Source of the DNA: Corynebacterium genitalium ATCC 33030
Lineage (GTDB): Bacteria > Actinomycetota > Actinomycetes > Mycobacteriales > Mycobacteriaceae
Assembly (NCBI RefSeq): GCF_000143825.1
Contig: NZ_CM000961.1
Coordinates: 1,021,772-1,085,771, forward strand
Reading direction: 5' to 3'
DNA length: 64,000 nt
Part shown: piece by piece, positions 1 through 64,000 of the stretch
Position numbering within the stretch: the first letter of the stretch is position 1
How the letters are laid out: the number at the start of each line of letters is the position of its first letter
Translations under genes and position numbers: made by a program
The notes under the pieces: generated by a model
The model's input: the letters and a program-made list of their open reading frames with translations, nothing else
What the model was told of the DNA's origin: nothing
Database searches by the model: none

Positions 1-1636
<1,636 letters not shown>

Positions 1637-1807
1637 AAACAAAAACACCGTGCACAAACAAACAACACCAACAATTGCACACTGTTCGCGTCCACTATGC
1701 AGTATCTGACACACCACACACATGCCACAGATACAGATAACTAAACAACCGACCACACCACACACGCAGAAGTGTGGTGGTCACCATGACACACAAGCCC
1801 TATTAGG

Positions 1808-1928
1808 TGTGTCGGTGGTTGATAGCGGTGGGGAAACGCCCGGTCCCATTCCGAACCCGGAAGCTAAGCCCACCCGCGCTGATGGTACTGCACCCGGGAG
1901 GGTGTGGGAGAGTAAGTTACCGCCGACC
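1808..1928 (+). rRNA. rrf: 5S ribosomal RNA
   Basis: The block contains the universal 5S core GGGAAACGCCCGGTCCCATT and CCGAACCCGGAAGCTAAG, and its ends pair (GTCGGTGG with CCGCCGAC). It lies about 170 bases after the 23S 3' end, the normal rRNA operon order. Exact ends are inferred from the terminal helix. Confidence 0.95.
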
Positions 1929-1963
1929 AACAACAACAAAAACAACTCAATACAGACACAAAC

Positions 1964-2005
1964 AACCCCCGAGGAACGGCGCCACACAGCGCCACCCCGG
2001 GGGTT
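1964..2005 (+). terminator. Terminator-like hairpin after the 5S gene
   Basis: AACCCCCG at 1964-1971 can pair with CGGGGGTT ending near 2005, with an inner GGCGC/GCGCC-type helix in the loop. It lies 36 bases after the 5S gene and probably ends the rRNA operon. There is no long T tract. Confidence 0.6.
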
Positions 2006-2105
2006 AACCGCGTCTGCCTAAACCCACGCTGGTTGTAACGATTCCTCCTCCCCCGAAGACTTCACAGATAGAACCACATAACCGTGAAAAAAAAGGGGGA
2101 ACATC

Positions 2106-2444
2106 ATGGGCCGCACCACACTCGCAGCTACCGGGATGGCAGCTATTCTCACCACCGGAGCCGCACTCCCAGCACACGCACACACCACCCCGGCACAACC
2201 CGACACCGTATCAGCAGCGCAAACAAACACTACCGCAAATAACACACGCACACGGGCCGAAGAGTCCTCCGCATGGGCCGAAGGCACACGCTGAATCACC
2301 AACGACCTGTCCTCGGATTTTCCGTTCAGTATTGTCAGGTGGATCTCTGCCGCAGCTTCGGTTCCGCTCGTCTTCTTGTTGATTGAATATCTTCGCTACT
2401 GGAACAAGCGGAACAACGAACTGGCTGCCGGAATCGGGCGCTAG
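2106..2444 (+). pseudogene. Small secreted/membrane protein gene with an in-frame TGA
   Basis: ATG at 2106 follows an AAGGGGGA ribosome binding site and opens a signal-peptide-like N-terminus (positively charged start, hydrophobic A/T/L stretch, then ALPAHAHT, a plausible cleavage site). The frame stops at TGA 2292-2294 after 62 codons, but the same frame continues for 49 further codons to TAG 2442-2444, encoding a hydrophobic segment (ISAAASVPLVFLLIEYL) followed by a charged tail (RYWNKRNNELAAGIGR). The continuity of a sensible C-terminal membrane segment suggests that one codon, perhaps TGG for Trp, has become TGA. I do not recognise the family. It could also be two unrelated short frames, or just a 62-residue secreted peptide. 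Confidence 0.55.
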
Positions 2445-2464
2445 TACCGGGTTAGTTCGACGGA

Positions 2465-2500
2465 GGGCGCAGCATCACAGCGAGCGATGCTGCGCCCTTA
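2465..2500 (+). terminator. Strong hairpin terminator
   Basis: GGGCGCAGCATC at 2465-2476 pairs perfectly over 12 bp with GATGCTGCGCCC at 2486-2497, with a 9-base loop and a short T-rich tail. It separates the broken small membrane-protein gene from the ABC transporter operon. Confidence 0.8.
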
Positions 2501-2590
2501 TGAGTCTTTCGCCTATCCAAAGGAAACTGTAGGATGTGACCGATTCAACTCGCAGTGTCGGGTGCCGGAACGAGTGAGGAGGCTCTAGCC

Positions 2591-3379
2591 ATGAGTAAGC
2601 ACGCGTTGAATGAGGGGGAGAGTGTGCGTGATGCCGTCGATACGCGTCACGCTCCTGCAGCAGCGGCCCGCGCTGTAGCGCTCCGCAAAACGTACGGCGT
2701 CGGTGACACGCAGGTCGTCGCCCTGGATGGCATTGATGTCGATTTTGGTCGTAATGAGTTCACGGCGATCATGGGGCCGTCGGGAAGCGGCAAGTCCACC
2801 CTGATGCACACGATGGCTGGCCTGGATTCTTTCACCAGCGGCTCCGCCTTCATCGGTGACACGGACCTGTCCACTCTCAACGACAAGCAGATCACCGCGC
2901 TGCGACGTGATCGACTCGGCTTCATCTTCCAGTCCTTCAACCTTGTGCCGACTCTGACGGCGGAGGAAAACATCACGCTGCCGACCAATATTGCCGGTGG
3001 GAACGTCGATCAGGCCTGGTTCGACGAGATCACGCGGCGCCTCGGTCTGAGTAAGCGCCTGAGTCACCGTCCGAGCGAGCTGTCCGGTGGTCAGCAGCAG
3101 CGCGTCGCCTGCGCCCGCGCGCTAGTGAGCCGGCCGGAGATCATTTTCGGCGATGAGCCGACTGGCAACCTCGACTCGAACTCCTCGCGGGAGGTGCTGG
3201 AGATCCTGCGCACGGCTGTTGACAATGATGAGCAGACGGTGGTCATCGTCACGCACGACGCCCGCGCGGCTTCTTACGCCGACCGCGTTGTTTTCCTTGC
3301 CGACGGCCGGATTGTCGATGAGCTGCGCAATCCCACGATGGAGGACATCCTTTCCACGATGTCCGGAATCGAGAACTAG
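2591..3379 (+). CDS. ABC transporter ATP-binding protein (MacB/LolD-type)
   Basis: A 262-residue ATPase of the MacB/LolD type, which usually works with FtsX-like permeases in mechanotransmission or export rather than solute uptake. Visible motifs in order: Walker A GPSGSGKST, Q-loop FIFQSFNLVPTL, signature LSGGQQQR, Walker B IIFGDEPTG, and the H-loop VTHD. The ATG at 2591 is chosen because GAGGAGG lies 8 bases upstream; an in-frame GTG at 2555 would add 12 residues but has no good site. Only 5 bases separate it from the large permease gene downstream, so the two form an operon. The substrate is unknown. Confidence 0.93.
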   Translation: MSKHALNEGESVRDAVDTRHAPAAAARAVALRKTYGVGDTQVVALDGIDVDFGRNEFTAIMGPSGSGKSTLMHTMAGLDSFTSGSAFIGDTDLSTLNDKQITALRRDRLGFIFQSFNLVPTLTAEENITLPTNIAGGNVDQAWFDEITRRLGLSKRLSHRPSELSGGQQQRVACARALVSRPEIIFGDEPTGNLDSNSSREVLEILRTAVDNDEQTVVIVTHDARAASYADRVVFLADGRIVDELRNPTMEDILSTMSGIEN

Positions 3380-3384
3380 CCACG

Positions 3385-5940
3385 ATGTCTTCCGCTATGA
3401 CGAAAGTGTCGCTGCGTAACATCGCGGCGCACAAGCTCCGGCTCGCGCTGACTGTGCTTGCAGTCGTGCTGGGCACGGCGTTCATTTCCGGCTCCCTAAT
3501 GTTCACCAACATGCTGGAGAAGACGTTCGATTCGGCTGTGGCAAGCGCCTACGCCGATAGCGACGCAGTGGTCCTGCCGGGAGAGAACGCACCGTCGCTC
3601 CCTGCGCAGCTTTACGACGACATTGCCGCTGACCCGAAGACCTCCCGGGTCAACATCAGTGCGAATAAAGCCGTTGTCATTGCTGATGCCAACGGCACGG
3701 CGTACCAGACCGGAGCGGGCATATCTACCGTCTCGGTGTACTACCCGCCGGAAGAAGCGGTAGGGGAGGCCTACGACATCGCCGAGGGGGCCGCGCCGGC
3801 TGATGTCGGTGAGGCTGTCGTGAACGCGAAGGGGGCGGAGCGCTACAACATCAACGTCGGCGACGAGATCATCGTTGTCGATCCGCAAGCCCGCCACACG
3901 ATGACGGTGACGGGCATGTACACGGATGAGCTGGACCAGGGGGCGTCGTTAAGCTTGCTGGTGAATGAGCCGGCCTACCGCGACATGTCGGCCTCACAAG
4001 ACACTCTCCCAGGTCTTTCCGTCGCAGCCGCGGACGGTGTGGACGCACCGGAGCTCGGCGCGCACCTGCGGGAGCAGTACCCGGACTACGAGGTCAAAGA
4101 AGGGCAAGTGCTTGCCGACGAGACCTCCGAAGAGATCCGCAACGCCCTGTCCTTCATTTCATACTTTCTGATTGCCTTCGGCCTGGTCGGTTTGCTGGTG
4201 GGCACCTTCCTCATCGCCAACACCTTCTCCATGATCGTTGCGCAGCGCACGAAGGAATTCGCGCTGTTGCGCGCGCTCGGCGCTTCGAAGGGGCAAATCA
4301 CCCGCTCGGTGGTGGCGGAGGCGCTCATCGTCGGGTTCATTGGATCCGCACTCGGTGTGATCGCCGGTATGGGCATGGTCGCCGCTATCCGGGCTTTGAT
4401 GGAGACCCAGGGGATGGAGCTGCCCGGCGCTGGCTGGGGCTTGTCGGTGGATGCGGTGGCAGTGCCGGTTGTCATCGGCACCATTGTGACCATCTTGTCT
4501 GCTTGGGCGCCGGCGCAGCGGGCCGGTCAGGTCGAACCGGTTGAGGCGATGCGGTCGTCGGAATCGGCGGCTCCGCAGCCTCTGAAGGTGCGCACCACCA
4601 TCGGAGTGGTGTTGCTGATCGCCGGTGCAGCTTTCGCCGCGTGGGGAGTGCTGTGGGAGGACGGTTCGACAGGGCAGCGCGCGAGTCTCGTGGGAGTCGC
4701 TGCGGTCTGCGTGATCATCGGGCTGTTCTTGGCCGGTCCTGCGCTGTCCCTGCCGGTCGTTCCTGTCTTCGGCCGCGCTATCGGAGCTCCGTTCGGTGCT
4801 GTGGGTTCGCTGGCCGCAACGAACTCGCAGCGCAACCCGCGCCGCGCTTCGGCGACGGCGTTCGCGCTCTTACTCGGTGTGGCGCTGGTCACGGTGATCG
4901 GCATGTTAGGGGCGACGATGCAGCGCTCGGTCGACGACGTCTTAGAGAACGAGGTCAGCGCCGACATGGTCCTCTACGGCCCCCAAATGGGCGCGTTCCC
5001 GGTTCCGCAAGACCTGCCGGAAAAGGCCGAGGGGGTCGACGGTGTGGGCGAGGTAGTTACCTACTCCCGAACCCCGCTGACAGTCGAGGGGGAGTTCGGC
5101 TACCAGTTCGGTGACGGCGGTATCACCGACGTGATCGACGGCGACCCGGGCAATCTGATCGCCCTGGACATGGTCGAGGGCACGTCCGACCTCACTGGCG
5201 GCGGAGTCATCTTGCCTGAAGTTCTGGCTAAGGAGAAGGGGGTCAGTGTCGGCGACACTGTCGAGGTCGCGGCGCCAGGAGTGCCGGCCCCGCCCGCAAT
5301 GGTCGAGGTGAAGGGGGTGTTCGGGGAGTCCAACATTCTGGAGACCTGGGTGGTCTCCAAGGACACCGCGGCTGAGCTCCTGCCGGAGGATGCGCTCAAT
5401 GTCCAGATGGTCGGCGCCAACGGCGACGGCAGTGTCGACGAGGACACCTTGCGTGCGAACCTCGAGAAGGCGGTCAAGGAAGACATCGTCGTGCAAGTCC
5501 GCTCGCCCGAGGAAGTCGGCGGGGAAGCGCAGCAGATGATCAACCAGATGCTCTACATCCTCTACGCGCTGCTGTCGCTCGCGGTGGTGATTGCGATCTT
5601 GGGCATCATCAACACCCTCACGTTGTCGGTGATCGAACGACGGCAAGAGATCGGGATGCTCCGGGCCGTCGGCACGCAAAGGCGTCAAGTGCGCATCATG
5701 ATCATTCTCGAATCGGTGCAGATCGCGGTCTTCGGTGCCATCGTGGGCATCATCACGGGCCTCGCGCTGGGCTGGGCATTCCTCACCGTGCTCGCAGACC
5801 AAGGTCTGGAGAACATCGCCTACCCGTGGACGATGCTGGCGATCATGCTGGCCGGCTCCGTCGTTGTCGGTGTGGTGGCGGCGTTGTGGCCGGCGCAGCG
5901 GGCGGCGAAAACACCGCCGCTCGACGCCATCGCCGAGTGA
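3385..5940 (+). CDS. FtsX-family ABC transporter permease (two FtsX domains)
   Basis: An 851-residue membrane protein. One transmembrane segment near residues 15-40 is followed by a large extracytoplasmic domain, then three helices of a first FtsX domain around 255-380, a middle membrane hairpin around 400-480, a second extracytoplasmic domain, and a final FtsX domain around 715-840 containing the typical ERRQEIGMLRAVG coupling motif. The duplicated arrangement is usual for actinobacterial MacB-like permeases paired with a single ATPase, here the gene just upstream. It may export lipids, lipoproteins or peptides, or act as a cell-envelope sensor; the sequence does not say which. Ends 34 bases before the convergent crcB gene. 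Confidence 0.92.
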   Translation: MSSAMTKVSLRNIAAHKLRLALTVLAVVLGTAFISGSLMFTNMLEKTFDSAVASAYADSDAVVLPGENAPSLPAQLYDDIAADPKTSRVNISANKAVVIADANGTAYQTGAGISTVSVYYPPEEAVGEAYDIAEGAAPADVGEAVVNAKGAERYNINVGDEIIVVDPQARHTMTVTGMYTDELDQGASLSLLVNEPAYRDMSASQDTLPGLSVAAADGVDAPELGAHLREQYPDYEVKEGQVLADETSEEIRNALSFISYFLIAFGLVGLLVGTFLIANTFSMIVAQRTKEFALLRALGASKGQITRSVVAEALIVGFIGSALGVIAGMGMVAAIRALMETQGMELPGAGWGLSVDAVAVPVVIGTIVTILSAWAPAQRAGQVEPVEAMRSSESAAPQPLKVRTTIGVVLLIAGAAFAAWGVLWEDGSTGQRASLVGVAAVCVIIGLFLAGPALSLPVVPVFGRAIGAPFGAVGSLAATNSQRNPRRASATAFALLLGVALVTVIGMLGATMQRSVDDVLENEVSADMVLYGPQMGAFPVPQDLPEKAEGVDGVGEVVTYSRTPLTVEGEFGYQFGDGGITDVIDGDPGNLIALDMVEGTSDLTGGGVILPEVLAKEKGVSVGDTVEVAAPGVPAPPAMVEVKGVFGESNILETWVVSKDTAAELLPEDALNVQMVGANGDGSVDEDTLRANLEKAVKEDIVVQVRSPEEVGGEAQQMINQMLYILYALLSLAVVIAILGIINTLTLSVIERRQEIGMLRAVGTQRRQVRIMIILESVQIAVFGAIVGIITGLALGWAFLTVLADQGLENIAYPWTMLAIMLAGSVVVGVVAALWPAQRAAKTPPLDAIAE

Positions 5941-5974
5941 CCGGGCACGGTCACGCAGTTACACGGCTACACAG

Positions 5975-6403
5975 TCACATAAACGCTCGCGATGCCCACA
6001 GTGTGCCGAACCACGCCGCAATGATTCCGCCGGCTGCGGTGGCTAAAACGTAGCTGGTCAACTGGCCCCATTCTTTGTTCTTGATCATCGTGCCGCCCTC
6101 TTTGGCCAGCGTGGACAGTGTCGACAATGCGCCGCAGAACCCGGCGCCCAAGAACGCGGGCCACATTCCCGGCATGAGGGTGGAAAACCCGAAAACGGCC
6201 GATCCGACAATGTTCGCCGCCCACGTACCCACATGGGTGCCGGGCACCAGCGACAGTGCCCATCGCGCAATGCCGCCGAGGAACGCGCCGGCGCCGACCG
6301 CGACGAAGAGGATGAACACGACCTCCAGGGCTGCCTCGGTGCCCAGCGCTTCCCGGAGGCCCACGCCGACGAGGCCGTCGGGACCGACATTCCCGGGGAT
6401 CAC
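5975..6403 (-). CDS. crcB: Fluoride channel CrcB/Fluc, copy 1
   Basis: A 142-residue protein with four predicted membrane segments and CrcB/Fluc features (GGIARW near the first helix, GTWAANIVGS, and FCGALSTLSTLAKE carrying the conserved G-x-STFS-like stretch). CrcB exports fluoride passively as a dual-topology dimer. The start is GTG 6403, giving a roughly 25-residue N-terminal extension ahead of the first helix; a shorter start is possible. It overlaps the second crcB gene by 4 bases (GTGA), so the pair probably forms a heterodimer, as is common in Gram-positive bacteria. Confidence 0.9.
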   Translation of the reverse strand: MIPGNVGPDGLVGVGLREALGTEAALEVVFILFVAVGAGAFLGGIARWALSLVPGTHVGTWAANIVGSAVFGFSTLMPGMWPAFLGAGFCGALSTLSTLAKEGGTMIKNKEWGQLTSYVLATAAGGIIAAWFGTLWASRAFM

Positions 6404-6747
6404 GCGGGGGCTCCTGCGCGGTTACGCAAGGCGTCGCCCAGCAGCCATGCGACGATGGCGACTGCCAGCGTGCCGAACATGTACACAGCCGCGAAGAGCG
6501 CGCTGGATTGCATGGATGCGAGGGATACGGCGGAAAACGTCGTCAAGCCTCCCAGGAAGCCTTTGCCCCAGAACTCAGGTGGATCGAACAGGCCCATCAG
6601 GAAGCACCCGACAATGTTGATCCCCAACGTCACCAGCAGTTCTGCCGGCGGGTGCGACGCCATGAGCGGCGTGAGGGCGAAACGCACCAGCGCGCCGAAT
6701 GACGCTCCGAAGCCGACAACGAGTCCTTCTCTTACCACGCGGTTCAC
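6400..6747 (-). CDS. crcB: Fluoride channel CrcB/Fluc, copy 2
   Basis: A 115-residue Fluc homologue with four membrane segments; [24 protein letters not shown] and [13 protein letters not shown] are the conserved Fluc stretches. It is the first gene of the crcB pair and is divergent from pgm. The GTG at 6747 gives a protein of normal length. A much longer open frame on this strand runs on under pgm, but it lacks coding features and is not part of the gene. Confidence 0.9.
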
Positions 6748-6837
6748 GGTAGCGGATTTTCGTGGAAATTTGTCAGCGGTGAAGGAAAGATGGGGTGTGT
6801 ACCCGACGGAGACACACCAGGACTTCAAGGAGCACCC

Positions 6838-8496
6838 ATGGCGCATGAACGAGCAGGTCAACCAGCACGCCCCGACGATCTCATCGATATTGCGGAGGTA
6901 GTCACCGCCTACTACACCCGCGACATCGACCCGCAGAACCCGGACCAACAGGTGGCGTTCGGCACATCCGGCCACCGCGGCTCCAGCTTGGACAACGCGT
7001 TCAACCAGCAGCACATTTGGGCGACCACGCAGGCGATCGTCGACTACCGTCGCGCCAACAACATCGGTGGCCCGGTCTACATCGGCCGGGACACGCACGC
7101 GCTGTCGGAGCCCGCGATGATCTCCGCGCTCGAGGTGCTCTTCGCCAACGATGTCGCAGTGCTTGTCGACGATGCCGGCCGCTACACCCCGACTCCCGCT
7201 GTCTCCCACGCAATTCTCGCCCACAACGCTACCCTGGCCGGTGGTGTGACCGGCACGGATCCGCAGCGCGCGGACGGCATCGTGATCACTCCGTCGCACA
7301 ACCCGCCGCGTGACGGAGGGTTCAAGTACAACCCGCCATCCGGCGGCCCGGCGGACACTGACGCGACGGACTGGATCGCCGCGCGCGCCAACGAGTATCT
7401 GGCGAATGACCTGGAGGGGGTGCACACGACGTCGACAAGCGGTGTGCTCGATGAGCGCGCCGGCAAGCACCCGTTCATGGCGAACTACGTTGCTGACCTG
7501 CCGAATGTCGTGGATATTGAGGCGATTCGCAGCTCCGGACTGCACATTGGAGCGGATCCGATGGGTGGCGCCAGCGTCGATTACTGGGGCGCCATTGCGG
7601 AGGCGCATGGGCTCAACCTTGACGTGGTCAACCCGCATGTGGATGCCACGTGGCGGTTCATGACTCTTGACACTGACGGCAAGATCCGGATGGACTGCTC
7701 GTCGCCGAACTCGATGGCGAGTTTGGTGGCCAACCGCGACAAGTACGACATCGCGACCGGTAATGACGCGGATGCGGACCGGCATGGCATCGTGACACCC
7801 GACGCGGGCCTGATGAACCCGAACCACTACCTCGCCGTGGCCATCGAGTACCTCTTCTCCCACCGCGACGGCTGGGGTGCGGACACGGCAGTGGGCAAGA
7901 CGCTGGTGTCGTCGTCGATAATCGACCGCGTCGTCGCCTCGCTCGGCCGCGAACTCGTCGAGGTCCCTGTCGGCTTCAAGTGGTTCGTGCCGGGGCTTAT
8001 CAGCGGCTCCGTCGGCTTCGGCGGGGAAGAATCCGCCGGCGCATCCTTCCTGCGCAAGGACGGCACGGTGTGGTCGACCGACAAAGACGGCCTCATCATG
8101 GACCTGCTCGCTGCGGAAATCACCGCGGTGACCGGCAAGACCCCGTCAGTCCGCTACCGTGAACTGACGGAGAAGTTTGGGGACCCCGTCTACGCCCGCA
8201 CCGACGCCGAGGCGAACCGAGAGCAGAAGGCCACCTTGAAGAAGCTGTCCCCGGACCAGGTCACTGCCGACACTCTCGCTGGTGAGGACATCACGGCCAA
8301 GCTGACCGAAGCCCCTGGCAACGGCGCTGCCATTGGCGGTTTGAAGGTCACCACCGACAGCGCCTGGTTCGCCGCCCGCCCGTCCGGCACTGAGGACAAA
8401 TACAAGATCTACGCCGAATCCTTCAAGGGCGCGGAGCACCTTGAGCAGGTCCAGAAGGAAGCCCAAGACCTGGTCAGTTCGGTGCTCGACGAATAA
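6838..8496 (+). CDS. pgm: Phosphoglucomutase (alpha-D-glucose phosphate-specific)
   Basis: A 552-residue phosphohexomutase interconverting glucose 1-phosphate and glucose 6-phosphate, feeding glycogen, trehalose and cell-wall sugar synthesis. The early GTSGHRG motif, the active-site serine loop [11 protein letters not shown], the metal loop DADADRHG, the sugar loop GGEESAG and the phosphate loop [10 protein letters not shown] are all present and in order. The ATG at 6838 is chosen because AAGGAG lies upstream at normal spacing and the length matches the family; an earlier in-frame ATG at 6790 would add 16 residues without a good site. Confidence 0.96.
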
Positions 8497-8574
8497 GAAT
8501 CCGCTAGTGAGGGTGATAGAAACCTCATCACGGGAAACTTCCCGGCACCCCACCCATCGACTAAGGTCATTGAG

Positions 8575-9096
8575 GTGGCAATTAAGCAAGATGCGCAGGT
8601 AGCAGAGGCTGGCGCCGTAGACGGCGGGGACCAGTGGACAGAGGAGACGTCGACAAGCGAACGTGCGCTCGATGTGCTCTCCGCGCTCGCACGCTTCGGA
8701 CTTGCCGCGATGTGGATTACGTCGGGCGCGTCGAAGCTCGGCAAACATATGACCGTGACGCAGAGCATCGAAGCGTACGAGATCTTCACTCCGCACTGGT
8801 CCGGCCTGCTGGCGAACCTTATCGGCCCACTGGAGCTCGCTGGCGGCCTTATTCTGCTGCTGGGCATCAAGATTCGCCCCGCTGGCTGGGTGTCGTTCGG
8901 TGTGCTCGTCCTCTTCATCATCGGCCTGGCATCCGCCTATGCCCGCGGACTGCAGATCGACTGCGGCTGCTTCGGGCCCGACCCGGACCACACTGACGGC
9001 GATCTGAGGTGGGCCATCATCCGCGACGTCGGGCTGATTGCCGTGACGCTATTCATGATCTACCGACCGTTTAAGAAATTCGCGCTGTACCCGTAG
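8575..9096 (+). CDS. MauE/DoxX-family membrane protein
   Basis: A 173-residue protein with a polar N-terminus of about 30 residues and four membrane helices, carrying DCGCFGPD, the cysteine-rich motif of MauE/DoxX-like redox membrane proteins. Members often pair with DsbA-like or thioredoxin-like proteins and are thought to pass reducing or oxidising equivalents across the membrane. A DsbA-like gene follows 48 bases downstream. The start is GTG 8575, after TAAGG. The role is inferred from family and neighbourhood. Confidence 0.82.
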   Translation: MAIKQDAQVAEAGAVDGGDQWTEETSTSERALDVLSALARFGLAAMWITSGASKLGKHMTVTQSIEAYEIFTPHWSGLLANLIGPLELAGGLILLLGIKIRPAGWVSFGVLVLFIIGLASAYARGLQIDCGCFGPDPDHTDGDLRWAIIRDVGLIAVTLFMIYRPFKKFALYP

Positions 9097-9144
9097 ACTT
9101 ACCTGCTGGAACAGCTTGACCCCGAATGCATAAGGTGATGCACT

Positions 9145-9909
9145 GTGACTTCCTCTTCTAAGTCGAACACCAAGGGTTCCACCAAGGTGTCCAACCCCAA
9201 CTCGACCGGCGGCAAAGGCTTCCTCTGGGCGATCCTCGCTCTTCTCCTCGTCGGCGCGTTGGTGATCGGCCTGATCGTTTACAACGGACGCGGCGCGCAG
9301 GCTGAACGCATCGCCGAGAACGTTGAGCCCGTCGACGGCGTGAACATGGAGCTGACCGACAACATAATCACTCTGTCCGGCGAGAATAGCGACGGCGCGA
9401 AGGAAGCCTCTCTCTACGAGGACTTCGCGTGCAGCTACTGCGCCGACCTGGCGAAGAAGACTGATGCCGAAATGTTGGAGAAGATCAAGGCCGGCGAGGT
9501 CAAGGTCCACATCCAGCCGTTGGTCTTCCTGGACGGCACCGGCGAGCAGTACCAGCTCGGCCACTCCACGAACACTCTGGCCGCTGTTCTCGCGCTCGCC
9601 GATAAGGGCGAGACTGAGGCGTACTGGAACCTGCGCAAGGCCCTCCTCGAAGAGCAGGAGAGCCTGTACGGCAGCGCTGACCCGGAGAAGCTCGCCGACC
9701 TTGCGAAGGGAGTCGGTGCCTCCAAGGATGCGGTTGACGCGATCCGTAACGGCGAGTACGTCGACAAGGCCAAGGAGCTCGGAGAAGCCAACGAGAAGGA
9801 CCTCGTGGACAAGACCGGTGACCTTTCCTCCCCGCGCGTGCTTGTCGACGGCAAGGATGTCGACTCCAAGCCCCTCGAGAACTGGCTCGACGACTTGCTA
9901 GCTAGCTAA
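9145..9909 (+). CDS. Membrane-anchored DsbA-like thioredoxin-fold protein
   Basis: A 254-residue protein with a basic N-terminus, one membrane helix near residues 27-47 (WAILALLLVGALVIGLIVY) and an extracytoplasmic thioredoxin fold of the DsbA/DsbG type. The redox motif is CSYC near residue 96, followed by the helical insertion and the cis-Pro stretch SSPRVLVDG. It probably catalyses disulfide formation in secreted proteins together with the MauE/DoxX-like protein upstream. The start GTG 9145 follows TAAGGTGA. Confidence 0.88.
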   Translation: MTSSSKSNTKGSTKVSNPNSTGGKGFLWAILALLLVGALVIGLIVYNGRGAQAERIAENVEPVDGVNMELTDNIITLSGENSDGAKEASLYEDFACSYCADLAKKTDAEMLEKIKAGEVKVHIQPLVFLDGTGEQYQLGHSTNTLAAVLALADKGETEAYWNLRKALLEEQESLYGSADPEKLADLAKGVGASKDAVDAIRNGEYVDKAKELGEANEKDLVDKTGDLSSPRVLVDGKDVDSKPLENWLDDLLAS

Positions 9910-9995
9910 AAGTCACTGGCTGCGGGCGATTTTGGTCTCGTCCGCACCCGGTGTATATTGATCGAAGTCGCTTCGCGGAGATCCGCTGAAGTTAC

Positions 9996-10068
9996 GGGGC
10001 TATGGCGCAGCTGGTAGCGCACCACACTGGCAGTGTGGGGGTCACGGGTTCGAATCCCGTTAGCTCCA
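9996..10068 (+). tRNA. tRNA-Ala (anticodon GGC)
   Basis: The acceptor strands GGGGCTA and TAGCTCC pair with G3:U70, the alanine identity element. The anticodon stem CCACA/TGTGG encloses CTGGCAG, giving anticodon GGC. The T arm contains GGTTCGAATCC. CCA is not encoded. A T-rich run follows directly, possibly a terminator. Confidence 0.97.
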
Positions 10069-10265
10069 CTTTTTTCAGCCCGTGGCCGTTGTGGCCGCGG
10101 GTTTTCGCATATTTTGCGGCTCTATGCACCGGTTTTCGTCTCGCACTGCAGAATTCTGAGAGTTTGGTAAGTTCTGTCGCGGATGAGGATGGTTATGCAC
10201 CAGTTAGCATCCCCTCGTTTCTTTCGGCTATCCACGATCTCACCGCGCTCTTTGAAGGAGTCGTT

Positions 10266-11303
10266 ATGCGCTTGCTCCGCACGTCCTTGACCATCACCGC
10301 CCTTACGGGTGCTCTCGCACTCGGTCTCTCCAGTTGCTCGGAGCCGGCCGAGGACCCCAATGCCGGCATCGGCGCCGCTGGTGATGACACCGTCCTCACG
10401 ATCTACACGTCCGAACCGGAGGAGAAGGTCGACGAAATCAACGCAGCGTTTGAGAAAGAGCACCCGGACATCCAGGTCGAGGTGTACCGCGCGGGAACTG
10501 GTGACTTGAAAGCACGCATCGAATCTGAACGTGAGTCCGGCCAGGTCGAAGCGGATCTGATGTGGGCGGCTGACGCGCCGACCTTCGAAGGTCTCAAGTC
10601 CGAAGATTTGCTCGCCGAGCTCAAAGACGTCGACACCAGCAGTGTCATGGAGGAGGCAGTTGACCCCGAGGGATACTACGTGGGCACGCGCATCATTCCG
10701 ACTGTCATCGCGTACAACACGGACGTAATTGAGGAGTCGGACGCGCCAGAGTCCTGGGTGGACCTGACGGACGAGAAATTCCGCGACAAGATTGTCCTTC
10801 CGGACCCAAGTGTGTCCGGTGCGGCCGCGTTCAACGCCACCGTGTGGATGAATAATGAGGAGCTCGGGGAATCCTGGGTTGAAGGCCTGGGACAAAACAG
10901 CCCGATGATTGCGGCGTCCAACGGTCCGACGTCGCAGGAGATCGCAGGTGGCGGCCACCCGGTCGGCATCGTCGTCGACTACCTGGTGCGCGACCTCGCA
11001 GAGCAAGGCTCGCCGATCAAGGAGGTGTACGCGACGGAGGGGTCGCCGTACATCACGGAACCCATTGGCGTGTTCGCCAATTCGGAGCAGCAGGAGGCCG
11101 CGGAGAAGTACATCACGTTCTTGCTCTCGGAGGCCGGTCAGAAGCTCGCGGTCGAGCAGAACTACCTGCCGGTTATCGACGGAATCGACACCCCGGGCGA
11201 TGCCCCTGGCCTGGACGATATTGAGCTGATGGACACTGACCTGGAGACGCTGACCGGGGACCGGGATCGCTCGGTGGAGTCCTTCGAGAAGGCCATGAAG
11301 TAG
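10266..11303 (+). CDS. Iron(III)-type ABC transporter substrate-binding lipoprotein
   Basis: A 345-residue periplasmic-type binding lipoprotein: a signal sequence ends in the lipobox LSSC with Cys 24, followed by a class of solute-binding fold (TIYTSEPEEKVDEI, EADLMWAADAPTFEGL) typical of Fe(III)/2-aminoethylphosphonate/thiamine-type binders. The FutA/FbpA relatives bind ferric iron; the sequence alone does not prove the ligand. The ATG at 10266 follows GAAGGAG; longer readings into the tRNA gene are not real. First gene of a three-gene importer. Confidence 0.9.
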   Translation: MRLLRTSLTITALTGALALGLSSCSEPAEDPNAGIGAAGDDTVLTIYTSEPEEKVDEINAAFEKEHPDIQVEVYRAGTGDLKARIESERESGQVEADLMWAADAPTFEGLKSEDLLAELKDVDTSSVMEEAVDPEGYYVGTRIIPTVIAYNTDVIEESDAPESWVDLTDEKFRDKIVLPDPSVSGAAAFNATVWMNNEELGESWVEGLGQNSPMIAASNGPTSQEIAGGGHPVGIVVDYLVRDLAEQGSPIKEVYATEGSPYITEPIGVFANSEQQEAAEKYITFLLSEAGQKLAVEQNYLPVIDGIDTPGDAPGLDDIELMDTDLETLTGDRDRSVESFEKAMK

Positions 11304-11312
11304 GGGCCGTAC

Positions 11313-12920
11313 GTGCAGGCACAGCGTTCGCCGGGCCTCAACGTTGCCCGAATCGGGATTTGGTTACTAGCCGCTGCGATCTTCATTGCTCCGCTCGCGA
11401 TGGTGGTGTCGCTCGCGCTCGGCGGGAACCAGTTTCCGACGCTTATTGAGCAAGGACTGTGGAGTGCTACCTGGAACTCGACGTACACCACGTTGTTGTC
11501 GTCACTGGGTGCAGTTCTCGTAGGCGGTGCTGTTGCGATCTTGTTGGAGCGAACCGACGTGGCCGGGTCTGGTGTGCTGCGTCTTTTCCTTCTGTCACCG
11601 CTGTTGGTGCCGCCTTTCGTGGGCGCGATTTCATGGCTTCAGCTGTTCGGCCGCAATCAGGGGCTCAATGCCGTTTTCGGCAAACCAGTGTGGGACATCT
11701 ACGGTGCAGACGGAATCATCTTCCTGATGACCTTGCACTCCTATCCGGTGGTGTACGTCATTGTCTCTGCCGCGTTGCGTTCGATTCCAGCGGACCTTGA
11801 ACGAGCTGCATTGGTGAGCGGAGCAGGTAACGCGACTGTCTTGCGCACGGTGACTATCCCGCTTCTCGGACCAGCCTTGCTCAGTGCTTTCACGCTCACC
11901 GCTGTGTCAAACCTGGCTGACTTCGGAATTCCGTCAATCCTCGGTTCCCCGGTGCAGTATGAAACGCTGGCCACCATGGTCTACCGGTTCATGGAATCGG
12001 GGACGGTGAGCAATCCCCTGCAGGTGGTGTCCACCGTGGGAACGGTGCTCATGCTTCTCGGCATTGCCACCGTGGTCGCCGACTACCTGGTGTCGAAGAA
12101 CGCTTCCACCACGACAGGTAAAGGGTCGATGAAGCTTCCGCTAGGCAAAGCTCGATGGCCCATCACGATCATTTCCTGGGTTCTGGCACTGTCCATCACG
12201 CTCGGCCCGCTTCTGGGGCTGGCTTACCGGGCGCTGTTGCCCGCCCCCGGTATCCCGATGACGCTGGACACCATTACGCTCAGCAACTTCACGAACACGT
12301 TGTCCAACCCGCGTGTGCAGGACGGTTTCCAGAACTCGTTTGTGCTCGCCGCAGGCGCGGCCCTGTTGTGCGCGCTGCTCGGGTGGAGCATTGGCCTGCT
12401 GGTGACGCGAACGCGGGCGCGTTCGAACACTGCGCTAAGTCTGCTCACGTTGCTGCCGTCGGCTCTACCGGGTCTTATCATCGGCGTCGGCTGGGTCATT
12501 GTGGGCCGCTACACGGGAATTTACAACACCCGCTGGGTGATTCTGTTGGCCTACGTATGCGCGTTCACGGCAATGGTCCTGCAGGCGGTGCGTGCACCGT
12601 TGGCGAAGACTCCACGCGCGATGGAGGAGGCAGCAGAGATCTCGGGGGCGGGCCGACTCCGCGCCCTGTGGGACACCAGTGGCCGAATGGCACTGCCAGC
12701 GGTGGCATCCGGGGCGGTGCTCGTTGCAGTCACGGCAGTTCGTGAACTCACCGTCTCGGTTCTTCTGGTCGCCCCTGGCACCACAACGATCGGTGTCCAA
12801 CTTTTCAACCTGCAGCAATCCGGAAACTACAACCAAGCATCGGCGCTCGCGCTCATTTTCGCGGTCGTTGGCATCGCCGCTTTGGCCCTCACGGTGCGTA
12901 ACCCCGATAAGGAGACTTAA
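11313..12920 (+). CDS. Iron(III)-type ABC transporter permease (fused, FbpB-like)
   Basis: A 535-residue permease with about 12 membrane helices made of two fused permease domains, each with an EAA loop (ADLERAALVSGAGNATVLRTV near residue 165; PRAMEEAAEISGAG near 435). Fused double permeases are typical of FbpB/ThiP-like importers. The start is GTG 11313, 9 bases after the lipoprotein gene, and the gene stops 2 bases before the ATPase gene. Confidence 0.92.
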   Translation: MQAQRSPGLNVARIGIWLLAAAIFIAPLAMVVSLALGGNQFPTLIEQGLWSATWNSTYTTLLSSLGAVLVGGAVAILLERTDVAGSGVLRLFLLSPLLVPPFVGAISWLQLFGRNQGLNAVFGKPVWDIYGADGIIFLMTLHSYPVVYVIVSAALRSIPADLERAALVSGAGNATVLRTVTIPLLGPALLSAFTLTAVSNLADFGIPSILGSPVQYETLATMVYRFMESGTVSNPLQVVSTVGTVLMLLGIATVVADYLVSKNASTTTGKGSMKLPLGKARWPITIISWVLALSITLGPLLGLAYRALLPAPGIPMTLDTITLSNFTNTLSNPRVQDGFQNSFVLAAGAALLCALLGWSIGLLVTRTRARSNTALSLLTLLPSALPGLIIGVGWVIVGRYTGIYNTRWVILLAYVCAFTAMVLQAVRAPLAKTPRAMEEAAEISGAGRLRALWDTSGRMALPAVASGAVLVAVTAVRELTVSVLLVAPGTTTIGVQLFNLQQSGNYNQASALALIFAVVGIAALALTVRNPDKET

Positions 12921-12922
12921 AG

Positions 12923-14017
12923 ATGAGCGACATCGAAATAAGGGATCTGTCCGTCAAATTCCCTGACGGGACCGAGGGGTTGAAGGACATCACCCTGGAC
13001 ATTTCCAGTGGCGAATTCGTCGCGCTCGTGGGGCCGTCGGGGTCGGGAAAAACCACCCTGCTGCGAACGATCGCGGGCTTCATTGCACCGTCGACAGGCG
13101 AGATCCGGATTGACGGAAAAGATCAATCCGCAACACCTCCAGCGCAGCGCAACATGGGCATGGTGTTCCAGCAGCATGCGGTTTGGCCGCATATGAGCGT
13201 TGCCGACAATGTCGCATACCCTCTGCGCCGCTCAGGTGCGGCGGGATCAGAGATCACCAGCAACGTTGAGAAGACTCTCGAGACTGTCGGACTTGCCGGT
13301 TACGGCAAACGCAAACCTGCGACCCTGTCTGGTGGCCAGCAACAGCGCGTGGCGTTGGCCCGCGCGATTGTCTCCACGCCGAAGGTGCTGCTTCTCGACG
13401 AAGCCCTCTCAGCACTCGACGAACCCCTCCGTGACTCATTGCGCCGCGAGTTGGTGTCGCTGACGAAGGGGTCCGATCTGACATCGGTGCATGTCACGCA
13501 CGACCGGAAGGAAGCGCTGGCCATCGCGGACCGGATCGCGGTCTTGCGGGACGGCAAGCTGGAACAGTTCGGCACCCCGATGTCGATCGTGTCCCGCCCG
13601 GCTACTGCCTGGGTGGCGTCGTTCATCGCCGATGCGACACTGTTGGATGGTGTTGTTGCAGGCGGACGCGTCACCGTCGATAAACCGGCGTTATCGTGGC
13701 CCGTCGACAACGTCACGGTTGTGTCGGAAGACGGTGATGCGTCTGAGAACCAGCGTCTCCTCCAGGACGGTCAGCAGGTCACTGTGGCGGTGCTGCCGGA
13801 AGCTGTTTCCATTGATTCGTCATCCTCGGGCACTGAAGTAACTGCTACCGTCACGTCCGCTTTGTTCGAGGTCAGTGGGTTCTCCGTAACCGTCGACTTG
13901 GACGGGACAGAGTTCCGTGCGTGGACATCCACCAGCTCTGCGCCCGAGGTGGATGATCAAGTGCAGGTGGAGATCCGTCAACCGCTGGTCTACGTAGACA
14001 GCCCGGCGGATGCCTAA
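12923..14017 (+). CDS. Iron(III)-type ABC transporter ATP-binding protein (FbpC-like)
   Basis: A 364-residue ATPase with Walker A GPSGSGKTT, signature LSGGQQQRVALARA, Walker B VLLLDEALSALD and a C-terminal TOBE-like regulatory region from about residue 240. This architecture belongs to the CUT1/FbpC-like importers. An AAGGAG site precedes ATG 12923. It completes the importer with the two genes upstream and is followed after 9 bases by a phosphatase-like gene. Confidence 0.92.
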   Translation: MSDIEIRDLSVKFPDGTEGLKDITLDISSGEFVALVGPSGSGKTTLLRTIAGFIAPSTGEIRIDGKDQSATPPAQRNMGMVFQQHAVWPHMSVADNVAYPLRRSGAAGSEITSNVEKTLETVGLAGYGKRKPATLSGGQQQRVALARAIVSTPKVLLLDEALSALDEPLRDSLRRELVSLTKGSDLTSVHVTHDRKEALAIADRIAVLRDGKLEQFGTPMSIVSRPATAWVASFIADATLLDGVVAGGRVTVDKPALSWPVDNVTVVSEDGDASENQRLLQDGQQVTVAVLPEAVSIDSSSSGTEVTATVTSALFEVSGFSVTVDLDGTEFRAWTSTSSAPEVDDQVQVEIRQPLVYVDSPADA

Positions 14018-14026
14018 CATACGGTC

Positions 14027-14470
14027 ATGAGCGCGTGGCCGGACGGAGAACACGGTGTTGTTGATCTTCCGGACGGGTCGCGCCTCAAGGGTGGTAGTTG
14101 GAAAAGACTTCGACGCACGCGGCGCAACTATCCGGATTTTCTAGTTCTTCTACTCGGACGTGAACCTGTCGAGGTTCCGTGTCCACATATTTGGGTGCGA
14201 TGGCCAGATTTCGGTGTCCCCACATCAACTGATCAAGCGGTCGCTGCTCTTCAGCTCGCACGAGAACGGTCTCGGAACGAGAAGGTTGCCATCATGTGCG
14301 GCAGTGGGGTCGGGCGCACTGGCACTGCGCTCGCATTACTCACTGTTTTCGATGGACTTTCTGCGGAAGAAGGAATCCGGTGGGTGCGGGAGAACTACCA
14401 TCCCCGCGCTGTTGAGACGCCGTGGCAGCGCAGGTGGTTGAAATCGATTGTGCTGGATGATCGCCGTTAG
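14027..14470 (+). CDS. Protein-tyrosine/dual-specificity phosphatase-like protein
   Basis: A 147-residue protein with the Cys-based phosphatase signature C-x5-R-T (CGSGVGRTG, Cys 91 and Arg 97) and a WPD loop (RWPDFGVP, Asp 61 as probable general acid) in the right order and spacing. The N-terminal strand region and the short C-terminal helix fit a minimal dual-specificity or tyrosine phosphatase fold. It lies 9 bases after the importer ATPase gene and is probably cotranscribed. Its substrate, protein or small phosphate ester, cannot be told from the sequence. Confidence 0.8.
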   Translation: MSAWPDGEHGVVDLPDGSRLKGGSWKRLRRTRRNYPDFLVLLLGREPVEVPCPHIWVRWPDFGVPTSTDQAVAALQLARERSRNEKVAIMCGSGVGRTGTALALLTVFDGLSAEEGIRWVRENYHPRAVETPWQRRWLKSIVLDDRR

Positions 14471-14526
14471 GGCCAGCTCAGTCAGCGCAAGATGGCGGGG
14501 TGGTGAGAGCGGGTAGCATCGACGCC

Positions 14527-14997
14527 ATGACACAGCCGATCGTCGCAGCCCAAACAGTGAAGACACCGGTGGGGGAGCTGGGGTTAGAAGCGTCGGAAAG
14601 CGGGCTCGTGCACGTTGTCTTTGGAGCTGTGCACGGCGAGAGCAATGCCGTCACGCGCCAGGCGGCAGCCGAGATTGAACAGTACTTCGCCGGTGAACGT
14701 CGAGACTTCACCGTACCGCTCGACCGCTCCGGCGATGGGTTTCGCGAACAGGCACAGGCCGCACTGAGCGACATTGCATATGGCAGCACAGAAACATACA
14801 GCGAGCTTGCGGCGCGTATCGGCAATCCGCGGGCGGTGCGGGCAGTCGGTTCGGCATGCGCGACGAACCCACTGCCGATCGTCGTGCCGTGCCACCGCGT
14901 ACTGCGCAGCGACGGATCACTCGGCGGCTACGCCGGCGGACTCGAGATGAAGCGAGAATTGATCGAGCTTGAACGGAAACACACCGGGGGCGGCTAG
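14527..14997 (+). CDS. ogt: Methylated-DNA--protein-cysteine methyltransferase
   Basis: A 156-residue suicide alkyltransferase that removes O6-alkyl groups from guanine. The active site PCHRV is present with Cys 122, preceded by the winged-helix stretch YSELAARIGNPRAVRAVGSA containing the arginine finger, and followed by the conserved GGYAGG loop. The ATG at 14527 is preferred because it gives the usual N-terminus; GTG 14500 would add 9 residues. Confidence 0.94.
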   Translation: MTQPIVAAQTVKTPVGELGLEASESGLVHVVFGAVHGESNAVTRQAAAEIEQYFAGERRDFTVPLDRSGDGFREQAQAALSDIAYGSTETYSELAARIGNPRAVRAVGSACATNPLPIVVPCHRVLRSDGSLGGYAGGLEMKRELIELERKHTGGG

Positions 14998-15027
14998 TTG
15001 TAGGCAAGAACGATTCCTAAAGTTAGG

Positions 15028-16185
15028 TTAGCGTTCGGCGGTCGGGATAGGTGGGGTGGCAGCCAAAAGAGCGCACGCTAGAAATGCGGTCCCGACCACT
15101 GGTATGGAGAGCGGTCCAAAGTGGTCAAGTAGTACGCCGCCTATAGCTCCGGCTGCTGCGGTGCCTAGGTAAAGACCCGAAATGTTTAGCGCGACTGCAG
15201 TCATGGGAGCTTCCGGTGCTGCAGCGATCGTGCTTGCTTGCATCGGCGGATTGAGAGCCCAAGCGAAAAGAGCCCAAAAGCCCACTGCGGCAATGAAAAG
15301 CCACGTCGGAGGGGTAAAGCAGCCTAACAATGCGAGGATGCCGAGCGTTGCGGCATGGCCTCCCAGGACGGTTATGCGGGCTCTACGTGAGCCAATCTGG
15401 TCGGTAAGGTTCCCGCCAAGCAAGGCTGACCCCACTCCTACGAGCCCAACCACCAAGAGAATGAATGGGAGCAGTTCTTCGCTGCCCAAAATCCCCACAG
15501 TTATGGGGGCGAGGTAGCTGTAGAACATGAGACCGCCCGCGCCACAGAGGAAAATTGCAGCGACCATTCGAGCTACTTGCGGGTTCTTCAACGGAGCCAA
15601 TTGATCGGTCACGCTTCTAGTTTCATCGTGAGGTAACTCGGGCATGCTCAGGTGGATAACTATCGCGGACATCAGAGAGACAGCACCAATCAAAATGAAA
15701 GTAGTGCGCCATGAGAAAACCGCGCCAAACCACGTACCCAATGGCACGCCGGTGAAAAGTGCGACGGTAAGTCCGGCGGTCACAATTGACAGGTACTTGC
15801 CTTGCTTGCCGTCAGGCGCGCCTTTGGCGGCAGCGGAGAATGCAGCCGTAGATACCGCTGCGGCTGACAAACCAGCAAGCACGCGCAGTGCGAGCAGTGT
15901 GGCCAGGGTAGTGGCGGCTGCGCATCCGAGATTCGCGGCAGCAAAGATCAATAGGCCAGCGAGAAGGGCCTTCTTGTGGCCGAATCGGTTGAGCCATACG
16001 GCTAGAACCGGAGCGCCGATGGCGAATGATGCTGCGAAGACTGTCACCAGTTGCCCAGCAGCACCAGGCGTGGTGTTCAGATCGGCGGCTACTAGATTGA
16101 GTACGCCTGCAATCACGAATTCATCAGTTCCAAGTGCGAGAGTCGCGATGAAAAGGGCAGTTAGCCAGGGAAGGGAAGAGGGCAC
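15028..16185 (-). CDS. MFS drug/sugar efflux transporter (DHA1 type)
   Basis: A 385-residue protein with 12 predicted membrane helices. The motif D-E-F in the first helix (LGTDEFVIAGVLN), loop 2-3 NRFGHKKALL and the conserved R in helix 4 (ALRVLAGLSAAAVS) are typical of the DHA1 efflux family (AraJ/Cmr-like). It is divergently transcribed from an ArsR-family gene, and a perfect 25-base palindrome lies between them, so expression is probably controlled by that repressor. The exported compound is unknown. Confidence 0.9.
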   Translation of the reverse strand: MPSSLPWLTALFIATLALGTDEFVIAGVLNLVAADLNTTPGAAGQLVTVFAASFAIGAPVLAVWLNRFGHKKALLAGLLIFAAANLGCAAATTLATLLALRVLAGLSAAAVSTAAFSAAAKGAPDGKQGKYLSIVTAGLTVALFTGVPLGTWFGAVFSWRTTFILIGAVSLMSAIVIHLSMPELPHDETRSVTDQLAPLKNPQVARMVAAIFLCGAGGLMFYSYLAPITVGILGSEELLPFILLVVGLVGVGSALLGGNLTDQIGSRRARITVLGGHAATLGILALLGCFTPPTWLFIAAVGFWALFAWALNPPMQASTIAAAPEAPMTAVALNISGLYLGTAAAGAIGGVLLDHFGPLSIPVVGTAFLACALLAATPPIPTAER

Positions 16186-16216
16186 AGGTGCTCCTTAGTT
16201 CTACCGAAGGTGAAAA

Positions 16217-16241
16217 GTTCGATGTTTGACAAACATCGAAC
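16217..16241. promoter_or_regulatory. Perfect palindrome between MFS and ArsR genes (probable operator)
   Basis: GTTCGATGTTTG and CAAACATCGAAC form a perfect 12-bp inverted repeat around one central A. It lies 31 bases upstream of the MFS start and 50 bases upstream of the regulator start, where a dimeric ArsR-type repressor would control both promoters. Confidence 0.8.
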
Positions 16242-16291
16242 AAGTTAGCAAGGTTTTCCCATGCTCGCTAGCCGGATAGAATTATTGAACT

Positions 16292-16630
16292 ATGCGCGGG
16301 CGTTCTGATGATCAATCTCCGAATGTGGAGGACCTTTCTCTAACGCGTGTCTTGGCTGCCCTGTCTGACCCGTTGCGGCTGGGGATCGTTCAACTGCTTG
16401 CTGATGGTGAGGAACGGCAATGGGGCGAGATCGATGCCCCAGTCTCGAAATCCACTCTCAGCCACCATATGAAGACCCTGCGAAGTGCGGGTATAACACG
16501 TACCCGGGATGAAGGCACGCGCTGTTTTGTCCGACTTCGCAACGAGGATCTGGAGGATCGCTTTCCAGGACTCCTTCCGTCTCTCCTGGGGGTTGCGGAC
16601 ACTGATGCGATCGAAGTGGGATTGAAGTAG
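16292..16630 (+). CDS. ArsR-family transcriptional regulator
   Basis: A 112-residue winged-helix protein: ALSDPLRLGIVQLLADGE is the characteristic first helix of the ArsR/HTH_5 fold and SKSTLSHHMKTLRSAGI is the recognition helix, followed by a basic wing (TRDEGTRCFVRL). No cysteine metal-binding motif such as CxC is seen, so it may sense an organic ligand. It probably represses itself and the divergent MFS gene through the palindrome between them. Confidence 0.88.
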   Translation: MRGRSDDQSPNVEDLSLTRVLAALSDPLRLGIVQLLADGEERQWGEIDAPVSKSTLSHHMKTLRSAGITRTRDEGTRCFVRLRNEDLEDRFPGLLPSLLGVADTDAIEVGLK

Positions 16631-16680
16631 CACTTAAAGCACTTCGAACGAGAAACGCCGCGCGCAGCTAGCGTGGAGGC

Positions 16681-17448
16681 ATGACTGCTCCCCAGACTTT
16701 CACTAAAACCGGAACTGGACCCCGCGCCGCTGAAGCTGAAGCGGCCTATTTGCGCTGGCTGCGGGAAGGGTCGAACGCTGTCGTCGAGGTTTACAGCGTC
16801 GATGTGGAGGCGAACACCCTGACTATCGAGGAGGTCGCGTCCGCACGGCCAACGCGTGAGGCTGCGCGCCGCGCCGGGGAGGAGCTCGCCGCGATCCACG
16901 CCATGGGTGCAGACGCCTTTGGCGCGCCTGCAGAGGGTTGGGATGGGCCGAACTATATTGGCCGCGCGCAGCAGGATTGCATCCCGGTGCCGCGCTGGGC
17001 GGAGTTCTTCACGGAGCAGCGCGTGCTGCCGTTCGCGGAAAAAGCCCACAAAGGCGGAACGCTGAGCGCCGATGGGCTGGAGACAGTGAAACGCGCGTGC
17101 GAGGCACTCGTCGCGGAGGATGAAGACGCCCCGCTCGCCCGCATCCACGGCGATCTGTGGGCGGGCAACCTGTTGTTCTCGCCGGACGGCCCGCGGTTCA
17201 TCGACCCGGCGGCGCACGGCGGACACCCACTGACAGACATTGCGATGCTCGAGCTCTTTAGCGCTCCGTACGTTAGCGAGATCGCATCGGGCTACCTCGT
17301 CGCCGGCGGCGACCTCGGCCGCGACTGGGAGGCCCGCATCCCGATCCACCAGCTTCACCCGCTCGCGGTGCACTGCTACACGCACGGCGCGAGCTACGCC
17401 CGCCCGCTTATCGACGCCGCCGAGCGCACCCTCGACCTCACCCGTTAG
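16681..17448 (+). CDS. Fructosamine kinase family protein
   Basis: A 255-residue protein of the fructosamine-3-kinase / aminoglycoside-phosphotransferase fold. The catalytic loop HGDLWAGNLL and the metal site FIDPAAHGG (in place of DFG) are clear near residues 155-185. Bacterial members phosphorylate ketosamines such as ribulosamine or erythrulosamine for protein deglycation. ATG 16681 sits about 50 bases after the ArsR gene. The protein is a little short at the N-terminus compared with full-length kinases (about 290 residues) but keeps the catalytic part. Confidence 0.85.
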   Translation: MTAPQTFTKTGTGPRAAEAEAAYLRWLREGSNAVVEVYSVDVEANTLTIEEVASARPTREAARRAGEELAAIHAMGADAFGAPAEGWDGPNYIGRAQQDCIPVPRWAEFFTEQRVLPFAEKAHKGGTLSADGLETVKRACEALVAEDEDAPLARIHGDLWAGNLLFSPDGPRFIDPAAHGGHPLTDIAMLELFSAPYVSEIASGYLVAGGDLGRDWEARIPIHQLHPLAVHCYTHGASYARPLIDAAERTLDLTR

Positions 17449-17485
17449 GGGATTGAACTACTGGTTGTAGCTGCTAAAATCGCAA

Positions 17486-17503
17486 TGTAATACACGTACT
17501 ACA
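17486..17503. promoter_or_regulatory. Imperfect palindrome upstream of the toxin-antitoxin pair
   Basis: TGTAATACACGTACTACA matches its own reverse complement at 14 of 18 positions. It lies 17 bases before the antitoxin start, where antitoxin or toxin-antitoxin complexes usually bind for autoregulation. Confidence 0.45.
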
Positions 17504-17519
17504 AACGAGGGTCTGCACC

Positions 17520-17867
17520 ATGGGCGAGGTTGAACGCAAGCTCCAAGAGCTTCTCGCAGAACACCACCGTTCCCACACGGTGTCTATGCGTGAGTTGAAC
17601 CAGCAAACACGCAGGGTGATCGATCGTGTGCAATCGGAGGGGGTTGCTTTGACCATCACAGACCGCAGCAAGCCGGTTGCGGAAATCCGGCCACTGAGCC
17701 AGCGAACCGGAATTGACCGGTTAGAGGACCTCGGACTGATCATGCAGAGGGGCGTACCCATGGAGATCAACTGGGAGCCCATTGAGGGAACCGGTTATTC
17801 GCTTGAGCAATTCCTCGAAGACCGCAAGGACAACCGCATTGACGCGGCGCTGAGTAGTGAATTCTAG
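17520..17867 (+). CDS. Phd/YefM-type antitoxin
   Basis: A 115-residue protein whose region 20-60 (SMRELNQQTRRVIDRVQ, then LTITDRSKPVAEIRPL) is the Phd/YefM fold that dimerises and binds DNA; the C-terminal 50 residues are acidic and probably wrap the toxin. It has a 20-residue charged N-terminal extension. It overlaps the PIN-domain gene by 11 bases, the usual arrangement of type II toxin-antitoxin genes. Confidence 0.85.
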   Translation: MGEVERKLQELLAEHHRSHTVSMRELNQQTRRVIDRVQSEGVALTITDRSKPVAEIRPLSQRTGIDRLEDLGLIMQRGVPMEINWEPIEGTGYSLEQFLEDRKDNRIDAALSSEF

Positions 17868-18267
17868 TGGTGCGGTTTACGTAGACACGTCAGCGCTCAT
17901 TCCGCTCGCCGTCTCCGAAGTGCATAGTGCGTGGGCGAAGCAAGTGCTCGACGATAAAGATCTCGTCAGTTCTGTGATCGGAAAAGTCGAACTCGCCCGT
18001 GTTCCCAAGAGAACGGAAGAGTTTGGCGCACAGATCCTCGGCCTTGCGGCGAAACTGAATCTCGTCGGTTTGAATAGCGAGGTCGTGGAATTTGCAGGGG
18101 CGATACCTGGTTTCCTGAAGGCGCTCGACGCTATTCATCTGGGGACCTGGCTTCTATTGCGTTCTCGTGAGTTCCACTGTGATTTCGTCACGGCAGATCG
18201 ACAGTTAGCGCGTGCAGCCACGACTGTCGGTGCAACGGTCATCCATCCGTTTGGAAGCGAACTCTAG
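17857..18267 (+). CDS. PIN-domain ribonuclease toxin (VapC-like)
   Basis: A 136-residue PIN-domain protein. The acidic active-site residues are visible in order: Asp in YVDTSAL, Glu in GKVELAR, Asp in KALDAIHLGT and Asp in FVTADRQLARAA. VapC toxins cut tRNA or rRNA and are neutralised by the cognate antitoxin, here the Phd-like protein upstream. The start is GTG 17857, inside the antitoxin gene. Confidence 0.87.
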   Translation: MNSSGAVYVDTSALIPLAVSEVHSAWAKQVLDDKDLVSSVIGKVELARVPKRTEEFGAQILGLAAKLNLVGLNSEVVEFAGAIPGFLKALDAIHLGTWLLLRSREFHCDFVTADRQLARAATTVGATVIHPFGSEL

Positions 18268-18285
18268 GTTCTCGGGGCGGGGGCG

Positions 18286-19128
18286 TCAACGCCACCACGT
18301 GTCGGCGGGACCGGGCGGAAGGTGGCGCTTGTGCTGGCCGACGGCCCAGAGGTGCTCGAGACGCTGCGCCGCATCGTCGGGAACCTGCTTCCCCTCGAGA
18401 TAGTCGTCGATGTGGGGGTAGGTGATGCCGAGTGCTTCTTCGTCGGGAAGCGCAGGACGATCGTCCTCGAGATCGGCGGTGGGCACCTTTTCATAAAGGC
18501 GTTTGTCGGCCCCGAGGTGTTCCAGAAGCTGGGCGCCCTGGCGTTTGTTGAGGCCCGCGAGAGGGACGAGGTCGGCCGCCCCGTCGCCGAATTTGGTGAA
18601 AAAGCCGGTGACGTTTTCAGCCGCATGATCGGTGCCCACGACAAGGAGGCCGAGCTCGCCGGCGATCGCGTACTGGGCGATCATGCGCATGCGGGCTTTG
18701 ACGTTGCCTTTGTTGAAGTCGGTCAGCTCGTCCCCGTCGAGTGCGGCGGCGACTGTCCTTGCCATCGCTGTCGTAGCCAGTTCGATGTCGACGGTGACAC
18801 GGCGGTCAGGCTGGATGAAGTCCAACGCGAGCTGCGCGTCATCCTCGTCGGACTGCACACCGTGGGGGAGACGGACGGCGACGAACTGGCACTCGCTGGA
18901 GGGGTCGTTGGCACGGACCTTTTCCACGGCGAGCTGTGCGAGCCGTCCGGCGAGGGTGGAGTCCTGCCCGCCGGAGATCCCCAGCACGTAGCCGCGGGCA
19001 CCAGTCACGGCGAGGTAATCGGCGAGGAAATCGACGCGGGCGGCGACTTCCTCCGCTGGATCGATAAAGGGCTTCACAGCCAGCGCGTTCACTATCTCTC
19101 GCTGCGTGTTCCGGTCGGAGTCTGACAT
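18286..19128 (-). CDS. nadE: NH3-dependent NAD(+) synthetase
   Basis: A 280-residue NAD synthetase that amidates deamido-NAD with ammonia. The pyrophosphatase loop SGGQDST, the conserved [10 protein letters not shown] stretch and the [10 protein letters not shown] segment are present, and there is no glutaminase domain, so it is the short ammonia-dependent type. ATG 19128 gives the usual length and leaves a 34-base gap to the divergent sugar porter. The 3' end is 18 bases from the convergent PIN toxin gene. Confidence 0.94.
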
Positions 19129-19162
19129 GACAGCCATGGTAGCCGGGTGCACTATGTGGGGC

Positions 19163-20554
19163 ATGACTTCAACTGAGGCTGTGTCCACCACGAGTTCTAC
19201 AGCATCGGCGCAGCAGCGCAGGTACGTCCGTACAGTCGCCGCGATCGCGGCGTTCGGCGGGCTTCTTTTCGGTTATGACACCGGCGTGATGAGCGGCGCC
19301 TTGCTGTTCATCACGCCCGAGTTCGGCATGTCGCCCGCGCAGGAGGGCATGGTCACAGCGATGCTGCTCGTCGGCGCTGCACTCGGCGCTGTCAGCGGCG
19401 GGGCAGTGGCGGACAAGTTGGGCCGTCGTGTGACGCTCATTCTGGGCGGAGTGCTCTTCGTCGCCGGGTCGGTGTGGTGTGCGCTGGCGACGTCTCCGGA
19501 GATGCTCGGTACGGCCAGGGCATTCCTGGGTGTTGCAGTGGGTGCGGTATCGATTGTCACGCCGATGTACATCTCGGAAATGGTGCCGGCAGCGGTGCGT
19601 GGTCGGCTCGTGTCGCTCAACACGCTGATGATTGTGGTGGGGCAGTTGCTCGCGTACGTGGTCAATTCGCTTCTCGCACCGTCGGGCAGCTGGCAGCTCA
19701 TGCTGGGTGCGGCGGCGGTGCCGGGCGCTGTCTTGGCTGTGGGCATGGTGTTCTTGCCGGACACGCCTGTCTGGCTGTCGCGGCATGGGCGTATCAGCGA
19801 CGCCCGCGCCGTCGCCTCCCGCACCGGCATCGACACCGACGAACTCGCGCAGGCAACGCGCGAGGACGCGGAGGTGCGGGCAGCTCAGCAGGGCCAGTGG
19901 CGCACCTTGGCGGGGTCGAGGTGGATGCGCATGACGGTGCTCGTGGCCGCGCTGCTGGGTGTGACGCAGCAGATCTCCGGTGTCAATGCCATCGTCTACT
20001 TCGCTCCGACGATGATGAACAACGTCGGGGTGTCCACTCAGAACTCGGTGTACACCTCGATGGTGATTGGTTTGGTGTCTGTGGTGGCCTGTTACATCGG
20101 CCTGCAGCTAGTGGACAGGATCGGCAGGAAGCGGCTGCTGCTCGGCGGCCTGACGCTGAACGTGATCTTCCTGGTGCTGCTGGCGGTGGTGTACCGGGCG
20201 GCGGAGGCGAATACGTCGTTAGCAATGCTCGCGCTGGCGTTCATGGCGCTGTTCATTGCTTCCCAGCAAGCCGCGGTGTCGCCGACGACGTGGCTGCTCA
20301 TCTCCGAGCTGGTGCCTCCACAGATCCGCGGCGTGGGAATGGGTGTGGCGGGTCTGGCGCTGTGGATGGCAAACTGGGCGGTGGCGCAGTTCTTCCTGCC
20401 GCTCGTGGATACCGTGGGGGCGACGGCGACGTTCGTGATGTTCGCGATGTGCGGTGTCGCGGCCGCCGGATTTGTCAAGGTCATGGTTCCGGAGACGGTG
20501 GGCCGTACCCTCGACAGTGTGGCTGGTGAGATGAAGCAGCGTTTTGGTGGTTAA
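19163..20554 (+). CDS. MFS sugar porter (proton-linked sugar uptake)
   Basis: A 463-residue transporter with 12 membrane helices and the sugar-porter signatures: [16 protein letters not shown] in helix 1, DKLGRRVTL in loop 2-3, [15 protein letters not shown] in helix 7, [10 protein letters not shown] in loop 8-9 and [12 protein letters not shown] at the C-terminus. Related proteins carry myo-inositol, xylose, arabinose or glucose by proton symport. ATG 19163 is chosen because the preceding in-frame ATGs run into the divergent nadE gene. Confidence 0.92.
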
Positions 20555-20678
20555 GGGGCTGCTCGGGTAACATGGTCCCTCGTTGTGCGGCAGCGCCTGT
20601 CTGGGCGCGCCGTGATAAATAAAGGCACTCACGCAGAGCCTATTGTGTCAGCAGAGTCAACAAAGAAAGGAGCGCCCG

Positions 20679-20801
20679 ATGAAGGTCCGCAAGTCGCTTC
20701 GGTCGCTGAAGAACAAGCCGGGCGCCCAGGTTGTGCGCCGCCACGGCAAGGTGTACGTGATCAACAAGAAGGATCCGCGTTTCAAGGCCCGTCAGGGTTA
20801 A
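20679..20801 (+). CDS. rpmJ: 50S ribosomal protein L36, zinc-free (C-minus) form
   Basis: A 40-residue basic protein starting [17 protein letters not shown], ending [10 protein letters not shown], with AAAGGAG 7 bases before ATG. This is ribosomal protein L36. It has no cysteine at all, whereas the zinc-binding form has a C-C-C-H zinc site, so it is the zinc-independent paralogue often derepressed in zinc shortage. A strong terminator follows 16 bases after the stop. Confidence 0.95.
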
Positions 20802-20816
20802 GCGGTTCTTAGCGTC

Positions 20817-20861
20817 AGCGCCCCCGTCTTGCGTGCGAAAGCTCGCGGCGGGGGCGCTTTC
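20817..20861 (+). terminator. Rho-independent terminator after rpmJ
   Basis: AGCGCCCCCG at 20817-20826 pairs perfectly with CGGGGGCGCT at 20849-20858, followed by TTTCC. A second small helix GCGTGCG/GCTCGC lies in the loop. Confidence 0.85.
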
Positions 20862-20950
20862 CATTTTCCAAAGAATGTGAAATAAGTCACTTTTCCGGGA
20901 AAATTTCACCCATGTAAGCCATTCTGGACGCGTAAAACATTCCGGGGTAA

Positions 20951-21048
20951 CTACATGTAGGTGATTTAGTGGCCGTATCCTGCAAATACCATGTTTGTAA
21001 CTACTATATGTAGTAGTGGTTGCTTGTTTTTCCTACAACGTATAGTGT
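20951..21048 (+). promoter_or_regulatory. nrdHIE promoter region with NrdR-like repeats
   Basis: The 313 bases between the rpmJ terminator and nrdH hold no gene but several related repeats: CTACATGTAG (20951-20960, perfect palindrome), CTACTATATGTAGTAG (21001-21016, one mismatch pair) and CCTACAACGTATAGTGT (21032-21048). The last two are centred about 32 bases apart, three helical turns, as in the paired boxes of the ribonucleotide-reductase repressor NrdR. Assignment to NrdR is inferred from the target genes and the spacing. Confidence 0.6.
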
Positions 21049-21173
21049 TTCAAAGTGTTCGCCCCCGGGATGTGAACAGCTGGTTGTTCCCCGGAAGCCA
21101 ACAGGCCCAAGTGCCACGTTCAAAGCCGTGTAATCAGAGCAGTTTTCCCGAGCAGAAAAGAGTCGTCCCCGCC

Positions 21174-21407
21174 ATGTCCATCACCCTCTACACCAAGCCC
21201 GCATGCGTGCAGTGCAACGCGACCAAGAAGGCCCTCGACCGTGCAGGTCTGAACTACACCACCGTGGATATCTCCCTGGATGACTCCGCCCGTGACTACG
21301 TGATGGCGCTGGGTTACCTGCAGGCCCCGGTCGTGGAAGTTGACGGTGACCACTGGTCCGGTTTCCGTCCGGACCGCATCCGCACCCTCGCCGAGGCTGC
21401 TGCCTAA
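21174..21407 (+). CDS. nrdH: Glutaredoxin-like protein NrdH
   Basis: A 77-residue redoxin with the motif KPACVQCNATKKAL (active-site CVQC) and the C-terminal SGFRPDRI that distinguishes NrdH from glutaredoxins. NrdH is the electron donor of class Ib ribonucleotide reductase and is itself reduced by thioredoxin reductase. ATG 21174 fits the family length. First gene of the nrdHIE operon. Confidence 0.96.
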   Translation: MSITLYTKPACVQCNATKKALDRAGLNYTTVDISLDDSARDYVMALGYLQAPVVEVDGDHWSGFRPDRIRTLAEAAA

Positions 21408-21481
21408 GCTCGATTCCCACTGCCCGTTAAGCCGTCACCAGCTGGCGGCTTATCGTATGCCCGAAGATAGGTGAGTAGCGC

Positions 21482-22009
21482 ATGCTGGTGGTTTATTTCT
21501 CCTCTACGACGGAGAACACGCACCGGTTTGTCGGCAAGCTGGGTTTGCCGGCGGCACGCATTCCGCTGCGCCGCACGCAGCAACCACTGACAGTGGAGAA
21601 GCCCTATGTCTTGGTTGTGCCGACGTATGGGGGAGGGGCGTCGATAAGCGAAGGGAACTCGCGCCCCGTGCCACCGCAAGTTATCCACTTTCTCAATGAC
21701 CCGCACAATCGTGCTTTGTTGCGTGGTGTGATCGCGGGAGGCAACTCCAACTTCGGCCCTGATTTCGGCCGGGCAGGCGAGGTGATCTCCGCTAAGACGG
21801 GCGTGCCCTACCTCTACCGCTTCGAAATGATGGGCACCGAATACGACGTCACGCACGTGCGTGATTCTCTTATCGCCCACCGCGAGCGGCTCGGGTTGGG
21901 CCCGATGACATCCACGGAAAAAGATCGGCTCGACGAGCACGTGCAGACCCGCGTCGACGACAGCGCGCGGCGGCTGGCACAGTTGCGCAAGCGCTACCAA
22001 ACGGTGTGA
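21482..22009 (+). CDS. nrdI: Flavodoxin-like protein NrdI
   Basis: A 175-residue flavodoxin-fold protein beginning [16 protein letters not shown], the FMN phosphate loop, with the second flavin loop around VPTYGGG and a third near GGNSNFG. NrdI activates the dimanganese-tyrosyl cofactor of NrdF with superoxide or peroxide. The ATG follows GATAGGTGAG. The C-terminal 35 residues are longer than in short NrdIs, as in other corynebacteria. Confidence 0.95.
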
Positions 22010-22088
22010 AAACAGACTTCACAACTTCATAGCTGTACCTCTCCTATAAACGCTCCATGAACTCCCGCACAAGAAAGGCCCGACTACA

Positions 22089-24251
22089 GTGACCGCCACA
22101 ACGGGAAAGACCGTCGCTGAGCCCGTCGACACGGCAGATCAGCTCGACTACCACGCGCTCAACGCGCTGCTGAACCTTTATGACGAGAACGGCCACATCC
22201 AGTTCGACAAAGACCGTGAGGCCGCGAACCAGTTCTTCCTCCAGCACGTCAACCAGAACACCGTCTACTTCCACGACCTGGAAGAAAAGATGAACTACCT
22301 GGTGGAAAACAAGTACTACGAGCCGGACGTCATCAAGGCCTACGACTGGGACTTTGTGAAGTCCACGTTCAAGCGGGCGTACGCCTTCAAGTTCCGCTTC
22401 CAGTCCTTCCTCGGCGCGTACAAGTACTACACTTCCTACACGCTGAAGACCTTCGACGGCCGCCGCTACCTGGAGCGTTTCGAGGACCGCGTGGCCATGA
22501 CCGCACTGTTCCTCGCCGACGGCAACGAGGAGATCGCCTCCGCGCTTGTCGACGAAATTATGACCGGCCGGTTCCAGCCCGCCACCCCCACCTTCCTCAA
22601 TGCGGGTAAGGCACAGCGCGGCGAGCTGGTGTCCTGCTTCCTGCTGCGCATCGAGGACAACATGGAGTCCATCGGCCGCGCCATCAACTCCTCCCTGCAG
22701 CTATCGAAGCGCGGCGGTGGTGTGGCGCTGCTGCTGAGCAACATCCGCGAGTCCGGCGCACCGATTAAGCACATTGAGAACCAGTCCTCCGGTGTCATCC
22801 CCGTGATGAAGCTGCTGGAAGACTCCTTCTCCTACGCCAACCAGCTCGGCGCCCGCCAGGGTGCTGGTGCGGTGTACTTGAACGCGCACCACCCGGACAT
22901 CATGCGCTTCTTGGACACCAAGCGTGAGAACGCGGACGAGAAGATCCGCATCAAGACGCTCTCGCTCGGTGTGGTCATCCCGGACATCACCTTTGAGCTG
23001 GCCAAGCGCAACGACGACATGTACCTGTTCTCCCCGTACGACGTCGAGCGCGTTTACGGTGTGCCGTTCGCCGACATCTCTGTCACGGAGAAGTACGACG
23101 AGATGGTGGAGGACCCGCGCATCCGCAAGACGAAGATCAAGGCGCGCCAGTTCTTCCAGACGATCGCCGAGATCCAGTTCGAGTCCGGCTACCCGTACAT
23201 TCTCTTCGAGGACCACGCCAACCGTGCGAACCCGGTGAAGACGGGCCGGATCAACATGTCCAACCTGTGTTCGGAGATTCTCCAGGTCAACTCTGCATCC
23301 GTGCTCAATGAGGACCTGACCTACGACACGATCGGCCACGACATTTCCTGCAACTTGGGCTCTCTCAACATTGCGATGGCAATGGATTCGGACAACTTCT
23401 CCCGCACCGTCGAGACCGCCATTCGCGGCCTGACGGCTGTCGCGGACAAGACCTCGATCGATTCGGTGCCGAGCGTGCGCGAGGGCAACGATGCTTCGCA
23501 CGCCATCGGCTTGGGCCAGATGAACCTGCACGGCTACCTCGGCCGCGAGCACATCGAGTACGGCTCCGAGGAAGGCCTGGACTTCACCAACGCCTACTTC
23601 GCCACGATCATGTACGAGTGCCTCAAGGCCTCCCACAAGATCGCCGTGGAGAAGGGCCAGCGCTTCGCGGGCTTCGAGGACTCCGAGTACGCCAGCGGCG
23701 AGTTCTTCGACCGCTACAACCCGGCCGACTTCCAGCCGAAGACGCAGCGCGTCAAGGAGCTTTTCGACGGCTCCTCCGCCCAGCCCCCGAGCGCTGAGGA
23801 ATGGGAGCAGCTCAAGGCCGACGTTGCTCGTGACGGCATCTACAACCGTTACCTGCAGGCAGTTCCGCCGACCGGCTCGATCTCCTACATCAACAACTCG
23901 ACGTCGTCGATCCACCCGATCGCCTCCAAGATCGAGATCCGCAAGGAAGGCAAGATCGGCCGCGTCTACTACCCGGCGCCGCACATGGACAACGAGAACG
24001 CCGGCTACTTCAAGGACGCATACGAGATCGGTTTCGAGAAGATCATCGACACCTACGCTGAAGCCACGAAGTACGTGGACCAGGGCTTGTCTCTGACGCT
24101 GTTCTTCAAGGACACCGTCACCACCCGCGACATCAACCGCGCCCAGATCTACGCGTGGCGTAAGGGCATCAAGACGCTCTACTACATCCGCCTGCGCCAG
24201 ATGGCGCTGGAAGGCACTGAAGTTGAGGGCTGCGTGTCCTGCATGCTCTAG
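22089..24251 (+). CDS. nrdE: Class Ib ribonucleoside-diphosphate reductase alpha subunit
   Basis: A 720-residue catalytic subunit. The N-terminal ATP-cone-like region is short as in NrdE. The active-site cysteines in [11 protein letters not shown] and NMSNLCSEI, the loop [19 protein letters not shown], and the C-terminal redox pair GCVSCML at the very end, which is reduced by NrdH, are all visible. The start is GTG 22089. It is the third gene of the nrdHIE operon and is followed by a strong terminator, so nrdF has its own promoter. Confidence 0.97.
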
Positions 24252-24269
24252 TTTTCCTGTGCCCAGTCG

Positions 24270-24318
24270 CACCCCGAGGGTCGGAACCGTCGCGTTCCCC
24301 CTCGGGGTGTGGCATTTT
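24270..24318 (+). terminator. Terminator between nrdE and nrdF
   Basis: CACCCCGAGGG at 24270-24280 pairs perfectly with CCCTCGGGGTG at 24299-24309, followed by TGGCATTTTT. It ends the nrdHIE transcript. Confidence 0.88.
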
Positions 24319-24360
24319 TGGGGGAGGGGTTTGGGTGCGTCGTCAAGCAAATGCCCGTAA

Positions 24361-25380
<1,020 letters not shown>

Positions 25381-25419
25381 GACCCCAGAGCTTGCTTGAG
25401 GCCCGAAAGGGCTGATGGG

Positions 25420-25460
25420 AGGCCCGGACCCGCAGGTTTCTGCAGGTCCGGGCCTTTTTT
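25420..25460 (+). terminator. Island-borne terminator for nrdF
   Basis: AGGCCCGGACC at 25420-25430 pairs with GGTCCGGGCCT at 25445-25455, with an inner GCAG/CTGC helix and a T6 tail. It lies inside the integrated DNA and would replace the native nrdF terminator displaced to 45618. Confidence 0.9.
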
Positions 25461-25518
25461 CGTGCGTCCATCCGAAGGACAGAGGAGAGCACAGATGAAC
25501 ATCAGTATCCGTTCGGTA

Positions 25519-25705
25519 TGGCACGGGGGTGGCACGAGCGCACCTTCCAGCCAAGCGCGGGGTGGCTCGCAGCCCGAAATTTGGGGGCAGCCTGCCACCG
25601 GCTGCGTGCCACAGCGTGCCAATAGGCTCGCGTCGGAGCTCGTAAAAGGCCAGGTGAGAGGCCGGTTCGAAGGGACTGCACGACCTAGTGGCACGGAGTG
25701 GCACG
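25519..25705. repeat. Six TGGCACG repeats between attL and the integrase (probable arm sites)
   Basis: TGGCACG occurs at 25519-25525, 25530-25536, 25689-25695 and 25699-25705 in direct orientation, and as CGTGCCA at 25605-25611 and 25615-25621. They form three pairs with 10-11 base spacing, one helical turn, in the 285-base gene-free gap upstream of the integrase. This is the pattern of arm-type binding sites of a tyrosine integrase or of excisionase. Confidence 0.65.
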
Positions 25706-25745
25706 ACGGTCCGCGTGAGTCCATTCGCGGCACCTGGAGGGCACG

Positions 25746-27014
25746 ATGAGCACCACGAAGAAGCTTGAGACGGCGGCGAAGAGAGAGACCTGGGGGAGCC
25801 TGCGGAAGCTCCCCTCAGGACGGTGGCAGGCGCGCTACCCGGCCCCAGACGGGCAGATGCACTCGGCCCGCACGGAGGACGACAAGCCGTTGACGTTCCT
25901 CACCAAGACCGACGCTCGCACGTGGCTCGCCAGCGTGCACACGAAGATCGCGCAGGGAGAATGGGAGCCACCCTCGGTCGTCGCGGCTCGGCGTCGAGCG
26001 GAAGCGGAAGCCGAGGAGGCGAGGTCGATCGGTTTCGCCGAGTACGCCGAGCGCTGGATCGAGTTCATTCGCCTCGAACCGACGCGCGGGGGAAAGAAGC
26101 GGGCGGTCGCCACGGTGCGTTCCTACAAGAGCAAGGTCACCGGATACCTGATTCCCGAGTTCGGCGACACGGAGATCCAACGCATTGACATGGCTCGCAT
26201 TCGGGTCATGACCCGTCGTCTGGATCAGATTCCGGCGCCGCTGAATCCGAAGTCGAAGTTCAACGGCATCACCCGTCCGGTGCTGATCGTGCTCATGATG
26301 ATCCTGCGACAGGCAGCTCGAGACGGGATCATCCCGGCGGCACCTCCCATTTCGATCCCCAAGCAGGAATCGGTGCGGCATGATCACGATCATGATCCAG
26401 AGGATGACGTTGCGACTCCGGAGCAGGTCGAAGCCCTCTATGAGGCGACGCCGGATCTGTACTCGATCATGGTCCTGCTTGCCGCTTGGTGCCAGTTGCG
26501 TCGTGATGAGTGCCTCGGACTGCAGCGCCGGGACATCCAGTGGCATAACGACGGCACTGCCACTTTGTATGTGCGCCGGCAGTTCAACGCGAACACGGGC
26601 GCTATGTCGGACCCGAAGAGCGAGGCTGGCAAGCGAGCACTGAGCGTTCCGCGGATCATGGTGGAGCGTCTCAAGGAGCATCTGCGAGACAACGTCGCGT
26701 CCGAGGCGAAGGCTCCCGTGGTTCCTTCCAGCGTCCGTGGCAGCGTGCCGCTGTCACACACCAAGTGGGGGCATCTCTGGGGTGACGCCCGCGATACGGC
26801 CAAGAGCGTGCCGCTGGGATTCCGATTCCATGATCTTCGGCACACCGGCCTGACCCTCTTTGCGCAAGAGGGCGCGACCCTGGCCGAGTTGATGCGCCGA
26901 GGCGGCCATGCCGATATGCGGGTTGTGCTGCGCTACCAGCATTCCACGATGACTCGTGATCGGGAACTGGCCAATCGTATGAGTGACCGTGTCGAGGCTC
27001 AGCTTGCCGCCTAG
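25746..27014 (+). CDS. int: Tyrosine-type site-specific integrase
   Basis: A 422-residue phage/ICE integrase. The N-terminus (GSLRKLPSGRWQARYP) is the AP2-like arm-binding domain, the SAM-like core-binding domain covers roughly residues 95-200, and the catalytic domain follows with Arg near residue 251 (QLRRDECLGL), HDLRHTG near 361, the GGHADM segment and the nucleophile Tyr near 397 (LRYQHS). GGAGG lies 7 bases before ATG 25746. It faces away from attL and is followed by an excisionase-like gene. It very likely inserted the island at the 3' end of nrdF. Confidence 0.93.
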   Translation: MSTTKKLETAAKRETWGSLRKLPSGRWQARYPAPDGQMHSARTEDDKPLTFLTKTDARTWLASVHTKIAQGEWEPPSVVAARRRAEAEAEEARSIGFAEYAERWIEFIRLEPTRGGKKRAVATVRSYKSKVTGYLIPEFGDTEIQRIDMARIRVMTRRLDQIPAPLNPKSKFNGITRPVLIVLMMILRQAARDGIIPAAPPISIPKQESVRHDHDHDPEDDVATPEQVEALYEATPDLYSIMVLLAAWCQLRRDECLGLQRRDIQWHNDGTATLYVRRQFNANTGAMSDPKSEAGKRALSVPRIMVERLKEHLRDNVASEAKAPVVPSSVRGSVPLSHTKWGHLWGDARDTAKSVPLGFRFHDLRHTGLTLFAQEGATLAELMRRGGHADMRVVLRYQHSTMTRDRELANRMSDRVEAQLAA

Positions 27015-27096
27015 AAGAGCGAGTCATCAGAGTCCTCTCCGGACACCGATGGACACCTGTGAAGGGAGGGGAACTCGCTAGCTGAAAGGACAAGTG

Positions 27097-27303
27097 ATGG
27101 ACGTTCGGAGTCGATCAGAATCATCGAGACCCGACTTGGTGTCGTTGACGGAAGCGGCAGAACAGTTCGGCGTCTCGGTCAAGACGCTGCGGCGCAGAAT
27201 CGCGGACGGAACCATCCATGGTTACCGGGTCGGACGCCTGATCCGTGTTGATCTGGACGAACTGCATGACCGCCTACTCGTTGAAATCCCGTCGGCGAGA
27301 TGA
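27097..27303 (+). CDS. Excisionase-like helix-turn-helix protein
   Basis: A 68-residue protein with a MerR/excisionase-type helix-turn-helix: VSLTEAAEQFGVSVKTLRRRI followed by a wing containing GYRVGRLIRV and DLDELHD. Small proteins of this kind next to integrases act as recombination directionality factors (Xis). GAAAGGA precedes the start; GTG 27094 immediately upstream is an alternative. Confidence 0.8.
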   Translation: MDVRSRSESSRPDLVSLTEAAEQFGVSVKTLRRRIADGTIHGYRVGRLIRVDLDELHDRLLVEIPSAR

Positions 27304-27313
27304 CAAAGGCAGG

Positions 27314-27347
27314 TGAGGGGGCGGGGTATCTGCGCCCCGCCCCCTCA
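27314..27347 (+). terminator. Perfect GC-rich hairpin after the excisionase gene
   Basis: TGAGGGGGCGGGG at 27314-27326 pairs over 13 bp with CCCCGCCCCCTCA at 27335-27347, with an 8-base loop and no T tract. It probably ends the int-xis transcript. Confidence 0.7.
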
Positions 27348-27478
27348 CTCGTGCGGTGGGCCGCAAAGTCTCGGATTCGGAACCACGCGATTTTGTCCCA
27401 TCCGGTCCAGGCCAGGGAGCCAGTCTCGATGTGGAGGCGCCGCGACGCCCGGGATTGCCGGGAGCATAGACTCCTCCC

Positions 27479-27823
27479 ATGAGCAGGCAGACCATCGAAC
27501 TACTCGTGGACGATCTCGACGGCACGGTGCTCGAACCCGAGGAGGGGACAACCGTCACATTCGGGCTCGACAAGCGGACCTACGAGATCGACCTCTCCAG
27601 CAGCCACGCGCAGGAGCTGCGCGACGCATTGGCTCCCTATCTCAAGACTGCCCGATCGGCTGGTGTCCGAGCGTCCTCCCGCGCGCGCCGGGCCGCTACG
27701 CAGCAGCGCAGCGGATACAAGCTCAGCGAGATTCGCCAGTGGGCACAGGAGAACGGGTACGACGTCCCCACCCGTGGACGGGTACCCAACGCCGTCATCG
27801 ACGCCTACAACGCTGCGCACTGA
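27479..27823 (+). CDS. Lsr2-like nucleoid-associated protein (xenogeneic silencer type)
   Basis: A 114-residue Lsr2 homologue. The N-terminal dimerisation domain is seen in TIELLVDDLDG and VTFGLDKRTYEIDLSSSHAQELRDAL, a flexible basic linker follows (about residues 55-78), and the C-terminal DNA-binding domain carries IRQWAQENGYDV and the AT-hook-like RGR in PTRGRVPNAVIDAYNAA. Lsr2-type proteins coat AT-rich foreign DNA and silence it; the prophage-encoded CgpS of C. glutamicum is a known example in this genus. Its place on the island, beside the integrase, suggests it represses island or host foreign genes. Confidence 0.9.
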   Translation: MSRQTIELLVDDLDGTVLEPEEGTTVTFGLDKRTYEIDLSSSHAQELRDALAPYLKTARSAGVRASSRARRAATQQRSGYKLSEIRQWAQENGYDVPTRGRVPNAVIDAYNAAH

Positions 27824-27974
27824 ATCGTGCTTCGTCGCCGGTCGGACGAGCACACGATTCGGGGCTAAGACTTGTCTCCTATTAGGGAGGCCCAGCCGTG
27901 GACGGCGGCCGTGCGGACCGGGTACGCGCTGCGTCCAGGCGGGATCGGTCGCGGGCCACCCGTATCCTTGAGAA

Positions 27975-28505
27975 GTGGTTGAACTGGTTCTGATCGTGGG
28001 GCACGTGGGTGCGGGGAAATCGACGAGGGCGAAGGAACTCGCGGCCCGGACGGGCGCTGTGCGGCTGAGTCCCGACGAGTGGATGGCGCCCCTCTTCCAG
28101 CACTCGGACCCAGAGGGGATGCGCGACGTCGTCGAGGGGCGCTTGATCTGGACGGCGGTCGAGATCCTCCGGGCGGGCGCCTCGGTGATCCTCGACTTCG
28201 GCTTCTGGGGCCGAGATGAGCGGGCCGCGCTGAACTGGCTCGCCGGAACCGTTGGAGCAACCACGCGTACTGAGTATGTCCCTGTCGACAAGCAGACGCA
28301 GGCCGAACGAGTGGCCAAACGCTGGAGGGAAACGCCGGAGCAGACCTGGCCGGTCACGCAAGCTGAGCTCGACGAGTGGCGTGCCATGCTCCAGGAACCT
28401 GATGCGGACGAGCTGCAGGCGTTGTACACCATGCCGGCCCCCGACGGGGACGGATGGCGGGGCTGGATCGCCGAGCGCTGGCCGACGGCGCTCGGCACGA
28501 GGTGA
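27975..28505 (+). CDS. P-loop kinase/AAA-family ATPase of unknown substrate
   Basis: A 176-residue P-loop protein with Walker A GHVGAGKST near the N-terminus, SPDEWM (a kinase-like acidic loop) and a lid region rich in Arg (ERVAKRWRETP). It resembles the small AAA_33/zeta-like kinases that phosphorylate nucleosides, antibiotics or sugars. The start is GTG 27975. It ends 4 bases before the acetyltransferase gene. No substrate can be assigned. Confidence 0.75.
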   Translation: MVELVLIVGHVGAGKSTRAKELAARTGAVRLSPDEWMAPLFQHSDPEGMRDVVEGRLIWTAVEILRAGASVILDFGFWGRDERAALNWLAGTVGATTRTEYVPVDKQTQAERVAKRWRETPEQTWPVTQAELDEWRAMLQEPDADELQALYTMPAPDGDGWRGWIAERWPTALGTR

Positions 28506-28509
28506 CGCC

Positions 28510-29112
28510 ATGACCGAGGACCTGGGCATCCGCACCTACCGCGACAATGACCTCGAGTCACTGGTCGAGCTGGGCCTGCGGGCGTGGCAGCCGGTGTTCG
28601 AGTCATGGCGCGAGATTCTCGGAGACCGCCTCTACGACCTTGCCTACCCCGACTGGCGATCGAAGCAGGCCTCGCAAATCCGTCGGACGTGCCTCGATAG
28701 CGCGGCGAGAACACTCGTGGCCGAGATCGGCGGGCTCGTCGCGGGCTTTGCCGTCGTCACGGTGCAGGCTGACCGACCGCTCGGGACGGCGACGGGAGAG
28801 GTCGAGATGATCGCCGTGCACCCCGCCGCCCAGCGCAGCGGGGCAGGGCGACGGCTGATGGAGGAGGCTCTGGAGATAATGCGCGGGGCCGGTTGTGCGC
28901 TGGCGCGGATCGGCACCGGGGGCGATGAGGGCCACGCCCCGGCACGCTCGCTCTACGAGTCGTGCAATGAAAAGTGCACCTCCTTCTCCAAGGAGGTCAC
29001 TGATGGCTACGAACACGAGCGAGACGAGGCACCGTCCCGGGCCGAACGCACGGCCTGGCCGCAGTCGCCGATCTGTCGTGTACCCAGCGTTCGCACGGAC
29101 CGGTCCCGATGA
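28510..29112 (+). pseudogene. GNAT acetyltransferase with replaced C-terminus
   Basis: Residues 1-150 form a GNAT fold: GIRTYRDNDLESLVEL at the start, the beta-4/5 region GEVEMIAVHP and the acetyl-CoA loop [16 protein letters not shown], then RSLYESC where the last two strands normally begin. After this point (about 28966) the sequence no longer resembles a GNAT and runs for some 50 residues into the start of the serine recombinase gene. I infer that integration of the recombinase element cut off the 3' end. The full frame stops at 29112. Confidence 0.72.
28978..28997 (+). promoter_or_regulatory. Hairpin that buries the recombinase ribosome binding site
   Basis: ACCTCCTT (28978-28985) and AAGGAGGT (28990-28997) form a perfect 8-bp stem with a 4-base loop. 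The second arm is the complete Shine-Dalgarno sequence of the serine recombinase, 5 bases before its ATG. In RNA this would hide the site. Confidence 0.65.
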
Positions 29113-30658
29113 GCCATTGCCGGGGACCAAGCCGATCTACCTGTACCTGCGGCTGTCGAAGTACCACAAGGACAAGGCAGACGCGATCGAGCGGCAGCGG
29201 CTTGACCTGACCCGGAAGCTGGCCGCCGAGGGCGGCTGGACGGTCATGGGTGAGTACATCGACAACGATTCGGCCAGTAAGTCCGCTGCTCGTACACGGA
29301 AGGGGTGGCGCCAGCTCAACCAGGACATCAAGGCCGAGAAGGTCCCGGCGCTGGCGTTCTGGAAGCTGGATCGCACCAACCGGATCGCAGCGAAGACGAT
29401 CGAGTGGATCGCCCAGTGCCAGCAAGCTGGTGTCTACCTGGTCTCACACCAGGACAGCGCCGATGAGCTCAACACTGCAACGGCGGGCGCGAAGCTGGTC
29501 ACTGGAATCAAGGCTCTGCTGGCTGAGGTCGAGACCGACGCGATGAGCGAGCGACAGCTCGCGTCCAAGAGGCATCTCGCCGAGGCCGGGTTCATCCACG
29601 GGGGCACACTGCCGTTCGGGTGGCAGGCCGGCCCGCGCGTGGTCGATGAGTTCGGTCGTTCAGGGGTGCGGTTGGAGCCGCATCCGGTTGAGCACCCGGC
29701 GTTGAAGGACGCTGTGGACATGGTCTTGGCAGGCAAGAGCCTCGCCCAGATCGGCCGGCACTGGCAGGAGCGCTACGGGATCACGACCGCGAAGGGCGCC
29801 CCCGTGTATGAGGCGAGCATTCGCCGGTTCCTGGTCTCTCCGCGGATGGTCGGCTATCGGATGCGGAAGGTTCCCGAGCACCAGCGTGGAGTGGCGATCG
29901 AGCTACTGGATTACATCGCCCGCGACTCCGCCGGGGAACCGGTGATTGCTCACGAGCCCGTGTGCGATCGTGCGACCTGGTTGCGGGTGCGACGCCTTCT
30001 GGAACAGGCGAGGACGTCGAAGACTAGGCGGCCGTGGGGCTCACATGAGTGGCTGCTGACCGGGCTGCTGTACTGCCAGTGCGGGGCCTCCCTGTACGGG
30101 AAGCAGAAGTACTGGACGAAAGCCTCGGGAGAGAAGGTGAAGGCGTTTGAGTACACCTGCCAGGCGAACCGGAGGCACGGCCCCGGCAATTGCTCGAAGG
30201 GTTGTTCGGTCAACGCGGACAATGCGGAGGCCTACGTGCTGGGGTGGTTCTTCTCGCAGATCACCGACGAGGCCCTGGAACGAGCGCGAGCACGTCGACG
30301 GGCCGCACGTTCGGATGCGGGAATCAATGAGGTGCTTGCCCAACTCGATGAGGCCAAGGCCGAGCGAGACACGCTCGTCGCCAAACAAGGCAGCGGCGAG
30401 TACCGGGGTGCGATGGTGACGGTGCTGCTGACACTGATCGAGGACGCGCAGACGCGCGTGGAGACCCTGCAGCGGCGGCTGGACGCGATGGAGCTCGACG
30501 AGGTCCCGTTCGAGGATGGGCCGACTCTGTTCGCGACATGGGAGGGCCGGGACATTAAGGAGAAGCGGGCGTATCTGCGGCGGCTGATCCAGAGCATCGA
30601 TGTACTCCCGGTCAAGGGAACCGCTGAGGATCGGTTGCAGATCATTCCTGTTCAGTGA
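29003..30658 (+). CDS. Large serine recombinase
   Basis: A 551-residue large serine integrase. The N-terminal catalytic domain begins at IYLYLRLS (nucleophile Ser 52) with the conserved RQR and FWKLDRTNR stretches, followed by a recombinase domain around residues 195-330 and a zinc ribbon (YCQCG ... TCQANRRHGPGNC) near 350-400, then a coiled-coil-rich C-terminal half. An unusually strong site AAGGAGGT precedes ATG 29003. Enzymes of this type integrate phages or mobile elements into genes; here the gene begins inside a truncated GNAT gene. The far attachment site was not found. Confidence 0.92.
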   Translation: MATNTSETRHRPGPNARPGRSRRSVVYPAFARTGPDEPLPGTKPIYLYLRLSKYHKDKADAIERQRLDLTRKLAAEGGWTVMGEYIDNDSASKSAARTRKGWRQLNQDIKAEKVPALAFWKLDRTNRIAAKTIEWIAQCQQAGVYLVSHQDSADELNTATAGAKLVTGIKALLAEVETDAMSERQLASKRHLAEAGFIHGGTLPFGWQAGPRVVDEFGRSGVRLEPHPVEHPALKDAVDMVLAGKSLAQIGRHWQERYGITTAKGAPVYEASIRRFLVSPRMVGYRMRKVPEHQRGVAIELLDYIARDSAGEPVIAHEPVCDRATWLRVRRLLEQARTSKTRRPWGSHEWLLTGLLYCQCGASLYGKQKYWTKASGEKVKAFEYTCQANRRHGPGNCSKGCSVNADNAEAYVLGWFFSQITDEALERARARRRAARSDAGINEVLAQLDEAKAERDTLVAKQGSGEYRGAMVTVLLTLIEDAQTRVETLQRRLDAMELDEVPFEDGPTLFATWEGRDIKEKRAYLRRLIQSIDVLPVKGTAEDRLQIIPVQ

Positions 30659-30959
30659 GGGCATCGGCGACGTGAACGGCGTCGAGCATCGTCGCGATGT
30701 CGTCGATGACCTCTGCTGAGGCGGGTTGGGTGGTCCGTCGGAGAACACCGGCGGACCACCCCGCCGTGAAGGCCCTGTATGCCGCGGGGGCAACGATTCC
30801 CTCGAGTGCGGACGCCGGCGGGTAATCCGGCTCGGCCGACTCCGGCTGATCACCGCAGCGGCCCTCCTCATCGGGGGCTCTGGTGTGGTGGTCGTCCTCG
30901 TAGAGCGGAGCGTCCGGACTCGTCGCCGAAGTCGTGCGGTCGTTGCTGGAGCGTGTCAT
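30642..30959 (-). CDS. Hypothetical protein of the decayed transfer region
   Basis: A 105-residue protein with a charged N-terminal half (SPDAPLYEDDHHTR) and a C-terminal helical part (AYRAFTAGWSAGVL ... EVIDDIATMLDAVHVADAL). I do not recognise it. Its start overlaps the end of the upstream frame by 4 bases (ATGA), suggesting an old operon with the two genes that follow on the map. The last 17 bases overlap the 3' end of the convergent serine recombinase. Confidence 0.5.
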   Translation of the reverse strand: MTRSSNDRTTSATSPDAPLYEDDHHTRAPDEEGRCGDQPESAEPDYPPASALEGIVAPAAYRAFTAGWSAGVLRRTTQPASAEVIDDIATMLDAVHVADALTEQE

Positions 30960-31434
30960 ACGAAGCAGGTGCTACTGGCGCACCCAGCTACGGGCGGATG
31001 GGCGCTTCGGTCGCCATCGCGGGTAACTAGATCATTGAGCTGATTGTGGATGACTAGGCGCACCAGTCCGCCCGAGACCGGCGCCGTCCGCTCCGGCATC
31101 ACCAAGGGCTCCTCGAACATTAACCGGGCGTAGGCCGGGTGGTACTCGCGCAGATCATCCCCGGTGCTCGGCACCAGGGTGGGATCCTCGGCCAGGATCG
31201 CGTCCTGGGCGAACCGCGGGGCCCGCGGGGTCGGGGTATAGCCGCCACCTCTTCTGCCCCGCCAGTTATAGCTAGGGGTAGGTCGGTCAGGGCCTGCGCC
31301 TCGCGCACCCACGCCTGCTGCTGGGCGATCAGCTCGGCACGGTCGACCGAGTCGAGGGCCTTGGTCTGCTGCTTGACCAGACGGCGGCGGGCGGCCCAGC
31401 GCTCACGAGCACCGTCATCGGTGGCCTCGCTCAT
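30956..31434 (-). pseudogene. Frameshifted hypothetical gene upstream of the relaxase remnant
   Basis: ATG 31434 opens a frame rich in charged helices (RRRLVKQQTKALDSVDRAEL) that looks protein-like down to about 31250, after which a second frame (to 30956) takes over with RFAQDAILAEDPTLVPS and VRLVIHNQLNDLV. The two halves read as one protein of about 155 residues with a frameshift in the 31240-31260 region. It belongs with the small genes on either side and probably came from a conjugative element. Function unknown. Confidence 0.45.
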
Positions 31435-31559
31435 GCGGGCGAGAGCACGGTCACGGCCTCACCAGTGATGTCATAGACCATCGCGTCCTCGACTAGCGCA
31501 TGGTCGTACCAGGTGCGCACGGACTCCGTGGACGGAGTCACCGGCGCTGTCTGACTCAT
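31431..31559 (-). CDS. Short hypothetical protein, 42 residues
   Basis: ATG 31559 follows a GGAG-type site (TAGGAGATTGATATCCG) and encodes a 42-residue acidic protein (MSQTAPVTPSTESVRTWYD at the N-terminus). Its TGA overlaps the ATG of the next gene (ATGA), a sign of translational coupling, so it is probably a real former gene of the transfer operon. Not recognised. Confidence 0.45.
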   Translation of the reverse strand: MSQTAPVTPSTESVRTWYDHALVEDAMVYDITGEAVTVLSPA

Positions 31560-31615
31560 CGGATATCAATCTCCTATATCCTCCATCTAACTGTTGCGGG
31601 TCATGACGTTGTAGT

Positions 31616-33488
31616 CACCGGGCCTGGACCGCCCACCACGGGAAGGACTCGGTGATCGGTCTCGCACCGTCAGCGACCGCGGCCGAAGTCCTCGCGGAAT
31701 CGCTCGGGATACAGGCGGAGAACGTGCCGAAGCTCCTCTACGAACACGACGAGGGCAGGTGGGATCTGCGGGCCGGGCAGTTGGTGATCGTCGACGAGGC
31801 TTCCCTCGCCGGCACCCTGACCCTGGACCGCCTCGCCACGCATGCCGCCGAGGTCGGAGCGAAGATCGTGCTGGTCGGCGACTGGGCACAGCTGTCCTCG
31901 GTGGAAACGGGCGGAGCGTTCGGGATGCTCGTACGCGCCCGCCGGCGTGCCCCGGAGCTGCACACCGTGCGCCGGTTCGTCCACGACTGGGAGAAAGCCG
32001 CCTCCCGAGACCTCCGACACGGCAAACGAGCGGTGCTCGACACGTACGAGGACGAGCAGCGGCTGCATGACGGGGATCTCGAGACGATGCTCGATGCCGT
32101 CTACACCGCCTGGCAGCACGACCGCGATCAGGGAGTCTCCACGCTCATGCTCGCCGGAAACGCGGAGATGGTCGCTGAGCTCAACCAGCGTGCCCGCGCC
32201 GACCTCATCACCGCCGGCCGCGTGCAGGAGGCCGGGGCGGCGTTGCACGACGGCACCACTGCCGGAGTCGGTGACCTCGTCGTCACCCGCCGCAACGAAC
32301 GCCGCCTCACGACGGGCAAGTCGTGAGTGAAGAACGGCGACCGCTGGCACGTGGTTTCCCATCGTAAGGATGGGGCGCTGGTGGTGCGACGGCTCGGCAA
32401 AGGCGACACCCCGCGCGGGCGACGACTCGTGCTGCCCGCGAAGTATGTGCGGGAGCATCTCGAGCTCGGCTACGCGTCCACGGTCCATCGGGCCCAGGGC
32501 TCGACCGTGGACACCGCGCACACCCTCGTCGACCCCGACACCGCCTCCCGCGAACTGCTCTACGTCGGCCTTACCCGCGGCATGCACGAGAACCACGCCT
32601 ACGTCATCCAGCCCGACCCGCACGAGGTCGAACCCCACCTCGACCCGCCCGAGGAACTCACCCGCGTCGAGCAGCTCGCACGGGTACTCGCCCGCAGCGA
32701 CGCCGACCTCTCCGCCACCGAAACCCGCCAGGTCGAGGTCGACAAGCGCGCCTCCCTTGCGACACTTCTGGACGAGTATGACCTCCTCGCCCGCGAAGCT
32801 CAGACCGAACGGTGGGAAGCCCTCATCGACATCGCACCGTTCTCCACCGGTGAGATCGGGGACGAGGTGTTCACCAGCCCGTACTACGAGTACCTCGAAG
32901 CCGCCCTCGCCCGGCATGAGGCCTCCGGCCACGACGTCACCGCGGCTTTGACTGCGCTCGCCCCGCAGATCCCGCCGGCCGATGAGGACACGGACCCGGC
33001 CGCCGAGCTCGCCGCGTGGCTCGATCGCGCCACACTGAACCAGTCCACCCGTCGCGCCGCGAACCGGCGCCGCGAACCGGCGCCGCGTCGCCGGTCTCAT
33101 CCCGACACCGGCCGAACCTATCTCGGACGACATGCGCGCCGCGCTCGCGGAGCGGCGGGAGCTCATCGAGTCCGCGGCGGGACGGCTGCTCCATCATGCG
33201 ATCAGGGAGGGCGAGCCGTAGATCAAGCGACTCGGCACACCGGGCAAGGACACTCGGTCCCGAAATCTGTGGACGAGGCACGCCACGACGGTGGCCTTGT
33301 ATCGGCACCGCTACGGCATCGCTGATCCGAAGCCTCTGGGAGAGGCCAAGAGGATCGCGTCGGCCCAGCAAGCTGTCGAGTACCGGTATGCCTTCGCTGC
33401 GCTCCGCAGAGCCCAGGCGAAGGAAACACCTTCCAACGTACGACCATCGCACAGCATTTCCAGGGAAGGCCCGGGTCGCGGCCTATAG
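31616..33488 (+). pseudogene. MobF/TraA-type conjugative relaxase-helicase remnant
   Basis: The C-terminal helicase half of an actinobacterial TraA/MobF relaxase. Recognisable parts: SVIGLAPSATAAEVLAESLG, Walker B-like QLVIVDEASLAG, LVGDWAQLSSVETGGAFG, the UvrD-like VHRAQGSTVDTAH and LYVGLTRGMHENHAYV. The relaxase domain and Walker A are missing upstream of 31616. Three further lesions break it: TGA at 32324 where TGG would give TGKSWVKNGDRW, a 13-bp tandem duplication at 33055-33080 that shifts the frame, and TAG at 33219 where TGG would give EPWIKRLG. Removing 13 bp puts all parts in one frame to the stop at 33486. Conjugative transfer by this gene is therefore lost. Confidence 0.88.
33055..33080 (+). 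repeat. 13-bp tandem duplication in the relaxase remnant
   Basis: CGCCGCGAACCGG is repeated twice head to tail (33055-33067 and 33068-33080), followed by a third partial copy CGCCGCG. The 13-base length shifts the reading frame; the downstream frame resumes as GLIPTPAEPISDDMRAAL. Confidence 0.85.
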
Positions 33489-34025
33489 CGGCGCATGCTA
33501 GGTCTTGGGCGTCGCTGCGTCCCAGCTACGTCGTTTCGTCAGATGCCAAGAGCCGCACGAGGGACATTCGTAGATGCGCAGCGGTCCGGCATACCGCGAT
33601 CGACGCAGCACCACGCGCGCATCACGAGCTCCAAGGTAGCGAGGCCTGGCGCGACACGATCGCGACGCCGTGGCGCGACCGAATCCACCACGAGTTCGTC
33701 AACCCACCACGACTCATGCTCAAGCGACTCCTGTGACCATCTGACAGCCCGATGAACATACCCGTGTCGAGCAGCTCGTACGGATGCCCAATACCGGCAC
33801 TCGGCGGCTGCCCTCCGCCGGATGCTCACCGTCCGACCGCGAACCCAGACCCGATGCACGACGAGATACTAGCCAGAACGATCAGGGGTTTCTCAGTAGC
33901 TCCTGGAGCCCCTATGCCGCGAGGCGTGGCACGATTCCAGAGAAGGGGGACTGTGTTGTGAGATGGTATAAATACACGCCTTTCGCAAGATGGATTGGGG
34001 ACGAGGCCAAAGTTCCTTGACAACT
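33489..34025. other. Region without a supported gene
   Basis: No convincing coding frame is seen in these 537 bases. One patch, 33760-33783, differs at only 2 of 24 positions from 32663-32686 in the relaxase remnant (ACCCGTGTCGAGCAGCTCGT versus ACCCGCGTCGAGCAGCTCGC at the start), so the region may contain a further scrambled scrap of transfer genes. It separates the relaxase remnant from the 3' end of the cyclitol operon. Confidence 0.4.
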
Positions 34026-35117
34026 TCAAGACATGCCGATCACGAGGCGAATCACCAGCTCGCCGTCCACCACTCGGCTTCCGGACGACAGCATGCTATT
34101 GAGGGTTTCGACGCCCTCCCGAAGCGGTTGATCATGGGTAATCAGGCGATCAGCCCTATCGCCAAAATCAGGTTCTTCAAGCAGGATCGCTGCCGCTTCC
34201 AGTCTCCTATTGGGCACACCACGGTTTCCAGTGACGACTGTTGAACGCTCTGCACTGGAGAAGCTGACGCGCGCCGGGGGCCAAGGGCCACCCGTGTTCG
34301 CGGCGCGCACGCCGTGTAGATCGATACCAGGGAGTTCCGGGCTGATAGTCCCGGGGGCGAGTCCGCCCACGAGATGTGCGGCGACGACACGCGTGCCGAG
34401 CGTCCGTGCCGCCTCGGTCAATCCCAGTGCTGTTCCGGCCCGATGCGTCGCTGACAGCATTGCGATGCGTTTCCCTAGGACAGGTTCGAGTTCCGCGACT
34501 GTACGGCCGTTGGTAACGCGCGGCTCGTGGGCCTGCGTCCACTCGCGACCGAGTTCTGACCGGTGCACCATGCCGATCGACACTTGCTCTCCAAGCACGC
34601 GAGGTGCGGCGATTGCTGCAAGATTTCCTATGAGCCCGTCTCCCACAATGAGAAGGCTGTCGGGATCTTCGAGTCGGAGACACTCCAGAGCGTACGTAAC
34701 CACCGCTAGTGGCTCGATAAGGGTTCCGCGCGCTGCGGGAATACACGGCGAAACGTGGGAAACTAAACCGCCAGACACGGCCGTCCGAGGTATGCGAACC
34801 CGCTGCTGAAGGAGTCCGTTGATGTTGTGACCCAGCAGGAAGTCCGGGTCGGACGGGTGAGTAGGGTTGATGGTGACGCGGTCGCCCACCGCGAACCCGA
34901 CTGCTCCCTCACCGACTTCAACGACCTTTACAAGCCCTTCGTGACCGACAACCGGCGCCGGATCGTCACGCAGACCTCGAAGGATCTGTATGTCGGTCCC
35001 ACAAATGCTGACTTTCTCCGGAGCGACAATAAGTTCCCCGATACCAGCTATCCCTTCATGCAGGTGCTCGAGTGCGCATTGAGTACCACGCCGGACGATG
35101 GCCTTGTGCTTCATCAT
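34026..35117 (-). CDS. Zinc-type alcohol dehydrogenase-like protein (cyclitol operon, last gene)
   Basis: A 363-residue medium-chain dehydrogenase. The catalytic zinc region is visible as SICGTDIQ and GHEGLVKVVEVGEG, the nucleotide-binding part as LLIVGDGLIGNLAAIA (G-x-G-x-x-G), and EPLAVVTYAL precedes it. The structural-zinc cysteine lobe is absent. It is the last of ten same-strand genes, 19 bases after the ROK kinase gene. In C7-cyclitol pathways such enzymes oxidise or reduce ring hydroxyls (AcbL- or ValN-like roles), which is the likely job here by inference. The start could be either of two adjacent ATGs. Confidence 0.8.
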   Translation of the reverse strand: MMKHKAIVRRGTQCALEHLHEGIAGIGELIVAPEKVSICGTDIQILRGLRDDPAPVVGHEGLVKVVEVGEGAVGFAVGDRVTINPTHPSDPDFLLGHNINGLLQQRVRIPRTAVSGGLVSHVSPCIPAARGTLIEPLAVVTYALECLRLEDPDSLLIVGDGLIGNLAAIAAPRVLGEQVSIGMVHRSELGREWTQAHEPRVTNGRTVAELEPVLGKRIAMLSATHRAGTALGLTEAARTLGTRVVAAHLVGGLAPGTISPELPGIDLHGVRAANTGGPWPPARVSFSSAERSTVVTGNRGVPNRRLEAAAILLEEPDFGDRADRLITHDQPLREGVETLNSMLSSGSRVVDGELVIRLVIGMS

Positions 35118-35136
35118 GGACCTAAAGACCTTTCTC

Positions 35137-36081
35137 CTACTTCACGTTTTCGAGGTATCCCTGCGCCATTAGAGCCGCGCCAGTCTCAGGGCAGACTTGG
35201 TCGGAGGAAACTAAATGCAGTCTTGGGCCTTCGTTGGACTGGCTGTCGACATACGACTGAGCTGCGGAAAGCTGGCGATAGAGTTCATGCTTATAGCGAG
35301 TTCCAATTCCGGAGGGAACTCCACCACCGATTCCAATCAGATCAATATGAGGCTGAAGGACGCATGCCGTGCGAATGAGATTCGCGATCGGTTCGATGAT
35401 GACTCTGAGCAGTCTTTCGTCCATCTCGGTCGGCGCACCATCCTCTGACGCCCTCGGCTGGTTGTAGCTGTCGATGCCAAGTTTTTCGGCGACGTGCGGT
35501 ATTGCAGGGCCGGCAGCTATTGCGGCGATGTGTCCTACTCCTCCGCATTCACAGGTTAGTCCGCGGACTGCTTCAATCGCAGTTGAGGTAGCGGGCAGAT
35601 GTCCGACTTCGCCCTGGAGACCTTCTGCGTTGACGTGGATGCGCCGTGAGGGGAGATGCGCGGTTCGGAGCGCGATGCCGCTGCTGATTGTCACGTACAT
35701 TACCTGTCGGTCGGCCGGCCGGGCGTACATCTTCGTGAAGTGTGCAAGGCCGGCCGTGACGTCGTTGGTGACTGTCCATCGCACATCGGGACGCTGTCGT
35801 TCGAGGAGCCGACGGAAGGGGATGTCGTGGCGTCCCGTTCCCCAAAGGGGTCCAGAGCCGTAGGCGATATCGGTTTCCGGATCGTAGGCTGCACCGAGTG
35901 AAACATGCGCATCGGTGTCCGTCGGCACGCGTCCTGCGAGGAGGAGAACCAGCTCCCGGGCGAGCACATCGCTGGACTTCTGAGGATGACGAAGTTTGCT
36001 GGGAGTGGCAACCCGCTCGACGTTGGAACCGCTGCGGAACCGGGTCCAGGTCCCTCCGATGTCAACAAGGAAGGCGTTCAC
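35137..36081 (-). CDS. ROK-family kinase (probable C7-cyclitol kinase)
   Basis: A 314-residue ROK/glucokinase-type protein: phosphate-1 motif DIGGTWTRF at residues 7-15, GEVGHLP in the substrate region, a degenerate ROK zinc motif CECGGVGH (final Cys replaced by His), and IGIGGGVPSG as the adenosine motif. No DNA-binding domain precedes it, so it is a kinase, not a ROK repressor. The glucokinase-like enzymes ValC and AcbM phosphorylate valiolone-type cyclitols at C7; membership of this operon suggests the same. The start is GTG 36081, overlapping the HAD gene by 4 bases (GTGA). Confidence 0.82.
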   Translation of the reverse strand: MNAFLVDIGGTWTRFRSGSNVERVATPSKLRHPQKSSDVLARELVLLLAGRVPTDTDAHVSLGAAYDPETDIAYGSGPLWGTGRHDIPFRRLLERQRPDVRWTVTNDVTAGLAHFTKMYARPADRQVMYVTISSGIALRTAHLPSRRIHVNAEGLQGEVGHLPATSTAIEAVRGLTCECGGVGHIAAIAAGPAIPHVAEKLGIDSYNQPRASEDGAPTEMDERLLRVIIEPIANLIRTACVLQPHIDLIGIGGGVPSGIGTRYKHELYRQLSAAQSYVDSQSNEGPRLHLVSSDQVCPETGAALMAQGYLENVK

Positions 36082-36731
36082 GGGATCTCGATTCGAATGC
36101 GGTCGCCCGCTACTTCGATGGTGACGCCTTGGTAGTCTCCAATGGAGCAAACGATTGTCCCTTCGTAGACGGTCATGTGTTCAGCGATTGCGACCGTCTT
36201 GATTTCCGCTTCCGTCAGTGCCTGGAATCCTGCGGTCGAATCTTCGAAGCCCAGGCAGTGTCGAGGGTCGACTGCGAGGTGGCCCGCGGCCGCAAGGAAC
36301 CCTTCCGGTGATGGTTTCCCGTCGACCACGTCCTCCGCACAGATCGTGACCGCGGGGGTAGGCAGCCCCGCGCCGCAGAGCCGGGCTTCCATCACCATTC
36401 TTGGGGCCGCAGTCACGACTGCCCATCGATTCTTGGGAAGCATACGCGTGAGGGCTTCTGCTCCTGGTACCGGCATGATCGTCTCGGCTGCGGCGATCTC
36501 GCTCCGGCGGATGATGTCGAGCTCGTTGGCGGCCTGGGCGTCGGTCATCGTCGGCATGACGGCAGCTAGGATGTCGCGGCCGCGCCGCCCGGGTAACAGC
36601 GTGCGGACCTTTTCGAAGTCGAGGCCGTGCCGGTCTGCGAACCCGTGCCACGCCGCCTCGATAGACGGCGTGGAGAGGACAAGTGTGTCGTCGAGATCGA
36701 ACAGTAGCGCGGAGCATTCCAAATGGGTCAT
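36078..36731 (-). CDS. HAD-family phosphatase (cyclitol operon)
   Basis: A 217-residue HAD subfamily IA hydrolase: nucleophile motif LLFDLDDTL with Asp 12, motif II VVTAAP, motif III Lys in DGKPSPEGFL and motif IV GFEDSTAGFQA. The helical cap lies between about residues 18 and 85. It resembles sugar-phosphate phosphatases and could remove a phosphate from a cyclitol phosphate intermediate, as AcbJ-type HAD enzymes may do in acarbose clusters. ATG 36731 lies 5 bases after the VOC gene. Confidence 0.82.
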   Translation of the reverse strand: MTHLECSALLFDLDDTLVLSTPSIEAAWHGFADRHGLDFEKVRTLLPGRRGRDILAAVMPTMTDAQAANELDIIRRSEIAAAETIMPVPGAEALTRMLPKNRWAVVTAAPRMVMEARLCGAGLPTPAVTICAEDVVDGKPSPEGFLAAAGHLAVDPRHCLGFEDSTAGFQALTEAEIKTVAIAEHMTVYEGTIVCSIGDYQGVTIEVAGDRIRIEIP

Positions 36732-36736
36732 CGGAG

Positions 36737-37507
36737 CTACTTCGCTTTCACGTCTGCGATGTCTGACGCCCACGGGGTGCCGGAGAGCACGAGTGAGTGT
36801 CCACCGACCTCATCGATGCCGCGAGGTGACTCTTGTTCGCCCACCCCGTGTTCGAAGAGTTCGATGTTGAGGCCGCTTGCGACGACCATGGCCATTGTCG
36901 ACGTACAGGCCACGTCGATGCCGAACTGACGGCGGGTGAACGCCTCGTCCACCGTCAGTGAGGTGCCGAGCACGTACTGTGCACCAGCCTTCTCCGTTAG
37001 GTTGGCGATGCTGGAGTCGAGATTCGCGACGCTGTATCCGGCATGGTCGAGACCGCGGATACCGGGCAGCGCCCCGGCTCTCTGTCGTGGGTGCTCGTGG
37101 TACAGGCGTGCGTTGTTCTCACGGGTGTAGGCGGGCGGGTCCGGCCACTCTTGAAGCTCGAAGAGGCTTCCCCAGGGCGACCGGAAGTAGATCCACTTAT
37201 TGCCTTGGATCGGACCGTCTGGTGTCTCGATGATGTCGCCGAGAGCCTCGGTGCCGGGGAGGCCATTGATTCGGTCCACGACCTCGTTGATCCCGTCGAC
37301 ACGGAAGCACAGGTGGAGCGTTCCCAGATCGGTGATCGACGGTGGCGTTCTGCGTGCTGCGCGGCAGGCCGTGAGCCTGACTTCCACGCCCGGATCGAAC
37401 GCAAAGACGGGTCCACTACCTGTCGGCCCTCCGACAATGGAGGCCAACCACCGAGCGGCGGCGTCGACGTCGGGGACGGCCAGCGTGATCTGTTGCGGTT
37501 GGCTCAT
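36737..37507 (-). CDS. VOC-superfamily epimerase (CetB/ValD-like)
   Basis: A 256-residue protein with two vicinal-oxygen-chelate modules (about 1-130 and 148-256). Probable metal ligands lie in LGTLHLCFRV, SLFELQEWPD, GLDHAGYSV and NIELFEHG. In cetoniacytone and validamycin pathways VOC proteins (CetB, ValD) epimerise 2-epi-5-epi-valiolone to 5-epi-valiolone. Its location in an operon headed by a sedoheptulose-7-phosphate cyclase makes the same reaction the best prediction. ATG 37507 overlaps the upstream gene by 4 bases (ATGA). Confidence 0.83.
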   Translation of the reverse strand: MSQPQQITLAVPDVDAAARWLASIVGGPTGSGPVFAFDPGVEVRLTACRAARRTPPSITDLGTLHLCFRVDGINEVVDRINGLPGTEALGDIIETPDGPIQGNKWIYFRSPWGSLFELQEWPDPPAYTRENNARLYHEHPRQRAGALPGIRGLDHAGYSVANLDSSIANLTEKAGAQYVLGTSLTVDEAFTRRQFGIDVACTSTMAMVVASGLNIELFEHGVGEQESPRGIDEVGGHSLVLSGTPWASDIADVKAK

Positions 37508-38403
37508 GGGATCAGCAGCACCTTTCCGCGGAGGCCGCCACGTTCGAAATCGCTATGAGCGGCGGCAGCTTGCGAGAGCGGATAAGTCCGTCCGACAGGC
37601 ACAGAAAGTGTGCCCTGTGCCAGCTGATCTGCGATCTCGGCGAGCTGTCGACCGTTTTCCTGGACGTAGCTCTTCGTCGGGGTGATTCCGCGCTCGGGCT
37701 GGGGCTGGGTGTTGTCGGCGATGGAGATGAACTGGCCGTCATCGCGCACGCTCGCGATGGCTTCTGCGATTCCGGCGGTGTCGATGACCGCGTCGAATGT
37801 CGCGTCGGGGAGGCTGTTCGTGGAGTCGTAGACTGCCTCGGTGCCGAGGGCTGTGAGGTCAGTGGTGTCGCTGAGACGAGCCAGTCCGTCCACCCGATGT
37901 CCGGCCTGCAGTAGCCACTGCACGGCGACTCGTCCGACCGCTCCGGCCGCCCCCGTGACGAGAACGCGTGCCTTATCAGGCAGATCAAGCTTGCTCAACA
38001 TCTGCGCGGCCGTAAGTACGGTCAGGGGCGCAGCGGCGGCCTGCTGCATGCTGACCCCGGTGGGGACGGGTGCGAACAGCTCCTGGGGTGCGCTCACGTA
38101 CTCGGCGTAGGTTCCCTGGTCCCGCGCTGGTTGCGCGACCATCCCCATGACCTGGTCTCCTTCACGGAACCGTGACACGTCGGAGCCGACAGCATCGACA
38201 GTTCCGGCCACATCCCAGCCGAGAATTACAGGGAAGCTCAGGTCCATGTTCAGGAACCCGGATCGGGTCTTCACGTCGACGGGGTTGACGGCTGCCGCTC
38301 CTACCTTCACCCGAATGTCGCCAGGCCCGACGTCTGGTGTCGCAATGTCAATGATCTGGATCTCCGAGGCGGATCCTGTGTGGTGGATTGTTGCTGCTTT
38401 CAT
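37504..38403 (-). CDS. NADP-dependent quinone-oxidoreductase-type dehydrogenase
   Basis: A 299-residue zinc-free MDR protein of the QOR family: GWDVAGTVDAVGSDV, then RVLVTGAAGAVGRVAVQWL as the NADP-binding A-x-x-G-x-x-G stretch. It lacks metal ligands. Members reduce enones or quinones; in this operon it could reduce or form a ring double bond, which is inference. Its start at 38403 lies inside the 3' end of the SDR gene (56-base overlap), and its stop overlaps the VOC gene start. Confidence 0.82.
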   Translation of the reverse strand: MKAATIHHTGSASEIQIIDIATPDVGPGDIRVKVGAAAVNPVDVKTRSGFLNMDLSFPVILGWDVAGTVDAVGSDVSRFREGDQVMGMVAQPARDQGTYAEYVSAPQELFAPVPTGVSMQQAAAAPLTVLTAAQMLSKLDLPDKARVLVTGAAGAVGRVAVQWLLQAGHRVDGLARLSDTTDLTALGTEAVYDSTNSLPDATFDAVIDTAGIAEAIASVRDDGQFISIADNTQPQPERGITPTKSYVQENGRQLAEIADQLAQGTLSVPVGRTYPLSQAAAAHSDFERGGLRGKVLLIP

Positions 38404-39214
38404 GAGTGTGTCCTTTCGTGGAGGTGATCGGTGTGGATGCGGCCTTGGCGTTTTCTTCGGCGGCGGTGAGCATGAGGCCCCCGTCGACGTAGAGTGTCGC
38501 TCCCGTCATGTACGAGGCCTCGGGGCTGAGGAGCCAGGCGACTGCGTTGGCGATCTCGGCCGGTTGGCCGGCTCGCCCCATCGGAATTGCCGGACGTTCG
38601 ACGATTTCCCCATCCGAATCTTGCGGGGTTCCGTTCATCGGGGTCGCTGTTTCTCCGGGCGCCACCAAGTTCAGGCGGATGCCATGTTCGGCGAACTCGA
38701 GAGCCAGAGCACGAGACGCTACTGCCAGCCCGCCCTTGGAAGCGCAGTACAGCGTTCCTCCCGTTATCGGGATCTGGTCGTGTACCGATGTGACGGTGAC
38801 GATAGAACCGGTGACGTCGTTGGCCACGAAATAGCATGCTGCTGCCGAGGACAGCAGGAGGGGCGAGGAGAGGTTGACGGCTATGACCTCTTCCAGGCGA
38901 GCGTAGTCGAGTGCCAGCGCTGGCGATCGGTCATTAACCCCTGCGTTATTGACGAGGTGGTGAACGGGTCCGAATTCCGCTGTGAGCTCGTCAAATCGAC
39001 TCGGAATGTTCCTCGGGTCGGTCAGGTCGATGTGTACGGGAACTGCCTCACCCACGTTGCTGGTATTCAGGGTGTTGCAGAGCTGCTCCGCCCGTGAGCG
39101 TCCGGAATGGTAGCCGACCAGCACTCGGGCGCCGTCGTGGACGAGTCGCCGGGCGATGGCGCTTCCGATTCCGCTGCTTGCTCCTGTGACAAGGGCAGTA
39201 CGCTGCTCATCCAA
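38348..39214 (-). CDS. Short-chain dehydrogenase/reductase (cyclitol operon)
   Basis: A 288-residue classical SDR: cofactor motif TGASSGIGSAIA near residue 10, LVNNAGV, and the catalytic Ser/Tyr/Lys set in VTVTSVHDQI and YCASKGG, with the C-terminal YMTGATLYVDGG. It has a tail of about 30 residues past the usual end, translated from sequence overlapping the next gene. It probably interconverts a ring hydroxyl and ketone. ATG 39214 overlaps the preceding alcohol dehydrogenase gene by 8 bases. Confidence 0.85.
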   Translation of the reverse strand: MDEQRTALVTGASSGIGSAIARRLVHDGARVLVGYHSGRSRAEQLCNTLNTSNVGEAVPVHIDLTDPRNIPSRFDELTAEFGPVHHLVNNAGVNDRSPALALDYARLEEVIAVNLSSPLLLSSAAACYFVANDVTGSIVTVTSVHDQIPITGGTLYCASKGGLAVASRALALEFAEHGIRLNLVAPGETATPMNGTPQDSDGEIVERPAIPMGRAGQPAEIANAVAWLLSPEASYMTGATLYVDGGLMLTAAEENAKAASTPITSTKGHTHESSNNPPHRIRLGDPDH

Positions 39215-40220
39215 TCTTCAGCACCACCTTCGGCCGTTCGCGAGGCTGCTCGAGCCTTTCGAACGCCGCGCTGACCTCGGTGAGCGGATAGACGCGGTCG
39301 ACAAGCTGGTCGATCTGCTGTGGATGCTGGCGGATGAACTCGGCTGCCGCGGGATAGTGGTCGACACCGTGCCGGACGCCAAGGATGCTCTGTCCGTTGA
39401 GTGCGAGTTCGGAGACGTTGAGCCGCGTGTCTGCGGACGGGACGCCGATGAATACGGCGCAGCCGCCGACTTTGAGGCATGTCAGTGCCTCTTCTGTTGC
39501 GCTCTGGGCTCCTGAGCATTCCCACACCGCGTCGTAGAGCTCGCCACCGGTACTGGGCAGACCGGTGACGGTCTTGATGCCCAGGTGTGCGAGGTGAGCC
39601 GGCGAGGTCGGATCGAGGACGACAACCTCGACCGGGTAGCTTGCGAGCACGAGCGCGGCGAGACTACCCATGGTTCCTCCGCCGATGACCAGGATGCGGT
39701 TGCCCGGTGAGGGGCACAGCTTCGCGATCCCCTCGAGGACAGTGACTAGTGGTTCGACGAGGACGTGGCCGGGGCGTGGTTCGGCGGAATCCGTGTCGTC
39801 GAGAACCGTGAGTGCGGGTGCGGGCATCGTCAGGAGTTCTGCCGCGGCACCGGCGTGGTCGTACAGGCCGACCTCCCTGACACGGAGGCAGAGATTCTTG
39901 TGGCCGGATCGGCATGTGGTACAGGTGTGGCAGGAGAGCATGGTGCTACCGGTGACGACCGTTCCGCGTTTGAGGTGGTCCGCGTTTGGGCCGGTGGGAG
40001 GCTCTTCGATGGTGCCGACCCACTCGTGTCCGAAGTGGTGCGGGTAGGTGGTCTGCCCGGCGCGGAGGTACTTCGATGTCCCGTGGTAGAGCTCGAGATC
40101 GGAACCGCAGAGCCCCACGTAGGCGATCCGTATCAGCGCTACATCTGTGCCCGCCGGCACAGCGTCTGGAATTTCGCGGGGTACGGCGGCTCGCGTGCCA
40201 GTGAGGAGAGCTGCCTTCAT
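39207..40220 (-). CDS. Zinc-dependent alcohol dehydrogenase (sorbitol-dehydrogenase-like)
   Basis: A 337-residue zinc MDR enzyme. Catalytic zinc ligands are visible in GLCGSDLELYHG and FGHEWVGTIEE; the structural zinc cysteines are CHTCTTCRSGHKNLC; the nucleotide loop is ILVIGGGTMGSLAAL. This polyol-dehydrogenase type fits oxidation of a cyclitol hydroxyl. It is the second zinc-type dehydrogenase of the operon, but unlike the one at 34.0-35.1 kb it keeps both zinc sites. Overlaps the MFS gene by 4 bases. Confidence 0.86.
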   Translation of the reverse strand: MKAALLTGTRAAVPREIPDAVPAGTDVALIRIAYVGLCGSDLELYHGTSKYLRAGQTTYPHHFGHEWVGTIEEPPTGPNADHLKRGTVVTGSTMLSCHTCTTCRSGHKNLCLRVREVGLYDHAGAAAELLTMPAPALTVLDDTDSAEPRPGHVLVEPLVTVLEGIAKLCPSPGNRILVIGGGTMGSLAALVLASYPVEVVVLDPTSPAHLAHLGIKTVTGLPSTGGELYDAVWECSGAQSATEEALTCLKVGGCAVFIGVPSADTRLNVSELALNGQSILGVRHGVDHYPAAAEFIRQHPQQIDQLVDRVYPLTEVSAAFERLEQPRERPKVVLKIG

Positions 40221-41431
40221 TCTGCGCTCCCGTCACGTACGCGAGAGGTGCTCGCACGGTTGGTGATCCACAGAAGTGCCGCAGCTGCGAGGGCGAGGAC
40301 GGCGCCGATGGCTGGGAGGACGCCAATCCCGAATCCGAAAGACAGGGCGGTGGAGCCAATCCAGGCTCCCGCGGCGTTCGCGAGCTGGAATCCTGCGATG
40401 TTCACCGTGGTGGCAAGATTCGGGGCATTGCTTGCCGCGCCGATGAGCTTCGACGTCAGCGGGGGAATGATCGAGAACCCAGCTGCCCCGACCACGAACA
40501 TCCACGGTGCGGCGAACCAGGTGTGGTTGCCGAAGAGGAAAAGTAGGAGAAGAGAAAGAGCGAGCGAGCCCAGTGCGATGTACAGCGTTGCGTTCATGTT
40601 CCGGTCTGAGAAGTAGCCGCCGAGCATGTTGCCAGCGATAGACCCCACGCCGAAGACGAAGAGGAGAACGGTGATGACATTGGGGCTGAATCCGGCATGC
40701 TGCCCGAGGTACGGTGCGATGAAGGTGAAGAGCACAAAAAGCCCGGACTGGCTCAGCATGGTTAGGCCAAGAGCCTTGAGGACCTCGCCCTGGCCGAAGA
40801 CCCGTACTTCTGCCGAGATGCTGCCCGAGGTGCGCTCTGGTGCTCGTCGCGTCGTCAGCACAAGAGCGACGGTGACGAGGGTCTGGATGCCCGCGATGAT
40901 GAGGAACGAGGACCGCCATCCGTACTGGTTGCCAACCAGTGTTCCCAGGGGGACGCCCAGTACCGTCGCGAGATTGAGCCCGAGTGTGATGCGGGAGATG
41001 ACGCGGCCCTGGAATTCGGGTTCTACGAGTGTGGTTGCGAGAACGAGACAGAGTGCGAAGAACGTCGCGTGCGGCAGTGCGGTCATCACCCGAGCGATGA
41101 CCAGTACGGGGAAGTTCGGTGCGACGGCGGTCAATATGTTGCCGACGATGAACAATGCCATGAGCACGAGGACCAGGGGGATGCGTCGGACACGGGAGGT
41201 GATGATCGTCAGAAGCGGCCCGCCGATGACGACGGTGAGGGCGTAGACAGTCACGAGGAGTCCGGCGGTCGCTTCCGTGACGGCGACATCGCTGGAGATC
41301 TGGGGCAGAACACCGGCCACGAGGTATTCGACGGTTCCGACCCCGAATACTCCCAGGAGCATCCAGGTGATGGCGAGGTTGATATTGACGGGGGTCTTGC
41401 TCGTGGTGGACTCGCTGGTTTGTGAGTTCAT
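40217..41431 (-). CDS. MFS exporter of the cyclitol operon
   Basis: A 404-residue DHA1-type transporter with 12 predicted helices; GTVEYLVAGVLPQIS in helix 1 and SRVRRIPLVL in loop 2-3 match the AraJ/chloramphenicol-exporter group. Its position between biosynthetic genes and its 4-base overlap with the dehydrogenase gene suggest it exports the product. ATG 41431 is chosen because the frame upstream runs under the KAS III-like gene and lacks membrane-protein character. Confidence 0.87.
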   Translation of the reverse strand: MNSQTSESTTSKTPVNINLAITWMLLGVFGVGTVEYLVAGVLPQISSDVAVTEATAGLLVTVYALTVVIGGPLLTIITSRVRRIPLVLVLMALFIVGNILTAVAPNFPVLVIARVMTALPHATFFALCLVLATTLVEPEFQGRVISRITLGLNLATVLGVPLGTLVGNQYGWRSSFLIIAGIQTLVTVALVLTTRRAPERTSGSISAEVRVFGQGEVLKALGLTMLSQSGLFVLFTFIAPYLGQHAGFSPNVITVLLFVFGVGSIAGNMLGGYFSDRNMNATLYIALGSLALSLLLLFLFGNHTWFAAPWMFVVGAAGFSIIPPLTSKLIGAASNAPNLATTVNIAGFQLANAAGAWIGSTALSFGFGIGVLPAIGAVLALAAAALLWITNRASTSRVRDGSAE

Positions 41432-41439
41432 GTGTTCTC

Positions 41440-42459
41440 CTATCCGTGGTAGCGAAGAACTGCGCAGCCCCAGGTGAAACCTGCGCCAATTCCGATGAGG
41501 GCGACGTGGTCGCCGGGTGTGAGTGTGGATTCGCTCCGCAGATGCTGCAGGCCGAGGAGGGGGTCGGCTGCGCCGGTGTGTCCGATCTGCGAACCGAACC
41601 GGCTGGTCGTGTCCGTGGGTGCGAGGCCGAGGGGTTCGAGACACTGTCTGCGTAGCAGCGTCTCGCCGAAGTGAGGGACTGACCATGCACGAAGAGCGGC
41701 GAGGTCGATGCCAGCGTCGTCGAGGGCCTGGTCCACAGATCGTTGGAGTCCTTCGGCGTTTGCCTTCCAGAACGATTCGAGGCCATAGGTGCGTGCGTAG
41801 TTGGCTGACCTGGCGCGCATGCTGAAGGGGAGCGGTTCTCGGTACTCCGGAAGATCTAGCGGAGCGTTACCGCGATGCATCTGTTCGAAGCGTGAGTTCT
41901 GTGTCAGCGCGGTCGACAGCACCTGGAACGGTCCGGCGGATCGTGTAAGAACGATGGCAGCACCAGCATCGCCGTATGCTAGGCCTGAGTCTGTGGCCCA
42001 CCGGTCAAACATGGGCAGACGCCACACATCTGATGCGGTGAGTATGCCGTAGCCTTCATTATCGAGGCGCCTCGCGAGCAGGTCGATGCCGACGATGGAG
42101 CCGGCGCACGTGTTGCGGATCTCGATAGCGAGAGTCTCGGGGAAGCCGAGCTCATTGCCGATGTAGGCGCCCCCATTCCATGCCTCGAGGCCGGTGTGGA
42201 GGGCGACTGCGTGAACGATGAGCTCAGGGCTCGCTTCTGTTGGGTGCTCCGCGCCGTACTCTTCCAGTGCAACGCGGCCTGCACGAACCGCCATCACCGG
42301 AGCGGACTCCTCGGGCTGTCCCACGGCGGCGCTGACTTGTCGCGATTTCTCCAGTTCTTCATGGGTTAGACGCCCGGCTGTGACAGCGTCGGCGGCTGTT
42401 TCCACAGTGCTGGGCAGGTAGCTTCCGAGGCCTCCGATGTAGAGGCTGTCCCACCTCAT
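41440..42459 (-). CDS. KAS III-like acyltransferase/ketosynthase
   Basis: A 339-residue thiolase-fold protein of the FabH (KAS III) family: active Cys 118 in RNTCAGSIVG, His 263 in SVPHFGE, and GHTGAADPLLGL (293-304) where FabH has G-N-T-x-A-A. The FabH Asn is thus His here, with Asp 299 nearby, a pattern I associate with KAS III relatives that transfer acyl groups to hydroxyls or amines (such as CerJ), rather than chain-initiating FabH. PtmR of the pactamycin pathway shows a KAS III-like enzyme acylating a cyclitol. ATG 42459 overlaps the cyclase gene by 4 bases (ATGA). Confidence 0.83.
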   Translation of the reverse strand: MRWDSLYIGGLGSYLPSTVETAADAVTAGRLTHEELEKSRQVSAAVGQPEESAPVMAVRAGRVALEEYGAEHPTEASPELIVHAVALHTGLEAWNGGAYIGNELGFPETLAIEIRNTCAGSIVGIDLLARRLDNEGYGILTASDVWRLPMFDRWATDSGLAYGDAGAAIVLTRSAGPFQVLSTALTQNSRFEQMHRGNAPLDLPEYREPLPFSMRARSANYARTYGLESFWKANAEGLQRSVDQALDDAGIDLAALRAWSVPHFGETLLRRQCLEPLGLAPTDTTSRFGSQIGHTGAADPLLGLQHLRSESTLTPGDHVALIGIGAGFTWGCAVLRYHG

Positions 42460-43709
42460 GCCTTCAGTGCCAGGTCGTGCTTGGGCTCCAATGATGCGGC
42501 GATGTCTCCTGCTTGCATCTCGGCGAGCGTTCGCAGGGTGTCCAGAGCGTCTGCGACTTCGTCCGCGGACACGTCGTTGGCGAACTCGTGGTCGCCGATA
42601 CCCACGGGCAGCGGAATGCGCTGCTTTCCACCGCGGTGGCGCACTGTATCGGCCAGTGCTGCGTCGAGGACCCCAGGTTCCTCGAGTGAGCTGTTCCAAA
42701 TGGGTAGGTCAAGATCCTGCATCGTGGAAAGCACATGGGCCAGCTCGTGGCGCGTCATGCGTCCGCGGTGGAAGGAAAGGGCGCTGGACAGTGCCATGTC
42801 GATGCAGACGGCTTCCCCGTGGAGAAGCTCAGGCAGTGCCTTCATCTCCACGGTCGGGCTGAAGGTGTGGCCATAATCGACGCACCGCTCCAGGTTTGCT
42901 TCCCACAGGTTCGGCTGGAGTTCTTCAAGCATCAGGTGAATCGAGGCTCCGATGATGTCGTCTGCCGCGTTTGCGAGGGCAGGGGTGCTGCCGACGAATC
43001 CATCGTCGAGGATGGCGCGTCCATAGCTGTCCAGGAGCGACATCAGGCGGCGGGACTTGATGAGCGCGATCTTGAGGATCTCTGCCATACCGTTAGACAG
43101 GTGCCGTCGATTGAGTGAGCGCAGGAAGGAACGATCCACGTAGGTCACAGCCGGAGCGGCGTAACTACCGATCTTGTTCTTTCCCGTGCCGAAGTTCACT
43201 CCCGTTTTCACACCGACGCCGGCGTCCACGAGGCCGATCAATGTGGTCGGAATACGGATGTAGGGCGTGCTCCGGCGGTAGATGCTGGCGGCGAAGCCCA
43301 CGATGTCGAGCAGTACCCCTCCGCCGATTGCGATGACGGGCTCGCTGCGGCGGTCAATTCCAGCCTCTGCCATGGCGCGGATCACCGAGTCGACGGAATC
43401 CCAGTTCTTGACCATCTCATGGGCCTCGAGGACGTGGTACGTGGCCTGCACGCCGTGGTGGGTGAAGTAGCCGCGGATCTGGCTTCCGTAGAGCTGTTCG
43501 ACGGTTTCGTCGATGACGATGAGCCGTCGCGAGCGCTCGGCGGCGGCGGGGATCGCACCTGCCGTGGCCAGCGTGGAGTTCGTGACGTCGAAGAGCGCTC
43601 GTGCGGCGACTACGTCGTACGTGACCTCGTGGACTGCTCGCACGGTCCAGCGGTCGACGCCGTCTCGGGTGGTCGATCGCGACAGTCCTTCTGGGTGACG
43701 TTCTGCCAT
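42456..43709 (-). CDS. Sedoheptulose-7-phosphate cyclase (2-epi-5-epi-valiolone synthase-like)
   Basis: A 417-residue member of the dehydroquinate-synthase fold. IGGGVLLDIVGFAAS is the NAD site; metal ligands are Glu 210 (NGMAEILK), His 281 (DYGHTFSPTVE) and His 297 (LLHGEAV). Residues 146-176 (RSTPYIRIPTT, then GLVDAGVGVKTGVN) are of the sedoheptulose-7-phosphate cyclase type; true dehydroquinate synthases read closer to MVDSSVGGKTGIN. Such enzymes (ValA, AcbC, CetA) turn sedoheptulose 7-phosphate into 2-epi-5-epi-valiolone. GGAG 7 bases upstream supports ATG 43709. First gene of the operon. EEVS and 2-epi-valiolone synthase activities cannot be separated by eye. Confidence 0.88.
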   Translation of the reverse strand: MAERHPEGLSRSTTRDGVDRWTVRAVHEVTYDVVAARALFDVTNSTLATAGAIPAAAERSRRLIVIDETVEQLYGSQIRGYFTHHGVQATYHVLEAHEMVKNWDSVDSVIRAMAEAGIDRRSEPVIAIGGGVLLDIVGFAASIYRRSTPYIRIPTTLIGLVDAGVGVKTGVNFGTGKNKIGSYAAPAVTYVDRSFLRSLNRRHLSNGMAEILKIALIKSRRLMSLLDSYGRAILDDGFVGSTPALANAADDIIGASIHLMLEELQPNLWEANLERCVDYGHTFSPTVEMKALPELLHGEAVCIDMALSSALSFHRGRMTRHELAHVLSTMQDLDLPIWNSSLEEPGVLDAALADTVRHRGGKQRIPLPVGIGDHEFANDVSADEVADALDTLRTLAEMQAGDIAASLEPKHDLALKA

Positions 43710-43859
43710 TTGGGTCTCCAAGTCTGTTGATGTTCGAGCTACGCCGCATGCCAGGGACATGGGGTGCTCAGGCGCCGTGGCACGACGACGCCGACAGTTG
43801 TCTGCTCAGGGGGCGGGGGTCCGGTCGGCGCAGGAACCTCCCGCCTACACGAGGCTAAC

Positions 43860-43876
43860 ATTATTCGTGGAATGAT
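43860..43876. promoter_or_regulatory. Imperfect palindrome between cyclitol operon and TetR gene
   Basis: ATTATTC-GTG-GAATGAT matches its reverse complement at 6 of 7 arm positions. It is the clearest dyad in the 276-base divergent intergenic region and is AT-rich in GC-rich surroundings, so it may be the operator of the TetR-family regulator. Confidence 0.5.
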
Positions 43877-43985
43877 CGCAACACGAGTGTGACGATGCTG
43901 ACCCCGAGGCGAGCATCACATGCGTCTCCAAGGAAGCGGCGTATGATTGTGTCGCTCGATGACATGCGATGGGAGGCGGTCCCTT

Positions 43986-44597
43986 ATGGCCGGTGTGCGC
44001 GGCCAAGGTAGACGGTTCGACACCCAGGCGGCGCTAGATACTGCAATGGAAGTCTTCTGGCGACACGGATATGAAGGCACCTCTATTGCCGATTTGACGC
44101 GAGCGATCGGGATTACGGCGTCGAGTCTTTATGCAGCCTTTGACGGCAAGCGCCAGCTCTTTGATCAGGTTGTAGAGCGCTACTTGAACACCAAGGGGCG
44201 ATTCACTTCACTTGCCCTTGAGGAGGAGAAGAACTCTCTCTCTCTGATTCACCGACTGCTTTTTGAGGCAGCGAATGAGTATGCCGATAGGAGCGGGCCG
44301 GGGGGGTGCCTAATCGTCAGCGCTGCAACCTGTGTAACGGATGCGAACCGCGATGTCGAAGAGAAACTCGAGGCGCATCGCCATTCAAACATCAGGCGCA
44401 TTGAGGGTGTCTTGCGAGCCGATCTCGAGGCAGGGCAAATTTCCGAAGCAGTTGATCCTGTGGCCGTCGCCAGCTTCGTCGGGACCGTATTGCAAGGCAT
44501 GGCCCAGCGAGGTCGCGATGGAGCTTCTGTAGATGAATTGCGCTCCACGGCTGAGATGACCTTCGCTCAAGTTGAGCAAACCTTGCAAAGTCCCTAA
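43986..44597 (+). CDS. TetR-family transcriptional regulator of the cyclitol cluster
   Basis: A 203-residue regulator: the N-terminal helix-turn-helix is clear in ALDTAMEVFWRHGYEGTSIADLTRAIGITASSLYAAFDGK-like sequence (residues 13-52), followed by an all-helical ligand-binding domain. The region around GPGGCLIVSAATCVTDAN resembles the QacR/AcrR-like group that pairs with oxidoreductases. GGGAGG lies 9 bases before ATG 43986. It is divergent from the ten-gene operon, so it is probably its repressor, responding to the product or an intermediate. Confidence 0.88.
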   Translation: MAGVRGQGRRFDTQAALDTAMEVFWRHGYEGTSIADLTRAIGITASSLYAAFDGKRQLFDQVVERYLNTKGRFTSLALEEEKNSLSLIHRLLFEAANEYADRSGPGGCLIVSAATCVTDANRDVEEKLEAHRHSNIRRIEGVLRADLEAGQISEAVDPVAVASFVGTVLQGMAQRGRDGASVDELRSTAEMTFAQVEQTLQSP

Positions 44598-44629
44598 ACC
44601 TCCCGTGGGTCGGCCTGCTCAAGAACCCA

Positions 44630-44876
44630 CGTTGCTCAGCCCTCCCTCCGCGGAACAGTGTGTCGCTATTGCCGACTCAAGCCGATGCGGACTCTTTGCA
44701 TCCCCGAAGACGACGCAACCTGACGGAGCGATGTCAAAGAAGACCCCGGCACGGAGGTAGCCGTCTGGTGCGGGCTTCCCACGATGCACGGTTTCAGCCG
44801 CGAGGACGTGCGGTCGCGGCAGGCCAGCGGCATCAGGGCGGGCTCGTGCGACGCTTTCCGGTTGGGAAGAGAGCAC
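44630..44876 (-). pseudogene. HAD hydrolase fragment
   Basis: An internal piece of a HAD subfamily IA phosphatase: AGLPRPHVLAAETV, the motif III lysine in RGKPAPDGYL, and motif IV CVVFGDA. The nucleophile motif and the cap are missing upstream and the sequence after GDA is unrelated. It resembles the HAD gene of the cyclitol operon but is too short to be functional. Confidence 0.6.
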
Positions 44877-44879
44877 GAT

Positions 44880-45177
44880 CGTCAGCGCTAAACCCGGTCA
44901 GCTCAATTTCGACTACCATCGACTCCGTCGTATCGCGAAGATCATCTACCGACAGAGAGGCATAAAGCTGAGCGACACTCGCCCCGAGGGCCAGATCGAT
45001 GACACGAAGCAGCGACGACTTGCCGACATCGTTGGCGCCAACCAGGACGAGATGGGCGCGGATCTTGATCTCGAGGTCCTCGAGGCGCCGATGGTTTGCG
45101 ACCTTCAGTCGTGAAAGCTTCAATCGCGCACTCTCTTTCAGCGCTAGATCCGGATGACGGCTCCTGATCGCCATCAT
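44880..45177 (-). pseudogene. N-terminal fragment of an OLD/AAA-type ATPase
   Basis: Reading from ATG 45177, the frame shows LSRLKVANHRRLEDLEIKI and a Walker A GANDVGKSSLLRVIDLAL, the start of an OLD-family (overcoming lysogenisation defect) or SMC-like ATPase. After about 90 residues it runs into the HAD fragment and stops. Only the N-terminal lobe remains; such genes often belong to phage-defence modules. Confidence 0.6.
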
Positions 45178-45577
45178 AAGACGCTGCCTGCGCCCTATTT
45201 GCCCACGATACCCGCTTCCTCCAACTTTGACCCGCGTCGGTCCCCAGTCTTGTCCACGATAGTGCCGTCAAACGCAAGATGTGGCATCGCCAGTGCTACC
45301 CCAGGCGGTGGGACCATCCACCGACCTCCCCGGGTGAGCCACTGATCCAGAGGGAGAGCGCGCGACGCACTGCGTGTAGCTCACATAAGTTATCGCGCAG
45401 ATGGGGCCGTCCGGCGGTAAACTGGGCATGTGCGACGGCAACGATCTGGTTGGCGAGAGCGGCTTCGATCGTGAGTGGCACGTAGATGGCACGAGCGGTC
45501 ATCGGAGCTGGAGGGGCCGCAGGATTTATCGCCTCTCACCAGGGAGGACGGCGACTGGGCGCTCTGAGAAGGCAAGA
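45178..45577. other. Right flank of the island without a supported gene
   Basis: No confident gene is seen. On the minus strand 45502-45296 a 68-codon frame (AIYVPLTIEAALANQIVAVA in its N-terminal part) looks somewhat protein-like but is not recognised and has no clear start signal. With the two fragments at 44.6-45.2 kb, this fits an eroded island end. Confidence 0.35.
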
Positions 45578-45589
45578 ACTGGGACTTCT
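45578..45589 (+). repeat. Right attachment core (attR), copy of the nrdF 3' end
   Basis: ACTGGGACTTCT, identical to 25367-25378. In the nrdF frame the flanking sequence reads AAG AAC TGG GAC TTC TAA, so the copy still ends in W-D-F-stop. The TAA and what follows are presumably the original chromosome sequence downstream of nrdF. Confidence 0.78.
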
Positions 45590-45617
45590 AACCCGCCGAT
45601 GACCCGTGGGTCCCATG

Positions 45618-45658
45618 CCCCGACCGATCCGTTTCCCGGGCCGGTCGGGGTATTCTTT
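45618..45658 (+). terminator. Probable original nrdF terminator, now stranded
   Basis: CCCCGACCG at 45618-45626 pairs perfectly with CGGTCGGGG at 45642-45650, followed by TATTCTTT. It lies 29 bases after attR and no gene of the island reads into it, which fits a native nrdF terminator cut off by the insertion. Confidence 0.75.
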
Positions 45659-45986
45659 GGCTTACCCTATTCCGGGGTTGTACCGCCCCCGTTCTGGGTT
45701 GAAATCCAAGCGTTGCCGGGCGTGCATTGTACGAGTGCACGGTCGCTTCCGGCCGGTTCGGGGCTGTGAGCTGGGTGAGTGGTTGCTTCCGAAATGGGCA
45801 GCGCGAAGACGCTGCCGGTCATCTGGAATTTCACTGGACCGCTGGTTAAGATGAAGCGGTATTAGCCGCGTCCTATCTATGACCTCTGCGAGCTGATTTT
45901 CGTCAGCTCCGGGGAAGCTTGGCTGGGGCGCCCCCAGGAAATCCCACTGGGGGTGGAGCGGCTGAAGTTAATTCAGGAGGATACGT
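45659..45986 (+). promoter_or_regulatory. ctaD promoter and leader region
   Basis: The 328 gene-free bases before ctaD should hold its promoter. The leader can form a hairpin GAGCTGA/TCAGCTC (45890-45909) and a second CTGGGG-CG-CCCCCAG (45923-45937). A strong site CAGGAGG lies 9 bases before the ATG. No specific regulator site was recognised. Confidence 0.45.
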
Positions 45987-47855
45987 ATGACTGCTGTGGC
46001 ACCACGGCTCGACGCTGATGTCGTCGAGGCTGCACCGGCACGGCCGGAGCCGACCGGCAAGGCCCGCAAAGGCACCCGCCTTTGGGGCCTGATGACCACC
46101 ACGGACCACAAACAGCTGGGCATTTTCTACATCATCACGGCGTTTATCTGGTTCTTCGTCGGTGGCCTGATGGCACTGTTGATCCGCGCGGAGCTCTTCT
46201 CCCCGGGTCTCCAGTTCCTTTCTAACGAGCAGTTCAACCAGCTGTTCACCCTGCACGGCACCGTGATGCTGCTGGCATTCGGTACCCCGATCGTGTGGGG
46301 CTTCGCTAACTTCGTTCTGCCGCTGCAGATCGGTGCCCCGGATGTCGCCTTCCCGCGTCTGAACGCGTTCGGCTTCTGGATCACCACCGCTGGTGTCATC
46401 GCTATGCTCGCCGGCTTCCTCACCCCAGGTGGTGCCGCCGACTTCGGCTGGACTATGTACCTGCCGCTGGCAGACGCGATCCACACCCCGGGTGTGGGTG
46501 CTGACCTGTGGATCCTCGGTGTCGGAGCAACCGGTATCGGTACCCTGGCCTCCGCCATCAACATGGTCACCACCGTGCTCACCCTGCGTGCGCCGGGCAT
46601 GACCATGTTCCGTCTGCCGGTGTTCACCTGGACCATCTTCGTGGCCTCCATCCTGGCCCTGATGATCTTCCCGCTGCTGACCGCTGCAGCCCTCGGTGTC
46701 CTCTACGACCGCAAGCTCGGCGGCCACATCTTCGACCCGGCCAACGGTGGCGCCATTCTGTGGCAGCACCTGTTCTGGTTCTTCGGCCACCCCGAGGTCT
46801 ACGTCTTGGCACTGCCGTTCTTCGGTATCATCTCCGAGGTCATCCCGGTCTTCTCCCGCAAGCCGGTCTTCGGCTACATCGGCCTGGTCTTTGCAACCCT
46901 GGCCATCGGTGGCCTGTCCATGGCTGTGTGGGCGCACCACATGTACGTCACCGGTGCGGTTCTGCTGCCGTTCTTCTCCTTCATGACCTTCCTGATTGCT
47001 GTTCCGACCGGCGTGAAGTTCTTCAACTGGGTGGGCACCATGTGGAACGGCCACCTCACCTTCGAAAGCCCAATGCTGTGGTCCGTCGGCTTCCTGTTCG
47101 TGTTCCTCTTCGGTGGTCTGACCGGCATTATGCTGGCTGCCCCGCCGCTGGACTTCCAGCTGTCTGACACCTACTTCGTTGTCGCGCACTTCCACTACAC
47201 CCTCTTCGGTACGGTCGTGTTCGCGTCGTGCGCAGGCATCTACTTCTGGTTCCCGAAGATGACGGGCCGCATGCTCGACGAGCGCCTGGCGAAGATCCAC
47301 TTCTGGCTCGTCATGATCGGCTTCAACATGACCTTCCTGGTCCAGCACTGGCTGGGCAACATGGGCATGCCGCGCCGTTACGCCGACTACCTGGACTCCG
47401 ACGGCTTCACCCTGCTGAACCAGATCTCTACGATCGGCTCCTTCATCCTGGGTATCGCCTTCCTGCCGTTCATCTGGAACGTGTACAAGTCCTGGCGCTA
47501 CGGCGAGGTCGTCACCGTCGACGACCCGTGGGGCTACGGCAACTCCCTGGAGTGGGCAACCTCCTGCCCGCCTCCTGGCCACAACTTCACCTCCCTGCCG
47601 CGTATCCGCTCTGAGCGCCCCGCGTTCGAGCTGCACTACCCGCACATGGTGGAGACCCTGCGCCGTGAGGCCCACACCGGCCACCACGACCCGCGCTCTG
47701 AGGCAACCACCCCGGAAGAGAACGAGCGCACTGGCTCTGACTCCCGTGAGTCCGAGACCGTGACCTCTGCTTCGCAGCGCACTGCCACGGAGACCGTGAC
47801 CAAGGTGCGTCCGGCAGACGGCCGCGACTCCGGCTCCACCAAGGCGACCGACTAG
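45987..47855 (+). CDS. ctaD: Cytochrome aa3 oxidase subunit I
   Basis: A 622-residue haem-copper oxidase subunit with 12 membrane helices. Haem and copper ligands are visible: His in FTLHGTVM (haem a), [14 protein letters not shown] (CuB His and its cross-linked Tyr), AVWAHHMYV (two CuB His) and [10 protein letters not shown] (haem a3 and a). It reduces oxygen to water at the end of the respiratory chain and pumps protons, in corynebacteria within a bc1-aa3 supercomplex. The last 60 or so residues form a polar, Thr/Ser/Glu-rich cytoplasmic tail not found in most homologues. ATG 45987 follows CAGGAGG. Confidence 0.97.
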
Positions 47856-47879
47856 TAGGCCACTCCTGAACTAACCGGC

Positions 47880-47912
47880 AGGCCCCGCTCCCCACATCGT
47901 GGAGCGGGGCCT
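47880..47912 (+). terminator. Terminator after ctaD
   Basis: AGGCCCCGCTCC at 47880-47891 pairs perfectly over 12 bp with GGAGCGGGGCCT at 47901-47912, then GTTGCTGT. It separates ctaD from serB. Confidence 0.87.
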
Positions 47913-47932
47913 GTTGCTGTAGGTTCGAATTC

Positions 47933-49183
47933 ATGACGTATTCGGTGACACTTCAACCCGGCCTCCAGCACGCAGTGATCACGTTGTCGGGGGCTGATCA
48001 CCCCGGTGTGAGTGCGGCATTCTTCGCGGTGTTGTCCCAGCACGGGGTGCAGCTGCTGGACGTTGAGCAGGCGCAGTTCCGTGGCCGTCTTGCTCTCGCG
48101 GCGTTCGCGGGCGTCACTACGAGCGGTGTCGAGGCGCTACGCCACGACCTTGAATCGGCGCCGGAGCTGGCGGACCAATCGGTGACCATCGAGACGGACG
48201 AGGCATCTTTGGCTCCGCAGCGTCGCCGTTCCACCCATGCTGTGGTCGTGCTGGGCGATCCGGTGACGGCGGAGGCGGTCTCTGAAATCGGCCGCACCCT
48301 CGCGGACTTCGGTGCGAACATCGACCGTATCCGCGGCATTTCTGATTACCCGGTGACGGGATTGGAGTTGTCGATCACCATTCCTGGTTCCGGCGACGAG
48401 GTCAGTCACACGGTGCGCCAAGCGTTAGCGGAGCTCACCACAGCTCTCGGCGTCGATATCGCGATTGAGCGCGCTGGTCTGGCCCGCCGCTCGAAACGCC
48501 TGGTGTGTTTCGACTGCGATTCGACCCTCATCACGGGCGAGGTCATCGAGATGCTCGCTGCTCACGCGGGTCGTGAAGCGGAGGTCGCCGAGGTCACCGA
48601 ACGCGCGATGCGCGGGGAGCTGGATTTTGAGGAGTCGTTGCGCGAGCGCGTCGCAACGCTGGCGGGGCTGGACGCGTCGGTGCTTGACAGCGTCGCACGC
48701 GACATCGAACTCACGCCTGGCGCGCGCACAACGATCCGCACGTTGAAGCAGATGGGCTACCGCACCGCTGTCGTCTCGGGTGGGTTCATCCAGGTGCTTG
48801 AGCCGATGGCCGCCGACCTGGACCTCGATTACGTGCGCGCGAACACGCTCGAGATCGTGGACGGGAAACTCACCGGAAAGGTGATCGGCAAGGTCGTGGA
48901 CCGCAAGGCGAAGGCGGAGTTCCTCGGCGAGTTCGCTGAAGATTCGGGCCTGCGTTTGTCCCAGACGGTGGCCGTTGGCGACGGTGCGAATGACATCGAC
49001 ATGCTCACCGCGGCCGGTCTGGGCATCGCTTTCAATGCGAAGCCAGCGCTGCGCGAGGTCGCGGACACCTCGGTCACCCATCCGTTCCTGGATTCGGTGC
49101 TGTACATCATGGGTGTGCCGCGCCATGAGATCGATACGCTCAACGAGGAGCACGGTATCGACGGCAAAGTCGCGCTCGATTAA
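47933..49183 (+). CDS. serB: Phosphoserine phosphatase (ACT-HAD type)
   Basis: A 416-residue enzyme of the last step of serine synthesis. The N-terminal 180 residues contain two ACT-like domains (AVITLSGADHPGVSAAF; AVVVLGDPVTAEAVSEI) that probably sense serine; the HAD domain follows, with VCFDCDSTLITGEVIEML (nucleophile Asp), VVSGGFIQV and VAVGDGANDIDML. This long form is typical of corynebacteria and mycobacteria. ATG 47933 follows the ctaD terminator; the TAA overlaps the ATG of the next gene by one base. Confidence 0.95.
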   Translation: MTYSVTLQPGLQHAVITLSGADHPGVSAAFFAVLSQHGVQLLDVEQAQFRGRLALAAFAGVTTSGVEALRHDLESAPELADQSVTIETDEASLAPQRRRSTHAVVVLGDPVTAEAVSEIGRTLADFGANIDRIRGISDYPVTGLELSITIPGSGDEVSHTVRQALAELTTALGVDIAIERAGLARRSKRLVCFDCDSTLITGEVIEMLAAHAGREAEVAEVTERAMRGELDFEESLRERVATLAGLDASVLDSVARDIELTPGARTTIRTLKQMGYRTAVVSGGFIQVLEPMAADLDLDYVRANTLEIVDGKLTGKVIGKVVDRKAKAEFLGEFAEDSGLRLSQTVAVGDGANDIDMLTAAGLGIAFNAKPALREVADTSVTHPFLDSVLYIMGVPRHEIDTLNEEHGIDGKVALD

Positions 49184-50001
49184 TGCCGGAAACAGCTGAC
49201 ACAGCCGCGCTCATCGCGGCAGCGCACCGCTTCCTAGCCGCGAGCCTTGCCGACGACCACCGCGGCGCAGAAGACCCAGACGATCCCGCCACCGTTCAGG
49301 CGATGCAGATCGCGCTGCACATTCCGAAAGCGGACCCGCCGCAGCGTAATGACGCTCTGGTGGCCGCTGCCCAAGCCGCTGCAGCTGTGTGTCTCGACCC
49401 GCGCGCGGGGCAAGAGTCCGCCTGGCGCGACGCGCTAGCACAGTGGTACGGCCACCGGATCCGCAAGATCGCCCGCCGTGCCCGCGGTGCCGCGTGGGAG
49501 AACGCGCAGACGCTGCCCGGCTGCACGTTCCGATCCAGCGCAACGGGTCCGGTCGCCGAAGCTCGCGCGTTCATTCCGTCCGCCGTCGGGGAGGTTCCGC
49601 ACGCGATCGGCAAACTGCAGATCAAAGGCACCGACCTCCCGCACGATGACCTGCCGGCGCCCAGTGTCGGTGACATCGAGATGTCATCGGTGCCAGTGAT
49701 TCTTGTCGACGGCTCGCTCGCAATGACCGCGGGTAAGGCCGCCGCCCAGGTCGGCCACGGGTCGATGCTGCTTGCCGCGCAGATGAGCGAAGCGTGGGCG
49801 GTGCGCTGGGCTCTCGACGGCTTTCCCCTTGCGGTCCGCGAGATGCCACGGGAGCTTATCCGCGCCACCGCGGCGCTTCCCGCGTCTGTCCCCGTCCGCG
49901 ATAGCGGGTTCACGGAGGTCGCTCCAGGGTCAGTGACGGTGGTGGCGCATCCTGGTGCCTATTCGGCGGAGGACTCGGCCGAGGACTTCTCAGCAGGCTG
50001 A
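49183..50001 (+). CDS. Protein with C-terminal PTH2-like (peptidyl-tRNA hydrolase) domain
   Basis: A 272-residue protein. The C-terminal half (about 165-265) reads as a PTH2-like domain: VPVILVDGSLAMTAGKAAAQVGHGS is the conserved start, with the Lys and His-Gly-Ser residues of the family. The N-terminal half is helical and Ala-rich and matches no domain I know. PTH2 enzymes recycle peptidyl-tRNA. It overlaps serB by one base and its 3' end overlaps convergent dinG by 43 bases. Confidence 0.75.
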   Translation: MPETADTAALIAAAHRFLAASLADDHRGAEDPDDPATVQAMQIALHIPKADPPQRNDALVAAAQAAAAVCLDPRAGQESAWRDALAQWYGHRIRKIARRARGAAWENAQTLPGCTFRSSATGPVAEARAFIPSAVGEVPHAIGKLQIKGTDLPHDDLPAPSVGDIEMSSVPVILVDGSLAMTAGKAAAQVGHGSMLLAAQMSEAWAVRWALDGFPLAVREMPRELIRATAALPASVPVRDSGFTEVAPGSVTVVAHPGAYSAEDSAEDFSAG

Positions 50002-51971
50002 GCCACGAGTCGGCGCAGCGCGCCGCGCACCACCCCGGGGTCTGTCGTCTCCCAAAAGTCGGGGAGGGAGGCGCGGAGGAAGGATCCGTAGCGCTTTGTC
50101 ACCAAACGGCTGTCCAGGACGGAGACGACGCCGCGGTCGGTGGTGCTGCGCAGCAACCGGCCAGCACCCTGGGCGAGCAGGAGTGCGGCGTGGGTGGCGG
50201 AGACGTCCATGAACCCGGAGCGGCCGGCGGCGTCGGCGGCGCGTGAGCGGGCCTGGAGCAGCGGGTCATCGGGGCGGGGGAAGGGGATCCGGTCGATCAT
50301 GACGTGGGAGAGGGAGCGGCCGGGGACATCGACACCCTGCCACAGGCTCAAGGTGCCGAACAGACACACGTTCTCCCCGGCGGCGAACTTGTTCACCAGT
50401 GCGCCGATGGTGTCGTCGCCTTGGACCAGAATGTCGAAGGGCAACCGGGTGCGCAGCGCGTCGGCGGCTTCTTGTGCGGCACGGCGAGAGGAGAACAATC
50501 CCAGCGTCCGTCCGCCGGCCGCGGTGATGAGCTCAGCCATCTCGTCGAGGGTGCCATCGCTGATGCCGTCGCGGCCCGGCGGCGGCAAGTGCTTGGCGGT
50601 GTAGAGAATTCCAGAGCGACGCGGGTCAAAGGGGGTGCCGGCGTCGAGGCTGTCCCAGGTGCCGTCGGGAAGCCCCCAGGCCGCGGCCATCGCGCGGAAG
50701 TTGCCGCCTACAGCAAGGGTGGCGGAGGTGAGCACGACCGTCTTCTCGCCAAACAAGTTGTCGCGCAGCAAAGCCGACACGGACAGCGGCGCTACTGAAA
50801 CGGAGGCGGACTCCGGGCTGGAGGAGGCGCTGCGGGCGAGCCAGACAACGTCGAAATGCTTGGCGGGATCGTCTTCGTCAAAGACGCTCAAAATGCGATC
50901 GAAGGAGGTGTACAGCTCACCAAGGTGATTGCGCAGGTTCTCTCGCTCGGCTGCGGTCTCCGGGTCTTTGGTCGCTTCGCCTTCTGGGGCGCGGGCGATG
51001 GCCTCTCCGGTGCGGCGCAGTTCATCCTGCACTGCGACGAAGGCGGCGCGGGTGGGATCCGAGATCGTTTCCCAGCGGCCGGGGGATTCGGTGTCGAGGA
51101 CGGCGGCGAAGTCGTCGATAAGCTCCTCGAGCGTGTCTCTGCGCCTGTTTTCTCCCAGCTTCCCGGCGCGGCGGGCCGCGAGCCGCAGCGCGTGCGGGGA
51201 GATCTCATTGGTGGCCACGGAGGTGACGCGGCCGTCGAGCTCGTGGGCCTCGTCGATGATGACGGCGGAGTGCTCGGGCAGGATGGAGGCACCCGAAAGC
51301 GCGTCGATGGCTAAAAGCGCATGGTTGGTCACCACGATGTCAGCCTCGCCGGCGCGCACACGGGCGGCTTCGGCGAAGCATTCGGCACCGTGCGGGCACC
51401 GTGTGGCGCCCAAGCACTCGTTGGCAGTGACGGAGACATGCCGCCATGCTTTGTCGGGCACACCGGGTTCAAGGTCATCGCGGTCACCGGTCTCGGTTTC
51501 TTCGGCCCATTCGTGCACGCGTTTGACGTGGCGGCCGAGCCAGGAGACGTCTTCTTCGTCGACCAGTGCTTCCTGTCCGTCCCCGGTGCCGTCCAGAACA
51601 CCGATCTTGTTCAGGCACACGTAGTTGGAGCGGCCCTTCAAAATGGCAAACGTCGGGGTGCGCGGCAACAGCGGGTCAAGGGCTTCCACCAGGCGCGGCA
51701 GGTCGCGCTCTACCAGCTGGCGCTGCAGAGCGAGCGTTGCCGTGGAGACGATCACGGTCGTGTCGTTCGCCTGCGCGTGCCGGATCGAGGGCACCAGGTA
51801 GGCCAAAGATTTGCCGGTGCCGGTGCCCGCTTGGACGGCGAGGTGGCGTTCCTCGGCAAGCGCTTTGGAAACGGCCTCCGCCATGGCGATTTGCCCCGGG
51901 CGTTGCGTGCCGCCGAGGGATTCGACGGCAGCGTCGAGAAGCTCGCGCGCAGACAGCGACAACCGTTCCAT
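49959..51971 (-). CDS. dinG: DinG-family ATP-dependent DNA helicase
   Basis: A 670-residue XPD/DinG-like superfamily 2 helicase. Walker A AGTGTGKSLAY lies near residue 50, the DEAH box is IIDEAHEL, and four cysteines of an iron-sulfur cluster are seen (YVCLN, then CLGATRCPHGAEC). Motifs V and VI are near the C-terminus (LWQGVDVPG, QGAGRLLRS). It unwinds DNA 5' to 3' and helps resolve R-loops and forks. ATG 51971 shares one base with the TGA of pncB, so the two are cotranscribed. Confidence 0.92.
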   Translation of the reverse strand: MERLSLSARELLDAAVESLGGTQRPGQIAMAEAVSKALAEERHLAVQAGTGTGKSLAYLVPSIRHAQANDTTVIVSTATLALQRQLVERDLPRLVEALDPLLPRTPTFAILKGRSNYVCLNKIGVLDGTGDGQEALVDEEDVSWLGRHVKRVHEWAEETETGDRDDLEPGVPDKAWRHVSVTANECLGATRCPHGAECFAEAARVRAGEADIVVTNHALLAIDALSGASILPEHSAVIIDEAHELDGRVTSVATNEISPHALRLAARRAGKLGENRRRDTLEELIDDFAAVLDTESPGRWETISDPTRAAFVAVQDELRRTGEAIARAPEGEATKDPETAAERENLRNHLGELYTSFDRILSVFDEDDPAKHFDVVWLARSASSSPESASVSVAPLSVSALLRDNLFGEKTVVLTSATLAVGGNFRAMAAAWGLPDGTWDSLDAGTPFDPRRSGILYTAKHLPPPGRDGISDGTLDEMAELITAAGGRTLGLFSSRRAAQEAADALRTRLPFDILVQGDDTIGALVNKFAAGENVCLFGTLSLWQGVDVPGRSLSHVMIDRIPFPRPDDPLLQARSRAADAAGRSGFMDVSATHAALLLAQGAGRLLRSTTDRGVVSVLDSRLVTKRYGSFLRASLPDFWETTDPGVVRGALRRLVAQPAEKSSAESSAE

Positions 51972-53287
51972 CACTCTTCCGGGAATCCGACGAAGCGTGT
52001 GCGGATCGCCGGTTCATCGCGGGACAACGACAGACCTTCCCAGGGCAGCGTTTCGCGTTGTTTCGCAAGGTGGGTGCGGGTCGCTTCAAGGTCATCTAGC
52101 CCCTCGACGACTTCACCGTCGCGGATGAGCGGGACAACCAACTCGCGGTAATCCAGCGTCGTCGGGGTGCCGGGGTGCTTATCGAGCGGGTAAACGATCT
52201 CGTCGACCGCGACACCGGAGCCGCGGTACGTGCGCAGGGCGCCCTTCGCGCCGCCTTTCATTTGCTTGCCGGAGCTGCGCTTAGCGACGGGCACACCGTC
52301 TACCTCCACAAGCTTGTACACCATTCCTGCCGTGGGAGCTCCGGAACCCGTGGCTACCGACGTGCCCACGCCGTAGCCGTCGACCGGGTCCGACCGCAGG
52401 CCGGCGATGGCGAATTCGTCCAGGTCGGAGGAAACGATGATCTTCGTGTTGTACGCACCGAGCTCATCGAGCTGCGCCCGCACGCGCCGCGACATGATGC
52501 CCAGGTCACCGGAGTCGATGCGTACGCCGCCGAGTTCCGGGCCCGCGACCTCCACGGCATTGGCCACACCCTGGGTGATGTCATAGGTATCCACCAGCAG
52601 GGTCGTGTCCACACCGAGGGAGTCGATCTGCGCCTTGAAAGCGGCCTTCTCGTTCGGGGTGCCGTCAGGGTTGGTGTGCAGCAGCGTCCAGGCGTGGGCG
52701 GCGGTACCGGATGCCGGGATGCCGTAGCGCAGGGAGGCTTCCATGTTGGAGGTGGAGCCGAACCCGGCGATGTAGGCGGCGCGTGCACCTGTCACCGCAG
52801 CCTGCTCGTTGGTGCGGCGCGAACCCATCTCCATGATCGGGCGGCCGTCGGCAGCCGTGACCATGCGCGAGGCGGCGGAGGCGATCGCGGAGTCGGAGTT
52901 GAGGATCGACAGGATGACCGTCTCCAGGATGCAGCATTCTGCGAATGTGCCGCGCACGGTGAGGATGGGGGAGTAGGGGAAGTACAGCTCACCTTCCCTG
53001 TAGCCGTCAATGTGCCCGGTGAAGCGGTAGTTGCGCAGGTACTCACGGGTTTCCTCGCTAAGGAAGTCGGCCGTGGACAACTGGTCTTCAGTGAAACGGA
53101 ATTTCTCCACGGCTTCAATCAGGCGGCCAGTGCCTGCGACAACCCCGTAACGGCGTTCGTTGGGCAGCTTGCGGGCGAAGACTTCGAAAACGCATTGGCG
53201 CGAGTGGGTGCCGTCCTTTATGGATGCATCGAGCATGGTGAGCTCGTACATGTCGGTGAGAAAGGCGGTTGACGGCTGTTCGTTCAT
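51971..53287 (-). CDS. pncB: Nicotinate phosphoribosyltransferase
   Basis: A 438-residue NAPRTase of the NAD salvage pathway, making nicotinate mononucleotide. The N-terminal [11 protein letters not shown], the His-containing turn AHAWTLLH, the phosphate-binding [11 protein letters not shown] and the [10 protein letters not shown] segment are conserved family features. ATG 53287 gives the usual length; a longer frame upstream crosses the divergent clpS gene. Nicotinamidase pncA at the right of the window supplies its substrate. Confidence 0.94.
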
Positions 53288-53431
53288 GCAGTCAAGCCTA
53301 GTCTTTCCTCGTCTTCGAACGACAAGGACAGAGCTGTGTCGGTGTTGTGTCAGCGCCGTGTCAGTAGCAGTGGCAGTGGCCGTGGCAGCGTGGGGCGTAC
53401 GCGCAGAGCACTCTTTAGTACGCTTGAAGCC

Positions 53432-53770
53432 ATGACTGGTGTCAACCCTGAGATTCGGCCCGGTGTCCGGATGGGTTCCCCCATGGCCACACCTGACCTT
53501 GATGAGCAGATTGAGGTCAACGTCGACACGGCGGAGAACCTGCCGTGGATGTGCATTGTGTGGGACGACCCGGTGAACCTGCAAAGCTACGTCACCTACG
53601 TGTTCCAGACAGTGCTGGGTTACGGCCGCAAGCGCGCCCAGGAGCTGATGATGCAGGTGCACACCGAAGGCAAAGCCGTGGTGTCCTCCGGCGAGAAAGA
53701 CAAGGTCGAGGGCGACGTGAAGAAGCTGCACACCGCGGGTCTGTGGGCCACGATGCAGCAAGCTGGTTAA
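53432..53770 (+). CDS. clpS: ATP-dependent Clp protease adaptor ClpS
   Basis: A 112-residue N-end-rule adaptor that hands substrates to ClpA/ClpC. The N-degron pocket is visible in [20 protein letters not shown], and the conserved [20 protein letters not shown] follows. The ATG at 53432 is taken as the start, but ATG 53471 or 53483 would give a length closer to shorter ClpS proteins; the choice is uncertain. First gene of a proteolysis-themed run. Confidence 0.92.
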
Positions 53771-53820
53771 AGTTCCCGTCCGGCCGCGTGATGTGGCCGG
53801 GCTTGGAAAGGAGATAAGGC

Positions 53821-54360
53821 ATGCAGCCGTGGCGGCGGAAGAAAGGCCTGATGCGGGCCACACGCTTTAGCACTGTGTTCGAGCCGATGGAGCGCGAGGT
53901 CATTGGGGATCTCACGGCCACGGTGTCGGAGGCGTTGATCCAGCGCGCGCAGTCTGCGCCGAAGGATGAGCTCGCGGAGATGATGGATATGCCCTCCGGC
54001 CACACCGAGGCGCCGGCGGACCCGTCGCTCGCCCGCCTCCTGCCGGATTTTGAGCGCGCCGGGGACGAAGAATTCGACGGCGACAACGCTCTGCTGCGCA
54101 GCCTGCACGAAACGGACATCATCAAGGCGAAGCTGGCGAACTTGCAGGTGATCAACACTGCGCTTGGTCCGACTGGCGGGGTCGCGGTGAGTGTCGAGGA
54201 GCACGAGGCGCAGCAGGTCATCGCCGCGTTGAACGACATGCGCCTCTACGTCGCTGCCGCCGACGCTCCGACAGAGGCTGCTGAGCAGGACCGCGACAAC
54301 CTTGTCGAGTGGCTCGCGTACTGCCAGGAATCGCTGCTGCAAGCGCTGATGGGGGAATAA
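53821..54360 (+). CDS. DUF2017 family protein
   Basis: A 179-residue cytoplasmic protein, largely helical, with the actinobacterial DUF2017 pattern (FEPMEREVIGDLTATVSE near the N-terminus, NDMRLYVAAADA and WLAYCQESLLQALMG at the C-terminus). It is nearly always next to clpS, so it may take part in ClpS-dependent proteolysis. GAAAGGAG precedes ATG 53821. Function unknown. Confidence 0.85.
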   Translation: MQPWRRKKGLMRATRFSTVFEPMEREVIGDLTATVSEALIQRAQSAPKDELAEMMDMPSGHTEAPADPSLARLLPDFERAGDEEFDGDNALLRSLHETDIIKAKLANLQVINTALGPTGGVAVSVEEHEAQQVIAALNDMRLYVAAADAPTEAAEQDRDNLVEWLAYCQESLLQALMGE

Positions 54361-54364
54361 ACGC

Positions 54365-55351
54365 ATGGAGCTTATCGACGGTTTCTCCCTCCCCGGTTTA
54401 GCCCTCGGCCACCAATCGCTAGGCGACACAGGAGTGACGGCGCTTGTCTCCACGTCTGCCGCCGGCATGGTGGCAGCCGTCGACCAGCGCGGTGGCGGCC
54501 CCGGCACCCGGGAAACTGACCTACTCAAACCCCACAACACAGTGGAGCGCGTGAACGCGATCGTGCTGGCCGGGGGTTCTGCCTTCGGTTTGGCCGCAGC
54601 CGATGGCGCGATGCGCGAGCTGGAATCCCGCGGCCTCGGGTTCGCAGTATTCGGTGAAAGCAACCCGGGCCCCCGGGTGCCGATTGTCCCCGCTGCCGTC
54701 ATCTTCGACCTCATCATCGGCGACCCGAACCACCGGCCCAGCCCCGAGGACGGTGCCGCCGCAGTGCGTGCGGCTCTCGACGGCCACAGCGGTGATGCGG
54801 TCTCTGCCGTGCCTGTTGGTTCAGTCGGTGCCGGCTGTGGCGCGACCGCCGGCGTTCTCCGCGGCGGGTTCGGCGTCGCGCAAGCACGTGTCGGCGATTT
54901 CACCGTTGCCGCCGCTGTCGTGGCCAATCCGATCGGCAGTGTCATTGACCCGGATACTGGCCGCTTCTTCGGTGACCCCGCCCGCCCCGCTGTGGACCTG
55001 GATGCCTTTGCCGCGTTGGTGCGACCCCAACCGAAACTGAATACCACGATCGGGGTGGTGGCGACGGACTGCCCGGTGGGCATCGAAAAGCTTGAGCGCC
55101 TCGCGATGACCGGCCATGACGGGATTGCTCGCGCCGTGCGCCCCGCACATTCGCCTCTCGACGGCGATACCCTGTTCGCCGTCTCCACCGCCGAGCCGGA
55201 GGCATACACGGGGTCCGCAGCCGCCGCGGACCCGGACCTCTACTACGCCTTGTGCGACGCGTCCGCTCGGTGCGTCGAAGCTGCAATCGTCCGTGGCGTC
55301 GCGGCCGCTGAACCTGGTTATGGTGTCGCCGCGTGGAACGAGATCACCTAA
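54365..55351 (+). CDS. P1-family (DmpA-like) aminopeptidase
   Basis: A 328-residue Ntn-type peptidase of family S58. The self-processing Gly-Cys site is seen in GSVGAGCGATAG, the N-terminal strand in AVDQRGGGPGTRETD, and GGSAFGLAAADGAM is the conserved nucleotide-free loop. Such enzymes cut themselves and then remove N-terminal residues from peptides. It starts 4 bases after the DUF2017 gene. Confidence 0.9.
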   Translation: MELIDGFSLPGLALGHQSLGDTGVTALVSTSAAGMVAAVDQRGGGPGTRETDLLKPHNTVERVNAIVLAGGSAFGLAAADGAMRELESRGLGFAVFGESNPGPRVPIVPAAVIFDLIIGDPNHRPSPEDGAAAVRAALDGHSGDAVSAVPVGSVGAGCGATAGVLRGGFGVAQARVGDFTVAAAVVANPIGSVIDPDTGRFFGDPARPAVDLDAFAALVRPQPKLNTTIGVVATDCPVGIEKLERLAMTGHDGIARAVRPAHSPLDGDTLFAVSTAEPEAYTGSAAAADPDLYYALCDASARCVEAAIVRGVAAAEPGYGVAAWNEIT

Positions 55352-55364
55352 GCTTGGCCGCACC

Positions 55365-56132
55365 ATGAGCTATCCATATTCCTCCCCGCATCCTGGCCAG
55401 GGACCTACATACGGTTTCAACCCCTACGGTGGTCAACCCGGTCAGCACGGTGCTCCCGGCGTTGGCGGCGGTCCCGTTGTGCCCTCTCAGCAAAGGAGTC
55501 CGTACCGCTCCCGCGGCCAGCAAACGCGAACGGGCTTCACCTACGCCATCGGATATGTGGTGCTCATCTGGGCGGTGCACATAGTCAATGTGGTCATCTT
55601 CGGCGGCCGGTTGACGTACTTCGGCATTCACCCGCTGGACCCTTCTTCGCTGCCGCACATCCTCTCATCGCCGATCCTGCACGCGAACTTCGAGCACCTG
55701 ATGTCCAACACGATCCCCGGCGCGATTTTCGCGTTTTTGATCGGCTACTCCGGGCATCGGGTGTTCTGGGAGGTCACGGCCTTCGTGGTGCTGGTGGGCG
55801 GGATCGGCACGTGGATTCTTGGCGGGTTGGGGACAAACCACATCGGCGCCTCCATGCTCGTGTACGGCTGGCTGGGCTACTTGCTTGTACGCGGATTCTT
55901 CAACCGTTCCGGCAGCCAGATTGCGCTGGCGGGTGTTCTGGGCCTGATGTACTCAGGATTTATTTGGGGTGTCTTGCCTATGCAGGACGGCATTAGCTGG
56001 CAGGCTCACCTGTTCGGCGGCCTTGGCGGTGTCGCCGCTGGTGTGCTGATCACCTCGGACGATCCGCCGGAACTGCAGGCCAGGAAGCAATCCCGGAAGG
56101 CTGAGAAACAGGCGCGGAGGCAAGCGCGCTGA
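55365..56132 (+). CDS. Rhomboid family intramembrane serine protease
   Basis: A 255-residue membrane protein. A Pro/Gly/Gln-rich cytoplasmic N-terminus of about 60 residues precedes six helices. The catalytic Ser lies in HIGASMLVYGWLGYLL (GAS motif), the catalytic His in WQAHLFGGLGG, and the conserved HANFEHLMSNT loop follows helix 2. The C-terminus is basic. ATG 55365 is chosen because it begins right after the peptidase gene and avoids an antisense-like extension. Confidence 0.91.
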   Translation: MSYPYSSPHPGQGPTYGFNPYGGQPGQHGAPGVGGGPVVPSQQRSPYRSRGQQTRTGFTYAIGYVVLIWAVHIVNVVIFGGRLTYFGIHPLDPSSLPHILSSPILHANFEHLMSNTIPGAIFAFLIGYSGHRVFWEVTAFVVLVGGIGTWILGGLGTNHIGASMLVYGWLGYLLVRGFFNRSGSQIALAGVLGLMYSGFIWGVLPMQDGISWQAHLFGGLGGVAAGVLITSDDPPELQARKQSRKAEKQARRQAR

Positions 56133-56217
56133 ACCTGTGAACTACATGGGCAAAGGCTTCTTTGTCGCGCATTCATTGTTCGGTTATGGACAAGGAAATC
56201 AGATTAAATTCAGATTT

Positions 56218-56233
56218 TCAGAAAATTTTCTGA
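56218..56233. promoter_or_regulatory. Perfect 16-bp AT-rich palindrome upstream of the MarR gene
   Basis: TCAGAAAATTTTCTGA reads the same on both strands. It lies in a 197-base AT-rich gap between the rhomboid and marR genes and may be a regulator site; which one is unknown. Confidence 0.5.
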
Positions 56234-56302
56234 GCAAAAGACCTGTTCACTGCGTTTTCGGTACATGCAAAAGAAATATTTTCTGTGTCAGCACATGAAC
56301 TT

Positions 56303-56325
56303 CTAAGGTCTTAGATTATACTAAG
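56303..56325. promoter_or_regulatory. Overlapping CTAAG/CTTAG repeats just before the MarR start
   Basis: CTAAG (56303-56307), CTTAG (56310-56314) and CTAAG (56321-56325) form two overlapping dyads, including CTTAGATTATACTAAG, ending 4 bases before ATG. This is a likely autoregulatory operator. Confidence 0.6.
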
Positions 56326-56329
56326 CGTT

Positions 56330-56863
56330 ATGGGAAACATGGACGCGAACTTGAACACACGACTTTCTGCGCACGAGGCTGAGACCTGGACGCGCGTTTG
56401 GGCCTGCCACATGAAGCTGCCGTCGACTCTGGACGCACAGCTCAAGCGTGATGCAGGTGTCACCTACTTCGAGTTTCAGGCTCTCCTGAACGTGGCAAAG
56501 GCTCCGAAGAAGTCTCTGCGCATGACCGAACTGGCTGACGCAACGATGATGTCTCTGTCTCACCTCTCCCGCGTTGTCACGCGTCTGGAGAAGAAGGGCC
56601 TCGTCTCCCGTACCCCGGATCCGAACGACGGCCGCTCCACCTTCGCTACGCTGACGCCGGCCGGCGCCAAGACCGTCGATGCAGGGCTCCCGGGCCACGT
56701 GGGCGAGATGCGCCGCATCATGTTCGACAACCTGTCGGACTACGAGATGGAGGTCGTCTCCTCCGCTCTGGCCAAGATGGCTGCTGCTCTGGCGGAGTCG
56801 GCACGCCCGGTCGTCGCGGACTCCCCGCTGGTCGGCGAATCCTCCGGCCTGGACGCCGCTTAA
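56330..56863 (+). CDS. MarR-family transcriptional regulator
   Basis: A 177-residue MarR-type winged helix protein: [14 protein letters not shown], then [46 protein letters not shown] sequence is the recognition helix plus wing (residues 62-105), and the C-terminal helix forms the dimer. ATG 56330 or ATG 56339 could be the start; no clear Shine-Dalgarno sequence is seen, possibly because the mRNA is leaderless or the operator covers that spot. It is upstream of murI. Confidence 0.88.
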
Positions 56864-56900
56864 TGCAGTTCGGCTGCGGCTGCCACTAGACTGGCCAATT

Positions 56901-57755
56901 ATGATTGACAGTGGTGACAGCTTCAGCGATGACAACGTCGGTGGGGGCAATAACGCCCCCATCGGCATTTTTGATTCCGGCTTCGGCGGTCTGACAGTCG
57001 CACGTTCTGTCATGGACCAGCTGCCGGGGGAATCAGTTATCTACATCGGCGACGGCGCGAACGGGCCCTATGGCCCGAAGCCGCTCGCCGAGGTGCGCGG
57101 CCACGCTATGGCGATTGCGGACGATCTCGTGGAGCGTGGCTGCAAGATGATCGTCATTGCGTGCAACACGGCTTCCGCCGCTTTCCTGCATGACGCGCGC
57201 GAGCGCTATAGCGTCCCCGTCATCGAGGTGATCAAACCCGCCGTGCGCCGCGCTGTTGCGACGACACGGAACGGCAAAGTCGGCGTCATTGGTACCCAAG
57301 CCACCATTCGTTCTGGTGTGTATCAGGATCTGTTTTCCCTGGCTCCCGGGATTGAAGCGACGGCGGCGGCATGCCCCGCTTTTGTCGAGTTTGTGGAGGC
57401 CGGTGTCACTCACGGCCGTCAAGTGCTCGGCGTAGCCCAAGGCTATGTGGAGCCGCTGCAGGCGGCGGGCGTGGATACGCTCGTGCTTGGGTGCACCCAT
57501 TACCCGCTGCTGTCTGGTGTGATTCAGTTGGCTATCGGCGATGATGTCACCCTCGTCTCTTCTGCGGAAGAGACCGCCAAGGACGTGCTGCGTATTCTCA
57601 CGGAGCGCGATATGTTCGCCGATGTTGACCATGAGCCGGCCCGCACCTTCGAATCGACCGGTGATCCGGAACCCTTCCACCGCCTCGGCCCGCGCTTCCT
57701 CGGCCCTGCTGCAGGCGCGTCTGTGGCGGGTGTCTCAGAGGAAAACCATGCGTGA
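56901..57755 (+). CDS. murI: Glutamate racemase
   Basis: A 284-residue enzyme making D-glutamate for peptidoglycan. Both catalytic cysteines are in conserved segments: [10 protein letters not shown] and LGCTHYPLL; the N-terminal [13 protein letters not shown] and GDGANGPYG are also family features. ATG 56901 gives a short extra N-terminus of about 18 residues. It is followed after 52 bases by the MBL gene and belongs to the murI-rph-rdgB run typical of actinobacteria. Confidence 0.95.
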
Positions 57756-57807
57756 TCTTCCGCTCTCTGGCTTAACCTTTCCCTCAGGTTTGTGTAACAG
57801 TAACGTT

Positions 57808-58584
57808 ATGAAGCTGACAGTTCTCGGGTGCACGGGGTCCTTGGCAGCGCCGGGCAACCCAGGCTCTTCCTACCTGATTGAGACGGGGGCGAACGAGCCG
57901 GGCATCCTCATGGATTTTGGTCCCGGTGCGCTGGCTGCCATGCAGGAAGTCGCGGACCCGTCTGATGCGCACCTGCTGTTTAGCCACTTGCACGCGGATC
58001 ACTGCTCCGATACCGCGTCGCTGTGCGTGTGGCGCCGCTTTCACCCGACGGCTCCTGCCGGGCAGCGCCACAAGCTGTGCGGGCCCAGCTACACCCCGGA
58101 ACACATTGGCCGAATGTGCGGCGACGGGCCAGATGACATCGCGGACCTGTCCGACACGTTCGACTTTCAGGCATGGGTATCCGGCAAGCCCGTCGACATC
58201 GACTCGGTGACGGTCACTCCGTTTCCTGTTGTCCACCCAGCTGCAGAGTCGCACGCGCTGCGCGTGGGGCACCGCGATTCAGGCAAGGTCATCTGCTTCT
58301 CCGGCGATTCTTGCTACACGCCCACGCTTATCGACGCCGCGCGTAACGCCAACCTCTTCCTCTGCGAAGCCGCGTGGGGCCCGTACAAGGGTGACGGCAC
58401 CCCTGAGGGCATGCACATGTCGGGGCAGGAAGCGGGTGTGATTGCGCGTGAGGCAGGCGTCGACAAGCTTGTGCTCGTGCACATCCAACCGTGGTCGGAC
58501 AAGGAAGCCACGCTGGAAGCTGCGCGCACGGAGTTCGAAGGCGAGATCGTGCTCGGCGAGGCTAAGGCAGTCTACGAGTTGTAG
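57808..58584 (+). CDS. MBL-fold metallo-hydrolase (RNase Z-like, cyclic nucleotide phosphodiesterase-type)
   Basis: A 258-residue beta-lactamase-fold hydrolase with the metal motif HLHADHC and further ligands in [21 protein letters not shown] and VLVHIQPW. It sits between murI and rph, the usual place in actinobacteria, where the protein has been linked to cyclic nucleotide hydrolysis or RNA processing. The substrate is not shown by the sequence. ATG 57808 follows a GT-rich spacer without a clear site. Confidence 0.88.
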
Positions 58585-58594
58585 GCTCGTGGGC

Positions 58595-59326
58595 ATGACT
58601 GAAGCTTTCTTGCGTGCCGACGGCCGCGCTCTGGACGAAATGCGCCCCGTGCGCATCACCCGCGGATTCACCTCAAACCCGGCGGGCAGCGTGCTCGTCG
58701 AGTTCGGCAACACCCGCGTGATGTGCACCGCCTCCGCCGAAGAGGGCGTGCCGCGCTTCAAGAAGGACTCTGGCGAAGGCTGGCTGACCGCCGAGTACGC
58801 GATGCTGCCGGCTGCGACCCACGACCGCATGCCGCGCGAGTCGATGAAGGGCAAGGTCAAGGGCCGCACGCATGAAATCTCGCGTCTGGTGGGCCGCTCG
58901 CTGCGCGCCGCTGTGGATCTCACGGCGCTGGGGGAGAACACGATTCAGCTCGACTGCGATGTCCTGCAGGCTGACGGCGGCACTCGCACGGCCTCGATCA
59001 CGGGCGCGTACGTCGCGCTTGCGGACGCGATCGGTTACCTCAAGGAGCAAGGAGTCGTCCCCGGCGAGCCGCTGCTCGCCCCTGTTGCTGCGGTCTCTGT
59101 GGGCATTGTCGATGGCCGCGTCTGCCTCGACCTGCCGTACGAAGAGGACTCCCGCGCCGAGGTCGACCTCAACGTGGTCATGACGGACTCCGGTGACTTC
59201 GTCGAGGTGCAGGGCACCGGTGAGCACGGCCTCTTCGGCCGCGAGCAGCTCGGCTTGATGCTCGACGCCGCGGAAAAGGGATGCCGTGAGCTTATCGACG
59301 CACAAAAGGCGGCCCTCGGGTGGTAA
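58595..59326 (+). CDS. rph: Ribonuclease PH
   Basis: A 243-residue 3'-5' phosphorolytic exoribonuclease that trims tRNA 3' ends. The conserved [39 protein letters not shown] and [17 protein letters not shown] segments are present, and the phosphate-binding Arg and Asp are in place. The stop overlaps the start of rdgB. Confidence 0.96.
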
Positions 59327-59940
59327 CCCCCAATCCTGTGCGTGTCCTCGTCGCCTCCGGAAACGCGAAGAAGCTCGGAGAACTGGAAACTGTTCTCTCT
59401 GAGCTCGGCATCGACGGGATCGAGCTCGTTTCCTTGCGCGACGTGCAGGCCTACCCCGAGCCTGCGGAGACGGGGCTGACATTCGCCGAAAATGCGCTCA
59501 TCAAAGCCCGCGCCGGGGCAGCGGCTACCGGTCTGCCGTGCGTGGCGGATGACTCCGGCATCGCCGTCGACGCCTTGAACGGCATGCCTGGTGTTCTCTC
59601 TGCGCGGTGGTCGGGCGGCCACGGTGACGACCTTGCCAACAACGAATTGCTGTTAGCACAGCTCAGCGACATTCCTGACGAGCATCGCGGTGCAGCGTTC
59701 GTGTCCTGCTGCGCGCTCGTCGTGCCCGGCGGTTCCGAGGTCACCGCTGAGGGGCGCTGGGAAGGTGCGCTGTTGCGCGCGCCTCGCGGCTCCAACGGCT
59801 TCGGTTACGACCCGCTGTTCCAGCCTGCTGATGCTGACGGGCGCTCGTCTGCTGAGCTCAGTGCGGAGGAAAAGAACGCCCGCTCCCACCGCGGAAAAGC
59901 ACTGCGCGAGCTCGCCACGCATATCGCGGCACTACGGTAG
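59320..59940 (+). CDS. rdgB: RdgB/HAM1 family non-canonical purine NTP pyrophosphatase
   Basis: A 206-residue house-cleaning enzyme that hydrolyses dITP and [14 protein letters not shown] is the substrate loop, [25 protein letters not shown] follows, and [10 protein letters not shown] is the C-terminal signature. The GTG start overlaps rph by 7 bases. Confidence 0.95.
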
Positions 59941-60038
59941 CAATCGGCTCGGGCCGCTGCGTCTCGGAGTGAGGGAGCACCGCGCTGGTAGAGTCGAATT
60001 ATTAAATGCTAATCAAACTCATTGGAGGAATCGCAAAA

Positions 60039-60416
60039 ATGACTGTTCAGTCAGCAAAGAAGGCAATCGCACTCGCAGGTGCAACCGTGATGTCTGCAGG
60101 TCTGCTCGTTGCCTGTGGTAACTCCTTGGACGGCACCTGGGAGGGCACCGGCCAGGACGCAGAGACTGGTGTCGCAGCGGGCAAGGTCACTCTGAAGATC
60201 AACGGCGGCGACTGCGAGTGGATGGTCACCAACCCGGACACTAACGAGTCTGACACCGCCCGCTGCGAGGTCGACGGCGACGACCTGAAGCTTGCCGACG
60301 TTATTACCGGCAAGGACCTGAAGTACAAGACCGAGCAGACCGAGAACTCGCTCACCCTGACCCCGGACGGTGGCGACGCCAAGGACATTCTCGTGCTGAC
60401 CAAGGTCGGCGAATAG
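60039..60416 (+). CDS. Small lipoprotein of unknown function
   Basis: A 125-residue lipoprotein: TTGGAGG precedes ATG 60039, a signal peptide ends in the lipobox LVAC with Cys 26, and the mature domain has a repeated beta-strand pattern (SLDGTWEGTGQD, KVTLKINGGDCEWMV). A second Cys pair (DCEW and ARCEVDG) may form a disulfide. The gene is isolated, with a strong terminator after it. No specific family recognised. Confidence 0.8.
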   Translation: MTVQSAKKAIALAGATVMSAGLLVACGNSLDGTWEGTGQDAETGVAAGKVTLKINGGDCEWMVTNPDTNESDTARCEVDGDDLKLADVITGKDLKYKTEQTENSLTLTPDGGDAKDILVLTKVGE

Positions 60417-60441
60417 CCCCACCGACTTCTAGCGCAATAAC

Positions 60442-60469
60442 AAAGGACCGGTTTTCACACCGGTCCTTT
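60442..60469. terminator. Bidirectional terminator between lipoprotein and DUF3817 genes
   Basis: AAAGGACCGG at 60442-60451 pairs perfectly with CCGGTCCTTT at 60460-60469, with an 8-base loop. The A and T flanks make it work for the convergent genes on both sides. Confidence 0.9.
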
Positions 60470-60511
60470 CACGTTTTCTAGGGGGCTGGACGCGCCCATC
60501 CAGCGTTGGCA

Positions 60512-60892
60512 CTACGCCAGATCGAACTCTGCCTTGACCTCCCGGCGGCGCCAGTACTCTACGAAGAAGGAGAGAAACGGCACCACGCCGGCCAGTGCGG
60601 TCACCAGCCATGTCTGCACCGACCACCGTGCCTTCATGCCCAGATTGAGTGTGGCCAGAAGGAACAGCGCGTACATCCAGCCGTGGCCGACCGCCACCCA
60701 GTTCAATGCGCTGACATCCATGTTCAGCCCGTACTCCATGATCATGCGTGCGCACAGGAGCAGCAGCATGACACCGGTGACCCACGCAGCAACGGAGAAG
60801 AGGTTCAGTGCGGTCTTCACGCGGCGCTGGCGCTCAGGGTGAACACGGGGCTGGCCCGGCTGCGGGGCGGGCTGGCTATCAGGCGTTGTCAT
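60512..60892 (-). CDS. DUF3817 membrane protein
   Basis: A 126-residue protein with three predicted helices and the DUF3817 pattern: a charged N-terminus, LCARMIMEYG, VAVGHGWMYALFLLATL, and the C-terminal VVPFLSFFVEYWRRRE. Members are membrane proteins of unknown function. It is just downstream of another small membrane protein gene on the same strand (31-base gap). Confidence 0.88.
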   Translation of the reverse strand: MTTPDSQPAPQPGQPRVHPERQRRVKTALNLFSVAAWVTGVMLLLLCARMIMEYGLNMDVSALNWVAVGHGWMYALFLLATLNLGMKARWSVQTWLVTALAGVVPFLSFFVEYWRRREVKAEFDLA

Positions 60893-60923
60893 GGGGTGTA
60901 GTTTCTCCTTGTAGTACTGGGCG

Positions 60924-61406
60924 TCACGCGTCGTGCTGGCGGCGTCGCGGCGTGTTCAGGGCGTTGAACTCCTCGACGTTGAGCTCCGGGCGCGAGGGCA
61001 GGAAGTCCTCGAGGAGGTCCTCGTCGGCAGTGCGGCGGGACTCGGGCGCGGCGTCGGTTTGGTTCGGGCTGGGGGAGGGGTTGCCGAAGGTGGCGGCATC
61101 AGCGTCGTAAAGCGCCTGCATGCGGTCGCCGGAGTTCTCCGCGTCAATCTTCTCGTTTTCCATCCGCATGCCTGCGCGGTAAATGAAAATGAGGAAAAGG
61201 CCAAACATGGGCCACTGCAGCGCGTACCCGAGGTTTTGTAGCGAACCGGTGCCGGAGGTGTAGCGCGACCACTGCCAGTTAGCCAGCATCAGCGAGACGA
61301 TCACAGCAGCGATGAGCAGCAGCACGTGCCACGCCTTCACGCGCACATGGTCGCGTTGCGGCTGTTCTTCGGGGCTGGAAGAGGAGCCCGGCGCTGGTTC
61401 GGTCAC
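60924..61406 (-). CDS. Small actinobacterial membrane protein with cytoplasmic tail
   Basis: A 160-residue protein with two membrane helices near residues 25-45 and 60-80 (HVLLLIAAVIVSLMLANWQW; WPMFGLFLIFIYRAG), followed by an acidic, Pro/Ser-rich tail. It is in the operon upstream of the DUF3817 gene, a pairing common in actinobacteria. Function unknown. Confidence 0.75.
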   Translation of the reverse strand: MTEPAPGSSSSPEEQPQRDHVRVKAWHVLLLIAAVIVSLMLANWQWSRYTSGTGSLQNLGYALQWPMFGLFLIFIYRAGMRMENEKIDAENSGDRMQALYDADAATFGNPSPSPNQTDAAPESRRTADEDLLEDFLPSRPELNVEEFNALNTPRRRQHDA

Positions 61407-61459
61407 AGTGAAAGTCTATCAACCGGCCTAAGTGCGCCAAAAGCGCCGGGAATGAGTAG

Positions 61460-61541
<82 letters not shown>

Positions 61542-61615
61542 CTATTCGCGCATGAGCCGATGCCCGGTGCGCGAAGCGGTTCACAGTGTACAGGGTGCGT
61601 AGTTCACGGCGAAAG

Positions 61616-62089
61616 CTAGAGGTCCAGATCGCGCAGCAAACGGCCAACGTGGCCGGTTGCTTTGACGTTGTACTGGGCGGATTCGATGGTGCCGTCGGCA
61701 TCGACCAGGAAGGTGGAGCGGATGACGCCTTGGACGATCTTGCCGTAGTTCTTCTTCTCCCCAAAGGCGCCGTATGCGGTCATTGCCTCCTTGTCCGGGT
61801 CGGACAGCAGCTCGAAGCCCAGGTCGTGGTCGGCGCGGAACTTCGCCAGCTTCTCCGGGGTGTCAGGGCTGATGCCCACAACGGCGACAGAAGCGTCATT
61901 GAACTGGCTCAAGTTCTCGGAGAAATCGCACGCCTCGGTGGTGCAGCCCGGCGTGTTCGCCTTCGGGTAGAAGTAGACGATGACGCGCTGACCCGCATAG
62001 TCGCTCAGCGACACGGTGTCGCCCTTGTCGTTGGTGAGGGTGAAGTCGGGAGCCTTATCGCCGGGGGTCAAGCGTGTGTTTTCAGTCAT
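61616..62089 (-). CDS. bcp: Thioredoxin-dependent peroxiredoxin, Bcp/PrxQ type
   Basis: A 157-residue peroxiredoxin with the peroxidatic and resolving cysteines in NTPGCTTEACDF (five residues apart, the atypical 2-Cys form), the YFYPKA strand before it and the TPEKLAKF stretch after. It reduces hydroperoxides. ATG 62089 is chosen for family length; a longer frame runs into the divergent DUF3618 gene. Confidence 0.94.
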   Translation of the reverse strand: MTENTRLTPGDKAPDFTLTNDKGDTVSLSDYAGQRVIVYFYPKANTPGCTTEACDFSENLSQFNDASVAVVGISPDTPEKLAKFRADHDLGFELLSDPDKEAMTAYGAFGEKKNYGKIVQGVIRSTFLVDADGTIESAQYNVKATGHVGRLLRDLDL

Positions 62090-62156
62090 GCCCGCCACTG
62101 TAGCGGGGATGCAGTACTGTGGTGGCGAGAGAAATTTATCCACAAAGGAGTATGAC

Positions 62157-62435
62157 GTGGCACGCGACATTAACGACATCCAGCGCGACATCGAGCGCAC
62201 CCGCGGCAACCTGGCCCAGACGATCGACGAGATCGCTGACCGCACCCGCCCGGAGAACCTGGCCAACAACGCGAAGGCTCAGGTGCAGAACAAGATGAAA
62301 GACGACAAGGTGCAGAAGGTTCTCGCCGGCATCGGTGTCGCTATTGCCGCCATTGTGGTGATCAACGTGTCCAACAAGCGCAAGAAGAAGAAGGATCTCA
62401 AGGACCTGCAGCGCCTGCTGGCAGACCGCAAGTAG
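62157..62435 (+). CDS. DUF3618 family protein
   Basis: A 92-residue protein with the DUF3618 start (DIQRDIERTRGNLAQTIDEI), a short helix linker, one membrane segment (VLAGIGVAIAAIVVINV) and a basic cytoplasmic tail. CAAAGGAG precedes the GTG start at 62157. Similar small proteins occur throughout actinobacteria, often near bcp. Function unknown. Confidence 0.88.
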   Translation: MARDINDIQRDIERTRGNLAQTIDEIADRTRPENLANNAKAQVQNKMKDDKVQKVLAGIGVAIAAIVVINVSNKRKKKKDLKDLQRLLADRK

Positions 62436-62507
62436 TCCTTCGTCGCGCCCAAGCGCACCCTGCGCAATATCCGTTGCGGGGTGCGCTGGTCGTGTTTCTA
62501 GACTGGT

Positions 62508-63065
62508 TTAGGCCAGCTCGGCACCGGCGCTGCGCATCTCCTCGAGGGCGGCGGCGCCGCGTGCGTCGTCGACAGGCGAGCACATTTCGCGCAGTACACG
62601 CACGTTGAAGCCTTCCTTCAGCCCGTCGAGCACGGTGGCGCGCACGCAGTGGTCGGTGGCGATGCCGACGACATCGATGCCAGCGACATCGTGCGCTTTC
62701 AACCAGTCAGCGAGCAGCGCGCCCTCGCTTGCCGACGCCCCCTCGAAGCCGCTGTACGCCGCCTCGTACTCGCCTTTGCGGAAGTACTCGTCGAAGCGGA
62801 CATCTGCGATAGACGCGCGCAGTGCGGCACCTTCGGAGTCCGCGACGCAGTGGACCGGCCAGGTGTCGACGAAGTCCGGCTCTTCCGAGAAGTGGTTGCC
62901 CGGATCAATGTGCCAGTCCTGGGTAGCGACAATGTGGGAGTAATTATCGGCGGCGGCGATGTGTTCGGCGATGGTGGCAGCCACTTCATCACCGCGTGCG
63001 GTGCCGAGGGTGCCGCCGGGGCAAAAGTCATTCTGTACGTCAACGACAACGAGTGCGTGGTTCAT
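62508..63065 (-). CDS. pncA: Nicotinamidase
   Basis: A 185-residue isochorismatase-fold amidase turning nicotinamide into nicotinate. The catalytic triad is visible: Asp in VVDVQNDF, Lys in FRKGEYEAAYSGF and Cys in IATDHCV; metal ligands lie in ATQDWHIDPGNHF. With pncB and nadE in the same window this completes nicotinamide salvage apart from nadD. Confidence 0.95.
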   Translation of the reverse strand: MNHALVVVDVQNDFCPGGTLGTARGDEVAATIAEHIAAADNYSHIVATQDWHIDPGNHFSEEPDFVDTWPVHCVADSEGAALRASIADVRFDEYFRKGEYEAAYSGFEGASASEGALLADWLKAHDVAGIDVVGIATDHCVRATVLDGLKEGFNVRVLREMCSPVDDARGAAALEEMRSAGAELA

Positions 63066-63117
63066 GCGTGCCAGCCTAGCCCGCGTGGCCGGTGCGCGGA
63101 TGCTTTCACCACCGTGC

Positions 63118-63681
63118 TCACCACCGGGGCGGTTGGGGTGTCCAGTGCATCAGTGCGGCGAGGAGCTCGTCCGGATCGTCAGCCACAACGAGACTGTCGC
63201 GGTCTTCCTGGCGCACAAACCCGTGGGCCACCATGTGATCGATCATGTCCGTCAACGGCCGCCAGAAATCAGCGCTGAGCAGGCCAATAGGTTTGGTGTG
63301 CAGGCCGAGTTGCTGGTTGGTCCATTCGTCGAAAAGCTCGTCGAGCGTGCCCGCACCACCAGGGAGCGCGACGAACGCGTCGCACCGCTGACTCATGATG
63401 CGTTTGCGCTGCGCGAGCGTATCCACGATGACCAGTTCCCCCAACCCTGTGTGCGCCACCTCGTGGGCGGCGAGGTGCTCTGGCATGACGCCCACGCTGG
63501 CGCCGCCGGCATCAATGACCCCCTGAGCGAGAGCGCCCATCATGCCCAGCCGGCCGCCGCCGTACACCAGGGTCATTCCGTGGCGCGTCAACGCGGTACC
63601 GAAGGCGTGCGCGAGGGACGTCATTGCTGGGTCCACACCCTCGCGCGCCCCCGCGAACACAGTCACTGCGGAGATATTCAC
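63118..63681 (-). CDS. LOG family protein (cytokinin riboside 5'-phosphate phosphoribohydrolase-like)
   Basis: A 187-residue Rossmann-fold protein of the LOG family. LVYGGGRLGMMG is the phosphate loop and LPGGAGTLDELFDEW the catalytic PGGxGTxxE motif, with the Arg in QRKRIM. Such enzymes cleave nucleoside 5'-monophosphates of the cytokinin type, releasing base and ribose 5-phosphate. It was formerly annotated as lysine decarboxylase in many genomes. Confidence 0.92.
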   Translation of the reverse strand: MNISAVTVFAGAREGVDPAMTSLAHAFGTALTRHGMTLVYGGGRLGMMGALAQGVIDAGGASVGVMPEHLAAHEVAHTGLGELVIVDTLAQRKRIMSQRCDAFVALPGGAGTLDELFDEWTNQQLGLHTKPIGLLSADFWRPLTDMIDHMVAHGFVRQEDRDSLVVADDPDELLAALMHWTPQPPRW

Positions 63682-63721
63682 GTGCCCCAGGGTACAAAAG
63701 GCTGGGTGTGGAATGCGGGCA

Positions 63722-63755
63722 AAGAAAAACAGGCCGGGAGCAACTCCCAGCCTGT
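63722..63755 (-). terminator. Terminator after tRNA-Lys
   Basis: On the minus strand ACAGGCTGGGAG and CTCCCGGCCTGT form a long hairpin around a 3-base loop, followed by TTTTTC. It lies 8 bases after the end of the tRNA gene. Confidence 0.88.
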
Positions 63756-63762
63756 CGTATTG

Positions 63763-63835
<73 letters not shown>

Positions 63836-64000
63836 GTTGGCCGTTACGGCAACGAAGAGAAAATATAGCAGTTAGGTCTGCGCAGGGTGAAATCGCCAGG
63901 TCACAGTTGAAAAGCGGAGGGGTGCTGGACGCGGTGAATGGACGGGTCCGCATGCGTCGGTGAATGGATAGTAACGATGCGATAACGCGACGGTACACGG

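Follow-up and report, generated by a model that had tools for sequence, protein, structure and literature searches.

A horizontally acquired operon predicted to make an acylated C7 carbasugar in Corynebacterium genitalium, and the F420-dependent gene it lacks

In a window of 64,000 nucleotides from Corynebacterium genitalium ATCC 33030 (the whole stretch of DNA analyzed here), ten genes form an operon at 34026-43760, all on the minus strand, beside a divergent TetR gene. The operon opens with Cyc (42456-43760; 434-aa ORF), a predicted EEVS-type sedoheptulose 7-phosphate cyclase, and a KAS III-like acyltransferase (41440-42450). These are followed by a Cmx/CmrA-like MFS exporter (40217-41434; PF07690, 134 bits; NF033135, 266 bits, below its cut-off of 400) and zADH1, a zinc dehydrogenase of the polyol/inosose type (39207-40220; PF08240 and PF00107; NF041097, 110 bits, below its cut-off of 450) that keeps the Cys/His/Glu and four-Cys positions. 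The SDR reductase (38348-39214; PF13561, 189.6 bits) has an intact Ser143/Tyr156/Lys160 set and, we infer, an AcbN-like role; it measures 288 aa because its C-terminal end reads in a different frame from that of the Nesterenkonia SDR. Downstream lie a QOR-type MDR oxidoreductase (37504-38403; PF08240 and PF13602; TIGR02824, 119.9 bits, below cut-off) and a two-module VOC protein, the candidate 2-epimerase (36737-37507; PF13669, weakly supported at 28.9 bits, with the cut-off at 27), in which His65, Glu117 and His155 are invariant and Glu216 nearly so across 26 sequences; its AlphaFold model has a pLDDT of 91.9. ValD of the validamycin cluster is also a VOC protein. The operon closes with a HAD-IA sugar phosphatase (36078-36731; PF00702, 63 bits; Asp12 and Asp14 conserved), a ROK kinase of probable AcbM/ValC-type role (35137-36078; PF00480, 35.7 bits; Asp106 conserved) and ADH2, an AcbL-like cyclitol MDR protein (34026-35117; PF08240, 43.5 bits). 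ADH2 shares 43% identity with P0127 and 42-43% with P0130 of Actinoplanes utahensis; one source names P0127 2-epi-valiolone-7-phosphate 1-reductase, an AcbL-type name. The putative roles of the VOC, ROK and HAD proteins were assigned by family.

All ten genes and the regulator lie at the places and on the strands given in an earlier, sequence-only reading, and Pfam backs the family named there for each of them, weakly for VOC. The tight spacing it described is also borne out: with the starts used here, adjacent genes overlap by 1-56 bases or sit 5-19 bases apart. An identical gene order in 13 other genomes argues that the operon is not a chance arrangement. The TetR-family regulator (43947-44597, plus strand; PF00440, 53.8 bits; PF16925, 38.4 bits, scanned from 43965) is 94% identical to the Nesterenkonia copy and 44-54% identical to those in the 12 other clusters. 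Between it and Cyc, a putative divergent promoter/operator region spans 186 bases (43761-43946), in which a search for a strong palindrome found none; mean column identity to Nesterenkonia locus L003 over 43755-43990 is 94%.

A stretch of Nesterenkonia alkaliphila matches 33945-44707 at 91.3% DNA identity over 10764 columns. By comparison, CtaD is only 67% identical between the two hosts, against 91% DNA identity for the cluster. The same gene order recurs in 12 further genomes (Nocardia, Rhodococcus relatives and one Streptomyces) at protein identities of 40-69%. Within the genus Corynebacterium, one of 242 genomes carries the cluster, that of C. genitalium ATCC 33030 itself. A KAS III search of the order around Nesterenkonia, in which a Cryobacterium known from another search was missed or not drawn, returned one of 396 genomes, Nesterenkonia itself (E 1e-55; at most five candidates scored per genome). 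Four of 150 Nocardia genomes were positive (at most 14 scored), as were 8 of 394 in Streptomycetaceae (at most five scored), one of them more than 50% identical. Among the five Streptomycetaceae positives examined, L058 (genome G1097) has the full gene set, while L062 has relatives of Cyc, KAS III, MFS, zADH1, SDR, QOR and VOC and none of HAD, ROK or ADH2; L060, L061 and L063 have KAS III and no cyclase within the stretch taken. The plasmid collection yielded no near DNA match to the cluster; at the protein level, cyclase matches occurred in 20 records (at most 47.6%) and KAS III matches in eight (at most 35.3%).

An additional LLM gene of an F420-dependent family is present in 12 of the 12 other clusters and absent from those of Corynebacterium and Nesterenkonia; for C. 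genitalium it was sought within the window. In its place, the Corynebacterium cluster has a junction of five bases (36732-36736). The genes cofD and cofG were found in all 12 hosts of LLM-bearing clusters, and neither was found in Corynebacterium or Nesterenkonia. Three points go beyond the sequence-only reading: conservation of the cluster among Rhodococcus and Nocardia relatives, the acyltransferase branch of the KAS III-like protein and the missing F420-dependent gene.

The operon lies on an island between nrdF and ctaD (25381-45972) that contains recombinases, a helicase remnant and Lsr2. nrdF and ctaD are close together in relatives, which, with the rarity of the cluster in the genus, upholds the earlier placement on an island. 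A tyrosine recombinase (integrase; 25746-27014, plus strand; PF00589, 48 bits), a large serine recombinase (28895-30658, plus strand; PF00239, PF07508 and PF13408) and the helicase part of a TrwC-type gene in two ORFs (31652-33325, plus strand; AAA_30 and UvrD_C_2) were identified, and no relaxase domain was detected in the scanned island ORFs. An integrative conjugative element would be expected to have a relaxase, transfer genes and attachment repeats; of such an element the island shows the integrase and the helicase remnant. Comparing 25381-26000 with 44601-46000 for direct repeats gave a longest exact match of just 11 bases, so no att site is named. The tRNA-Ala gene at 9996-10069 was rejected as an attachment site: region 9901-10300 has no exact copy of at least 15 bases elsewhere in the window, and the next gene encodes a solute-binding protein. 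Movement of operon and relaxase as one block into both hosts is likewise not supported, because the TrwC-type gene flanks the operon on one side in Corynebacterium and on the other in Nesterenkonia, and the remnant is only 66% identical in nucleotides to the TrwC gene of L003 (614 columns).

The best solved relative of Cyc is ValA (4P53, 397 bits), followed by DDGS (240 bits), a gap reported as 156 bits. The metal ligands Glu227, His298 and His314 are present; they are the residues earlier numbered 210, 281 and 297, a count that began at Met18. In a tree, AroB split off at 100/100 and Cyc fell on the ValA side, with a weaker fork (89/77) leaving DDGS outside and long branches marked as unsure. 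Bits, residues and tree agree in placing Cyc with ValA and away from AroB, so the refuting condition set in the earlier reading fails for DHQS, in a tree that contained no AminoDHQS references; another aroB-type gene is located elsewhere in the C. genitalium genome. An EEVS active-site fingerprint of 14 positions was reportedly described by Kean in 2014. A related sugar-phosphate cyclase of other stereochemistry, such as a 2-epi-valiolone synthase, could still be imagined, since the tree contained no EVS reference and just two positions discriminating ValA from DDGS were singled out. At these, however, Cyc has the ValA residues (D295 and H375), where DDGS has Ala and Thr, and with the 156-bit lead of ValA this makes the idea quite improbable; Cyc is best regarded as an EEVS-type, ValA-like cyclase of predicted activity. 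The KAS III-like protein belongs, by profile scores, to the DpsC/ChlB3/CerJ branch (211, 199 and 172 bits, respectively) and not to FabH, whose types score about 80 bits at most. It keeps the Cys-His-Asp triad (Cys115, His291, Asp296) described, in the available portion of PMC9573744, for acyl-transferring ChlB3 and CerJ. Branch and triad together lead us to predict an acylated C7 carbasugar. The product might instead be an unacylated carbasugar of the valienol, streptol or gabosine type, with the KAS III protein doing something else, such as C-C bond formation: by family, the operon has the enzyme types needed to form valienol 7-phosphate and to remove its phosphate, and His260 is retained in the Corynebacterium type as in DpsC, which the same portion of PMC9573744 credits with a Claisen condensation. 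We counted this His against acylation. The operon also has no acyl donor gene, so it is the KAS III-like protein that carries the ester prediction. Nevertheless, position 260 is Asn in 12 of the 12 other full clusters while the triad stays, KAS III directly follows Cyc in 13 of 13, and it lies near a one-module PKS in two related clusters; an unacylated product is therefore unlikely.

Two further explanations concern the operon as a whole. It could be a passenger on a decaying island, out of use, as the remnant state of the adjacent conjugation gene and the changed frame of the SDR tail might suggest, but none of the 11 genes has an internal stop and their dN/dS against Nesterenkonia is 0.04-0.22. 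By these measures the gene set is complete and selectively maintained, and we give disuse hardly any credence. Alternatively, it could feed a cyclitol unit into a larger C7N-aminocyclitol pathway with its remaining genes elsewhere in the genome, and its early genes do match those of acarbose by family. Yet the hallmark genes of such pathways (aminotransferase, cyclitol nucleotidyltransferase, glycosyl- or pseudoglycosyltransferase) have no representative among the 11 proteins, and the cluster, which includes an exporter and a regulator, also occurs in Nesterenkonia as one unit, which renders this very improbable.

We therefore favor, with a probability of roughly 0.65, a horizontally acquired, intact operon for biosynthesis and export of an acylated C7 carbasugar. 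The ValA-like cyclase, the KAS III triad, the parallels to acarbose steps, the kept gene order, the low dN/dS and the F420 pattern all point to this reading. Judged from family membership, 2-epi-5-epi-valiolone would be the product of the EEVS acting on sedoheptulose 7-phosphate, while the ROK kinase would phosphorylate O7 and the VOC protein would invert C2. AcbL-like ADH2 may then form a valienone-type enone, SDR and/or zADH1 would reduce or oxidize ring positions, and the HAD phosphatase would remove the 7-phosphate. The KAS III-like enzyme would acylate a hydroxyl, with a CoA thioester as the probable donor; the product would be exported by the MFS protein and probably sensed by the divergent TetR. 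Product and activities are thus predictions from sequence, which nonetheless lend support to the original proposal of an operon making and exporting a C7 carbasugar, with a cyclase that is ValA-like and not DHQS-like.

Because the Corynebacterium and Nesterenkonia version lacks the F420-type step, its product may differ from that of other hosts. We tentatively suggest, at somewhat less than even odds, that an undescribed family of acyl-carbasugar clusters in Rhodococcus relatives, Nocardia and Streptomyces lost an F420-dependent reductase on entering hosts unable to make F420, so that the pathway was edited to cofactor supply and its product in Corynebacterium and Nesterenkonia would be new and reduced in a different way; the comparison sets one transferred version against 12 hosts. 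The pattern raises a testable general question: when a pathway is transferred, does the cofactor supply of the recipient determine which of its steps are retained? Acarbose and validamycin are C7 cyclitols, and glyoxalase inhibitors have been reported among the C7 carbasugar esters. At 11 genes and ~10.8 kb, a cluster this compact, complete with exporter and regulator and housed in a 2.35-Mb genome, would suit the discovery of such compounds.

Among known systems, the acarbose (acb) cluster of Actinoplanes sp. SE50/110, whose steps involve AcbC, AcbM (ROK), AcbO, AcbL, AcbN (SDR) and AcbJ according to the accessible parts of PMC7081202 and PMC9200736, shares the early steps: EEVS, ROK 7-kinase, 2-epimerase, AcbL cyclitol enzyme, SDR AcbN and 7-phosphatase AcbJ, with AcbO and AcbJ likened by step and not by family. 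Unlike acb, the operon has no counterpart of the nucleotidyltransferase, aminotransferase or glycosyltransferases, and it has in addition the KAS III acyltransferase, zADH1, QOR, MFS and TetR. With the validamycin cluster it shares the cyclase, nearest ValA (4P53), and a ROK-type kinase, ValC (accessible part of PMC9200736), whereas its 11 genes include neither a ValL-type coupling enzyme nor an aminotransferase. ROK, EEVS and MDR genes also stand together in the acbMCL-like operon Acpl6249-6251 of Actinoplanes (PMC3364876, in the part available) and in Nocardia L029-L031 and L033, but in the Nocardia loci no KAS III, VOC, SDR, HAD or MFS relative was found. The available portions of PMC8599487 (streptol) and PMC9946207 (sub-clusters) do not contain the operon's gene set, and Synteruptor (PMC11195616), as far as its available text goes, is unrelated. 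CerJ, ChlB3 and DpsC are the best-matching solved structures for the KAS III-like protein, which has the triad of ChlB3 and CerJ; it differs in that its acceptor would be a carbasugar and in also keeping the DpsC-like His260. O-acylation of a sugar-like hydroxyl is the activity associated with CerJ. As far as we searched, this is a mobile, undescribed C7-cyclitol cluster without its F420 step.

The core of COTC is a gabosine. COTC itself is a C7 enone carbasugar esterified with a crotonyl group and, like the gabosines, comes from Streptomyces (PMC2635666, in its accessible part). A literature search for a COTC or gabosine biosynthetic cluster gave none among the matches listed, and the likeness of the predicted product type to these compounds is one of chemistry only. 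By that analogy, an acyl carbasugar such as COTC would be the nearest known product type.

Open reading frame calling and Pfam domains bore out the proposed ten-gene minus-strand operon with a divergent TetR gene. The ten open reading frames occupy positions 34026-43760 and encode, in transcription order, a cyclase (Cyc; DHQ_synthase/DHQS_C), a KAS III-like protein (ACP_syn_III_C), an exporter-type protein (MFS_1), a zinc-type dehydrogenase (zADH1; ADH_N/ADH_zinc_N), a short-chain dehydrogenase (SDR; adh_short_C2), a QOR-type dehydrogenase (ADH_N/ADH_zinc_N_2), a VOC protein (Glyoxalase_4, weak at 28.9 bits), a HAD hydrolase, a ROK protein and a second dehydrogenase (ADH2; ADH_N). The regulator gene lies at 43947-44597 on the plus strand (TetR_N/TetR_C_13). 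The 2.35-Mb, single-contig genome holds a second DHQ_synthase gene at 1617691-1618023, so Cyc is not the sole member of its family in the cell.

Cyc lies on the ValA side of its superfamily. The closest solved structure was ValA (4P53, 396.8 bits over residues 28-410), followed by DDGS (5TPR, 240.5 bits) and AroB proteins (≤144 bits). In a tree of 49 rows, the AroB split received 100/100 support with Cyc on the ValA side, which together with the structure scores places the enzyme outside the DHQS clade, as anticipated from sequence. The fork placing DDGS outside Cyc and ValA was less supported (89/77), and the program flagged the long DDGS and AroB branches as unsure. Cyc and its Nesterenkonia alkaliphila copy are a sister pair (100/100). 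Their larger group of 12 rows (98/99) includes the remaining full-cluster rows of the tree, from three Nocardia and one Streptomyces. The Glu/His/His metal ligands named in the sequence-only reading are present, as E227, H298 and H314. Two sites that distinguish ValA from DDGS, D295 and H375, show the ValA state (Asp, His) as opposed to Ala and Thr in DDGS. A 14-position fingerprint has been described for telling the cyclase classes apart (PMC4426668). Because EVS enzymes were absent from the comparison, assignment to EEVS rather than EVS is based on nearness to ValA.

The gene set is syntenic across genera. A Cyc search of the species-genome collection, which reaches close relatives only, yielded 39 loci, of which those of N. 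alkaliphila (L003) and Nocardia sp. CNY236 (L004) match every one of the 11 genes. Searching 401 family genomes with ADH2 gave at least 14 matches, namely the genome itself, 11 at 51-55% and two at 40-42% identity; the complete set in identical order was found in all 11 loci of the 51-55% class, three of which (L089-L091) are the same Nocardia genomes as L056, L004 and L057. Together with a Streptomyces locus (L058), these make 12 full-cluster genomes besides the window and Nesterenkonia. Cryobacterium sp. M15 encodes relatives of KAS III (70%), VOC (59%) and ADH2 (65%), all three on a contig of identical length.

Several loci depart from this arrangement. In the Streptomyces locus L058, the cyclase gene is split over two frames (12099-13249), by mutation or assembly error. 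Nocardia locus L059 retains a reduced remnant at 9304-12530, with Cyc, KAS III, ROK and ADH2 in pieces, an almost whole HAD gene and a 44-residue match to an additional F420-type oxidoreductase (LLM); the rest of the set was not found within the fetched stretch. Another Streptomyces locus (L062, 9505-18700) has Cyc, zADH1, SDR, VOC, KAS III, QOR and MFS genes, and relatives of HAD, ROK and ADH2 were not found in the fetched stretch; this variant possibly makes an acyl carbasugar without phosphorylated intermediates. In Nocardia altamirensis (L005, 9941-12554), an EEVS gene adjoins a trehalose-synthase-like glycosyltransferase gene, recalling validamycin-type coupling.

The cluster has been transferred between lineages and retained under selection. 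Window positions 33945-44707 align with 9057-19817 of the Nesterenkonia locus at 91.3% identity over 10,764 columns, ending just beyond the operon and TetR gene, whereas the CtaD proteins of these hosts share 67% identity. Across the 11 genes, dN/dS between both copies is 0.04-0.22 and no internal stops were found in either genome; these genes have therefore been under purifying selection since the copies parted. Cyc occurs in one of 242 same-genus genomes, its own. The proposal that the operon sits on an island was upheld by a 20.6-kb distance between nrdF and ctaD, against close spacing in relatives, and by recombinase genes inside. An nrdF match was present in 16 same-genus genomes including this one, with ctaD within 1.5 kb in 14 and at 1.6 kb in the remaining genome, where relatives of the operon genes were not found in the nrdF-ctaD stretch. 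This last stretch (18155-19763 of its locus, nrdF 91%) comprises about 1.6 kb unmatched to the window, and the site is perhaps an insertion hotspot. The island encodes a serine recombinase, a tyrosine integrase and an Lsr2-type protein (27479-27823), the last a candidate silencer of foreign DNA, and it retains the helicase part of a TrwC-type gene as a remnant. Between operon and ctaD lies a short AAA_15-type ATPase reading frame (44833-45177), perhaps a fragment. The Nesterenkonia operon has an uninterrupted 1,196-aa TrwC-type gene and transposase genes in its vicinity; genes of lantibiotic dehydratase C-terminal and nitroreductase type (13192-16569 of L065) lie nearby, perhaps a modified-peptide cluster.

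All 12 other full clusters carry the LLM gene between VOC and HAD. Its products are 65-72% identical to the Nocardia sp. CNY236 copy in the 11 others, and two scanned copies scored 178 and 187.5 bits, above the 166.9 cut-off of TIGR03619, a family of F420-dependent LLM oxidoreductases. In the window and in Nesterenkonia, the VOC-HAD gap is five bases, and no LLM relative was found in the 64-kb window (best E 0.2) or the Nesterenkonia locus. Each of the 12 genomes with the LLM gene has both cofG and cofD above cut-off. In C. genitalium they scored below it (19.7 and 19.1 bits), and in the Nesterenkonia assembly, whose completeness is unstated, cofG had no match and cofD reached 18.8 bits, below cut-off. 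Corynebacterium glutamicum, among 14 control genomes, was likewise below the F420-gene cut-off. The absence of the LLM gene may reflect this F420 pattern; because both LLM-negative hosts hold one shared cluster version, they count as a single event. In four loci (L007, L008, L010 and L016, with L010 above the TIGR03619 cut-off), the presence of a related LLM of about 30% identity suggests loss in the window version rather than gain elsewhere, these loci being the nearest other group to Cyc in a weak grouping (88/25). F420 did not come up in the papers matched on cyclitols and valienone. A description of the cluster was not among the matches listed either, in a search with most subscription papers outside it, a silence that hints weakly at novelty.

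The KAS III-like protein belongs to the acyltransferase branch by sequence. Its closest structures in a single-sequence search were 9Z38, ChlB3, DpsC, 7VYU and CerJ (113-142 bits), with FabH types at ≤48; a profile of 19 relatives gave 211 bits for DpsC, 199 for ChlB3 and 172 for CerJ, against at most about 80 for FabH types. CerJ transfers malonyl onto a sugar hydroxyl, the remaining relatives are described as condensing enzymes, and the ChlB3 triad is Cys113, His296 and Asp301 (PMC9573744). The window protein has Cys115, His291 and Asp296, retained in the 12 other full clusters; its His260 aligns with a DpsC His and is Asn in those clusters. It is thus predicted to transfer an acyl group onto the cyclitol. 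The nucleophile is Ser in L062 and in two related EEVS clusters, from Promicromonospora (L009, 2917-20758) and Antribacter (L011, 2532-19955). Both of the latter have a one-module, probably iterative PKS (KS-AT-DH-KR-ACP) near the KAS III gene, suggesting polyketide esters of C7 cyclitols. A scan restricted to L009 added a berberine-bridge-type oxidase and an AMP ligase.

For the other enzymes, we infer reactions, and a product of the operon, from known systems. ADH2 shares 43% identity with a protein labelled 2-epi-valiolone-7-phosphate 1-reductase in one source, and 42-43% with an Actinoplanes utahensis protein. An alignment of 26 VOC proteins shows no variation at H65, E117 and H155 and almost none at E216; the predicted structure of the window protein has high confidence (pLDDT 91.9). 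Crotonyloxymethyl trihydroxycyclohexenone (COTC) and the gabosines are Streptomyces products and potential glyoxalase inhibitors (PMC2635666). In acarbose biosynthesis, the ROK-type kinase AcbM forms the 7-phosphate, AcbO performs the epimerizing step, AcbL produces valienone 7-phosphate, the SDR AcbN converts it to valienol 7-phosphate and AcbJ takes off the 7-phosphate (PMC7081202, PMC9200736). The window resembles this pathway in encoding ROK, VOC, AcbL-like MDR, SDR and HAD proteins.
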